Shown here one piece after another: positions 1-64,000 of a stretch of 64,000 nucleotides of DNA. The DNA comes from Syncephalastrum monosporum B8922 (Eukaryota > Mucoromycota > Mucoromycetes > Mucorales > Syncephalastraceae), in the NCBI GenBank assembly GCA_000697355.1, contig JNEN01000843.1:1-64000 (forward strand), given 5' to 3'. The notes beneath the pieces were generated by a model, which saw nothing but the letters and a program-made list of their open reading frames with translations, had not been told where the DNA came from and did no database searches. The position numbers and the translations under genes were made by a program. The stretch's first letter is position 1; each line of letters starts with the position of its first letter.

Positions 1-52
1 AAAGATTTCCTCAAAGGATGACACAAAAGACGCGTCGCGCTGTGCATGAAAA

Positions 53-61
53 CCCCCCCCC

Positions 62-107
<46 letters not shown>
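53..107. repeat. Poly-C / poly-A homopolymer tract
   Basis: Ten C residues (53-62) run directly into 45 A residues (63-107). No target-site duplication or coding remnant is visible upstream, so I cannot tell whether the A tract is a retroposed poly-A tail, a slippage expansion or an assembly effect. Confidence 0.9.
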
Positions 108-108
<1 letters not shown>

Positions 109-920
109 ACCATAGTGCATCTCAGGACAATCATTGGCAGTCTTGAGCCAAAAAATATCTGCGTGTGTCACTTGCTGGATTTGACGCATGCCCTCGTTTA
201 TTGGTTTATACTTATCTCTGCAGCGTTTTGACAAGACCCATAAGGTCATCTACAGCATTTCCAACGAATATATCCACATATCCTACTGTACAGAGGGCAA
301 GCTAACACGACAATCAACGTAATTGCTATTGCTCAATTTTTCCTCTTTTCAAGGTGTTGACCTTCAAAAGACACTCCTAATGATAGGAGGATCTACGACC
401 TGACATTATCATGAGCATCAGCGACATGTTGAATATTACAGGGTCCATTCCAGAGAAAAAAAAATTATCAATCAACACATATTCAATAAAACAGTGAACC
501 AATGCTAGATTTTATATATTTCTTATCTTGTGCATCACATACCTTAAGCTATAAAATGAGTCACTTGCAACTTTATACATATCGCGGTGTTTGACGCGGA
601 CTCGCGGTTTCCAGCAGGCGGGGATCGATCCGTCATCTAAAGTTAAAATGAAGACGCCGTTAGGACGCTGCACCAGTGAGAGGGCTCCGTAAGATTTTGT
701 ACTAGCGGCTCAAGTCTTAAAATGGCTAAAGTAAATGTAGGCTAGCAACTTGCGTCTGCGGAAATCCTCGAGCTTACGCTACAGCTGTAACGCGCGCATT
801 CACAACGATGTCAACAATTACGAATGTTGGTCAATTTCATTTGTAATTCCAGACCAATGGCAGCCTGCCAAAACAAAAAATAAACAAAAAGAGCAAGATA
901 GTAGGAGTGTCCTTTTTTAA

Positions 921-949
921 CTTTTCTTTTCTTTTCTTTTCTTTTCTTT
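921..949. repeat. (CTTTT)n microsatellite
   Basis: Nearly six consecutive copies of a CTTTT unit. It is a simple-sequence repeat in non-coding DNA with no sign of function. Confidence 0.85.
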
Positions 950-1314
950 AACCAGTGTGTGTTTTGTATATTCTTTTATTCTGATCATTTGAAAGAAATT
1001 TTGTCTTGAGTTGAAGGGATAAATGGTGCCGGCTGGAATTGGAAGTCCGCGATGACAGGGGAAATCAAAACCCCACCCTCCCGACAACTCAAATTTCAAC
1101 ACCCTTGAACAATTTCAATTTGCCCCCACTCTTTCACATACTATAACTCTGTCAGAAACATTGCACAGTATTTCTCAGCATGTGTTAATGCATTCACAGC
1201 TGCATATGATGCTGTTCATGCCTTTTTTTGTCTGTTTTGAGGCACTCCTTATGCGAGATTTTTTAATTTTCACGCTTCTCTTCACTATAATCCAAAAATT
1301 CATGGCAACAAGAA

Positions 1315-1387
1315 GCCTTGCTAGCTCAATCGGTAGAGCGTGAGACTCTTAATCTCAAGGTTGGGGGTTCGAGCCCCCCGTAGGGCT
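1315..1387 (+). tRNA. tRNA-Lys (anticodon CTT)
   Basis: A complete 73-nt cloverleaf can be folded. The acceptor stem GCCTTGC pairs with GTAGGGC (two G-U pairs). T8-A9 and the D arm GCTC...GAGC follow. The anticodon stem TGAGA/TCTCA encloses the loop CTCTTAA, whose anticodon CTT reads the lysine codon AAG. The T arm is GGGGG-TTCGAGC-CCCCC. The discriminator base is T, as I recall for the yeast tRNA-Lys(CUU). No intron is present. A-box-like and B-box (GGTTCGA) internal promoter elements are visible. It stands alone, about 1 kb from the nearest coding sequence. Confidence 0.97.
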
Positions 1388-2368
1388 GGCTTTAGGATGC
1401 TCAGCATTCAGAATTCATCTTTTTTGCTGGTCCCGATGTGTGTCGGCTCCCAAAATAACGGCCAATGAGGGTTGGCAGCTTCGATGGGTTGATGGTATAA
1501 TTTTGCTACACCAGTCACCATAGTGTATCATACTGCGTGGTATACAGGAGTCTGTAGTACCATTTTTGTATACAAATGATACAGAATAAGTGCAGAAAGG
1601 AAAGAATAGTAGAGAGAGAAAACGAAAAAGTGTAAAGTGGAAGGAAGAGAGGTGAGAAAATAGAGAATAGGGGGTGTGGGAGTATTTTGTATTTTTTAAG
1701 GTTGGTGCTACGTAAGATGTACGCCTCCTCCTTCTTTGCTTCCGTCACAAAGATAAAGGATTCTGGGCCAACCAAAAGACGCGTCATCTCAACGTGGACT
1801 AGTGATAAACCTTTTACACTTGGCGAGGAATACTTGCAAGAAGATGTTTGAATCATATAGTTTTCTAGTTTTTGTTCTTTTGGAATGATAAAGGTAGAAG
1901 GAAGCGCAAAATTAGCTGCTCACCCGTATACTTTATTTTATTTTTTTTTTTTTGCGTTATGATGGGTGACAGGACAGGATAGGGCCGAGAGTCCGGTCAC
2001 GCATCATCGGTGCCGTCCCAAAGCAAAAGGTCGCCAAGACTCATAGTCTGTCTAATACAATCATGCATGACGTTATTTACGCAAACGTGTTTCTCATTTA
2101 TAGTATCATAGCACCGACCCAAAATTAAGCTATTTATGTCTAATGTAACATACTTAACGACGCTAGGCCTTAGCCTTGAGAAGAGCAGAATATATTTATA
2201 CAAGTGACGTGAACGTACGACGTTGTGGACCACTTTATGCATATCACACTAGCTCGAAATAACATTATATACGCCATGGAAATCGCAAGGTTCTAGAACG
2301 TAACTTTCACGTTGAAGCACTCAATATGCGTAGCATGATTCGTAAAAGTTTACATATTTGAGCACATC
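1388..2368. other. Intergenic, tRNA to MRM1
   Basis: Short open frames exist on the minus strand but have low-complexity or biased composition and no family resemblance. A 13-base T run lies at 1941-1953. No gene is supported; part of this interval is presumably the 3' region of the minus-strand methyltransferase gene. Confidence 0.5.
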
Positions 2369-3678
2369 CTAAGCCAGTTTAGATATCAATATACCGGCAG
2401 CCACTCCCACATTGAGACTGTCAACGACATCATCTGGAGCAAGTCGTCCTCCGGGTATACTAGCAAGTTCATGACAACAAGCGAGTACATTTCTCCGCAG
2501 ACCGAGACCTTCATTTCCAAGGACGAGGATACGCGGCTTTGACTTGTCCACATCACGTGCTTGTACACTGTCTTGTTCTGGCTGTTCAGATGCTGCCGCT
2601 CCCATTACATGCCAGCCATTTTCAGACGACGCCTATAAGAAACTGTAAGGCGGCGATAAGGAAAGCAAGAGTAAGTCGTACCTTTAAGAACTTCACGAGG
2701 CTGGCTGTAGAATAGACATCCATTTGTTCCATGGCTCCAGCGCTAACCTTGGAAACAGCAGGACTCAATGGTGCGCTAGTACCCAGTTGTTCGTCAATGA
2801 AAGGTAATCCCAATATCAGCTCTATTTACCTGTTTTTCCTGCAAATCAGAACTCCATCCACCTGGAAAAAGTATGCGGTTCTAGACAGCCAGTGTTTAAG
2901 TCCTAGCGACACCAAAACGACGTTTGTATATATTCCAACCAACCTCAGAATGGAACCTAGATTCTAGACGAAGGGTGCTTTCAAATGAGCTCATATAAGC
3001 CCTCAAGCGCTCGATCACATACCTGGGGATCTTGAATTTCATCTAGTGCAATCCAAAATGGAGCTTTCTTCTGGCTTTTCGCACTGAAATGTACATCATG
3101 TTTGTTTGTAGTATATCTACATATCAACCTTGAGCATCTGAGATCGTACTTCATTGAGAGCATTACTACCTCTCATCTTCCACGGGCCCCAGATAGGCGA
3201 TATCAACCGTTCCAAGAGGGGAAGCTTCCAGAATGTATCCCTGGAGAGATTTAATACGATGAAGTTGGTGTTGGATAATAAAAGGCATGTACCTGATGAG
3301 GTTTATCGGGCACCAAATTATTCATGCGACCTTTATCCCAATAAGCGACAGGGAGTTTGCTCTTTTGCACGATATCTTCCAAGGTAGTGCTAAGATAAAT
3401 CAGCTGTCTTGCTTTATAAGAGGATCAATAGCGTACACGTCTTTCTTCTTTGTCGTCGTTTTGGCGTTGGGTGAGGATTTCTGGACAAAGAGCATAGCAA
3501 TTCTTCGCTTTTTGGCCCTGACGGCGGCCAAAACAGCTAAGTAACCATAGAGGTATTCTGTTGCTGACTTCTCAACGAGCGATGCAGGTGATCGTGTTGA
3601 GAAATTAAAGCAGCTTGATCGTTGGCCTAATCGAGGTAGGATCACACTGAGTGCTTTCTGACATGATCGGGTGAGCAT
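2369..3678 (-). CDS. MRM1: Mitochondrial rRNA 2'-O-ribose methyltransferase (MRM1-like, SPOUT/TrmH)
   Basis: Member of the SpoU/TrmH (SPOUT) family; Mrm1 methylates a ribose in the mitochondrial large-subunit rRNA using S-adenosylmethionine. Eight coding exons (minus strand: 3678-3437, 3389-3293, 3240-3170, 3083-3023, 2963-2944, 2880-2830, 2775-2682, 2632-2369) splice in frame to 299 residues. Visible are a basic, Ser-rich N-terminus suited to mitochondrial import; the substrate-binding N-terminal part ending in KPHQGYILEASPL; motif 1 around ALDEIQDPQNLGSILR; motif 2 LVLGNEGLGLRRNV; and motif 3 DSLNVGVAAGILISKL, which build the SAM-binding trefoil knot. The start was chosen because ATG at 3678 opens the presequence-like segment. 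Exon 5 is only 20 nt and has a weak GTTGGT donor, but both flanking phases require it. Family assignment is firm. MRM1 rather than another TrmH paralogue is inferred from length, presequence and the KPHQ motif. Confidence 0.93.
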
Positions 3679-5537
3679 GACTTGGTGAGACCAGATCTTG
3701 GAGAAGAAGGTGCTAAATTGTTCGAAAATTATCTTGTCGCTCGACTGACTTCCAAAGGATACACCAACAGGCAGTCCCGATGATGGCAGGTATATCGGGA
3801 AAGAATACTTCTTCACTCCCCTCCCCCGCCCCCCTTTTCAGACCCATCCGCATCCCAAGTTCTTATAATGAGAAGCAAGGTTGATAGAAGATATAACACA
3901 TAGCATGCTACACGCAAACCACGCAAGCCCCACCTCACAAAAGCGGACCTGCGACGACATAAAACCCAAGACTGATGGTTTATTAACTGAGATCCCTAGT
4001 CGAGAAGAGGACAGCCATGGATAACTCCAGCCGAAAAGCACCAATCGCTACTCATGTGTTGTGGTACCCTGAAGAATATTATCTCTACATCGTCTATTCA
4101 CAGTCATATAACTACTTATACAGAAGTTCTGAGCAGAACAGGAGCTATAATTATAAAGCCTAAATTATCCACGACGATAGTGACCTGTTGGGAGCACCTT
4201 TTTAAATAAAGGTACTACCGTCGCTTCTTGCTGCGAGCTTCACATGAATGGCTTCAGCCTTTCCTGTTTCACCATCCTGTCAAATACTTCTGTTATCAGC
4301 ATTCCTCATGAGAGAGCAAAAGGCTGGCACGTTACAACAGCTAAATCATCCTCGGTCTGTACTTAGACGCCTTCATACGTGCGAACTCTGCAAGGATGCG
4401 TCTTGCATGATTTCACTAATAATATTTTCTCGACATATCAAGCGGCAGACCACCCGTAAGCAGGCGGCGGTAATGGTGGCGGTGATAACTGCATGCCTCG
4501 GTTCATCTAACCTCGAATAAGAGCGGTAGAATATTCTATCATGCGTCCAAGGTATAGTTTGAGCTATACACTACAGTGACGCGGCGATAAAATCGCTGAA
4601 ATACAAACCACTTTTGATCATACATCGAAGTGGAGAACAAACGAGTGAACGGAGAGCTCAAGGACTAGAGTACAGAAGATGTGATGGCGAAATACAGGAA
4701 CAAGTAAAAACAATGAGATTGAAAAGCTCCATACATTACAGCAAGGCGAGCACTCCTATCACAACACGCTGGTATACCTTTATTTGTATCATCTGGGTCA
4801 ATGTACTGGCTACTCTCCAATTCTACGGAGAGCGCAAAAATAGGATAAATTCTGCTCTATAATACTGAGTAGCACGACTAGGATACTACTCACAGAAAAT
4901 GGTCCATGTACCAAGGATAGTATAGATATCGCATCAATTACCGACGACGAGTGGTCCTTTTCTTTTTCCCGTCTTCCTCGAACTCACGACCAGATTATAT
5001 GTCTGCCAGCTTTCTCTGGTTTGAGAGATTATAATGCTTCTGTTTACTGCTGCTGTTATCATTTAATCATCAGATCATTTTCTAGTGTTTCGTGCACGGA
5101 AAGTCATGACCTCGCGTGCCGCAGGTGAATGAAGGTCGTATGCACCTCTTTTGCTCACAAGTACATACGGCACTCGGGAATCGATGCGAGGGCAGCTAAT
5201 TTATGGTATATTGCTCTGCGACACTGAGTTATTATCATTCCCGCTTTACTTCCTCTGCTGGTTCCTGACTATGTGGTAAGGACGCTGGTTTTATACTTCT
5301 CACAGCCCGTTTTCCGAATGTCAGCGATGGATTGTTGAAGAAGTACATACATATTTGAGCCAGTCGAGTTGTCTTCACAAATTGGAATCGAAGGAATGGG
5401 CTAGAGAGCCAAAACAAAACATCGCATCTCTCATCCATTTGAGCTTGTGGAACAAGGCTGGTTGATTCTTGCATTATGGTGGCGCCCGGGAAAAGAAATT
5501 TTTTTTAACCTTTTTCTTCTTCTTTACGCATAATTTA
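3679..5537. other. Intergenic, MRM1 to NOP14; possible small unresolved minus-strand gene
   Basis: This is the shared 5' region of two divergent genes. A minus-strand frame opening near 5474 (or at an internal Met) and ending near a possible splice donor at about 5346, and an unrelated-looking minus-strand segment near 4178-4250, hint at a small spliced gene. I could not join them into a consistent reading frame or match a family. I report the stretch as unassigned rather than as a gene. Confidence 0.3.
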
Positions 5538-8500
5538 ATGGTTGCCGAGAAGAAACAACAACAAAATAAAGGATCAGGTGGATCCGCTCTCAAGCGACTC
5601 AAGCAGTCGCTACGCTCGGCAGGTGTCGTCGGTCAACAATCCAAAGCAAGTAGATCCAAAAAAGATCGCAAAAAGGGCAAGCCGATCGAGGCTGGCAAGA
5701 ATGACATGGGCGACAAGCTGAAGTTGATTCGAAGCGAATTCAACCCATACGAGATCAAGACGACCACTACGAAATTCGATGTCGTCAACCGTAAAGTCAA
5801 AGGCTCTGGTGGTAAGCCTACCTTGAGCAAGCAGATTGGCGAAGAAAACGCAAGTACCAGAGATAAATAGCACAAGAAACGCACTTGACAGCAAGGCTAA
5901 CTTTCATTATAGCGTAAGAAAACGCTGCTGGTCGAGATGAAGAACAAGAACCGTGTCGGTGGTATTATCGATAAGCGTTTCGGTGAAAACAACCCGTATC
6001 TGACACCCGAGGAAAAGATGATGGAGAGATTCACTCGAGAGAAGCAGGTAATAGAGCACAGTGCACATTAAAGAGGTCCTCTTATTTATATACATAACAG
6101 AGAAACTCGAAAGCCAACTCGTTATTCAACCTCGACGACGACGACGAGTTTCAGCTCACGCATTATGGTCAATCACTGGCTGAAATGGACGATTTCGACG
6201 ATACAGGCCTACGTCTGAGCGACGATGAGGAGTCCGGCCAGCTAGACCGTAATATTGTGGCCAAGACCCACTTTGGTGGTTTTGAAGACAGCCACCGTGA
6301 GGACCACACGGATGCTGAAGGTCGACCCAAGTCAAGAGCCGAGATTATGAAGGAAGTCATTGCAAAGAGCAAGATGCACAAGGTATATGCGAGCAAACAT
6401 ACCAGGTTCTGGCGTTGTGCCCACTGACATGATTGTTGTAGATTGAGCGTCAGCAAGAGAAAATCGAAGACGAAGCTTTGCGAGAAGATCTGGATCAGGA
6501 TTTGGAAGACATCCGTGGCCTTTTGGATACCCAACCCAAGCGAAAGCCTCTGGTATCGCAAAGTGCTTTGTTCGCCAGAGTAAGTTGCCTTTTTCAGGAC
6601 AAGGACACCTTTTCTAAACATCTGAACACGATTAGAATGAGGCTGAGAATACAGACCAAAACAAGGAGGACAAGGACGAAAACGAGTACGAAGATTACGA
6701 TCGTGCCATCAAAGATCTGGCAAATGACCGGCGTGTTATGGCTACTGATCGAACAAAGACGGAGGAGGAAATTGCCCTGGAAGAGAAAGAGAAGCTCGAA
6801 AAGGCCGAGCGTGCACGCAAACGGCGTATGGAAGGCCTGGACTCGGAGTCTGAAGATGAGGGTCGTCACCATCGTCACCACAAGCGTCGGAAAGGTGCTC
6901 CTCAAGGAGATGATCTGGACGACGATTATCTGGAGGAGCTTGAGGATGAGGTGAACCAGCTCGGCAAAGGTCTCACATTGCAAGACATCCAGAATGGTTC
7001 GCTGGATCCCGACATGGATGAAGGAAGTGAAGACGAAGACGACGAAGACGACGAGGAGGGCAGCGACGAAGAAGAGGACGAGGATGAAGAGGACGATGAC
7101 GACGGCGAGAGTGACTATGGTGACCTCGAAGATGACGAAGACGAAGAGATCCCCGAATTTGGTGGCGACGACGACGACGATTATATGAACGAGTTTGGCA
7201 GCGGCGGCAATATCAGCAAAGCAAAGACAAAGACCAAATCATCAACAAGCCAAAAGGGTGAATCAACCGAGATCCCCTTCACCTTCGAGTGCCCTTCAAC
7301 CCACGACGAGTTTTTGGCGATTATGAGCGAGCTGACCTTGACCGCCACCCCTACCGTTGTCAAGCGCATCCGTGTCCTCTACCATCCCAAGTTATCCGCC
7401 GACAACAAAGCCAAGATGACCACCTTTTTGGGTGTCTTGGTTGACCATATTGGCTATCTCGCATCTACCGAATCTCCTCTCCCGCAAAAGGTTATCGAGT
7501 CCCTCATGAGGCATGTCTTTGAGATCAGCCAGCAATTGCCCGAAGGAGCTGGGTCTGTTTTCCTTGGAAAGCTCAAGCAGATGCAAAAGGTAATGGCACA
7601 GAAAGTAAGCCAGCAGCAAGGTTCAGCATTCCCTGATGTCGAGGACATTGCTATCCTGCGGTGCCTCGGCAAGGTTTTCCCGACTTCCGACTTGAAGCAT
7701 CCTGTAGCCAGTCCGGCCATGCTCTACATTTGCCAGGCGCTCGAGCTTTGCCGGGTGCACACAGAAATCGATCTTGGTCGAGGCTTGTTTTTAGTGCTTT
7801 TGATGCATGAGGTAACATTTAAAGACTACGCGTAGAAATCAGCTGCTTACAATATATACGTTCTAGTATCAATCCTTCGCCAAGCGATTCGTCCCCGAGG
7901 CTGTCAACTTCCTCCAACGCAGCATCGTTTATTTGGCCCCCAAGGAAACTTTCGAAAAGGGTGTGCCAGGCCTGTTCCCTCTCCCAGACACTTCATGTGA
8001 TCTTCATATTACACAGCCCGAAGCATCGCCCGATGGCGGCCACCTTAGCTTGGAGCGGCTGGCGCTCGAGAGTGTTGAGTCGGACGAGCAGGACTCTTTA
8101 CGGCTGACGCTTCTGCAAGCGACTTTACGTCTCCTCACGCAGTATATCCAACTCTATGCATCTCAACCAGCCTTGGTTGAGGTGTTTGAGCCTTTGTTGG
8201 CGTTAGTAGAGCAGGCACAGACGGTGGCGTGGCACGGCGATGTGAAGGTAGGAACAGGAGAAACATGGACAATCACGAGTGACATGAGAACTCACTATCA
8301 GCATGTTCTAGGACTTATTCGGCACTGTGCAAGATAGACTCACCCGACAAATCAAATTCTGCAAAGATAAGCGTGGAAAGACGCCTATTCGAATGCAATA
8401 TCATAAGCCGATCCCGATTGCCCAGCATCTACCCAAATTCGAGCAGGGCTACTCGCTCGACAGACACTACGATGCTGACCATGAGCGCGCGCAGATGAAC

Positions 8501-8704
8501 AAGCTCAAGGCGCAGGTCAAGAAGGAGCGCAAGGGCGCTATCCGCGAGCTGCGCAAGGACAACATGTTCTTGGCCCGGGAGAAGGTCAAGCAACGACAGG
8601 AGAAGGACGAGGAGTACAACAAGATGATCAAGGGTGTGATGGGAATGCTCGAGACCGATCAAGCCGAGAAAAATCAGCTGGAAAGAGAGAAAAAGAAGAA
8701 ATAG
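5538..8704 (+). CDS. NOP14: Nucleolar protein NOP14 (U3 snoRNP / SSU processome)
   Basis: Nop14 is a nucleolar component of the small-subunit processome needed for 18S rRNA maturation; in yeast it works with Noc4 and Emg1. Seven exons (5538-5849, 5913-6047, 6101-6382, 6442-6579, 6636-7811, 7867-8247, 8312-8704) give 938 residues, somewhat longer than the yeast and human proteins. The family signature runs from the start: a basic N-terminus, [27 protein letters not shown] joined to [10 protein letters not shown], then [14 protein letters not shown] and the [16 protein letters not shown] block. Next come an acidic segment ending in [10 protein letters not shown], a long Asp/Glu tract encoded at about 7015-7160, a helical C-terminal half, and a lysine-rich end. 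Intron 1 must use a GC donor (AAC|GCAAGT) to keep frame. The stop codon lies only 38 bp from the stop of the oppositely oriented forkhead gene. Confidence 0.97.
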
Positions 8705-8742
8705 CGTTTTTTTTTATCCAAATAGAAGTTTATGGAAAGAAA

Positions 8743-9784
<1,042 letters not shown>

Positions 9785-10224
9785 CAAGTAGTAGTCTAGC
9801 AAAGAAAAAATAAACTCATGTGACCTTATTTAAGCTTGACTTTATATACAAGACTTTGAACAAGTTGGCGTGTGGTTTGTTTCGATACGGAATATTATAG
9901 AGGTTGGTCGTGTTCAGCATATGTTATTCTACAATGATCAGAGATTTTGAAGAAATCTTTTTCCGGTTAGCGTCCTGCGCAAGCGCACACACCGCCTAAC
10001 CCACGCCCACGCTTTGACAGGCGTGCCATTTCATCATAGCTTCGAAACTCCGCCCCACAAAAGGAGAAAATGACATCAATGGTTTCGGTGTGCTTCCCTT
10101 TATTCACGCTACGCAAAGCAAATAAGAAGGGCCCTGATTCGCGAGTAATGCCATTTTCACACTTTTTCTTCTCTCTCACATTTTACTGCAAATCCTCTTT
10201 CCCGTCGTTATTGTGAATATCATT
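9785..10224. promoter_or_regulatory. Shared divergent promoter of the forkhead and bZIP genes
   Basis: A 440-bp interval separates the start codons of two divergently transcribed regulators. A TATA-like TTTATATACA lies at about 9840-9849 on the forkhead side. No clear TATA box is evident before the bZIP start. Co-regulation of the two transcription factors is possible but is inferred only from the arrangement. Confidence 0.45.
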
Positions 10225-11165
10225 ATGCAAGGTGAGATATAAACGTAGCATACCTGAGCATGGTCTCATCGGACAAATTTGTATCTTCCTGGCTTTTTCT
10301 AGCTAATGAGAACGACTTTATGAACACACCTACACGTTGCCTTTTGGAATGTGGAGACTGGAAGACGTTCGGTCCCGATGTAAATGAGCTTAACCCCTTC
10401 GATTGTCAATTTGGCGCTCGCAAAGACCTTGAGCAGCGACCACCTGCCCTCTCTTCTTCTGTCTCGCCACCGACGCCGCCTATGACGAGTCAAGAAAGCG
10501 ACTCGAACCGTGAAGAATCGTCTGCTTCTCCACCACTGTGTACAAATGTTGCTCTGCCTCAACAGAAGCAAACAACAAAGCAACAACCGAAAGCTACCAA
10601 AAAGAACGCGGGTCGTAAGCGACGCATCGTTTTCGAAGGCGAGGAAGCCGAGGACGAGCGTCGAAAGTTTCTGGAGCGAAACCGGGTGGCTGCCTTCAAA
10701 TGCCGCCAGAAAAAAAAGCAATGGATGCAAAACCTGGAGAAGCGCGCGGATGAAGTGTCGCAACGCAACCGAGAGCTGCATGACTTGATCACGCAGCTAC
10801 GTGAGGAAAGTGTTTATCTACGCAATCAGCTTATTGCCCACAGCGACTGCGACTGTACGGCTGTCCAGGCCTACCTCCGCAGAACCTCAGTACAGCTCGC
10901 TCTCCCTCACGCACAAGCTCCACCACCACATGTGCAGGGACAGCGACCGCCTTCCCCGCCGCAAGCGCCACAGTTACCACAGCAGCAGCCTTCTCGCCTG
11001 ATGCATCCTCCCATCCCAGATCCTCCGGCACCTCTCGTCAGCGCCGCACCGTCGATTCCACCCAGCACAGGGTTGACGCCTTTTTTGAATACAAGTCTCT
11101 TTGAAGACAGCAAACCAGACTACTTCTCCCACCATCAGCAGACGACAGCTGCGTCTATGGGTTAA
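10225..11165 (+). CDS. bZIP transcription factor, Atf1/CREB type
   Basis: The DNA-binding basic region contains ERNRVAAFKCRQKKKQW, with the family Asn-x7-Arg spacing, followed by a leucine zipper and the Atf1-like end LREESVYLRNQLIAHSDC. Fission-yeast Atf1 ends its zipper the same way (LLIAHKDC). Flanks are Ser/Pro/Gln-rich, as expected for activation regions. In Atf1 relatives the protein binds CRE-type sites and mediates stress responses downstream of a p38/Hog1-like MAP kinase; that role is inferred here. Two starts are possible. I prefer a 7-nt first exon (10225-10231) spliced over 10232-10302 (donor GTGAGA, pyrimidine-rich acceptor TTTTTCTAG) to 10303-11165. The alternative is ATG 10260 read without splicing, which adds a hydrophobic N-terminus and gives 301 residues. 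Confidence 0.93.
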
Positions 11166-11752
11166 GAAAGAAGCACGGGCCTAGCTTATGCGTTTCCTCT
11201 GGCGTGCGCAGGGCGCACAGAAAGTCGCACAAAACAACACCCCTCACGCACTCATCGCACAAATACCCCCCGCCATATTCAGGCATTGAAGTACCACCTT
11301 GCATAATGGGACACTCAATACCCTTTCCCAGCCTAACCCGTCCTTCCTCTATCGCTTGTATGCTGTCCTTCCCTTTGCAGCGCCAAATCTCTCCCCCGTT
11401 TGAATCACTGTTTATATGCCGCCCCTTACTTTTTTGGTTTTTGTATGTATGTCCTGCTTTTCTCGTATATATAACTTTATGCCGCAGAAAACAACTCCAT
11501 GATAATTGTATAGTTTAAATAACGGAGAATGATTTCTACTCGAGAACTACAGACTCTATATCCATGCTGCATTGTGTGATAGTTCGGGCGTATGTAGTGG
11601 GTATAATATAGAGTTTAGATAAAACGCCGTCCACGTGAGCACTGCGTTCATCTGGCAAAGCGATATCAGCGGCCCCGACTGTTTGGTTTAAAAAGCCTAC
11701 CTTTCACTGGTTACGTTTTTTCTCCAGACCTGTCTTTCTCCATTACTTTTTA
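11166..11752. other. Intergenic, bZIP to phosphoesterase
   Basis: Contains the 3' region of the bZIP gene and the promoter of the phosphoesterase gene. No coding potential is seen beyond short chance frames. A pyrimidine-rich stretch precedes the downstream ATG, as in many fungal promoters. Confidence 0.5.
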
Positions 11753-14556
11753 ATGCGTCTCCAGCGACAGCTTGGAGCCCTGCTAACTTGTATCGCGGCT
11801 GCTTCGGCAATAGAGCGCCGCGAGCAACCCAATGTGCCTACGACGCCTGACGCCCAGCTGTCCCCGCTTACTTGGGGCGATGTGAATTTCATCCAAACCA
11901 CTGATATCCACGGTACGTCATGCATTTATCACGCCATGCTCACTAAGCTCACGTCTCATTGCTCGTAGGTTGGCTCGAGGTGGGCTCATTGCTTCAATGC
12001 AGGCAGAAAATAAAGTAATGTGCTCAATCTCGATTTCAGGGTCACGTTTTGGAACCTTCTTACAATGGCGATTTGGGCGACTTTTACTCCTTTGTGGTAG
12101 GTCGTTGCAGTGGGGAATGAGTCACGAAGTAATCGGAGGGTCTGTCGCTTATTATAGGTTCGCATGAAGCAAAAGGCGCGAAGGCTCAAAAGGGATCTTT
12201 TCATTGTTGACACAGGAGACACGCACGACGGTATAAGAAGGAACCATGAACAAACAAATCGAACCGAAGCGCTGATAGATTCCGTGTGAACCTTCGCAGG
12301 CAATGGTCTGAGTGACACTACAAATCCTAAAGGTCTCGTTACCCAACCCATGTTGACCCATATTCCATATGATATCCTAAGCATAGGTACAAGTATCACT
12401 CCTATAATTTGAACTGTCATACTCACGTCTTGTTGCCAGGCAACCACGAACTCTACGGTAAACATTGATATTGCCTAGTTTGGTATTAGCAATGGAATGT
12501 TCTGATTGCAGCACGCACCTTTTTTTCTTCCCTTCTCGGGGCTTATGCCATACAGTGAATGAGATCACCGAGGATGTCTATCGTAATTTTGTCCCGCACT
12601 GGAACGGGCGTTATCTTACTTCCAATGTTTATATCAAGGACGCGCATAGCAATCAGACGGTCCCCATCGGGCAAGTGCTATCAAGCAAGGACCGCAATCA
12701 TCGCTACTGACACCTGATGATGATTTTTTAGAGAAAAGTATACATATTTCACTGGCGAGTTTGGCACCCGCGTCCTAGCATTTGGCTTTCTCTTTGATTT
12801 TACCGGTAATGGCAATGTTTCTGTCGTCCACAAGGCCGCCGATGCCGTCAAGGAAGCCTGGTTCTCCGAGGCTCTCTTGACACACACCCCCGACATGATT
12901 GTGAGTTCAAAAGTGTTATGCCAATTTGACCCAGTGATTTACCAATATCCGCATCAGGCGCTGATCGGTCATACCGGTGTACGCATGCAGGAGTTCAAGA
13001 CCATCATCAAAGCCATCCGCCAATATTATCCTTATATACCCATTGCTGTTCTGGGTGGGCATACGTACGTATAATAATGCAGAAGTAAAATCTGCTATGT
13101 AATATGCAAAGAAAAAATGGAACCACAGGCGTCTGTGCTAAACTTTTCTTTCACAGGCATATCCGCGATTTCGCCATTTACGATGGGTGGGCAGCAGGTA
13201 TCGAATCTGGGCGGTACATGGAGACCATCGGTTTCTTTTCTATCGAGGTGAGTGTAATGATGCGGTTGGCTGGGCGAATTTAGGTTGTGCATCTGCGTGG
13301 TTACAGTATGGCAGATGGCGGAGCTTCTTTAGCTTTCTGTGTGTGAAGTGCTTCGCACTAAATCTTGCGTCACAACAGGGCATCGCTGCCTCTAAGCGAT
13401 TCGTTCACTCTCAAGGATACCACGCGAGTACAAGGCCAAACAACTTGACGTTCCACCGAAGATACCTAGACCAGAACCAGAAGACTTACTTGTATCACAC
13501 GGATACGACCGAGCAGACCAAGCATCTCGATTTTGATACTTCCCTCGGTCAGGATATCACTCGCAACATTACCAAGTGGCGCGAGAACCTCAAGATCCTA
13601 GAACCGGTCGCATGTGCGCCCCAGGATTATTACATGTCCTCTGTGCCTGCGACGCATAATCAGAGTATCTTCAAGCTGTTGACAGAAGGTAAACCAAGAC
13701 AACCCTTGAGAGTATCCTCATTTGGAACCACTATACTCAATTTTTATTTCGGTCAGAGGTCTTGCCCAATATGATTAAAGACAAGACACGATCCAACCCG
13801 GCCTACATAATTACGAACAGTGGCAGCTTACGTTATGACATCTACAAGGGTAAAAGAGAAAAGTCGCGACCTCTGGATGATTGTATCTAAACTCAGATAT
13901 ATGGTTTATCACACTTCTAGGTAATTTTACGCTTGACATGGTATATCAGATTACACCGTTTGTGGATACGTTCAAGTATGTTGCCGATGTCCCGTATGAC
14001 GCGATCAGCCAGATACTGGACAGGATGAACCAAAATAAGACGGGCGGATACAAAATGAAGAAGCGTTCGCGAGATGTTGATGATGACGACCACAAGCAGT
14101 ACCGTATTACGAACGAGGACAGTAAATTGACACCGGGCTATACGACCAAGGATGATCTCGGCTCCGATGGTAATTATTTCATGAGATGCTAAATTTCGAA
14201 TTTTCTCTCACCTCGGCGGGGAAACGGCGAGGGGTTTGGTGAAATGACAACTGGAAATCGTAAAAATGAAAAAGAAAAAGGACTGACTGAGTTCCTATGC
14301 AGGTGATGATACGAAGCACAGCCGGATTCCCTACTACGAGGCTGAGACATTTGTCGCGACACCATTGCCAAAGAATGCCACTAGTGGCAGTTACGACCTA
14401 GTCTTTACTGATTTTGTTGAGTCATTGGCGGTGCCAACCCTGAAGGCGCTAACGGCGAAGGACTGGACCGTTCATCCCACCTACGGCGATCCTGGCATCA
14501 CAGCGAACAATATGTGGATCCGCTACGCAGAAAAATTTTGGCCTCAATGTGGTTAG
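11753..14556 (+). CDS. Secreted/vacuolar calcineurin-like metallophosphoesterase (5'-nucleotidase-like, YHR202W type)
   Basis: Fourteen exons (11753-11912, 11969-11979, 12040-12096, 12158-12230, 12300-12386, 12440-12457, 12556-12670, 12732-12900, 12958-13064, 13157-13247, 13379-13688, 13757-13849, 13921-14169, 14303-14556) splice to 597 residues. A signal peptide (residues 1 to about 20) is followed by the binuclear-metal motifs of the family in order: [30 protein letters not shown], and GGHTHIRD, where the metal-binding His residues sit. The C-terminal half resembles the 5'-nucleotidase-type domain. Substrate is unknown; nucleotides or phosphorylated compounds in the secretory pathway or vacuole are plausible. 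Exons 2 (11 nt) and 6 (18 nt) carry parts of the metal-site motifs, so skipping either destroys the enzyme. Intron 7 uses a GC donor (GG|GCAAGT). Other introns are GT-AG. Confidence 0.93.
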
Positions 14557-14883
14557 TCCAGTTTCGTAATCATTTATGGTCGAAGCGAAATCCTGGAAAT
14601 ATCACCAACCAAAAATGTAAAAGAAAAAAAATTTTTTTTCGTCATCCGTGCCATGCCGGGCGGAGTGAGAACCTGTGACCCATTCGTATGCTGTATATGC
14701 CAAGATGTTGTTGCTTTTTATTTGGCTTTTATGTACAACAAGAATCCAAAAATGGATTGGGCAGCCATAAATAGATGCAGTATATATAACAAAAGGGAAA
14801 AGGAATGACAAAAAGGGGTTGTGATAAAAATGCGAGGTGGTATGCTACAATGAAATGCAAAAAAAAAAAGAAAAGGATGGAAC
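14557..14883. other. Convergent 3' intergenic region
   Basis: Lies between the convergent phosphoesterase and secreted-protein genes. It contains several A-rich runs, useful as 3'-end signals on either strand, and no coding sequence. Confidence 0.5.
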
Positions 14884-15750
14884 TTAGATGCGGGCCAAAC
14901 GACCGTAGTGTGCCACAAAGTCCGGAGCGTGGTCGGTGTTGCTGCCAGCAAGCGCAGCAAGATCAAAGAGCTGCGAGCGGACTTCCTGCTGTTCCTGCTG
15001 CCAAGGATCGACGTTGAGCTCGAGACGAAGCTCATCCCGGGTCAGGAAAGCTTCATTAAAGTAATCGAGAACCCGACGGAGGTCATCGCTGGTCTGGTCG
15101 AGGAGATTGGGCAGATATTCGTTGTTCATGGCATCAAAAACGTTGGCGAGGTGCCGTGTCACATAGCGATCGAGCTCAGCCATAAGCTGTCCAGCGTAGT
15201 CATTGAGGCACTTGAAACTGACGTGATCGCTTTCGTCTTTATCGCAATGACGTAAAACGAGGCGTTGGATGTAGCTTTCCAGCGAGGGCCGGCTTAGTTT
15301 GTCGCCAAGCGAGTCCCAGGCATTGGGGAGTTTGCCTTCGGTGTGGGCCTGAATGGCATTGAATATTTGGGCTTTCAAGAGTTCGATATCCATCATGTCA
15401 AGAGAGGAGGGCAGCATCTGAATGGGGTATTGTTGCTGCTGACCGTCATAGTGCATAGGTTCGTCGTCGTGTTGTATGTTGGTATTTGTAGAATGGATGC
15501 GAATATGGACATGGCCTTGCATTTGCTCGGCGATGTGCTTGTAACTGTTGGCAATGATGGATTCAAGGTGGTCAAATTGCCAATGGGTCGATAAGAGTTG
15601 GGCAAAGCGGTCGACTTGGACGCCGAACGCGGTCGTTTCTTCGTCAATGGCAGTATACGATGTTGATGGAGCTTCATCAATGGATGATAAAGGCAGTGCC
15701 TGCACTGATAAAGCAGCAAAAGCAATGATTGCAAAGCAAACGATAAACAT
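14884..15750 (-). CDS. Single-exon secreted protein of unknown function
   Basis: An uninterrupted 288-residue frame opens with a classic signal peptide (MFIVCFAIIAFAALSVQALP, likely cleaved just after). The mature part is acidic and mostly helical, with a Gln-rich linker near residues 103-107, only two cysteines after the signal, and no transmembrane segment. I do not recognise a family or catalytic motif. It is one of the few intronless genes here and has a TATA element 57 bp upstream of the ATG, which suggests inducible or strong expression. An extracellular or cell-wall role is inferred from the signal peptide alone. It is convergent with the phosphoesterase gene and lies just downstream, on the same strand, of the thioesterase gene. 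Confidence 0.8.
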   Translation of the reverse strand: MFIVCFAIIAFAALSVQALPLSSIDEAPSTSYTAIDEETTAFGVQVDRFAQLLSTHWQFDHLESIIANSYKHIAEQMQGHVHIRIHSTNTNIQHDDEPMHYDGQQQQYPIQMLPSSLDMMDIELLKAQIFNAIQAHTEGKLPNAWDSLGDKLSRPSLESYIQRLVLRHCDKDESDHVSFKCLNDYAGQLMAELDRYVTRHLANVFDAMNNEYLPNLLDQTSDDLRRVLDYFNEAFLTRDELRLELNVDPWQQEQQEVRSQLFDLAALAGSNTDHAPDFVAHYGRLARI

Positions 15751-15806
15751 GTATCAAAATGGGTATAAAGAGTAAAGCAAACAGGAGAATGGACGGCTGA
15801 ACGCAG

Positions 15807-15814
15807 TATATATA
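15807..15814 (-). promoter_or_regulatory. TATA box of the secreted-protein gene
   Basis: TATATATA lies 57 bp upstream of the minus-strand start codon at 15750, a spacing compatible with a fungal core promoter with a short 5' UTR. Confidence 0.55.
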
Positions 15815-15924
15815 GAAAATGCGGAGTTTTGAAAATGGAAAGGTCCAAAGATCGACGAATTTTTTTTTGGGTGCCAAGCACATCACTCATACACAAAAAA
15901 GCGTCGAGAACAAAAATATGACGT

Positions 15925-17669
15925 TTATGGATGTTGGTAAACGATGCGTCCTTTTCGGTGATCGCTTTCTCCACTGAGGTAAGGTATGATTTTCTCTCGA
16001 AGAAACTCGTCGCTTATTTGCATCTACAAGATACATTCCCCCCTTGTGTGTTACCGTTTTTTTTCTCGTAAAGGAAGAGTAACTTACGTGCTGGCCTGGA
16101 CTCACGATAAACTCGAGACGACCCCCCAATTTTTGCAATCCGAGCCAGTCATCTCGGTATAGTTCCTGCTTTTCCAACGGCACGAGAGCACCCTCTTCGT
16201 CAACTGTCCAGAACCACTGGGATGGGTCAGATAAAGAAACCCAGCCAAGCCGAGCCTCCTCAAGCAGTCAACCTCTCTTTTCTTTGGCTGTGCACTTACC
16301 GCAGTCTCCGCAGGTTTCACCATACGGTCTTCGGCGAAACGGACCATCACAAATCGATCTAGCTGCGCCAAGTTTTTGGCATACGTCTGATTCTTGTCTG
16401 CTCCCTCATTGTTCAAGTCTGGCAAAAAGATATTCTTGGCGAGGTAGCCTACAAATGTTTTCATTCATGTCCACATTTTAGCGCATGATAATAATAATAA
16501 TAATGAAGAATGAAAGTTAAGATGCTCCTTAAATTCGTAGATGCGCCACCCTGAAGTATCTACAGTACTTTCGTACCTTCAATATTACGTGGATCTTTAT
16601 AATACTGCGCCTGAACAACGCGGTGCTGCACGTAAGCAGAATACACACCGTACCGTATTAGCGAGCGCATGAGGTTGCAGCGAAAGTCCTTTGGGCCATT
16701 GCAGTTGGGTATGTCCTACACAGACAAAGAACAAGGCAAGGCTTTTGAATTGCATACCCTCCATACAATCTACTATAGAGTCTCACATACTGTAACACCT
16801 GTATGTGAAGGGATGAAAATCGTGTCGCCGCAACAATCAAAATGTATGTTCGTGAGGTATTCTTTATCCCTTACCTCCATGCGGACTTCCGAACGTGATG
16901 AGTTGTTTGACGGCGGGCCGATTGCATCGTTGCACGTATGCTCTACTCGTAATGTAATCGTATATCCTTCTTTAAGCACTCATCCCGAACCTCCTTGCCT
17001 CCGTCCATATCTATTTTCCCTTATTTCCATAATTTTTTTTTTACTTTACCTTAGGAACAGGCCTCCCTGAATACCCCCACCCCCACAACCGATGTTAGAG
17101 CTCAGCGAGTTCTTGCTTTCATTCTTTTCATCACGAAAGCCTTGTCTACCTGAGAAAAACCAATCGCGTTGAAGCCGTCGGCTAACTCGGGGATCCCTGC
17201 TAGCTGTTCGCATACTAGATCCACCTGCATAATGTTTTTTTTTTTATAAAAAAATGACGTTGGTATTCAGTGATAGATAGCAATGGTGATACACGGCGTG
17301 TTTGTACCTGACTCGATACTTGACCAAAAAAGCCTGCTTCATGATCCTCATCGCGATCGTCTCCGACCTGCACACTGTGCACAAACACCCCCGGAAGACT
17401 ATCCTGCAGGAGTTCCTGAACCCGACCCATAGATTCTGGGTTGCAGCAGTCATCACCCATGCCGTGCCATAGAACAACTGACCATAAACTGCAATTCAGC
17501 TTCGCCGCATTTCTTCCCATTCTATACTTTACTAGGCTTGTACGCTTCAAAAACAATATGTCAGACTCGCGTCAGGTTGGCGCTGCATATATTTTTTTTG
17601 CATTATACCTAATGCTGTGAAGCTCAGATAGCCCAGCGCCACAATTATAATTGTGCTCTTCAGCTGCAT
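15925..17669 (-). CDS. PPT1: Palmitoyl-protein thioesterase (PPT1)
   Basis: Lysosomal/vacuolar enzyme that removes palmitate from cysteine thioesters of proteins being degraded. Ten exons (minus strand: 17669-17609, 17531-17308, 17224-17150, 17066-17050, 16942-16875, 16798-16791, 16715-16577, 16448-16300, 16216-16088, 16023-15925) splice to 322 residues, close to human PPT1. A signal peptide is followed by VVLWHGMGDDCCNPESMG. The nucleophile motif GFSQGG has its serine at residue 119. LITFGSPHGGVTDIPNCNG and VQHRVVQAQYYKDPRN follow. The acid is Asp238 in FAEDRMVKP and the histidine is His290 in SPGQHM, so all three catalytic residues are present at nearly the human positions. Exons 4 (17 nt) and 6 (8 nt) are tiny but both are required by phase and by conserved sequence. 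The least certain junction is exon 1 to exon 2. Confidence 0.95.
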
Positions 17670-20600
17670 ATGTACGAGTGAAGCGGGATGACGAATGCAG
17701 AAGTGGCTCTCAGCGTCAGCATGACGACCAATTTAATTCTCCGCGCGCGGTTCTTTTACGTTATATCTTTGCACGTAAGCCTGATCACGAGCCGACTCCT
17801 AGCTGACTTCCATTCTTTCCTGTTCGCGAAGAGCACAAGGGGACCTCTTCTGTCGGGACCCCACTGCGTGTGTGTGTTATGCTCAGCTTTGTGCTCAGAA
17901 AAGACGAAGGCCGCGTACGACAGGTCGTGCGTATGCGGCGCATCCGGCAGAACGGTCCCAATTATCGCTTTCGCACCAGCCCTGTGGATCCTTCTGGCAT
18001 TTCCACCGTGATCACCTAACACCGCAATCCGCGCCTTTTCTTTATGCCAGTCAAAGAATAAAATTTCCCTTTCTGTCTGTCTATCGGGAACTGCATGCAT
18101 GCGCGTCGTTTTTCTTTTTCTTTTTCTTCAGCGGAGCGGTGTCTGTGTGACAATCACACAATATACAGATGATCAATCTGCTGCTCTTATTTTTTGTTAT
18201 GCTGCGGGTGGTGCGGCAAAGAACCTTGTTTACTTTTTCATTCTCTTTTTAAAAAAAGAAGCAGACTATTTTTAAGGCGTGGTAATGATGCCTGCCCTTA
18301 CTGTGTGTTTTCAACCTGTGCTGTCTCGGTTAGCGCATAAATCGACCAAAACCAAACTTGGTATTCCTTTTCCCTTCAATATAAAACAAGCAATGACTGA
18401 AACACTCCTTGTTACCAACCTTCTTATTCATTGAGGCTGTGTCTTTCACCTCGGCTAATATTCTTTATACCCACGTGCCAAGAGTGTAGCATTCGGTTGG
18501 CACGCGTAGAAGGGCCCCGATCATGACAAAGAATGGAAACCCATTCTATCTTTATCGTCAGTGATAGTAAGCTAGGTACGCCACATCATGCCCTTCGGTG
18601 TATGTGTCGGCCCCGTTCCATGACTCTTTTTACGCGGCTCATTGTTACCCATAAGCAGCTGCTAAGCAGTGTTTTCCATGCCGCAGACGCCTATCGTGTT
18701 AATGTCTGGTGATGAGCGATGACGGATAAATAATGATACACGAGCGCGTACAAAGGCATGGCTGTAATTCCGGCAAGCTCGTACAAATTACTACTATTGA
18801 CATCTACGCCTAAGCTACGTCGTCCAATGTGGTTTCAGTTTCCAAGCTAATATGCCACCCAACCCGGGCCAGAGTTCTATGTCAGTGGCCACTGAAAAAA
18901 AAAGATCACTAGCGTCTGTCCGCTGTTTTATTAAACCGAATGATTATATCATCTCTGTTTAAGAGGCTGACCTAGAAACATGCAAATAAAGCAATAGAGC
19001 GCATCCTCGTTAGTCTCAACCTTGGGAGGTGATATATGTCAGTGGTGATATGTGACTTAGCTTGTTCACATTGCGATGATTATTTAGTTTACACTGTTAT
19101 AGAGCTTTAGAGAGGGACGCAGGGTAAACCAAGTGGTGCAACATATTTTTAATATATATTAACCTGCAGTTGATGATATCTTCAAGTGGAATCCAATGGC
19201 TTTGGCTGTGACCGAGAGCATGTCGTAAAAAAGGGACAGTGAGAGGAGGGTCAAATTGTACATATATTGAAAGTATATATTTAATTAAAGGTCAATGCGA
19301 TAGGGTACGTGATTAATCACCTTTTGAATTAAAGCAGGTCGTTATACTTCAAACATTCACTAATTATCTACATCTCTCATGGTAACAGTATTTTCACTGT
19401 GATATGAGAGTGCTTCAGCTCCGCAGTACAGAGCCTATTATTAAAGATGCCTCCTGACATCAGTAACGATACGAAAATGAAGGGTTTGATGTGACGATTG
19501 GGCGCAGAGTTTCTTATTTACTGACCTTAAGCAGTGTAATACATGTTTCTCACCTATGTATGGTTTTTAAAATCACTGATGACGGGTGAGGTTGTGGCAC
19601 TACCCGCAAGAAGGAGCAACAAGAAGGGGACAAAGACTGAGTAGATAGGAGAAAGAGAGACAGGAACACGTCCCAACGAAGGGTGTGTCAACAAATTTGA
19701 GAAAGTACTCTTTGCACAGATTATTCATAAATCGATGGGAGGTCGTTGTAATGATATGTCACATCTCTTAAACACCAGCCAATACCGGATCTCCACAACT
19801 TCAAGCTTGCTGACCTGGATATGAATAGTATCTTTTACCCCTAGCAATCCCTCTTCCATGTTGTTTTCTTTTATATATTATTTCTGTCGTCTGGATTCGT
19901 GGCCTGTGACATGGATAAAAGTGCTGGGTACAATAGCCTGCAGCCTGATGTACTCTGCGTGCAGCTGTAAAGCGGTCCTTTTAAATTTATTTCCTTTTGC
20001 CTCAGACCAGGATCCGTAGGGCGACTCCACCATAGCTAGATTTAAGAGATATCAGACTCATGGTGTTTATAAAGGTATAGCAAGCACTTACAGAAGTATA
20101 GTGACGCTGTTTGCTTGATTTTATCGAAGATGTACTAGGAATTGTGTTTGGTATGAATAATTCCATTGAGATAAAACTCTTGAACCCACAGCTTTATGGG
20201 TAATTTTCCCACTTGTAGCGGTCTTGCATTCGCAAATCCCTCTGATGAGTATTGCGTCAGTATGTACATATACAAGCAGGAGCGCAAGTTAATGGATCTA
20301 CCTCCAAAACAACTAGCACCTTGGGTATTACTGACGCTACTTTTCTCCACATGCTCCAGTCAAGCGAGACGAGTTGTGTCTTTGCCCACGTTACCATGAC
20401 GGGTGAGCCCCAGCGCAACTTTAGTTACAGCTAGAGCAGGACCATCTTGGCGAGGTTTCAGGATTGTCATTGGGTCTCTCGCTATCGGAAGCATACATCC
20501 TTCACGTTTGTTCAATACGGAAAGAAGCGTGGTTGCAAAGGTATGGGTCGGTGAGAAGATGTAAGGGGTGATGTCTTAAGGTGTGCTTCAAATCTGGGCA

Positions 20601-21408
20601 GCCGTCTTTTGGCTTAACGCTTGAAACTAACATGCCACCGTTGTCAACGATGAATTTTCCTGAAAAACCACATGATTGGTCCAAATAGTGTTTGAGGGCG
20701 TCGCGTGGCTCGTCCTCGTGAAGGAAAGCCAGCTTGTAATCTTGTGTCAAATTAGAGTTCGTATATGGATATACCCGGTAGTACTGGCAACGTTCTGACC
20801 TGTAAAGACCTTGCTTGAATCTTCTGTTGGGTTATTAACTACGTCGAATCGATCCTGGAGGATTTAGGCATCCACAGTATATATAGAATAAATGGGGCAT
20901 CTTATCATTTGAATAAGCTAAAGGCAAAGTGAGCAAAGGTACTCTTATAGATGCTGTTCGCTGATCTAGCTAGTTGGCGAGTACGTAGAGCGTGACATGC
21001 TGCATCTGGTTATGCTTTCCATGAGAGTTAGTGCGTATAACAGGCCAATGAGATATAGCCTTCTCAAGACGACGCCATCGTTTCCCTAACGTGTCAACGT
21101 CGGGATGAGTCTGTGAATAAGCTACTCTTCACAATAATCCTATTCGTCGCCACCATATTTACTGGTACTGTCAGTGACAATCAATCAGACATGAATACCG
21201 ATAGAGTTTTAGTAACTGTGAACAGTAACTGCTAGGCTGGCAAGATGCCGAACCTATAACTACAATTCCTAGCTGGTAACGACGCGTGGGTCTAATATGT
21301 CAAGAAAGAGAGCATCTAGCTTGTTTATATGTACAAAAAAGGCCGCAGGTGTAGTATTCATCATAGAGATTAAAGAAACGAAAAAAAAAGTAAGAGTAGA
21401 AGGGAATT
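17670..21408. other. Long gene-free stretch
   Basis: About 3.7 kb with no frame that shows a family motif or a splice-consistent exon series. The longest frames (about 107-114 codons at 17.7-18.1 kb on either strand, about 82 codons at 20.5-20.75 kb on the minus strand) lack recognisable features; the last could be a decayed coding fragment, but I cannot identify it. No tRNA B box, rRNA, terminal repeat or CRISPR-like array was seen. The first part is the upstream region of PPT1. Confidence 0.5.
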
Positions 21409-22598
21409 TCAAGAACTGGCCGCAAAATATTCTTCCTCATGTTCTTGCACGAATCTATGAAAAAGGTATGAGTACAGCGATTGCCACAGAACAAAGAAAC
21501 TTACCGGAAGAAATCCGAGAAGACTTCTTTCAGTAGAGACAGCGTCTCGTTGTTTACGTTGGATCGGGCAAGAAGGTTGGGCATCTCGACTAAGGCGAAG
21601 GTTGGATATGAGTGAGATCTCAAAAGAGGGGAGCACTTACCGAACAAGCGCATGAGATGCTCGATGCCGTATACATCACTCGGCAGCTTTGTATCGTCCT
21701 TCTTCAGTATTTGGTTGAATTGATCGCGTTCGACCCGATAAAGCAAGGTGGTTTCGAGTGTTTTATCGAAATAAAGCTTAATGCCGTTGACGATCTCGTC
21801 GAGGGATTCACCGCGACTAGGAGGATGAGTAACGAGGAGCATAAGCATAAGCACAAGCAGAAGCAGAAGCATAAACGTAAGAGTCAGAGTGAGATAAGGG
21901 TAAGAAAGGACATAAGACAAGGACAAGGACAAGGTATATTGACTTACATCACCGTGGATTGTTGTCGGAAACGATTGAGAATATGTGAGACAGTAGGATT
22001 CCGTGGGAGGGGAGTAAGTTGGTTGTCTTTTGTGACCTTTTCCCAGTCGTCGACGAGGCGACCCTTGAGGGGTTCGGGTATAATGATCATGAGCTCTGGA
22101 CGTCGGGTGTCTTCGTCGTGTCTGTCCAGACTGGAGTCGCGTTGTCGTTTTCTGGTGCGCGATTCTGAAGAAGGTTCAGCGTGTGAGGCGGAAGAGCCGC
22201 GCGGGGTCCTTCGCCGTGCGTGTGCGTCCTTGAGCTGACTCTGTTTCTGCAGGTTGCTTTCGTTCCACTTCAACACCCGTTCTTCAGGCACCCACTCATC
22301 CCACCTATCGACTCATGAGTATATATACATACACACACATATACACATGCTACTCATATACACAGTAGTATGTCTATAGCCCATTTACGTTTGTTTCCAG
22401 CCCTTGTAATGAATAAGGTAGCGTAGCTCGTCTTTCTGTCCGGCTTTTTTGTCGCGATTCCGCACCTTTAAGGAATTAAAACAAAAATATAGACGACATT
22501 GGAATGAGTTCTACCTTGGCTTCGTATAGGAGAGGACCATGGTAGCAGAGCACACGCTCGTCCTTTTCAAAGCTAAATTTCTTTTCATTCCTGGCCAT
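21409..22598 (-). CDS. EAF3: MRG-family chromodomain protein Eaf3/MRG15
   Basis: Eaf3/MRG15 is a shared subunit of the NuA4 acetyltransferase and Rpd3S deacetylase complexes; its chromodomain reads methylated H3K36. Six exons (minus strand: 22598-22515, 22465-22389, 22304-21948, 21816-21641, 21589-21505, 21454-21409) splice to 274 residues. The chromodomain spans roughly residues 8-75, with FEKDERVLCYHGPLLYEAKV, LRYLIHYKGWKQTWDEWV and ERVLKWNESN. A basic linker follows. The MRG domain (about 105 to the end) contains IPEPLKGRLVDDWEKVTK, a helical core with GIEHLMRLF, and the end DFFRFVQEHEEEYFAASS. ATG 22598 matches the usual short N-terminus. Intron 4 (21947-21817) is longer than most and contains short tandem repeats. 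It is divergent from TIM13. Confidence 0.96.
21837..21888. repeat. Degenerate hexamer repeat inside an EAF3 intron
   Basis: About eight degenerate copies of a GCATAA/GCAGAA-type hexamer lie within intron 4 of EAF3. On the transcribed strand they form a pyrimidine-rich stretch close to the acceptor, so they may act as an extended polypyrimidine tract. Confidence 0.6.
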
Positions 22599-23144
22599 GG
22601 CGGGGCAATTATGAGCTGAAGCGGAGCACGTCTCTCCTATACACGCTTCAGCACGGATAATATATCGCTCACAGTCACACAACTATCTGCTGTATTCAGC
22701 TGTATTTAACGCGTCGCATATCGCTTTTTCATTTCTGTCATGTCATCAAAACGTCCCGAATGCAGCTTATTCTATGGGCACACTTCAGGTATCCCATTTT
22801 GTGTATGTGACACACTGCAGATCAGATAAATCGAAGGAAACAGCTCGCAAAAAAGTGGCAGCACATACCATGGCGTGAGCGGGGCGGTTTATTCAATAGT
22901 CAAGGGGAGTAGGATGCGAGGTAGTATAGAATAGATCCCTGGCATGGGGTTGTACGTTATACGGCAGTTAGCAGCCTCGTTCACTAGGCTGAAGGTGGAG
23001 TGAGGGTGGATGGATGATGGGGTGGACAGTCACGCGGTACGAAAGGGTAAATTGACGCTGAAATGCACCCCGCACAAAAGAATCAGTGGCTTGCAACTTG
23101 ACAAACACGCCCTTCTGCACTTTCCACACTCTTTCCTTACAACA
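22599..23144. promoter_or_regulatory. Divergent promoter region, EAF3 / TIM13
   Basis: A 546-bp interval between two divergent start codons. No coding sequence was seen. No canonical TATA box can be assigned to either side with confidence. Confidence 0.45.
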
Positions 23145-23591
23145 ATGAGCGATTATTCTTCTGGCTACAACTTTGGCGGTGCCAATGCCGACTTGGTAAG
23201 CTACACTCGTCTAATAGAACCTTCCGTGAATCCCTAATCGCGTCTTGCTTCCTCTCAAATAGGGCAACAAGAAGCAGGAAGTCATGGACAAGGTCCGCGG
23301 CGAGCTTGCCTTGGCCAATGCCCAGGAGCTCATCAACGTAAGTCAAGCAGAAAGGAAAGAGGACAGCAAGAGACTCAACGCGGGACACCATGTTTTGTAT
23401 CGTGTGTATAGAAAATCAACGAAAAGTGCTATGAAAAGTGCGTGCCCAAGCCTGGCGCGAGCCTTAGCAGCGGTGAGCAGGCCTGCCTGTCCAAGTGCAT
23501 GGACCGTTACATGGAGGCTTGGAACGTCGTGTCGCGCGCTTACGTGTCGAGAATCCAACGCGAATCAGCTGGCCAGTCCTCTACCTTCTAA
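23145..23591 (+). CDS. TIM13: Mitochondrial intermembrane-space chaperone Tim13
   Basis: Small Tim protein that, with Tim8, carries hydrophobic precursors across the mitochondrial intermembrane space. Three exons (23145-23195, 23263-23337, 23412-23591) splice to 101 residues, the normal size. The twin CX3C motifs are CYEKC and CLSKC, separated by the Tim13-typical [14 protein letters not shown], and followed by [19 protein letters not shown]. No cleavable presequence is expected, since import uses the Mia40 disulfide relay. Tim13 rather than Tim8, Tim9 or Tim10 is indicated by the VPKPG...LSSGEQ spacer. The stop lies 57 bp from the stop of the convergent CNOT11 gene. Confidence 0.97.
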
Positions 23592-23648
23592 GGATTGAGA
23601 CAAGTATTATTTTGCTGTCTGTAAATAGAGTGTTGAATCTTGAAAATC

Positions 23649-25169
23649 TTATGCCATGGAATGATGGGGTGGTTGCATGTTGCGTCGTTTCTCAATTTCG
23701 GGCTGGGCTTCACACGACGCGAACCGGAATAATGCCGCGACTCCTGCATACTTGAAGTATCCCACGCAGAAAGACTGGATCTCAATGAGGTACTCTGTCA
23801 CACCAATCACCCTTTTTTCCAGAAGAGACTGGAGGAACTTGGCGACCTATCCACCATCACCATCACCATAACCATGTCAGATGGCCCTTGCTGCCTAGAC
23901 TACGCTCCCCCCGCTGCACTTACTGTCCGCACTTGCTTGTCCTTCCACGGCCCATCCTCGAGCATCTCACACGACCGGATGCTGTTGGATATATACACGT
24001 GCATGAATTCCGAAGTCAAGCTGCACGGCTCGGCACACGTCAGCAAATGGTGCATCATTTCCAGCGAGTTACTCGTGACCGGCACCTCCGTCAGGGTTTC
24101 CAGATAGCTCGCACACTCCGTGTTGGGCTTCAACAGGGCGTATGTCACGTCAAAAGCCAGGAATGGGTTGGCTTCAATCATCCCACGCAGCGTGTCTGGT
24201 GTGGGTTTACAATGCTCCAGCAGCGTGTCCGGCCGTCGTTGGATGATTGTTTGGAGGAACTGCAGGCCTGCATCAGCACAGCAATTGTACCCAGCGTAGA
24301 GCGTAAGAACTCACCTGCTGTTCTGGTAATGTCAAGGTCCTCTTGCCGGCTTCTTCCATGAGCTGACTTGCTACTGTGAGCATATCAGGCGAAGGAGACA
24401 CTTGGTTTTCTATCTTCTCACGAGAGCAGAAAGTCATGATGAGGCGTGGCTCGGATGTTTTTCCCTCGTAGTACCTGTTCTAAATGCTCGGCGAGCATGG
24501 CACCGTGGCGGCTATAGTCTGTCGCCACGCTTGACTTAGCCACGGCCTTTCCCTTGTATTTCTTGGGGGCCGCCGTTCTAGATGGATGAATCCATTGGTT
24601 AGCAACCGGGGGCGCGCGGCTCAAATATAAAAACGTGCACGCACGGCTCACCGACAAGTAACGCGACCTTGTCCTGCAGCTCTCGAAGACGCTGGCTTGT
24701 CCCGTGCTGAACGGGCAGAGTTCCCTCTGGGTCGGCATACACTTCGGCCGGTATCCTATCTTTGACCTAGTACCCATTGAATACGCGGATAAATCGCCTG
24801 CTCTGCTGCTTACGCGAGGCACCGTGCCGTCGAGAATACAGCGGACGAACCGCTTCTCGACCGTGTTACCGCGCTCGCCCACAAACTCAAGAAAGAAGGT
24901 CAGGAACGGGTTCATCTCGAGAGGGAGCTCGTCATAGAGTGCATAGAGATTGTAGAGAATTACGAGGCGGGCGTGGGCGTCCTGGAAACACACGTGTGTG
25001 AGTGTGTTTGTTGGCGGGTCATCATTCCTTTTTCTTTTCTCTCTCTTTTCTGGTTTACTTGTGTGCGATCAAAGGTAATGAATAACTCGCAGGCATTCTC
25101 GAAAATAGCACTCTTGTCACAGCTCTGTCGGAAAACCGTAAAGGCCTGGGCCAATGTGTAGTCGGGCAT
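23649..25169 (-). CDS. CNOT11: CCR4-NOT complex subunit 11 (CNOT11-like)
   Basis: CNOT11 binds CNOT10 and docks on the N-terminal arm of CNOT1 in the CCR4-NOT deadenylase. Seven exons (minus strand: 25169-25059, 24981-24814, 24766-24645, 24577-24475, 24413-24315, 24259-23924, 23846-23649) splice to 378 residues. The N-terminal helical part contains HARLVILYNLYALYDELP and NPFLTFFLEFV. The C-terminal conserved domain (DUF2363) runs through FLQTIIQRRPDTLLEHCKP, LRGMIEANPFLAFDVTYALL, SEFMHVYISNSIRSCEML, VAKFLQSLLEKRVIG and YLIEIQSFCVGYFKYAGVAALFRF, matching the human order. The exon 3/4 and 4/5 junctions are the least certain: they use a GTGCGT donor and an AAG acceptor, chosen because only these keep one frame. 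It is convergent with TIM13 and divergent from ORC3. Confidence 0.9.
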
Positions 25170-25299
25170 AAAAAAAAAGAGAGAGAGAGAGAGAGGGGAG
25201 GACTACGCGACGCTGCTCACAAAGGAGTGTAAGACAGCTTTTTCGGTCGTTGAATTCTTCTCCTCTGTTGCCACTCGTTGCTTTCAATCGCCCACTGCA
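25170..25299. promoter_or_regulatory. Compact bidirectional promoter, CNOT11 / ORC3
   Basis: Only 130 bp separate the two divergent start codons, so core promoters and both 5' UTRs must share this DNA. It contains a purine tract (A run followed by about eight GA repeats, 25171-25197) and no TATA box, typical of a housekeeping bidirectional promoter. Confidence 0.7.
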
Positions 25300-28200
25300 A
25301 TGCCAGCCGACATCGAGCACGATCCCTTTCATTCCATTTCAGAGGTACATGATCAACGTCGTAAACAATGGTATGCGATAGCCTAACTCGTATCAGGGCT
25401 GCTTTCTTGTCCTTCCACAAAAACGACACAATTCGCGTGCGCAAGGCACGAGGAAACGAAAGCGAAGCGAGAAAAAAGGTAAATGCCGGGACACCACGAC
25501 GCACTCCGTTCGACTGTCACTAAACTCGAATAAACACAGCCGAAGCACTACTGAACCGACCGAATGATTCGAGTACATTGAACACCAAGGGCTTTCAGCA
25601 GCTCTTCGACGCCGATGAATCACCCGACCTGGTCATGCTCCGTGAAATTGGTTTCAGGTCGGCCTGGACGCGCCTCAACACACTTATCAACGTAAGAAGA
25701 ACGAAGGAACTGGGACTGTACAAAGATATCTCAAACCGAAAGTAGGATGTCCTCTATGACATGAACCGCATGATCCTCCTCGATATTGGCAAATTCGTCG
25801 ATTCTGCACATGAAATGGAAGCTTCTTCGGATGGGTAAGCACATACAATGACATCATGAGCTTGTAGTTACTCATACTACTATGTAGGCTGATATCACTG
25901 CCTTACCACGAGATACCCACTGCGCTCGTCTTTGCAGGCAAGTCAAAGGATTGTTCATGCTCGTCTTATTTTTAGGCTCACATTGCATATAAAACAAAGG
26001 CATCAACACGCCTGACCACGATACACAGTTCTCACATATTGCCCAAAGCCTCGCTGAGCCGCCATCGGATGAGAACGGACGTTCCAGCGAAAACTACGTT
26101 GCGCTCTTGCAATCCAAAGATTGCAGTAATATCCGGATCATGATGAAAAACATGTTGGAGCAGTTTCTCGCTTTTGGCGACGATCACGCCCAATCCGATC
26201 ACGAAGACGACGACATGGACGGCGATGATGATGGGTTACGGATCACGTTAGAAAAGCCCAAGGTGTGCGATGCATTGGAAAGCTGCGGGGCGGTGTAGAC
26301 TGACGTGTATGCTATTTCATTTAGAAACCACAAGCGTACCAACTCGGTGCGACGACGACCCTTAAAGCGGCCCGCTTGGCGAGCTATGACATGCAGATCA
26401 TGGAGGGTTGGTATGAGCACATCTCTCGCAAACGGCGGCAGAAGCCGAATCTGGTCGTCATCTTGCAAGACCTCGAATCATTCGACTCGCACGTTCTCCA
26501 GGATTTTATCACTATCTGTAGCGATTACCGCTCTCGCATTCCCATCACCTTTGTCATTGGCATCGCAACCTCGTCTGAGATCATGCATCAATCCCTGAGT
26601 AAATCTACTATCAGCTTATTGCGCATTGAAAAGTTCTGGCTCGAACAGAGCGATGTCTGGTTTAACCGTGTCCTTGAAAAGGTAAGATATCCAAACCATG
26701 TGTTCCAGATATTCATGATAGACAGGTCTTTATCGAGTCGGACGATACACTGAAATTCGGTCTACGACCGTACAAGTTCCTGCTTGACCACTTTTATCTT
26801 TTCGATTTCTCCATGAACAAGGTCACAGCAAGTCTCAAGGTATGCCCGCCCGATACGCATTTTTTATCTGCCTGATATCGCGGTGGCTCACTTCTTTCTT
26901 TTACAGTATGCGCTGATGCACCATTACTATGCCAATCCACTGTCGATCTTTTCCCCCTGCTTGCAGTCAACCGTGGACGAGAATCGGTCAACGCTGCAAG
27001 AGTGGCACGCGGCCGGTTTGCTCCACCATCATGCGACGGTGTTGCGCATGCAGCCTTCCTTTCAGAGACACATTGACCAGCTTGTCGAAACGAAACCAGA
27101 AACTGCCCTGAAGCTCCTACAAGATGACACCTACCTGCTCACCGAGGCCCTGCCCCATTTCTTGACTGGCCTGAAGCAGTACCAACGCGAATTCGAATTT
27201 GGCCTTGCCCTCCTCGATTGCTTGCACCCCCACCTCCCGCCCAACACAGTCAAACGGAAAACGAAGCGCATGCTCCTGCTTGCCAGTCTCGAGTCCAGTG
27301 AAGGCTTGTCTGGGGATCCTCTCGTGACCCTGCCTGCGAAGGCGATACGCAGCCTCGAGCCAGCCGCATTGGAAGCCTTATTTGATGATGTGCATGGTCT
27401 GACAGAGAATACACGCTATACATCGGTGGCGGGTGATGCAGCGGCTAGACTGGAAGCATGGAGGAAACGTTTGCACACGTTGGTGGAAGAGGATGCCGCA
27501 TCAAGCGAGCGGTTGCGCAAGAAATTGAAGGAGCTCGGCGGTCTGGATCTTGCCAATGTGAGCCAAACCTCCAAACGCCAGACGGAAACAACGACCAAGG
27601 CGCAAGCGAGCGCGCTTGATTATCTTAAACAGATTGCCGAGGAAAAAACCAAGGTGGCGATGGAGGTATCTGACTGGCTGCTGGGAGTTTTCAGGTACGG
27701 TAGTAGTGCAGCTAGAGCTGTGTGGCGTGCTTTGTTTATAAAGCTAAACTTGATGATTAGACATTGTCTACGGTCGTATACTAAGGTACCCTTGAGCGAG
27801 CTCAACTATTACACGACTGCGAAGCTTCATGAGAAGGTAAGGACAAAAAATAAGACAAGACTGTGGCACAACGCACTCAATATATCGTTCTACAGTGCTT
27901 TGCTGCGCAACCGCGTGCGACAATACAAACTGGTCTTTCACAGCCGTGGCATTATCTCAATTGCCAATGCTGCGCAGGAGATCATCAGCAACAAGGGGCG
28001 AGTATTCAGCCGACGACGCAAGATAGCTGCATCCTCTACAAGCTGTATCTCGAATGCGGGCGCATGATCAACCTGTATGACTGGTTCGTCGCATTCGGCT
28101 GCATCATTGAACGGGAGAAACGGCCCAAAGGGCAACGCCTTGAAGAAAACGAAGTGCAGTAGGTTCAACCTGGAATGCATATCATCAATTTTTTAATTGC

Positions 28201-28316
28201 ATCTGTCTAGAGCACGTTTCGTACGATCCGTTGCCGAGCTTCAGTACATGGGCTTCATTCGACCCACGCAGCGCAAGACGGATCATGTACTAAGGTTATC
28301 ATGGACCAACGTGTAA
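25300..28316 (+). CDS. ORC3: Origin recognition complex subunit 3
   Basis: Orc3 is part of the six-subunit complex that marks replication origins and loads the MCM helicase. Twelve exons (25300-25344, 25397-25478, 25540-25691, 25746-25834, 25888-25937, 26000-26262, 26325-26681, 26726-26839, 26907-27694, 27761-27836, 27896-28158, 28211-28316) splice to 794 residues. Recognisable stretches are GCFLVLP near the start, a degenerate ATPase-like core with [36 protein letters not shown] and [38 protein letters not shown], and the winged-helix C-terminus with [17 protein letters not shown] and [19 protein letters not shown]. As usual for Orc3, no functional Walker A motif is seen. Intron 5 uses a GC donor (CAG|GCAAGT) and an AAG acceptor, the only solution that joins FAG to INTPD. 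A poly-A signal follows closely. Confidence 0.96.
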
Positions 28317-29512
28317 AAATTACAATAATAAATGCATTTACATGATGCATGGAATGTTTTATTTTATTTTATTTCTTTGTCGTGTCGTATTATGGCCTTC
28401 TGCTGCAGAGAAGTCTCCTGTTGACGAAAACACTGTACCCCTAAATTTGACATTCCTGAAAAGCATATCACATGCAAATGACGCTGGAGATGATCTCGAC
28501 CTTTTGGTAAGATGGGCTTTTCTTTCGGGCTTCTTGGGTCATTCGATACTTTATTATCTTGGGGTAAAAGCCCATCATTCTTCCGCTATCTCTTAGCCCC
28601 GTAAAAATAAAATAAAAAAGATAAGCTGATGATTTTCCATTGGCTGCCGTCTTGGGCGTAGCACATGTTTGACGCGGGAACCCAAAACTAGGAAAAGGAT
28701 AGGCTCATGGCGATCCTTGATACAAAGGGGAGCTCTTCAAATTTTATTTTTTCGCCTTCGACACTCATAGCATGCTCTTGCCTCCTTCGTCTCCGTTGTC
28801 GACTGCACAGTTTTTCAGAAACACGGACTGCAGTATCCCAAGGATTTGGGGGGTGATGGTTTTTCTTCTTTTAACCCTATAATGCAAAAGGTGTAACAAG
28901 ACAACATCTTATTCGATAAGACAAACGCCGAAACGCGTATCACATACACAAGAAAGTGATTGCCGCTGCAGGCCGGCTCATCTTTGTCTAAACTCCTATG
29001 TTAGGAAGAGGTGCAGTAGACATGGCGAGAGTACAACTTGTATCACTCCAGTAACTCTCGTAAGCATGATTATAATGTTACAACGCGAAAAACCGCGTCT
29101 GATGGTGGAAGAGAAGAAGCGCTAGAGACCTCTTTCTTTTAGGCAAGCCATTTCTAAAAACAAAAAAACGTGATCGTACATATCCTTATGACGATGTGCC
29201 TAATCCTTTTTACATATGACATTATCAATGTTTTTCTCTTTGCAACCAGAAAGTCCGCCATGCATATCGGACCACAATGTGCCCATTCATCTCCCTTGTT
29301 TTCTACCAGTGGTACTGTTTTGAAGCCCTTCTGGAGAAAGCGGCGACCAAGGTCCGGCCCGAGACCCGAGTGGACGGTAAATGATGTTTGCTATGTAAAT
29401 AGACTGTCCTGGGATGATATTCCGATTAAATACCAATAAGAGGACGAAGTGGAACTGATGTTATTACTGTATAGATATGTTTCTCAATATGTTGGCACGT
29501 ATATGAAAGCAT
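28317..29512. other. Convergent intergenic region, ORC3 / QNG1
   Basis: 3' flanks of two convergent genes plus about 1 kb in which no coding sequence or RNA gene was recognised. Confidence 0.5.
28327..28332 (+). terminator. ORC3 polyadenylation signal
   Basis: AATAAA lies 11 bp after the ORC3 stop codon, within a short AT-rich stretch. It is very close to the stop but canonical. Confidence 0.5.
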
Positions 29513-31246
29513 TTAATAGTAGATGCTGCGGGTACGGTGGATCGGGACCACCATCTGGTCCTGCATTCGCTTGGCAGAGTCCCATATGTAGAAGTCAATG
29601 AGGATAGCATTAATTATATCCTTGTCTGCCTTGATCTGTCTGATCCGTTGCATCAGCAATTCCACTGCCCATATGGAGTTGCCTCGGATTTCCACTTCTT
29701 CCCGTGATCCAGACAGGAGCGGCTCCCGTCTTTCCAACTTCTCCATTAATGCTGGCGAGTACCGCAGGACTCCTAACTGATAGAGCGCCTACAATACACA
29801 AAGCGTTCCGTTAAATTCTATATGTCCCTTCCCCCGATGATAAATGCTACTGCGTGCGTCTTCTTTCGCCTGGTTTTCTTTCACGTACCTGCGGGACACT
29901 GGAGGTGCGGAATAGAGACAAGGCAGAATAAGAAATTAGATAAGGTTTGACGATGTGGGATGATTATTCCACTTGCCGATAATCCGCAAACATGGTGATG
30001 GCATCGATGTCTCGGAATTCGCCAAAGCTTTGACCATCAAAGCAAGCCCTTCAGATAGAGCAAGAAAAGTTGGACAAATAAAGGTGTGATTATCTAAGCT
30101 CCTAGAGATTGTGTAAAAGTTTACCAGGTGTCTGCGATCAAGATCTGGGCCCGTTTGAGGATAAACACTGAATAATGATTATGAACAAAATTTTTTGTTA
30201 GCTGAGTCGGATCTCGGATGATTTGCGCCTTTTTCCTTGAGAAAGGCTTTCGGGATTAGTTATACCCTTTCGGCCCTCAAACTCATGAATGTCACGAAAA
30301 GAAGGAAAGTACTTCACGAGGAGGTCGAGCATCTTGAGGGCAGACCGGTCCGCGCGTGCAATACAATTGGCAAACGAGCCGTCGAATTCCTAAACAAGAC
30401 GATAATATTATCGTTGCATCAGTTCCATCTTTAGATGAAGTGGCTGTGTGTGCCTGTTCTCCTGTAACATGATTACGTACCTCGCAGAGGATCCTACCTG
30501 CCTCGTGCATCACGCGGATACGGTCTTCCAATAAAGGAATCGTCTCCACTGTATCCGATCGAAAGACATGAGCCAATACCTCTGCAGGCGCATCACGGTA
30601 AAAAGCCGGGTTGGTAATGGGAACACCTTCTGCCAATGCTAATCCGTGACATAGTTTTTTCGTGGGATGTGTATGGTGGTGTTCGTGAGAATTCTATTGC
30701 GGCATGTAGAAAAATTTTTTTTTACCACGGTTGACAGCAGCACACAGGGACCAGTAACTGGTGTAGCGCGTGCCTTGGAAAGAGACAGTGTACCGTTCTG
30801 GGTGAGGCGTGCAGCTATCATCTTCATCCCGGTCGCTCCAGAAAGAGAAGTTGAGGAGGTCAACCAAAAAGATCCTGTAGGATACGCAATTTGATAAATT
30901 AGAGCAGGCAGTTATTATATGCATGCGTTACCAAAGTGGTTTCCATACCAGTCAACTGTAGCACGATCGTGCGTTTTGGGCTGCATGGGGTGCTCGTTCC
31001 ATGTATGAGTACTGTATTTTAACCGTTTCATATCGGCCAGTATCTATTATGTCCTGAAATGAGCATCGCGATGCAGATGGGCATTGGGGCCGATTACCGT
31101 TTGAGCTGCAGCATCGAGGTTCTCCTCCGGAATTGAAACGTGGCGACTGTTCTATTGAAGGGTTCACCACATTGTTCTAATGCAGTCCATTGTTTCCCCG
31201 TATATCGTACCTGCGCAATGAACGCAGCGCTATCCAACACAGACAT
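29513..31246 (-). CDS. QNG1: Queuosine 5'-phosphate N-glycosylase/hydrolase (DUF2419, queuosine salvage)
   Basis: QNG1 (C9orf64/DUF2419) frees queuine from queuosine 5'-phosphate so that it can be re-inserted in tRNA; fungi cannot make queuine and must salvage it. Ten exons (minus strand: 31246-31211, 31151-31098, 31043-30949, 30874-30726, 30638-30481, 30389-30266, 30167-30125, 30048-29977, 29898-29889, 29788-29513) splice to 338 residues, matching the human length. Conserved blocks in order: SVLDSAAFIAQNSRHVSI, WNEHPMQPKTHDRATVDWIF, LVDLLNFSFWSDRDED, GTRYTSYWSLCAAVNRAL, EGVPITNPAFY, FRSDTVETIPLLEDRI, FDGSFANCIARA, FPSFRDIHEFEGR, LKRAQILIADTW, FRDIDAITMFADYRVPQ, YQLGVLRYSP and SGSREEVEIRGNSIWAVELL. 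Intron 8 uses a GC donor (CG|GCAAGT) and exon 9 is just 10 nt. Cytosolic; no targeting signal is seen. Confidence 0.96.
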
Positions 31247-33549
31247 TGGTGATAGAAAAATGCCTCTGTAACTGAAAGCAGGGCCCAAATTTTTATTCCA
31301 TCACACTCAACATTCTTCTTGCATATCATCTACACTCTCTCAGTCCTAAACATTTGAGGGACAGGGGACAACAAATAAACGGACCGCTATCCTGTTCATG
31401 GCTATGTGTTTAGGATCGCAAATGGCTTGCGAGGGGGCCCACCCGGGAAAATGATGGACACACCTGACGGATCATGGATATCGCAATGGACGGATCGGAT
31501 TGGACAAGGTGACACGAAGCCTTTGCCACGTGGAACAGGTCCCCCCAAAAAACCTGAGCACAACCCGCAGAGCTGAGAAGGCATAATTACCGCAAGTGCG
31601 GAGAAGAGACCGCGCTTGGTGAAATCTTTTTTCCCAGTGGAACCCAGCAAAAAAAAATGGCGCACCGTAGCATCATGGAAAAAAGTAACAAACGGGGATC
31701 GGCGAAGTAGCAAAAGGTACGTGCGAGTTCACCTCCCTTCATTAACATGTTCCGTTATTTGCGTTTGACGTATTGACATAACACATACTTACCGTGGGTA
31801 TCCCATGATATCCCTAATATGGATTCGTGCGTTTTGTGCGGGAAATAGGGAAGGAAGGGCTGGAGTGGTTTAGCCGTTCTTCTGGTCTTGATTTTTTTTT
31901 GGCGCGAAGCTTAAAGGGTAGCCCAAATGCTATTCTGACTCGGATCATACTGTGGGCGTGAGCGTCTGGAGAAGAAAAAAGAAGAAAAAAGAGGTCTAAC
32001 ATTCGGGCGATAGTTGAGGCATCCCATCTACCGGCCGAACAAGGCAAGCGAGGGGGCCCTAGCTTTTTGCTATTAACCCAGAGTGTCTTGCGCTCAGACA
32101 CGGTGCCACCCATATGCACATATTCCCGTTTACGGTCGTTATCTCTTCCAATGACATAAGACAAGTTCATTCTTGTGTGCGCTTCGGATATGGCCGGTGG
32201 ATGAAAAATTGGTTTAGGCGACCGTGTGTGCATACGAACCCCCACCTCGTAATACCCACATACTCTCGCCACAAGCACGAAGACACTATTGCAGGCATTT
32301 ACGCGCGCGTTCGCTTGCCCACACCGCCTTCGCCCAACGTATACAGTACTCGATAACTCTTCCACACAGATGCAGTGCCCCTTAAAACTCCTGCTTTATT
32401 TTTTCCATATTCCCCTTACGAAAGAAAGAACGAAGAAGAGGTGGTGGCCAAAATTCAGGTGAATCCATGTGGGTTTCTTGGTGATGTTTCGGGTACCTGT
32501 ATGGTTTTTTCCGCTCAGCTTTGCTTTTAGCTAAACATGGTAGTCAGTCTGAGCTGACCTCTAAGGGAAAAGGTTTTTTTGATGACGACGACGATCTGGG
32601 ACGCACGCAAAAGAAAATTTAACACTCCCCCCCGCTCATATGTGTATATGTGTGTGTACATGTATGTACGTCGTTGTTGTTGACACACACATACGCACAG
32701 CGTAGAGTATGGTTTTTCAGGGATATTGGCTGGTGCGTTGGTTTACGCCCCATTTCTGAGGCTTCGATTATGCGACCTCCTAAACAAAAGGGCCATCATG
32801 CGCAAATCAAACAAAGCAAGGGTTGAACCGAGAATATTGCCGGTTGAGACGCCGCGATCAACAAATTAAACAAGCTGTTTTATGTGCGGGAAATTGTATG
32901 ACCGACCATAGCTGATCCACCTTATGATCTGTATTGTGTATTGTGCAGAACAAGGTACTGAGGAACGCAGTGAATGTTTGGAAACAATGTTTTTGATTTG
33001 TTTGACTTTTCTTTTTCCATTGCAGGGCCGAAGGAGCTAGGGGGGGTGAGGGGACGGACTGTGTTTGGTGCGGGTAGGTGCAATGATGTATTGCATCTGA
33101 ACAAGGTGGGGGACGACGGGAAAGGTGACTGGTGAAGCGGGCAACTGCGGGGACGAGAAAGCAAAGAAAAAGTAGACTTGTCGATACCATTGGTACGCAT
33201 TCCGGCGGCGCCTCAAGGATGGATGGACGAGGAAAAGGTTTTACCCCTTTTGGCAGCACAAGAAGCAATCCGACTTGCTCTGTTCAACCGCACCCCCCCC
33301 TCCCGTGCCGGTTTTGCTGAGTTATCCAATTATAATCTCCTACTTTCGGGGCCACCTATATATAAACAGAAGTGGATCGGGAAACTGGTAGATCTGACTT
33401 CTCTCATTTTTCTTCCTTCACTTGCCATCCCCATCCCCCCTCCATCTCTCTCGCATCCAAATTACCCTATAGACTTCCTTATTCTCCTTTGCATTCGCTG
33501 CATCTAATTCATCCAGCAATCTATTGCTCCCAAACCCCTCTCATTTATC
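31247..33549. other. Long upstream region, QNG1 / proton pump
   Basis: 2.3 kb between two divergent genes with no recognisable gene. It contains purine- and pyrimidine-rich tracts, a TG/AC-rich stretch (about 32640-32695), and a long CT-rich stretch just before the pump start (about 33395-33545), typical of very active fungal promoters. A 183-codon frame at 31.8-32.4 kb on the minus strand has no family resemblance and is not called. Confidence 0.5.
33336..33366 (+). promoter_or_regulatory. CCAAT and TATA elements of the H+-ATPase promoter
   Basis: A CCAAT box (33336-33340) and the TATA sequence TATATATAAA (33357-33366) lie 17 bp apart and about 185 bp upstream of the ATG. A pyrimidine-rich leader region follows, as in strongly expressed fungal genes. 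Confidence 0.65.
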
Positions 33550-36500
33550 ATGGCTGAGAAAACGGAAAGTCCCGAAATCGTCAGCGACGCTCCCGTGCCG
33601 CAGAAGTCAGAAATCAATGGCAACATCACCTCGCTTACGGTCGAAGAGCTGTATGACAAGGACAAGTTCGACCTGTCCACTATGGAGCAAGGCGACGTTC
33701 TTGCTCTCTTGCAGTACGTATCCAACTTTCTCCTTTTTTTGCCGCCCCCCTGGCACCCCCGTCTATTCTTTCCTTATTTTCTTAAATGGGCTCTAACGCG
33801 TTCTTTATTTGTCGATTAGAACCGACAAGAATGGTCTTTCCAACGAAGAGGCCGCTCGTCGTGTCGAGAAATTCGGCTACAACAAGCTCGAATCGAAGGA
33901 AACGAACCCTTTTCTTCAGTTTCTGAGTTTCATGTGGAACCCTCTTTCATGGGTCATGGAGGCCGCCGCCATTGTCTCGATTGCCGTCGCAAACGGTGAG
34001 GGCAAACCCCCGGACTACCCCGATTTTATCGGTATCATCTTGCTTTTGCTCGCCAACTCTGGTATCGGTTTCTATGAGGAGCGCCAAGCCGGTAACGCCG
34101 TCAAGGCCCTCATGGATGCTCTCGCCCCCGAATGTAAAGTTAGACGTAACGGTGAATGGCACACGATGGAAGCCGCTGAGCTCGTTCCTGGTGATATCAT
34201 CTCCATCAAGCTCGGTGATGTCGTTCCTGCCGATGGTCGTTTGATTGCTGTAAGTCCACATTAACATTGACAGAACTATGCATCAGATGAACTAACATCA
34301 CAAAATTTTATTTTTCATTATTTAGGCTCACGGTCAGGTGTCTATTGATCAGGCCGCTCTTACTGGTGAATCTCTTCCCGTTGGCAAGGAAGCCGGTGAT
34401 GAAATTTTCTCTGGTTCCACTGTCAAGCAGGGTGAGGCCGAGGCCGTCGTTATCGGTACTGGTCTGAACACCTTCTTCGGTCGTGCTGCCAAGCTCGTCG
34501 GTGATGCTGGTGATGACGTTGGTCACTTGCAGTCCATTCTTACCAAGATTGGTAACTTCTGCCTTGTTTCCATCGGTATCTTCGTCGTCGTCGAAATCCT
34601 TGTCATGTATGCTGCCTTCCGCTACAACTACCGTCGTGGTATCGACAACCTTTTGGTCTTGCTCATTGGTGGTATCCCCATTGCCATGTAAGTCTTTCAT
34701 TGGACGCACCATAGAAAATTTTTCGTTTCTGACCAATCAAATTTTTACAGGCCTACTGTGTTGTCCGTCACGCTCGCTATCGGTGCTAAGCAATTGGCTG
34801 AGCACAAGGCTATCGTCACCCGTATCACCGCCATTGAGGAAATGGCCGCTGTTACGATTCTCTGCTCCGACAAGACTGGTACTCTTACCTTGAACAAGCT
34901 GATCGTTGACAAGCCTACCATCAAGACCTACTCCGAGATCGACGGTGACGAGATTATTAAGCTCTCTGCCTATGCCTCGCGTACCGAGAACCAGGACGCC
35001 ATCGATTTCTGCATTGTCAACTCCCTGCCCGACCCCAAGCTCGCCCGTGACGGTATCGAGGAGCTCGAGTTCAAGCCCTTCAACCCCGTTGTCAAGCGTA
35101 CTGAGATCACCTACAAGCGCCTCGAGGATGGCAAGGTCTGCCGTGTCACCAAGGGTATGTCCCACACCATTTTGGACCTCTGCACTCGCGACAAGGATGA
35201 GGCTCAGATCAAGGCCCTCAACGATGATGTCGACGAGTTTGCCCGCCGTGGTCTCCGTGCCCTTGCTGTTGCTATCGACGAAGTTCCCTCTGGAGAGGTT
35301 GAGGGTGAAGGCCTTGGCTTCCGTCTCATTGGTCTGCTCCCCATCTACGATCCCCCGCGCTCTGACACCAAGGAGACCATTGACCGTGCTATTGCCCTCG
35401 GTGTCCAGGTCAAGATGATCACTGGTGACCAGCTTGCTATCGGCAAGGAGACCGGCCGTCGTCTTGGTATGGGCGACAACATGTTCTTGTCCAAGACCCT
35501 CAAGGATGGTCCTCCCCCTGGCTCCGGCTACACCTCCATCGATGACATGGTCCTCCAGGCCGATGGTTTCGCCGGTGTGTACCCCGAGCACAAGTACGAG
35601 ATTGTCGAGCGTCTCCAGGCTCTTGGCCACATGACCGCCATGACTGGTGATGGTGTCAACGATGCCCCCGCTCTGTCCAAGGCTAACGTCGGTGTTGCCG
35701 TTGCTGATGCCTCTGATGCTGCCCGTTCCGCTGCCGATATCGTCTTGGTTGAGCCCGGTCTTTCCGTTATTGTCGAGGCTATCATCGGTTCCCGCCAGAT
35801 TTTCCAGCGTATGCGCAACTATGCCATCTATGCCTGCTCTATCACCATTCGTGTCGTCGTCGGTTTCGCCATTCTTTGCTTTGCCTTCCAGCACGATTTC
35901 CCTCCCTTCCCCGTTCTTATCATCGCTGTCCTTAACGATGGTACCATCATGACCATCTCTACCGATCGCGTGAAGCCCTCGCCCTACCCCGACCAGTGGA
36001 ACTTGAAGGAGATTTTCACCTACGCTATCTTCTACGGTCTGTACCAGGCTGCTTCCACTCTCGCCTTCGCTGCCGTCTGCTTCCACACCACTTTCTTCCA
36101 TGACAAGTTCGGTGTCGAGCTTCCCGCGGACGTTAACGACCACATCTACCACTCGATCATCTACCTGCAGGTGTCTATCTTCTCGCAGGCTCTGATTTTC
36201 ATCACGCGTTCCCGCAGCTGGTTCTTCATGGAGCGCCCCTCTGTCTTCCTCATGTGCGCTTTCGTCATTGCTCAGCTTGTCGCTACCTTCATTGCCGTCT
36301 ACGCCAACTGGGGCTTCACCTACATGCGTGGCTGTGGCTGGGACTGGGCCGGTATCGTCTGGATCTGGAACTTCATCTGGTTCTTGCCTATGGACTTCGT
36401 CAAGTTCGCTCTCCAGTACTTCTTCACCCCCAAGAACACCCTCGCCGAGTCCAAGACCCCCATGGCTGGTGGCCAGAGCCGTCGCGCCTCTGCTGTCTCT

Positions 36501-36680
36501 GGCAGCTCGTCTGCTCGCTACTACGCCAACCGCACTCGCTCGCTGAAGTCTCTGGAGCGTCCCCGCAACTTTGGCCAGCGTCTGTTGAACATGAACAAGA
36601 AGATGAGCATGGACAAGAAGGAGATGCGCCGCTTCTCCTCTGCCCAGGCCTCGCACTCTGCCAACGTGCTCAACAACTAA
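33550..36680 (+). CDS. PMA1: Plasma-membrane P3A-type H+-ATPase
   Basis: Pumps protons out of the cell at the expense of ATP and sets the membrane potential for nutrient uptake. Four exons (33550-33713, 33820-34249, 34326-34687, 34751-36680) give 961 residues. Catalytic motifs are intact: TGES (211-214, actuator), CSDKTGTLT with phosphorylated Asp359, the nucleotide-binding region, [20 protein letters not shown], and [20 protein letters not shown] (from 617), plus ten predicted membrane segments. The loop [20 protein letters not shown] and the overall plan resemble plant and basidiomycete pumps more than yeast Pma1. The C-terminal regulatory tail is rich in Ser, Arg and Lys and ends [14 protein letters not shown]. 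Codon use is strikingly biased to C-ending and preferred codons compared with neighbours, a sign of very high expression. Confidence 0.97.
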
Positions 36681-39600
36681 AGGAAAAAATCTATATAGTA
36701 TCTCTTTTTTCTTCCACCTTTTTACCATGTCCGGTTCTATCGGATATTACAACTTGTTTACTTGAATATCACTTTTTTTGTTCATACAATCGTATTCCTT
36801 ATGTGAGTTGATTGGTATAGATTCTTTGTGCATTTTTTTTATTTTTTACTTCCAATTACTTGCAATATACTGCATTATCACATACATCTTCTCATTGTTC
36901 TATCTTGTTCTGTGCTTGCGAAAATTTTTTTCTTGTTCTTTAGTCTGGGGTATTGCCTGATTCGCAAACCATCCAGAGGAGTATTTAGGTTTATCATAGC
37001 TACTATTAAACTTGTCCTATATACATTGCTCACCACATATTAAAGGATAGGTAGGTACTACTAACTGCTACCCCTTAAAGTCTGCACAGTTTGTCATACA
37101 CGACAGCGGCATCCTGTCACACATATGTATGCCTTGTTCGTTGCTCTAAAAAAATTTTTTTTTCCGCCAGCTAGAAGCACAGATGATACGCTTTTTGTAA
37201 TACGCGCACCCATAAATAAATTCCTCCTTCAGGAAAATGATCCGCCACTATTTAGATGTCTGCGATCTTATTTCAAGTTTGGTTTGTTTACTTTCGGGCG
37301 GGAAAAGAGATCCATGGGCGGGCGGACGACAGGCATTAATACCTCAATGTTTGTGTGTGTGAATGTTATTCCCAAACAAAGCAAACTGGGCTCGGATACT
37401 CGGATCTCCGTGTGTTGTCTGTGCCTTTTCTGGCTCGCGTCTCAGTCAGACAGCGCCCTTTTGAGGCAGTGCAACCGGACGTGCGTTTGCGGCAGGAGAT
37501 TATATCATCATAGGTTACCCAGAACTCCATGCTTTAAAATAAGATTTGCGTGCCTCGTGCTCTCATCTGATACTAGTTCAATAGTGTTCCGCATCCCCGA
37601 CCTGCACAAAAAAGAAACAACCGATTGCCTGCTTTCAGCGGCTCGGTACTTGAAATGGCCGAGGCTTGGGACGGTGAAATTGATGATATTAGAACGCGCC
37701 GCGCTTACGCTCAAACACGCCGACCGCCCTTCCGCGCGCGGGGATGCACTATCGCTCCAACCGAAAGAGCCCCGCGGTCCTGGTTACTAATTGTCCCATC
37801 CAACGATCATTAAGTATATACACCTCCCGCCCCCAGTCCAGTCCTTGATTACTTCAGAACATAATATAATACCCGAAAGTCCGGTTTTTCGGGTTCTCTT
37901 TCACTCGCATCACGTTTTGTCATCCACCAGCATAAATACCATTAGAAGAATCGCTCCTGCATCATGATACCATCGTTTTGTACAATTCCCCTCAGAAGAT
38001 GACAGCATAAGGTCGTAGTAGCGACATGCCCATGTGACGTATTGCCACATGGATGGGGCGCTTCGGTCAGCTTTTGAGAGGCACTTCTAGATACGTGTTT
38101 ACCTTGGAAAGTTATTACAAGCAAGATACATTTTAACGCGCTATGATCTGATGGAGGTTCTTAAGCACCACTTTGCGACTAAGCTGATGTCAAAATCATT
38201 TAGCGGCGAGGCTGTATAATTTTGGTATGCATGAAGGCGCCACTTGAGAGATATGATACTGGGTGCAAGCTGTGTATAAAGTCTAACAAGGCCAGACTCT
38301 CCCGAATATGATACCGAACGGGTTGGCTGGATACATTCATAAATAATAGCAACCTTTCTGTTTCATTATAGAGGTATAGCCACACTCAAATGTGTAATTC
38401 TTTACACCAATTCTCGCTGATCCCCAGTCGAGGTTATATTTCTCGCTCCGTTAAGACAGTCATTCTGAACATCCAGATGTATACTATTTATGAATGATAA
38501 AAGTGGTGCTTATTCATAAGCAGCCTCCCGTATTCTGTGGACACTATCCATTCACTGATGCTCTAAAGATTTTACATGGATACAGCTTCATGTAGGCGGG
38601 ATGTAAATATCTTGTGTGAAGGAAGATAGGATTGTATTGTAAGAGAATGCAATTCTGTCTCGTCCCATGCCACTTTCTCGGCTGTCTGTACTTGGCAGGC
38701 TGCCTATCCTCAAGTTCCTAACATACTGCTACAAGCAATTGCTTGTTGAGACCTCCTATGCGGCAACATCTGGCAGTTGTATCAGACGATGTTCGAAAGT
38801 CTCTAGATTCTATTCGTCAATTGTCTTTTGGTTACGGCTAATCCTCTTAGACGATATATGTTAGCGTTGGCTCTTCCATAATAGTACACACTGCTGACGT
38901 TCTTTAGCAGCAAGCAGACATCAAGATATTGCCCATAAAAGCTTTCTGCGTATAGACCACTATGATAACAACATTGCCACTGCTCTCCTTTGCTGTGCTC
39001 TACACCCTAGAACATGGAAGGGCAGATAGGCAAGCGAGATAAACGGTACTGTGCTATGACAAAAGACTTGTACAAACCTGCTAGAGTAGATTCCAGCAAG
39101 GTTCAAATTTCTGGGGGCAGTAATACTGTAGCAAATTGAAGTGTTATCTGCCCTAGATGGGTAAGAGCTATGATCATTGACATTATTAAAAGGGTAATGG
39201 TGATTGTATTATTACAGGCTTGTATAAATTAGACAATCCCAAGGCTGAGTCGACTTGGAAATTAGGTCAAGTGCTCTATCACCATTATTCTTTAGTGAGC
39301 ATATGGATTGATATTAGATGCAAGTAGGTTAGGGTCTCATTGATATCGTCACAGCTTCTGTGTTCTCTTTTCTCAGATCCTTTCGATCAAATTTCTGCCT
39401 CTCGTTCTTCTATGTCCTTCACGCTGGTAGGTGTCTCGCTGAAAGACATCACTGGCGGTTCGTTCGTGTACTGTACAAGTGTACATGTCAAAATCAAGAT
39501 TCAATATTGTAAAGGGCGAGGACCGGACGGCAGTATGCTTGTATCAGTAGTTCCCGCTAGATCTGCCTATGCTTAGCCAAAATTCGCGTTGACATAAAAA

Positions 39601-39730
39601 TGCGCGAATTTTAAGAAACTCTCTTTTCTCTGCGCGTCTGTCGTACACCTGTCATATACCTGTCTTCTCGATTTTTGCTTGTAAAGCAGCCAAACGTCCA
39701 AGCCCAATCGAAGACTGGCCGCATCCGCTC
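36681..39730. other. Long gene-free stretch between proton pump and DNA-PKcs
   Basis: 3 kb with no recognisable gene. It starts with the AT-rich 3' region of the pump. A 221-codon frame at 37125-37790 (+) has an amino-acid composition unlike a folded protein and no motif. A short palindrome ACCCGAAA...TTTTCGGGT lies near 37872-37896. The last kilobase is AT-rich and leads into the DNA-PKcs promoter. No tRNA, rRNA or terminal repeats were seen. Confidence 0.5.
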
Positions 39731-42700
39731 ATGTCTGTTTCCACATCTATTGAAGCTTGCCTTCAAGATTTGACGGAGGCGTCTCGTACGAGTCTCAGTC
39801 TGAAGTCGATCGCGTCTGACCTTGCCACGCGCGTCATGGCTGACGTTGACGATGTCGATCGTGGTAGGACACTGTTTACTGCTTCGCCTACTGTGTGCTT
39901 ATTGAAGCCTTTCGTGCATTGTCCTTCCAGACTATGTATGCTCTTTACTTTTTGACCCCGATAACGGCATTCTACGGTTTATGCGACAAAATGGCTCTAC
40001 AAAGGATTCGAGTGCCGTTTCAGCTGTGACAACACTCCTTGACTTTCTTGTTTCATTTATACAAAAAGCACAGACGAGTCTGCAGCGTTACGCTCCATCC
40101 TTGAAACAGTGTTGTGTGGCGCTCATCAATGCACCTTCAAGCCGTGTCCAGTCCTCAGCATTGGATGTGCTAGCCACACTTCTCAACCCCGATATCAGCC
40201 AACTCGACACTTCTGTATTCAGAATTGACTCACTCTATGAACAGTACGGGAATTGCATTGGGGGTAGTGAAAGGTACTCATACGGTTGTATATGTATACT
40301 ACTAGGAACAAGCGTACCTATGCATCCTATACAAAAATCTCTGCATCAGTGAGATCAAGGACACTGATACTTATGGGGACGATCGCTCGATACTACCCAA
40401 GCGCTATCACCGACAATGACGTTCAAACACTCAAGCGTTGGACTTTAAGTGCGCTTGATGCCGAGCTTAAAAAGAATGTTGCTGAACATCAAATTCTATC
40501 GGGTGCGCTCGGTGCTATGGATGCCTTACTCTCGAGAGGGGATGTCAGCTTGGGTAAGAGCGCTTGATGAGGTTCACTGCAATCACTAACATTGAACAAT
40601 ACACAGATCAAAATGAACTGAAACAACTTTATGAGGCCGACAAGGCCATTCTTAATATTCCAGAGAAATTGTCGCGCTATGCTGCACCTACCGGTAATAT
40701 AGCCCTACCATGACTTTGTAATCTTTCTCATTGTTTATTCAGCTGCGCTTCAATTGTTCTGCAACCATGCATCCCTCTTTGAGCGTCATCTTATTGTCGA
40801 CAGCGAAATACTCTACAGCCGGTTTTCCAGCATTCGATTTCACAGAAATCATGATCTGTCCAAACTCGGTTTCCAGGCGATGGATGTTTTGATCGAACAA
40901 GTATTTATACTCTTATTTGTTTCGATATAATCACGGCTAATCGTCATTCCACGAAGACTGCCAATGTCCTGACCAAACTGACACCCGGACATACCGAGAA
41001 AGGCGTCTTTCGGGTAACTAATATGGTATATTGAGTGGATGTAATCTAACACGACGCTCTTTGCAGTTCTTCTTTCTCAAGTTTTTTGACGAAATGAACC
41101 AGGAAAGCGATAACACAGACTATCCTCGTGTTGCCGCGGCCATTAAAGGCTTTGGCCACTTTTCCAAGGTGTTCAGAAAGTTCATGCAGCAAAGCGAAGT
41201 TGACGGCTTGATACAAGATCTCGTCAAGAAAAGCGCATGGATTTTTACAGAGTAAGTTGCATTCCGTATTAAGCAGTATCTCATATGATAAACAGGGGAA
41301 CATTAGAGCATACGCGCTTGCTCAACTATATACCTTCTTTCATCGCTTCGTATAACCAAATCATACAACATATCGACAATGTATCCTCCGAATTCATGGC
41401 AACATTAACACGGGCGATTAATGTGTTTGTCACCGACTACCGCCGATTGTCGTCTTGGGCCCGGGAACAAGGCACCGAAGCCATTAAAGATACTCTACAG
41501 GCGCTCTATTCTAAAAGTGAAGGCGACGTGCGTGCATTCGCCACTAATACTTGTAAGTCAAGTATATGTCATTGACGCATGTGCTTACTGCTCTTTAGTC
41601 CATAATGCATTAGTATGGACCTGTACAGAAACGCGCAGAGACGCTCCAAACGAGATGCAAGTCTACGTTGAATATCTCGCTTTCTGGAAATCCATTTTCC
41701 AGACCGAGGAGCCACAGTCATTTGATTCAAACGACCAATTTCTGGGCGTTTTATATGATAGCTTTCTCACTGCATTGTTGCGACTCTTGAAGCTCTTCAA
41801 CCTGGAAGTGACGAGTGAGACTGCGCCTGATGCCACGCCGGATAAGCCCACACAGGGCGGCATCAAAACAGCAGACGACAAAGGCACCCGAGTCGCATCT
41901 GCTGCCATGCTTGGGACGATACTGCAGCCTGTGAACGAAATGGATTTTGTCCTCTTTCACAATATTGTCGGTTTCTGGTGTGCTCTCGTTCCCCAATTGC
42001 GGGGCGAACGGCTAATACAGTGGATACAAATTGCGGGCTTAGAGTTGATACAGCTCAGCATTCGACAGCCCTTGGTGAGCGGATTCTATCGTATGCTGGC
42101 GATCGTAATCACTATCACCGATCGTGTCGGGTGTTTTCGAGAATCTCAGAAGCTTTATCATAAACAACATGAGGCATTGAACGCACTTGAACCTACATCA
42201 CGGGTAAAATATCGGCTTCAAGCAGTTATGGGGAATGCTAATATATCGAATCTAGTCTGACATGTACGTCACCTACTTGTCTTTCCGAGATTTTCTCAAG
42301 GAAACGCGATACCGTCTCCAGCAATTCAAGGATGAACTTTTGGCCGCCTGCCTGCAGCTCGTCCTCACCGTACCCCTGACATTTTTCAATATTGATGAAG
42401 TTGTCCAGCCTTTGCAGACCGCGCTTGAGCTTGGCTTGACATATCATCCGTTGGCCACAACCGCGCTCTGTGCTCTTGATCAAATCACTGCGCCTGATGC
42501 GCCGACGTCGTCTGATCTCTCGTTTTTGGGAGCGGTTCTCCCGTATCTCAACGAGTATCTTATGGATCGACAGGAAATCGAAGGAGTCGACGATAGTGTT
42601 AAGCGCCGAAAGGCGTTCAACGTGGCGGCTGCCAAGAAGAACTTCCAACGCTGGCGTACGCTGAACGAATTCCAGACGTCTGAGTACGTTTCATTGCGTG

Positions 42701-45700
42701 ACCTGCAGTTACGGATATTGCGTTTCCTGGGCCGGCTTGGCGGGGCAAGCAAACTAATGATCCAAACGCCTCAGCATCAGAACAAGAATGAGTCGACAAA
42801 GGCGCTCAGTAGGACTTACAATAAGATGCTCGCCTGGGATCCTTCTCGACCCCTCAAAATTCGACTGGCCTTTCAAGGAGCCACCATTGATCTCTCTTTT
42901 GGTAAGTCGCTCTTTTACTTGTAGAATGTATTTTTCATTTTCTGCAGACGAACTGTTACCTCGCATATGTGATCTGGCAGAATCCTCGCCAGATCGAAAA
43001 ACCAAATCGGCCGCCTGTGAAGTGCTTCACGCCCTCGTACTTGTGATGATTGGCAAGTCTGCTCACAGACCAAGACAAGAAAAAGCCCCCACACGGTCAC
43101 CATATCATCGTATATACGTACACGTCTTCCCAGTCCTGCTACGTCTCGCGATCGACATCGACTCTATCCCTCGCAGCATGTTCCGAACTCTAGTGTTCCA
43201 GCTTATCCACTGGCTGACATCGAATGCCCAGGCCGAAAATCCAGAAACAATCGCACTGCTGGAGACATGTCTCGAAGCGGTATGCGACTCCAATGCATCG
43301 CTGCAAAGCTTTGGCGCTGAATGCCTTCAAGAATTTGTTGAGTGGTCGATCAAGCAATCAGGTCTTCGACAGAGTGGTAACACGATGAACATCAAATCAC
43401 TTTTGAAGAGACTGTACAATATGGCTTCGAATCCGCGACCGACGCTACGTCTAGGCGCCGCCATAGTCATCAACCACATTTACCGCATCTACCGCGAAGA
43501 AGAGCCCATCGTCAATGAGTTTACATTGGAGCTGTTCTACTGGATGCTTTTCAGTCTGCGTCTCGCCGAGAATGATCACCCCTCGATAGGCACACGCGAA
43601 CAGTCCAAAAACGCGATATCGCATGTCAAACGCATCCTCCGCGAAAAGGCACTTATTTTCTTGAAAGGCACGCCGGAACGACGTACGTTTCCTGGGATAG
43701 AAGAACCTACTCTGCAAGAAACGGTGGCATGGGCTTTCCAAGAAATTGGACAATTGGAGCGCGACTACGCACGAAGCTGCATGGACTTTTTTAGCGAGTT
43801 CGTTCTCACCATGCCTGGAGTTCAAAACGCAAAGGACTGGTTCCAGGAGCGTTATGAACGGAATGAGAGCTATATCACTGATATCCTGGAGACACAGCGT
43901 CTACGACCAACCCAAGTGAAAGGAGACAACGCGGCATCCTGTTTGCTCTGGCTTCGTCAGATGAACTGCGCTCTGGACGGCTACGTGTGGCTGATTGATC
44001 GCGACATGGTGTCGGTCATGACCGTCTTAAATCAGACATCCTCTGTGCTCTTGGACGCGTGTCACTATCTTGTTACTGAGGTGCCAGCAATACTGTCTTC
44101 GAACACTTTTGGCACCTTTGATCGGATACAACTTAATGCGCTATATGCTTATGCGACCTACAGACTGGCATGCTTTTTGAACTGTATCGCTGCTTCGAAA
44201 GAAAGCAACGATGCGCTTGGCCTGTCACGCGTTACTGATATACTCTTCACTGAAGACCTGAGCCGACTCCTCGCCCACGTATTCCTGTTACCCGACCAGT
44301 TGGTGGAAGTAATACAGGCAGAGCAAGGCGCCTTGTCGACATGGATGACTTCGGAAAAGATCCTCCACGTTATGCAGCTTTTCCTGCATGCCATGGTCGA
44401 GAAAGGGCCACCCAAGTTCTTGCGTACCTTCGCGAAGTCTGTCAACGCCATTATTCGTACAGACAATTTGGACGTAACGCAGCTACAACACGATCAAGGT
44501 AATTATCATATTGCTCTTTAGACTATGCGTCTCACTCGCTTCTATTAGGGGCGTTGACTGAGATGCTACAGACACTGCAGGGTTTCAAAGTGCTTCAATC
44601 TCTCAAGCTTTTTGACATGGTCTGCAGACAGAACAAGACGGCCGGACACGCGTCGTCTGATCAAGATTACTATGGAGACATGTTTGACAAATTTCTTGAG
44701 ATGCGTTCAAGCAGTGATCCTTTGCGTATCAGGCTCGTGGGTGACATGGTGCGAATTGCGGGCAGCAGCCTCTGTTCAGACAGTTCTTATTGCCAGAAAC
44801 TCCTCTCGAACGATTTGCATGGCCAGGAGCGGATCACTGTCTATGAAAAATTCCAACCCTATGTAAGCGTGTTCATTCGAAATCTACATCGATATTTAAC
44901 ATCAATGAAAAAAGATCAACGATTGTATCGCTCTGCATTTCAAAACCTTTGCACCGATCTTACTGGCCGACATTGAGGGCGATTTCATGCCGCGCGTTAT
45001 CATTGGCCTGGTGGAGTACTTGAAAAGCAACCGCAAAACGCTCGCAAACGAAATCAACTGTTTCACAACCGAGGAAAGTTATCACATGAATGGTGAAGTA
45101 GAGCTAGATGCTCATACACATTTGAATTTTTAGCTTGCGACTTCTTCGTTCTTAAAAGACCTGTAAGTAGATGAAAGTGTTAAGACAAGTAAGCTTACCT
45201 ATATCCCAGAATCGCCGCCTGGAAATCACAGTCAAAGCTTTTGAACCTTGCGGCGTTCCTAAAAGGCCTGTTTGGCGCTGATCCCGGTCTTTTATACCGT
45301 ACTGCGAACCAAGGCCATACCTTTGGGGTCTTTTATCAGGCGATCAAGGCTCTACTTGACCGGGACGCGCCACTATCAGTGAAAATGGAGGCATTTGATG
45401 TCCTGCCAGTATACCTTACTGTACAAGGAGAGCACGTCGACCGCATCATTGCTCTGGTGAGAGATACAGCAAGTTGGCAGCTCGGTATCAGGTCCAGAGA
45501 TCTGCGCGTCGGAAGCGAAGAGTACGTCGGTCTAGTTTGGCTTTATAACTCCTAACACATGTCGTAGATATAACCAATACATTGCCACACTGGACAAGAT
45601 CATCGACATGATGGTCTCTTTCCGTTCAACGCCTTTGTTCAATATTCTTCTCCCCTTATATATTCAAGAAGAGGACCATGTCCATGCTGAGGCCTTCAAG

Positions 45701-48700
45701 GAGGGATTTGCTAAGTTTGCCAAGTCGCTTGATATGAAACGATTCCATGACCTTACGGAAACCTGCTTGGCGTAAGTAGCAATACAGCAATGCAGCATAT
45801 ATTAAACCTTGTATACATCTAGATACTACAAGGATGATGGAAACAGAATCGAAATTCGGCGTAACGTCATCAGTTTACTCGTTTCGCTGTTTATACTTGT
45901 ACCCGACGAGTATGTCGTGAACTTTTACATGGACAACATTCTCTTTATTATGACTGGCGCAACGCGACAGCTATTGCGGCGTGGCACGGACGAAGAGATC
46001 AGGGTGGACATGGAAGAAAAGACATGCTGTATTTACCTGATGCAAACATTTTATATTCGCGTACGACATGGCAAGCAGTTTGGTATGCGGAGCGAAGTCA
46101 GCAAGAAATGGGAACAAGAGACGGGAAATATGAGTGACAAGGCAGATGCCAAGGGCAAGATCATGATGACCAAGCTCGTGGACGCGCTTGATCAGGCCAA
46201 ATCGGAACAGGTATACTTCTAACTTTGGCGAAGGAAGTGCTCTAAATGGCCCTTTAGAACCCACAAGAAGCCGAAGTGCTGGCCGAGACAAGACTACGCT
46301 ATCATCAGATGGCCTACAACACTATGACTGTCGCTATTCTAAATACGCAAACCAAGGAGGCGTTCTTGAACGGTTTCCTTCTGAAAGCCCGTAAAGGCGC
46401 TCACTGGGAGAACATCATTGACCTGAAGAAACTAAAAGAGACTCGGCTTCAAATTGAGCTCGATCAACCTTTGATGACGACCCGTCTTGGCGAGTTTCGA
46501 GAGAGAGCCGGTTTCAGAAAGCAAGATAGCGGATCACGCGTAAACTACATTGCATCGATGCAGTTGGCGGGAAGCAGGTAAGAGCAACAAGCGCTTATAG
46601 TATCTACCACTAATTACGTGGGTTCCTAGTCTGGCCCAAGCGTCTCTGTCAGATGTAAGTTCGGTATTAGAAATGAATCAAATCTCATATAAGTATTACA
46701 GATGGCACTGGCAGCAAGCGGTCAAGCATCTCCTATGTCTATTGATGAAGATGAAGACACTGGAGATAGCGCTGATGTAAACAAGATTGAAGAAGATGAA
46801 AAGGAGTTCGGAGAAGTATCAGGACGGTAAGTCGCGCTGTCGCCTCCGCCACTTTTCCTTACGTGCAGCTTTAATAGAGGAGAGAACGAGCTGGAGATGG
46901 ACATATTTAACAAGAATCCATGCATGACCTTCCTTGTGCAAACCATCAAGCGTCTGCATTCGACAATTTCGCCGCCAGATCCGACCAAACCCACGCCCGC
47001 TTGGATGAATACCTTGTTATCGACGTTTAAAAAAGCAGGTAATGAATACAGTTAAAGGTACTGAGCTATTACTGATCATGACTTCGACAGAAGATAATGA
47101 TTCTGGGATTCCTCTTCGGCTATTTCTCGCCAAAGTCATCATCAATCTCCCCGCTGCCTTTGAGCCTTACGCCGAGCTCTGGATTCGTCCTCTCATGCGA
47201 CTTGTAGCACAAGGCGCTAAGTATGGTGACCCCATGAACTATTTCGTTCAGGTATACGCGCACTTTGATGTAGAAACACAGCGTTGTTGACATGTTCACA
47301 GGATCTTTGCTATGTCATTCTCGCTTGGGGCAAGAATGTAAAACTCGAGGACTCTTACGAGGACAAGACACTTTTGTTTCATTTTACCGTAAGTTCTGGA
47401 TGGGCAACGATTGCCTGCAGCTGATTGCGAGCATAGAACTACCTCATGGAAAATGCATACTACGAAACGGCTCGCATTGCAAAGAACCATGTCCAAATAG
47501 TAAAAAATGTGATCGAGAATTGGGAAGATCGCCTTATCCCGCCCACGGTAAAAGGAAACATTTGCTCCTGTGTATCATAAATCTTATGCTCTTCTACAGA
47601 AAACTATGTATAGCCAGTTTAATCCGAGAGACAAGAATGCAGGTCAAATCCGCGTGGGCCTCCAACTTGTTGGCGCCATCCTCGTGCATGACATCAATCC
47701 GTTTTACAACGGCGAAGGATTCAGTCTGGATGGCTTGACTGAACATCAATTCTACGCCGCGATATGTGATAATATGGATAATAGTAGCCGTGAAGTCTCT
47801 GCCACAGCTGCTGAGGTAAGTCAGAAGACAAGTACGACAAGAACAACGGCTCATTGTTGTCTGTTAGCTTGCTGCTTTAGCGCTAAAGCTAATGATTGCA
47901 AAGCGACGCGAAAACGTCGACGTGGAGGGTATGATAATCGAGAAGGTAATTTCATCTTGCTGTTCCTGTATGTGTATAGTTAACACTTATTTAAATTAGC
48001 TGAAAAGAATGGATCCTTTAAGACAAGAGAAGGCGAACAACGGCAAATTCCTGAGCTGCATCTACAGAGTCCAGACACATCGGTCCGAAATCGCAAACAA
48101 ATTTGTTAACAAGGTCATCTACTTGCTACCGAGCCTGGTGGGAGACTTGAAGGTGCTGGCTCTTCAAATCGTGGGCCGCGCCGTCGGAGAGCTGGACGAC
48201 GTATTCAAGGTCCTCGAGAGTAAAGGGTTGCTGGCCATGTTGGGCATGAGGTAAGGAATGAAGAACACTAAAACGAGACTGGTACCTATTCGCATTCAAT
48301 AGAAACGTGGACGCCCAGATCGCTTTGCTCAGCATGCTCGATCAGATCGCACCAACATTGAGCTCGGATAACATAAGCACTATGCTAGACACCTTGGTGG
48401 ATCTATTTGCCAAGCACGCAAATGTGGAGTGCCGAGTACGTTTTCATTTCCTCTCTGAGCTTAACTGACGCCGGTCTTAGGTTTTATACTTCTCTATCTT
48501 GCGCAAATGCTACGATACGCTAATGGACATTTCGCCGCTAAAGGATCGGATTAACTCAGAGATTCTTAAGGGCCTACTTGATGCCGACAAGGTGATACAG
48601 CAGACAAACGTAGAGTTTGTCGAGACGCGGCATGGTTTGAAAGAAGAAATATTTGACGTGATACAAGGCCTATTAAGGTGAGTGCCATTGTATATGCACT

Positions 48701-51700
48701 GACTGATAAGCCTAACCATATATACCTAAGTACTGCGTATACACCGTCAGTGGAAGATATGTACATCTTGTATGGCACTTATATACTGCTGGAGAGCGCC
48801 AAAAAGCACCAGGATTATGGCAGTCTGTTATTTGACGAGCCGTTACCCAAAGCACGATTTGACGAACACTACCAGAAAATTGACACCTCCTGGCAGGGCA
48901 GTACGTCCATGACTCCATTATTTGTGGCCACACAGGAGCCTTCCACAGTGAGTTCACATTGTATATTATGTTCAAAACTTAACTTTATGTAATAGGTCAA
49001 CCCAGAAGAGCTAGAGCTACAGCTCCGGAGAACTCAACAAGAACTTGCATTCAGCAAAACGCAAGACGGATACTGTAAGTGGGAAAGATTGTCGTAAAGC
49101 ACTCGTCTAACCAAATGTGACCTTTCTGTCTAGCCGGTGCTACCATTGCGTCCACTTTTCAAGCACCCACGCCGGAAAGTCTGTCGAATGTGCTTTTACC
49201 AACATCATCAGCCGCTGAGGCAAGTCAGCAAGCAACAGATAGCTTTAGGCAAGTGCTGCACCCGAACAAACGTGAAGAAAACATACTGATACGGGCTACC
49301 ATCTTAGAAAATCGGTCGGGAGGACGAGGGCCAAGACGGATCGTGCCTATGAAAGAATCGGCAAGCGTTTCATTAAGACGAGCGACCGGGATTCGACATA
49401 CTTTTATCGCAATCGTCACGAACGACAGCGCAAAACGCTACAGAGCTTGGAAGCCATGCGGAAGCAGCAGCGCGAAAAAGCCGTCACCATGTTCCGAAAT
49501 TATCGTATAGGTTAGTAGAACAGCACTATATAGTTAATCACCGACTGATTCATCACAAAAAGGCGAGCTTCCTGATATACAGATCAAGAACTCGGACCTC
49601 ATTGTACCCTTGCAAGCGCTGGGTGGACGTGATAACGACATCGCCCGCATTCTGCACGCTCATATCGTGGTTTCTTTCTCGCAGTATGCTGACCTTCATC
49701 TGCAAGAGAAGAGACCAGACTATATGCAAGGCATTGTGGATCTTGTCCAGGACAAGCTAGCCAGGAGTATTCTATACTTTCCACCGACCATTGGCGCCTT
49801 TCTACGTGTGTGCCTCGATCTGAATGCAGCTGCCGTTGACAGTACCGTCGTGAACACGGTCAGCGAAAGGAGCCAAAACCAGCATGCTGGTATTGCTGTA
49901 TTGGAAGCGCAGCTAATATCGGGCGCAAGCGAAGCCCTAGAAAGACGTAAGCAGACATCATAGAGTAGGAGGGTCAGACTCATACAGCGTCTTTAGCATC
50001 GAAGCGGAAGCGTACAGGTGGAACTGCAAGCACACACAGAAGCAAAGTGCAATGGACTGACCTGGCCACCTTGTATAAGTCCATTGACGAGGCAGAAGTC
50101 TTCCAGAGCCTTTATGTGAATCATGTGGCATCTAATGATACTGTAAAAGGTTCGTATTTTCTGCAGTTCTTTCATAATGACTGACAGGGTCTCTATAGAT
50201 GCGGTGGAGAACGAAATGCGTGCTGATTATGTCGAAGCACACGAAAAGTTTATGGACGCTTATGGGCGTTTCAAAGATGAAGCCGATAGCCGTGAGGTAA
50301 GGCCCATAATTCCCGATACCTATATTCTTAATACTCACTTTCTTAAATTAGCTTGATCTTTGGCAGAAAGAAGGTCTCCGTTGTTTGGAGCAGCTCGCCC
50401 AATGGGACGATATTGCTATGCAAGTCAAAGACACAGTCGAAGGAAACTACTTTAGTCTATGGGACGAGGACAAGAAGGTAAGTCTAAGGACAAGTACCTC
50501 GTAACAGGTTCTCATTTTAAGCGTAGGACCCTTATCTCGGCGCATTTGTCCATTCCTTCACGAGACTGCGCAAAGGCATCATGATCGATCAAAGCAACCG
50601 AGCCGACTGGACAGATGACAATCCCAACCCAATCTACGTCTGGCTTTCAGACGCTTTCCAGTCAAAAGACAAAGAAGAATACCTCTTACAGAACCATGCT
50701 TGCGATGTCACATTAGTGACCATGTATCAAGGCAAATACGAGCGAGCTTTGCGCTATCTCCAGCATTCGTATGATGATATGCTCTCTTTGTGGAGCAGCC
50801 TCCACCCGCTTGCGCATGTCAGCCGCATGGCGCGTCTCTCTATTCTGCAGAGGGTAGGAAGGCGATAATTTATAACGCAACGATCTGACCTCCATATAGA
50901 CGGTGGAACTGGAAGAGTTCCTAAAGATCGTTACGGAATACCAGAGAAAAAAGAAGGAGATGCCCATTGCAGAGCGCGTTACCGAGTACGTTAAGCTCTT
51001 GCAAGCGAGGTAGGATAGCAATCTCACACATGTATCCTCTACTAAATAACATGCGCCTAGATATCCTGATCCAAAGCGAGATGGCACAGACGTCTGGGAT
51101 GATATCATCCAGGGTCGAAATATGTTTATGGAGGACCTTAAGGGCGTTATTGACCAAAAAGACGTAAGTAGCGAGGGAATGTGGCTCACACGAGACTCAA
51201 TCAGCATCCAGCTCCCGAGCCCGGTTTTGCTTGCCCTGAATGCTTGCTTCAAGTCCAATATCCTTGCAGAAATTTCTGCTGCGAAGCAACAAAACAACTT
51301 TACGCTCGCCTACAATACGATCAGCAGCTTCTCAGAGCTGGATGTGACGAAAGCCGAAAAACAGCTTGTCTATCTACAGTTGCATCTTCAGTGGGTCCTG
51401 TCAGCCGAGGACAGCATCCGAGCATCCCAACTTCTCGGACGAGGCATTGGTCTGACTTATGAACAAGAGGTATTTATTATGTTCTTACCTGGAGCTTGTC
51501 TTATACATAGCATTAGGAGCCTTTGCGTCCTCTCCTGGCATCATCGGACTATGCGCGCGAGTACTTTATGACAGGATCCAAGATACTCGAGACGGCTCGG
51601 CTGTACCTTCAGAGTGATCCTAAACTGCTCGATCAAATGCGTGTTTCAAAGTCCTTTGCAAAATGGCTCAAGAGCAGAGGCTTGCATGATGCCAAGTCAG

Positions 51701-54602
51701 TAGCTAACACACTCGTGCTGTCTGGCACGCGCTATTTGCAGGATATTTTGAAGGACACAGTAGAGAATGTGAGTGTGCCCAATAGGTTAGTAGTGGTATA
51801 CTTACTTCTTCTCCTATAGACACATTTGCGTGCTGAGTGCGTCTGGCGCCTCGCTGAATACTGTGATAATGCGCTTCGAGCCAATGAAGACCCCTCATCA
51901 AAAGTCATTGTGAGTTGTTCAATCGCGTTCTCTACCGCACAGAACAGAAGAAATTTGCTCACAGAAAGTTAGGTTAAACTTGACGCCAACCATTATGCGC
52001 AAACAATTATTCAAAACTATTACGAGTCCATGAGCCTGGATGTGGTAGAGGCCATCGAGCGTTTTCCTCGACTCCTAGAGCTCATTGAGCTGTATCCAGA
52101 AGTACAGAAGAGTTTCAAGTACCATGTAAGCAGGGGACGCTTTCCTTGCAATGCCTGAAACTCATCGTTTTCTTAGGCCGAGACCTTCAACGTGTCGTGG
52201 ATGTATATCCGTTGGCTTCCGCAACTCGTTGCGATACTCGACACCTCACTTGCCCATTGTGTCTTTCCGATTTTGCAGAAGGTCGCCAAATCCTACCCAA
52301 GCGCACTGTATTATCCATTCCGCATCAGCGAAGAACACTACTCTGCTATAGGCAGTCGTTTGGAGAAAAAGAATCGTGAAGAAATCGAGAAGATCAAGCA
52401 GATGATCTATTCGCCCCTGATGGAAGATTTTTGTACGGAGCTCCTCAGGTTGACTAACCCAGATCAGCTCTTAAAGGACTTTGTGGATTTCCTCAGAGTA
52501 AGTCTTTATACGAATAAGAAAATAGTATCTAATTTTGGGCTAGTCGGTGGCAATGAACACAGAGACAGACAAGGAGTACATTCAAGCCATGTATCGCCAG
52601 TTCTCGGAGCTCCTTCTCAGTCCGACCAACAGCAGCCGCTATGGCGTCATTCCGAAAGCATTTGCAACGAAGCATGCTTCTCAACTGCGTGGTTTGTTCG
52701 GTAAGTCTTTTTAAAGAAGGAGCGATAGTCGCTGAAGATATATGCAGGAAAGGATGGTTCCAAGCTTTTGAACTTGTCGCAACGCGATCTCAAGAGAATA
52801 GGCGATTATCAGCGAAACATCAAGATGGAGTCGGGCCGTGAAGCTGGTCTCCTAAAGTCCTACTCGCCATGGCTCTCGACGTTTCAGGCTGCCAACTTCA
52901 ACGAGGTAAGGCTTGTAAAATCTGACGGATCAGTATCAAACTTCTGACGCCGCCGCTGCAGTCTATTGAAGTACCAGGCCAGTATTCAGGCCTGTCTCGG
53001 CCTTATCCCGAATACCACGCCCGTATTGCTAGCTTTGACGACCGCCTGCTGGTCATGAGCTCCTTGCGCAAACCCAAGCGTCTCAAAATATATGGCTCAG
53101 ATGGACAAGGGTATCTTTTCCTAGTCAAGGTAAGTTCGATATACACTGAGTCGGGAATTCCCCATTCTCAAGGGAGATCTAGGGCGGAGAAGATCTGCGG
53201 CTGGATCAGCGTATCGAGCAATTATTTGGCGTCATGAACTCCATTCTTCTGCGTAATGCCTACTGCGCGCGCCAAAGCATCAGTGTCGCCACCTACAAGG
53301 TGGTTCCGATGGCCTCCAACATTGGTATCATCGAATGGGTGGAAAACACCAAGCCACTCAAGTCCTGCCTTGATGCCGAGGTCCCTCCTTCTGCGCTCAT
53401 CAGTGCTAGAAAGGCCTATCTGGCCTTTGTGAACAAACATGGATCAAGTGTAACGAGTAAGTCACTGGATGTAATGGGGTTCTCCATGACTCATGTTATC
53501 TTTGGTAGGCTATGTCACTTCCTATGCAAAGGAGTCGCGCGACAGTGCTGTACGCGCATTCGAGCAATCCGTGTCTCACCTAGAGCCCAACTACTTGCGA
53601 CGCTACCTACTAAAACTCGCTGCGTCACCCGAAGCCTTTTTCTTCATCCGAAACGGGTTTGCCAACAGCCTGGCCGTCACATCCATATCTGGCTACGTTC
53701 TCGGTATTGGTGATCGCCATCTGGAGAACTTAATGGTGGATCTGAAAAGGTGAGCGAGAATGTGGGTATATGAGACACATACTGAATCTTGTTTCCTTGT
53801 CTTGTAGTGGCCGCCTTGTTCCTATCGATTTCGGCCACGCCTTTGGCTCAGCGACGGAGCAACTACCCGTACCTGAACTGGTTCCTTTCCGTCTTACTCG
53901 CCAGCTCGTGGGTACTTTGGCTCCTCTTGACGTCGCTGGTATTCTCGAAACGCCCATGACGCACATTATGAAAGGTAAAGTAGGACACTATGTCGAAGAA
54001 TATAGTTTTCTCATTTTATCTCATAGCCTTCCGACACGAAAAGAGTTTGCTACTCAACACGATGGATGTGTTTATCAAAGAGCCGCTCCTTGACTGGCGA
54101 AAGCGTGCCATGAGCCAAGCTAACCACCAAAGTAAGCCTTCCATTAGCTATCTCCCTTTTACTTATTGCGTGCTTTAGAGCGTGGTAACTCCAGCCCAAC
54201 GTCTGAAAGTGCTTCAACGACATCCTCTTCGGATGCTGAGATCGCATGGTATCCATACCAGAAAATTGACATTGCAAAGCGTAAATTAGCAGGCGAGAAT
54301 CCTGCTCGTAAGTGTTCCGTTTGCTTGAAGAAAAATGGCGTACAGTTTCACTCACGCATTTTTTTTTTTTTTTTTACTTAGATATTGTGGCAACTGAGGT
54401 TAGAAATAATGACAGCCCGCACGTGAAGGCTGCGATCGGTAAAATCGAGGAGGTCATTATGGGCGACGAGAAGCATAATGTGCGTGCCCGCATTGGGCCT
54501 ATCTGCTCTGATACACACCAGCAAGTCCAGGCCTTGATTGATCTCGCCACCGACCCGAGTATTCTGGCTCGCATTTGGGGAGGCTGGCAAGCGTATTTGT
54601 AA
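39731..54602 (+). CDS. PRKDC: DNA-dependent protein kinase catalytic subunit (DNA-PKcs)
   Basis: PI3K-like kinase that, in animals, binds DNA ends with Ku70/80 and drives non-homologous end joining. Splicing gives 4076 residues (human about 4128), in frame throughout. HEAT-type N-terminus and middle include QFKDELLAACLQ, MFRTLVFQLIHWLTSNAQ and LPDIQIKNSDLIVPLQAL; FAT region includes YPDPKRDGTDVWDDII. Kinase: EVPGQYSGLSRPYPEYHARI, LVKGGEDLRLDQRIEQLF, GIGDRHLENLMVD (Asp3858, Asn3863), IDFGHAFGSATEQ (DFG Asp3877) and the DNA-PKcs-specific PVPELVPFRLTRQ. FATC ends LATDPSILARIWGGWQAYL. Exons: 39731-39863, 39931-40273, 40306-40553, 40607-40693, 40743-40900, 40957-41013, 41067-41251, 41296-41552, 41599-42203, 42256-42901, 42948-44498, 44549-44862, 44915-45097, 45134-45162, 45210-45521, 45568-45771, 45823-46210, 46258-46577, 46630-46654, 46702-46826, 46878-47038, 47091-47251, 47302-47388, 47437-47547, 47600-47815, 47868-47945, 48000-48250, 48303-48435, 48481-48677, 48731-48947, 48996-49074, 49134-49248, 49308-49510, 49563-49946, 49988-50149, 50199-50296, 50352-50477, 50527-50853, 50900-51009, 51061-51469, 51517-51768, 51820-51909, 51973-52125, 52177-52497, 52544-52700, 52748-52905, 52962-53129, 53183-53456, 53509-53749, 53808-53974, 54027-54131, 54179-54307, 54382-54602. 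Intron 32 is GC-AG. Confidence 0.97.
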
Positions 54603-55158
54603 ACCTCATGAATACTCATCATGTATATAGTACTTATGTCCTCTCTGAGCTAAATAAATTGACTGGCATTTGCAAAAAATTCAATTCATCACTTATATGT
54701 CGCGAATAAAAGGATATATAGCACCTATTCTGTACAAATGGCATATAAGTGCTCGCTTGGATTACCTATAAGACGGGATGTATGCACATGATATTGAAGT
54801 CATCTCCTAAACACAAGCATATTCAAGCAAATTTCGACGTACTGCAGGGGGATTGTGATGCCCTTTTCAAAGCGTGTATTTCACAAAAGTGTAGATGCCA
54901 AACACCATTTTCATTGTCGTATGATATAATCCAGTAATATTATTGGATGAAAGCGTCTCTTTTGATGATATATTGCAAATCAGAACCTCTTTTTTCCTTA
55001 TTCATGGTATGTCTCATTTGCCTCCACCACCAACCCCACGCCAGGCCAGGTAAATCAAGCTGATGCGCTGTAGTTATAATTACTATTTGAAATGTGTTTA
55101 TTGAAGTATGATTTATGGTATGTGATGAGGGGTTGATATACATTTTACTACAGTCAAA
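54603..55158. other. Convergent intergenic region after DNA-PKcs
   Basis: AT-rich 3' flanks of two convergent genes. No coding sequence was seen. Confidence 0.55.
54654..54659 (+). terminator. DNA-PKcs polyadenylation signal
   Basis: AATAAA 51 bp after the stop codon, in an AT-rich context. It is the first canonical signal after the gene. Confidence 0.55.
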
Positions 55159-57595
55159 TTAAGTCTCTTTCGAGGCTGCTGCGCGCAAGTTCGCTTTGAT
55201 CTGCTTGAAAAGCTCACGACCTGCATGACAAAAATTAATTAGAAATGATAATTTACCCAATTCGTTCAACTCACCGCCCAAGAAGGAGTGGTCCAAGGGA
55301 CCCCATTCCACTTTCCAGGGGTCGCCGTCCTGCAACTTTTCAATCTCGTTCCAATCCTCAAACACGGCCGAGTCATCCAGCGGGATCTCGCGGTCGTTGG
55401 CAGTGACAATGCGGGTGATCTTGCGGGTTTTGTACGTGGCAATGATGTGGATGCGCTGCGCGAGACTCTTGCCCGTGTCGGTCGGGTGAACGCGGATCCA
55501 CACGCGTTGACCAGGATTGATGCTCGGCACCGTTATGTGGCGGTGGTTGGGATCGGCTATATATGAGGGACATCGATGAACATCGTATTCTCCTTCCTTT
55601 CTTTTTCTTTCTTTTTCTTTCATTACTGAGAGGTACTTACATTTTGGGATTTCCGGGAGGGCCTTCTTGGCTGCATTCTTTTTACTCGTACTACTGCTTT
55701 CATCTACCTTGGGCTCTTCCACCTTGTAGTAGCCGTATTCATTGGAGGGCACTATAAGTATACCCATCAGAACTATGATCCATGTTTCCCGTGATGGCTC
55801 AATTACCTTCATTCTGATATTGCATCTGATTTTGTAGCAGGTCATGCAGAGGAGGTGCGCCCGCGCGAAGCACGTTGGCTGCCGGGTAAGTTCGGGAGGG
55901 GTAGACGTCATCGGTTGTGTAAGAGTAGTTTATGTAGGGTGTGGGTCTTGGTGTCGCGTGGGCAGGCATGGCGGACGAAAGGACACTCGAGGGTGGTTCA
56001 ATGACGGTGAGGGAGGGCTGTTCAGGTATAAGGAGCGATCCAGCTGACTTGGAGCGACCGTGCTGCTGGTAAACGGGCCGTGCTGGAGTGGTCGGCTCCT
56101 GCTCCACCTTTTCATCCGTCTTGTCGTCTCTAAGCAGGCCCTGCAGCCGTGCTTGCATCATGGACATGGATGGCGAAGGCGTCGCGCGATTCTGGTAGAG
56201 ATCCGAAGGGCGCCGCGGTTGAATGGCAATCCGGAGCTCTTCTTTATCCTGGTCGGCGGCATGTTTTTCTGCCACAGTGTGTGTGATGCCTTCGTCTTCT
56301 TCACCGACGGAAGAAGCATCATCGTTCTCATCGCTGTCGTAAGCGTCGTCATCTGCGATATCTTCGGGCGATACCATGGAGGCCGGCATTGTTACACCTT
56401 TGGCACGTGGAGCAGGCTCCTCGTCATGTTCCCGATGGCGTTGCTTTTGCTTCAGGTTGCGGTGCTCCTGGAGTTGCCGCTGGTGTCTCTCTTCTTCTGT
56501 GACAGCAAACGAGTCTGCAAATGGATCGTCTTCACTCTCTGCGCCATCACTCTTGTCCGCCGCCTCGGATTCATCTTCAGACGTCTCTTCGCGCTCCACG
56601 AGTTTCTCCTTTGCCTTTTGGCCAGTGGTCATTGTGCTGTTTTCATCACGGCGCTGCCATACCACAAGGCCTTCATCGTCCGAGTCGTCACTGTGAGAGT
56701 GTTCATACCGCGTGACATCAGGCGTCGTACGAGTTGTAGTGGTTTTGACAGAGGAAGCAGAAGCTTCGTTCGAGTCGGGTTTCTGGGGTGGTGCCGTCTT
56801 AACGGTGGATGGGATCAAAGGGGAAACATGTGTGGCCATGCCCGAGGAGGGTCGCTTGGGCTGATTGGCAGGCGAAGAGGTTCGTGGTGCGTTAAATTTC
56901 GGCAGAGGCATGTCCATGAAATCCATCTTATGCGTTGGACGTGAATGCTGTTGCTGTCGTTGCTGTTGTTGTTGAGGCGGCGGTTGTTGAGGATGAGGCT
57001 GTTGATGATCGTGCGGGAAGGGAGGTATAATGAACATCGGCGGATTCGCAGGCTCGCGTCTCTGCGAGGTGGCAAAGAGCGACTGGCCGACCGACGGCGC
57101 AGATGGTTGTGGCGCCGGCGGATGAGGTTGCTGGGGCTGCTGATGTTGAGGCTGATGCTGATGCTGATGCTGTGGCTGCGACTGAGTCTGAGACTGGGGT
57201 TGAGGAGGTTCAATAACAGGCGCCGGGGAAGGAGCAGGCGGTGGAGCAAAGGGTGTCATTGAGCTGGATGAGTCCTGGTGCTGTGGTGTGTGGAAGGCAC
57301 TGGATTGTGGAGGGGGTGTAGGTGTAGTGTAGGTAGCAGCAGGTGGCGGGAAAACAGCAGCTGATTGTGGAACTTGTTGATGGTGTTGTGTGGAAGCGGT
57401 GGTAGAAGAAGGAGGCGGAGGAGGGGTGATGTGAGGTTGAGAATGCGTGTGCTGAGGATGAGCGTAAGCAGCATGATTGTATTGCTGTGGAGGATAGGTG
57501 GCTTCAGTATGTGTACGTGCAGGATACGACGGATACTGATTGTGATTGTGCTCCGGATAGGGTTGAGATGGTTGCGGTTGAGGATACGACGGTGT

Positions 57596-57643
<48 letters not shown>

Positions 57644-57689
57644 ATGGTGGTGGTGGTGGTACTGATGCGGAGAAGGAGGAGTAGGAGTA

Positions 57690-57743
<54 letters not shown>

Positions 57744-58486
57744 GGGGACGGCGGTGGCTGGCTTACTTGTGAGACGTGAGAATAGGTGCGGGGACGCTGA
57801 TGAGCGTTATTATTGTCCGTGCTTTCGGTGTAAGGTGGAGGTGGCACTTCCCTGTTGGTGCTTAGTGCTCCAACGGGTCGCACAGGAATGCTACTGCTGC
57901 TGGATGAGGCTGAAGAGTGGATCGGACCCGTGGGGCGTGACGAGGACGCAGGTGTAGCAGCAGAAGACGAAGGAGGACCATTCACTTAAATATGTAAGAA
58001 AAAGACAGGGTCAGTGGCACATGCTACCATGAACGGTGGTTGAAAAAACTTACCAGAATGATATGCGGCAGGTTTTGCCGGGAGCGGAGGAGGAGCATCC
58101 CCATTGGGATGCGTGCCACTGCTGATATTGTGGTTGCTACTACTGCTGCTGCTCGCCACCGCAGGCGGAGTCACTGGTGCAGGGGACACGACAGGAGCAG
58201 GCGACTGGAGAGGCGAGGGGGACTGGGGAGGCGAAGCGACGATATGTGAGGGTAATGCAGGTACGACCGGCTCGGTTTCAGGTGTAGTGGCATGGGCTGC
58301 ATTGGTTGTACTGCTCTCATTAACTTCTTCCTGCAGCTTGCGAGCGAACTCTTCGTCGGCACGTTCCTGCTCCAGACGGCGCTGTTCTTCCTCTTGATAC
58401 CGTCGGTCTTCTTCCTCTTGTAGTCTTTGTTGAAGCTTGAGGGACTTGCCCTGCTTGTGGTCTTTGCTCCTCCAGAAATGACCCAT
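55159..58486 (-). CDS. Large low-complexity protein with polyQ/polyA tracts and a compact C-terminal domain, function unknown
   Basis: Five exons (minus strand: 58486-58054, 57984-55807, 55751-55641, 55556-55275, 55220-55159) splice to 1021 residues. The first in-frame ATG gives MGHFWRSKDHK. A charged coiled coil follows (LKLQQRLQEEEDRRYQEEEQ, then DEEFARKLQEEV, which looks like a ubiquitin-interacting helix). The long second exon is Pro/Ser/Gln-rich with pure polyalanine and polyglutamine runs and His repeats. It then turns acidic (DDPFADSFAVTEEE and many Asp/Glu/Ser) and is probably disordered. The last 110 residues look folded, with alternating beta-like strands: QRVWIRVHPTDTGKSLAQRI, IATYKTRKITRIV, FEDWNEIEKLQDGDPWKVEW. 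I do not recognise the family. A scaffold or trafficking role is only a guess from this layout. Splice sites are standard. Confidence 0.82.
57598..57643. repeat. (CTGTTG)n polyglutamine-coding repeat
   Basis: Alternating CAG/CAA codons on the minus strand give an uninterrupted polyglutamine run of about 15 inside the large unknown protein. A His run (GTG/ATG on the plus strand) follows directly. Confidence 0.9.
57692..57740. repeat. (GCA)n polyalanine-coding repeat
   Basis: About 16-17 GCA units on the plus strand, read on the minus strand as an alanine run. Repeat purity suggests recent expansion. Confidence 0.9.
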
Positions 58487-59249
58487 CGGTGAAATGAAGG
58501 GGCGGGGGAAAGGTGGGCTTCTTGTTGGCTGAGCCACGTCTTTAAATGAAGTGGCCGAGCTGAGATATAATTCTTGGTGGGGTCATCACTTTGCCAAGCA
58601 CTTCTCTTTTCTTCTTTCCCATCCTCCCTTTGTTTAACGCCTTGGCATTAGGATGGTCTATCGCTCCATGCCTTTCTAAAAATATGCTGTTGGGGGTATA
58701 CAAACCCCATCAACTGGCTGCACACCAGGGCTACATAAGACAACATCATGCAAAGAGAGCCACAGGGCAACTGATCGCCTGGCATATCTTAGCGAAGTTC
58801 TTGTTGCTTGACAACCCACTATTGATTCGTTCGAATCTTTGTCAGCGACCACCCGAACTCCTTCAAGCTCGCTTATTTGGCTATGTATGCTTTTTTTTCT
58901 TGGCCAGGTAGAAACATCTGTGTCAAGCAGAAAACTGTCTGGTCACGCATAGTTTTGCGTTACATCAAACTAGCCTACGAAATTTCGTTCCGAAATCAGT
59001 TCTCGTGGACTACCCTTCATTTTTATTATACATACCGGCTACCGGGACCGGGGTCGTCGATACACGCTCACGGCGTGTTGGTCACTGCCTCATCTATACT
59101 GTGCAGCAGAATGCATTTTTGAGTCACAGTTTCATATTATCAACCACAAGCACTTACCGATGGACGTGGGGCAGACATTTGGCGCAGAGGCACATGTCTT
59201 TAGGGGGGGGTAGTTTTGACGGTGGTCCCAGCCACCGAAAGCCGGCTGG

Positions 59250-59512
59250 TGGGTCGCGAACGGGCAAGAAGGAGAGAGGGAGAGCAAGCGGAGAGGAAGA
59301 AGAGCAAAGGAGGAGCGAAAAAGGAGTGGAAATGGAACGAGTGTTAATTCTCATATTCAATGTAAGACCTGAATCTGTTTCACTTACGGGCAGAGGAAAA
59401 AGCGGAAAAAAAACCTCTGATGGGAGGACAGCAAGCGGAAAGGAGGTGGAAGAGGCGCGAGCGGAAGAGAAGACAGGAGGAGAGACGAGCAAGAAGACGG
59501 CAAGCTAAGTAT
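59250..59512. repeat. Purine-rich (GA-rich) tract
   Basis: A stretch dominated by A and G on the plus strand, rich in GAAGAG/GGAG units. It creates a long open frame with Glu/Lys/Arg/Gly bias by composition alone. Confidence 0.6.
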
Positions 59513-59827
59513 ACACTCAGAAGGAGGTTAGTGTTGTCCAAGACCATGTACTATTGACGCGAGTAACTTACTATCATGCAAACCGGTGCAGTTGGGGACG
59601 GGCAACCGGTGGCAGAGGGACTTATGGGGAATGCAGTGGTCTATGTTGCACTTCTTATTAATTTATACTTGTAACCAAAATCCTTTCGTATATACTTGCC
59701 AGTGGAAGACTTGACCAGGGTAAAGAAGAAGAAGAAGAAAAGTAGACGTGAGAGAAAACAAAAGACCTTTTATGAGAAAGAGCGCGTGTCAATCGATATT
59801 CATGCAAGAACACGGGCGGGCTGTGCC

Positions 59828-60100
59828 AATGGGAAAGGAGAAGTAAAAGATAAGGACCTGACAGGGATTGACGTCGAGCTTTTTTCCAAGTTTCATAGGT
59901 TCCATCGGCTAACCAAGCTATCACGCAATCCACGTTTTACTAATGGGGAAAAAGAGCTCAAAGATATGGTCCCTGACGGTATTGACGTCAGGTATCTTTC
60001 GCGTTTCAGAGGATTCATTGGCCTACTTTGCCATCACGCGGTTCACATTTACCGAAGGACACGGGTGAAAAGACCTTGATGAAGATTGACGTCAGGTACT
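59828..60100 (+). repeat. Degenerate 114-bp tandem repeat containing ATTGACGTC
   Basis: Two diverged units start at AATGGG (59828 and 59942), exactly 114 bp apart, and share ATTGACGTC at 59867 and 59981. A shortened third copy carries ATTGACGTCAGGTA at 60085. The plus-strand frame is open through the first two units, which both encode an NG-x-x-E...KD...GIDV...S-(K/R)-F pattern, then stops before the third. It may be a fragment of a repeat-protein gene or a decayed element. Confidence 0.6.
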
Positions 60101-61011
60101 GTTGACGTCTCAAGTTGTTACTTTGGCAGACGCCCTGCCCGGGCCTTCTGTGTCTTGCTTACGTAATTATGGATGTACGGAATATTAAGATTATTATAGA
60201 TAGATAAAGTCCCTCACCGACCGTGTCCAGTTCACGCCGTTCAGACAATTTTTAATTGTTGGAAAAGATGCCACACCTTCTACGCAGTTCCAAGTCGTAG
60301 ATGTGGTTGCTATTATTTAATTTGATCGAATGTAACTGGCCCTTCACACTACTTTTCTCGTCCGAAATTCTGATGTCGCTCTCATAGGTTAAGTGGTCAA
60401 TCTTCAAGCTCTCATGATCGCTATAGTAGCTGTCACTGTTCCAAATGAAGTTCTATTGGTTTCTTTTATTTTGTGAAGTCATGTAGATCTCGTCTTTATG
60501 GACATCCCGGCGTAGTCTACGACTACTAGACACACATGTTTTGAACTGGACAAATATGACAGGGGATCTATTATAAAGTTTTTGGCATCTAAAGAGCATG
60601 AATATGCCCCAGCCAATTTAGTTTATTTTCCGTCGATCTATCTGTGAAGGCCCTCAAGGTCGTTCCTTCTTTTTAGTTTTCAGGTTGTTGTCACGATCAC
60701 GAAGAGATTTATTCGCTCTTGAGCAAGATGGAAAAAGGACTTTGGCAATAAGAGATCACTCCAGAATACGATTCGCCATGTGCTGTATGAACCGTTGTCT
60801 GTTTGTCTGTTGTCAGCTGTTGCGTGGCCTGGTGTCTTTGGACCATATCCAAGTATTCCTTTACCTTCTTCTTTTATCAATCGAACAGCTGTCCGGTAGG
60901 TCTCGAATGATGCTGCGACCTTCTCAATCACACTTTTTGTTATGCAATCCAAGTTTAGTTGCACCTCTCTCTAAAGTCAGTATAGCTTACGAATGTATTC
61001 CTCTTTCATTA

Positions 61012-62087
61012 TTATAGTGGTCGAAAGCGCGCACCCTGACCGCGTCTCTTGTGTTTTGGGGCGACTTTCAAGGAGTTGAACTTCTTTGTCGAACACCATA
61101 CACGATATCCCTCTGTGACATGGTTACCCCTGCCGTGCAGCTTGCAGATCTTGTCCTGAGACGAGGGCGATCGAGCATTGCTGCCTGAAGAGGCAGCGTC
61201 ACCAACCCGAAGGCGGCGTTGCTCGTACGATCCCTCCAGTGCCAGGGCGAGACCAGAAACCTGCCGGACTGTGCGCTTCAAACGTGCAGGAAGAGAAGCG
61301 CGGGCAATATAAACCCTGTCCGCAATGGCAGGTCTTAAACCGTTGAGATAACGGTTGAGTGAAATCTGGTCATCGTCCTGACCTGCGTTATGACGGAGCT
61401 GATGGAACCGAGCAGTGTACTCACCTACCGTTTCCTTCTTGCCCATCTTGCACGCCATGAACGCTTTGACGTTCAGTGCGTCCTGCACAAAGTCGTCAAC
61501 TGCAAAGTCGCGTTCATAGATGGCGCGCGCGAAGGACCAAGGACGGTGTCGGTAGTATTCAAGGTTGTCAGCAAACCAAGAACGTTGCTCGGGCGAAATC
61601 AGGATGGCATGTACCGGTGCCACACTCGGTCCATATCCTGGTCATGGGCGCGCACAACATCCTCGAATGCCCTGAAGCATTCTTGGACATTGGCGTACAC
61701 CGTGCTCTCGGGACGCCAGACATAGCCAGTTTACTGAAAGTAAGGGAGCTTGTCGGGCGCACGCGGCGAACCCGAGAGAAGACGGTCGCTACCTGCGTGA
61801 TGACAGGTCGCAGCAACCAGCTGCATAGCAGCGTCCATCTCTTGAATCTCCTGAGAGAGGATCGTGATCCGCTGGCGAAACTCTTCGCATAGCTGATCGT
61901 TGCCTAGACGACAAGCCTCGGCGCAGGACACTATGAGCTGTGCAAGCTCGGCACGCAGCAACTGGATGCTGGCCTGGGCACGCTCTGCAGGAGAGGAAGC
62001 GACGGCAGAAGAGGAGGTCACCGAGCGAAGCACCACTTCGCGGTCAACGTTCACGACGTTGGTGATGGGGCCGTAGGTTTGCGACAT
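61012..62087 (-). mobile_element. Ty3/gypsy-type retrotransposon gag remnant (frame-broken)
   Basis: Minus-strand gag-like sequence in three reading frames. The first piece (62087 to about 61731) is a Gln/Ala/Glu-rich coiled-coil N-terminus. The second (about 61725-61627) includes a helical capsid-type segment. The third (about 61620-61012) carries the rest of the capsid-like domain (for example EYTARFHQLRHNAGQDDD and LNRYLNGLRPAIADRVYIA) and a knuckle-like Cys/His segment (CKLHGRGNHVTEG) that lacks the usual next Cys. The frame changes, with stop codons between pieces, show it is not translatable as one protein. No protease, reverse transcriptase or integrase follows within 1 kb downstream, and I could not define LTRs. 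It is probably a dead or internally deleted element. Confidence 0.75.
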
Positions 62088-64000
62088 GGTAGGTAGGTTG
62101 GTATGAATAGAATTTGTAAATATTGTGTAGAGTGGATAGTACAGAAATAGTACAGAAACGGGGCAGTAGAAGTCGAGTGAGATGGAAAGAAAGCTGCTTT
62201 ATTTGCCAGCACCTCCACTCTGTCATATAAAACATTGTGGCTCCCCTTATCAGCTATTTAACTTATACGCGCGCGTGGACTCCAGGTGTGACAAAGTCGG
62301 ATGTTGGGAAATAAATCACAGGCGTGAGTCCGTCAGGCACGGATTTGGCTATGTCTATGACATCTTGGAACGACCTTAAACACACCTTGGCACAAGCTTG
62401 AACCCAAGTCATGGCAAGGCTTAGTCCTTCTCTACAATAGAATTACAAGAGCTGGTCCATTCCCGACCATGATGGCCTCAAGTCTTGATGCAGCTAATTT
62501 CCTTCCGGAACAACAAGTCGAATACGCAAAAATGGACTGACACAAGGTACGTTCAACTATTCGTTAGCTTGCTTGAGAGACGATCAAGGAATTGGCCCTG
62601 GGATACATTCAAGCCATGTCCTTATACTTGCATTACACGTGTCACGTGAATGGCGACACATGCTGAGCAGTTGCTATCTATCTTTTACTGGCGTTTTGCA
62701 TGTGTATTAGAGACATGTAGAGATGCATGGCGTGTTCTCCAAGGAAAGTTTGCTTTAATGCAAAGGATGTGATTTCCTGGTAATGAATGGATATGTATCG
62801 ATGCACTCTAACATATTTGAATTGAGATAACCAATCAGGTACTGTGCCAGCCAGTGTTGTTGCTTATGGATGCGTCAACTTAGCATTGCTTCGCTTTTTC
62901 GGAAGTTTTGATATAATATGTGATCAATATTCGATTGCAGAAGGTGCGCCATGTTTCCCAACATTTGAGAAACATCTCGACTATTGTTATTTGAGGCAGA
63001 CAGGTCGAATGGACCGGTAACAATATCACATCATGAAAGTGCATAACATACACATCAAGCACTTTAGTTTGCCACACTTACCAGTCGTAATTCACTTTAC
63101 GTTATTTGCGATAGTGAGCACGCGCTGAAATGATATAGTACACGACGCACCAATGTGGGCATATCGAATTCGTCAGGCACCAGACAGCGACGCCAAGTGG
63201 ATAAGCACTCGGCCCAGCTGAACATCAAAGACCGTTCATCATCCAGTTGAAGAGACTTCCAACGCAATATGGAAACTCGTGATACGCCAGAGTGAAATCG
63301 ACCAAGCGCAATGTTCAGAAAAAATCCAATATGTGTGGTTTATTTTTGGATCATAACTGTCATACTATGATATTCATGTGGCCTTTGGGCGTCTCTACTC
63401 CGGATCGGCGACGGCTTAACTGTCTCACCTTACCTAATACCGGGTTTGTACGGTAAATGCACACTTTAAGAGGATCTTCCGTCTTTCTAAAGTTACTGTA
63501 TCCCCCAAAAGTTATAAGTTGCGAATATTCCAGCACGCAGCCGATGGGCCCTGATTTTCGTGAGGGCAAAAAAAAAAAAAGCATTAGAATAATGCCAAGC
63601 ACATCTACCGCTCTGCTTTTTCTGCTAATTCTTTTTCCATGCTAACGCCAAGCCGTCTTCAATAAATGAGCTTATCCTCTTGCCGAGAACGAACGTATGG
63701 CGCAGGATAAACTCAGGGGCAGAACGAAGGTGACAGAAATGTCACGTGGATTTCTACGCACATTGCCCAATACTTTTGATGGGCGTCAAAGCTAATTCCT
63801 ATTTTATCCTGAGCTGGACAAGACAGAGAATAGTTACAAAAAAAAAAAAAAAAAAGAAATCCAGACATGAGAAGAGCCTCTTCGCACGCATTGTATTCTA
63901 TTACATTTTTGAGAATGGCCGTGCGAAAGTTCAAGGAAAGTAAAAGCCACCATTTGCTGATTCCCCGCGTCAAACTCGCAAGTCCCCCTCTTGCCCCGGT
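62088..64000. other. Gene-free right end
   Basis: No recognisable gene. The part next to the gag start (62088-62240) looks like a leader: a duplicated TAGTACAGAAA unit at about 62137-62156 precedes the gag ATG. An LTR could lie further right but no terminal repeat pair can be seen. Two A runs (about 63569-63580 and 63839-63855) occur near the end. Confidence 0.45.

Follow-up and report, generated by a model that had tools for sequence, protein, structure and literature searches.

We analysed a window of 64,000 nucleotides, positions 1-64000 of contig C85 in a Syncephalastrum genome of 27.5 Mb and 198 contigs. By its family-specific domains, its scores against solved phosphatidylinositol 3-kinase-related kinases (PIKKs) and its place in a small kinase tree, the gene at 39731-54602 of the window is DNA-PKcs (PRKDC orthologue), the giant kinase with which animals repair DNA breaks, in a full-length and apparently intact copy. 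Its ATG at 39731 and the stop codon ending at 54602 can be read directly from the sequence, and both sit where a preliminary description, made from the letters alone, had placed them. The features of the locus are as follows.

39731..54602, + strand: DNA-PKcs gene, 52-54 exons, 3971-4021 aa (splice models, Pfam, PDB matches, tree)
39933..42738, + strand: DNA-PKcs_N (PF20500), residues 46-824, profile 2-810 of 810, E = 2.2e-88
43049..44083, + strand: DNAPKcs_CC1-2 (PF20502), best stretch, residues 913-1230, E = 2e-77
45875..47334, + strand: DNAPKcs_CC3 (PF08163), residues 1710-2096, E = 5.3e-50
47437..49918 (start approximate), + strand: DNAPKcs_CC5 (PF19704), residues 2115-2766, profile 5-692 of 692, E = 1.8e-108
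49249..49307, + strand: putative GC-AG intron of 59 nt, within the loop that precedes YRPD (splice modelling)
49501..49615, + strand: YRPD motif YRIGELPDIQIKNSDLIVPLQ, split by the intron 49511-49562 (pattern search, exon bounds)
50701..52077, + strand: FAT domain (PF02259), residues 2943-3315, E = 1.8e-12
53112..54100, + strand: PI3/PI4-kinase domain (PF00454), residues 3594-3851, E = 5.8e-58
53709..53729, + strand: catalytic loop GDRHLEN (sequence, motif search)
53827..53835, + strand: DFG motif (sequence, motif search)
53866..53904, + strand: PVPELVPFRLTRQ, corresponding to PVPELMPFRLTRQ in solved DNA-PKcs (alignment, motif search)
54510..54599, + strand: FATC domain, E = 4.7e-9 in the genome profile search, over cut-off, and 2.1e-8 in the protein

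We searched a 3977-residue model of the protein against Pfam and mapped the domain residues back to window coordinates. All seven families scored over cut-off, the four that are specific to DNA-PKcs (DNA-PKcs_N, CC1-2, CC3 and CC5) together with FAT, PI3_PI4_kinase and FATC, the last three in that order. An earlier, partly misjoined model, scanned as two pieces, matched the identical families. The profile search proposed with the preliminary description supports its claim that the protein follows human DNA-PKcs from the HEAT region to the FATC tail. GDRHLEN, IDFG and PVPELVPFRLTRQ occur once each in the protein, and the catalytic loop, the DFG aspartate and the family-specific segment are intact, as had been claimed. 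YRIGELPDIQIKNSDLIVPLQ agrees with the invariant YRxGxxPD (YRPD) pattern published in PMC10419180, as given in the available part of that paper. Four of 18 SQ/TQ sites lie within the 150 residues before the YRPD motif, a number that 8 of 383 windows along the protein reach. Shuffles of this segment reach four sites in 729 of 2000 trials, so the density does not exceed what its composition would produce, and the cluster was dropped as a sign of conserved autophosphorylation control.

We searched the same genome for the partners of the kinase in non-homologous end joining. Profile search with the Ku beta-barrel gave 4 matches at two loci. The protein on C165 carries Ku_N, Ku and Ku_C and is read as a predicted Ku70; that on C22, a Ku80, carries Ku_N, Ku and Ku_PK_bind, the latter at 2.2e-35 in the protein and 2.1e-28 in the genome scan. 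The alignment of this Ku80 with a solved Ku80 (6zha) spans the C-terminal domain and runs on into the ...GDVDDLLD tail of the solved protein. The automatic Ku80 model overran the stop after LAQMLE, and the tail was read from the DNA as ...EEGDEDDL, an intron, LAQMLE and the stop, which gives an acidic DDLL tail. As proof of a DNA-PKcs partner, Ku_PK_bind alone is weakened by a 2025 survey which, in the portion of it available, reports the domain in nearly all fungal Ku80 surveyed, fission yeast included (PMC11936186). XLF was found on C42 (E = 6.2e-19) and DNA ligase IV on C126, the latter by the DNA_ligase_IV family (1.2e-5) and BRCT, in a model that also took in the adjoining ribosomal L18A gene. 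Two further DNA ligase loci, on C108 and C133, are by eye what we take to be replicative DNA ligase I. The DNA-repair metallo-beta-lactamase domain occurs at three loci, on C170, C171 and C42. The nuclease on C170 is closest to Artemis (108.7 bits vs 93.7 for SNM1A and 78.9 for Apollo), and those on C171 and C42 are closest to SNM1A (261 bits vs 52 for Artemis, and 187 vs 37, respectively). XRCC4 had no match over cut-off in the genome profile search, where a single sub-threshold match lies inside the XLF gene.

An animal-like end-joining branch in Syncephalastrum, which the preliminary description had proposed along with a search for Ku70/80, XLF and Artemis, is supported by these predicted genes, because DNA-PKcs is accompanied by Ku70, Ku80, XLF, ligase IV and an Artemis-like nuclease. 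In such a branch, as homology suggests, Ku70/Ku80 would thread onto a broken DNA end, and the C-terminal helical domain of Ku80 and its acidic DDLL tail would recruit the giant HEAT-repeat kinase. DNA-PKcs would then hold and protect the end and phosphorylate itself and its partners; the activated kinase would license trimming by the Artemis-like nuclease, and DNA ligase IV with XLF would carry out the sealing. The open frame, the domains and motifs and the partner genes are shown; that the gene is spliced as in the models and expressed, and that its product is recruited, active as a kinase and at work in repair, is what we infer. The locus is very probably a functional DNA-PKcs orthologue in a fungus. 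A true orthologue could also act mainly outside end joining, in signalling or at telomeres, while end joining itself proceeds as in yeast. We consider this unlikely. In its favour, fission yeast keeps Ku_PK_bind without the kinase, according to the parts of PMC11936186 and PMC8549938 at hand, the genome search returned no XRCC4, and no ATM was found, so that the kinase may serve signalling. XLF, ligase IV, the Artemis-like nuclease and the acidic tail of Ku80 speak against it.

We rebuilt the gene with a dynamic-programming splice model of our own and varied the intron penalty. A free start fell at 39731 at penalties of -6 and -8 and moved to 40373 at -10, and at -12 the model collapsed, leaving 896 aa; two of these four models stopped at 54602 and one at 54653. 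In later models the start was forced at 39731 and the stop left free. With a minimum exon length, all four penalties led to 3997-4005 aa in 52-53 exons, ending at 54602; with GC-AG donors permitted, the models gave 53-54 exons, 3977-4021 aa and the stop at 54602 at three penalties. An untuned splice variant led to 3971 aa. The uninterrupted frame of the preliminary description and its 53 exons fall within these results (52-54 exons), whereas its 4076 residues were not reproduced (3971-4021). A first self-trained splice model was dropped, its low intron penalty having ended in 142 introns and 2310 codons, and models with micro-exons gave way to the minimum-exon and GC-AG-permitting models. Splice-site scores were trained on the DNA-PKcs gene itself and are thus partly circular. 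On the reverse strand the same method with a free start yields 214 aa at best, and each of five first-order Markov shuffles gives 18-67 aa; the long open frame is therefore far above chance expectation and real.

Doubtful joints in the gene model lie at 40244-40359, ~41553-41640, 43053-43133, 45078-45266, 49134-49378 and 49947-50047. Between 49134 and 49510, every frame-preserving GT-AG intron is either weak or unusual in length. A GC-AG intron at 49249-49307 (AG/GCAAGT...TTAG) keeps the frame with a textbook donor; it replaced a 146-nt intron (49190-49335) of the minimum-exon model, and the modelling indicates that it is probably used. A second, doubtful GC-AG intron at 43053-43133 was chosen at two of three penalties, and the other introns were modelled as GT-AG. 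A recently dead or otherwise non-functional copy, its frame open only through introns chosen to fit, would agree with splicing that is predicted, with some six junctions in doubt and with the single GC-AG intron. We regard such a copy as very unlikely: introns in the GC-AG-permitting model have a median of 52 nt and a range of 44-116, the catalytic motifs and YRPD are undamaged, the matches to DNA-PKcs_N and CC5 span nearly the whole of each profile, the partner genes are retained, and neither shuffled nor reverse-strand DNA gives anything comparable.

Around the apparently intact DNA-PKcs gene, the window holds a P-type ATPase-like gene upstream (33797-36680, + strand), scanned at 34692-36677 with a hydrolase domain found; we presume the P-type label from a DKTGTLT motif. 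Downstream of the kinase, three frames on the - strand (55159-58582) are partly Gln/Pro-rich with no Pfam match, and an open frame at 61012-61641 (- strand) has a sub-threshold match to retrotransposon gag. Further away are a tRNA gene (1315-1387, + strand), a Nop14 gene (6636-8337, +), a forkhead gene (9029-9829, -) and a bZIP gene (10236-11165, +). None of the ten window frames scanned by Pfam matched an MCM family, in contrast to the human pair of PRKDC and MCM4.

We determined the complement of PIKKs in the genome by profile searches that work exon by exon and score the best candidates only. FATC gave five matches from six candidates, on C98 (TOR), C85 (DNA-PKcs), C155 (SMG1), C19 (Tra1/TRRAP) and C178 (ATR). 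The TOR was identified at 601 bits, the SMG1 (C155 ~402500-412400) reaches 393 bits with the top-scoring SMG1 structure, and Tra1/TRRAP is marked by Tra1_ring at 5.4e-282. The ATR carries ATR-specific Pfam families and scores 373 bits to ATR vs 230 to Mec1 and 184 to Tel1. The PI3/PI4-kinase profile gave 16 matches, at the five FATC loci and on C127, C117, C146 and C141, which by their motifs we take to be lipid kinases. Chitin synthase gave 10 matches in six contigs, which, we would say, mark the genome as fungal. IFT57 was not found in the genome search, which fits a fungus without flagella. Two FKBP-type isomerase genes adjoin at C177:34146-35419; the best match of the FKBP12 is 6vct/6vrx (176.5 bits vs 172.6 for the next), presumably a Mucor entry and as such a weak lean.

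The DNA-PKcs gene is found on one contig only, as it would be if that contig were contamination from another eukaryote that bears DNA-PKcs. This is highly improbable: splice-site and codon parameters trained on the window yield 1965-3069 aa for TOR, Tra1, SMG1 and ATR elsewhere in the genome, and the Ku80 with the matching C-terminus lies on a different contig.

Comparison with solved structures sets the protein apart within the PIKKs. The 2460 C-terminal residues of an earlier model match DNA-PKcs at 1.1e-275 and the next PIKK, mTOR, at 9.2e-49 (among the best 60 of 113 matches); the kinase and FATC region scores 378 bits to DNA-PKcs and 167.5 to the next PIKK, a Tel1 (among the best 60 of 154). 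We take PDB entries 5w1r, 5y3r and 7k17 to be human DNA-PKcs (PRKDC). An unrooted tree was computed from 10 kinase domains, five from the Syncephalastrum genome (DNA-PKcs, ATR, TOR, SMG1, Tra1/TRRAP) and five references. References other than ATM were copied from PDB alignments, with their species as we presume them, and the ATM row is a presumed ATM sequence. In this small sample of 10 sequences, the protein of the window joins human DNA-PKcs at an SH-aLRT of 97.9 and a UFBoot of 99, and its kinase domain is 49% identical to that of human DNA-PKcs over 284 sites and 22-37% identical to the other eight. The branch that unites ATR with ATM lacks support (16.8/50). The PIKK tree proposed with the preliminary description thus gave no placement with ATM, ATR, Tel1 or Tra1, and neither the best match nor the tree position fell with ATM/Tel1, ATR, TOR, SMG1 or Tra1. 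That another PIKK (ATM/Tel1, ATR/Mec1, TOR, SMG1 or Tra1/TRRAP) was mistaken for DNA-PKcs has a negligible probability: FAT, kinase and FATC regions are common to all PIKKs and cross-matches are significant, but four DNA-PKcs-specific Pfam families match, TOR, SMG1, ATR and Tra1/TRRAP have separate loci elsewhere in the genome, and the tree parts the protein from all of these and from ATM.

An ATM/Tel1 locus was not found by three genome searches (FATC, PI3/PI4 kinase and a human ATM probe). All 13 matches of the ATM probe lie on C155, C98, C127, C19, C85, C117 and C178. ATR was hit by this probe through two short exons, of which one covers 40 residues (48% identity, E = 4.4e-4), and an ATM orthologue should therefore have been detected; given the exon-by-exon scoring of best candidates, we regard ATM/Tel1 as provisionally absent. 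The genome would then hold DNA-PKcs, ATR, TOR, SMG1 and Tra1/TRRAP without ATM/Tel1, and DNA-PKcs, as the sole dedicated kinase for double-strand ends, might assume the signalling and telomere work of ATM, a tentative reading that we place somewhat short of an even chance. Because no ATM/Tel1 was found, we speculate that DNA-PKcs and ATR may split the break signalling done elsewhere by ATM. If ATM is truly absent, the fungus offers a natural experiment on DNA-PKcs and ATR covering for it. The titles and abstract openings listed yielded no literature on ATM/Tel1 loss in such fungi. The provisional absence of ATM/Tel1 may be newer than the DNA-PKcs finding itself. PMC8401276 was set aside as a Tel1/ATM paper for Mucoromycota, TEL1 being a domain label of Tor2 in the part of it available.

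The surprise of the preliminary description at a DNA-PKcs in a fungus was overstated, real though the gene is. On the authority of Lees-Miller et al., a review, in the text available, reports the kinase from Mucoromycota and Chytridiomycota but not from Dikarya, and it describes yeasts as without it (PMC8549938). Fungal DNA-PKcs is thus already in print, and the Syncephalastrum gene adds a further member to a known family. Our literature search found no paper that combines DNA-PKcs with Mucor and ku70, and the accessible part of PMC9779921 mentions DNA-PKcs merely as part of the general pathway. The gene supports DNA-PKcs being ancient and lost in the lineage of yeasts and mushrooms, not an animal invention, and it offers a complete and compact locus whose partners are found together in one genome of 27.5 Mb.

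Compared with known systems, the Syncephalastrum gene resembles by description the DNA-PKcs reported from Mucoromycota and Chytridiomycota by Lees-Miller and colleagues (in the part available of PMC8549938), a fungal DNA-PKcs outside Dikarya. ATM/Tel1, ATR/Mec1, TOR, SMG1 and Tra1/TRRAP share the PIKK kinase-FATC core with the window protein, but reach less than half of the DNA-PKcs score in the kinase region (among the best 60 of 154 matches) and fall outside the DNA-PKcs pair in the 10-sequence tree. Yeasts show the opposite of Syncephalastrum, where DNA-PKcs is present and ATM/Tel1 was not found: they lack DNA-PKcs and, we assume, keep Tel1, of which solved chains are among the matches listed. 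Human DNA-PKcs differs in the sequence of its kinase domain, of which the fungal one retains 49% identity, and from the fungal gene of ~15 kb with its short introns (median 52 nt); residues 2608-2717 of the 5y3r chain, presumably the stretch of ABCDE phosphorylation sites, are unaligned in direct sequence comparison. It is otherwise of similar length (4128 aa) and shares with the fungal protein the DNA-PKcs_N, CC1-2, CC3, CC5, FAT, kinase and FATC regions, the catalytic motifs, the YRPD motif and PVPELxPFRLTRQ.
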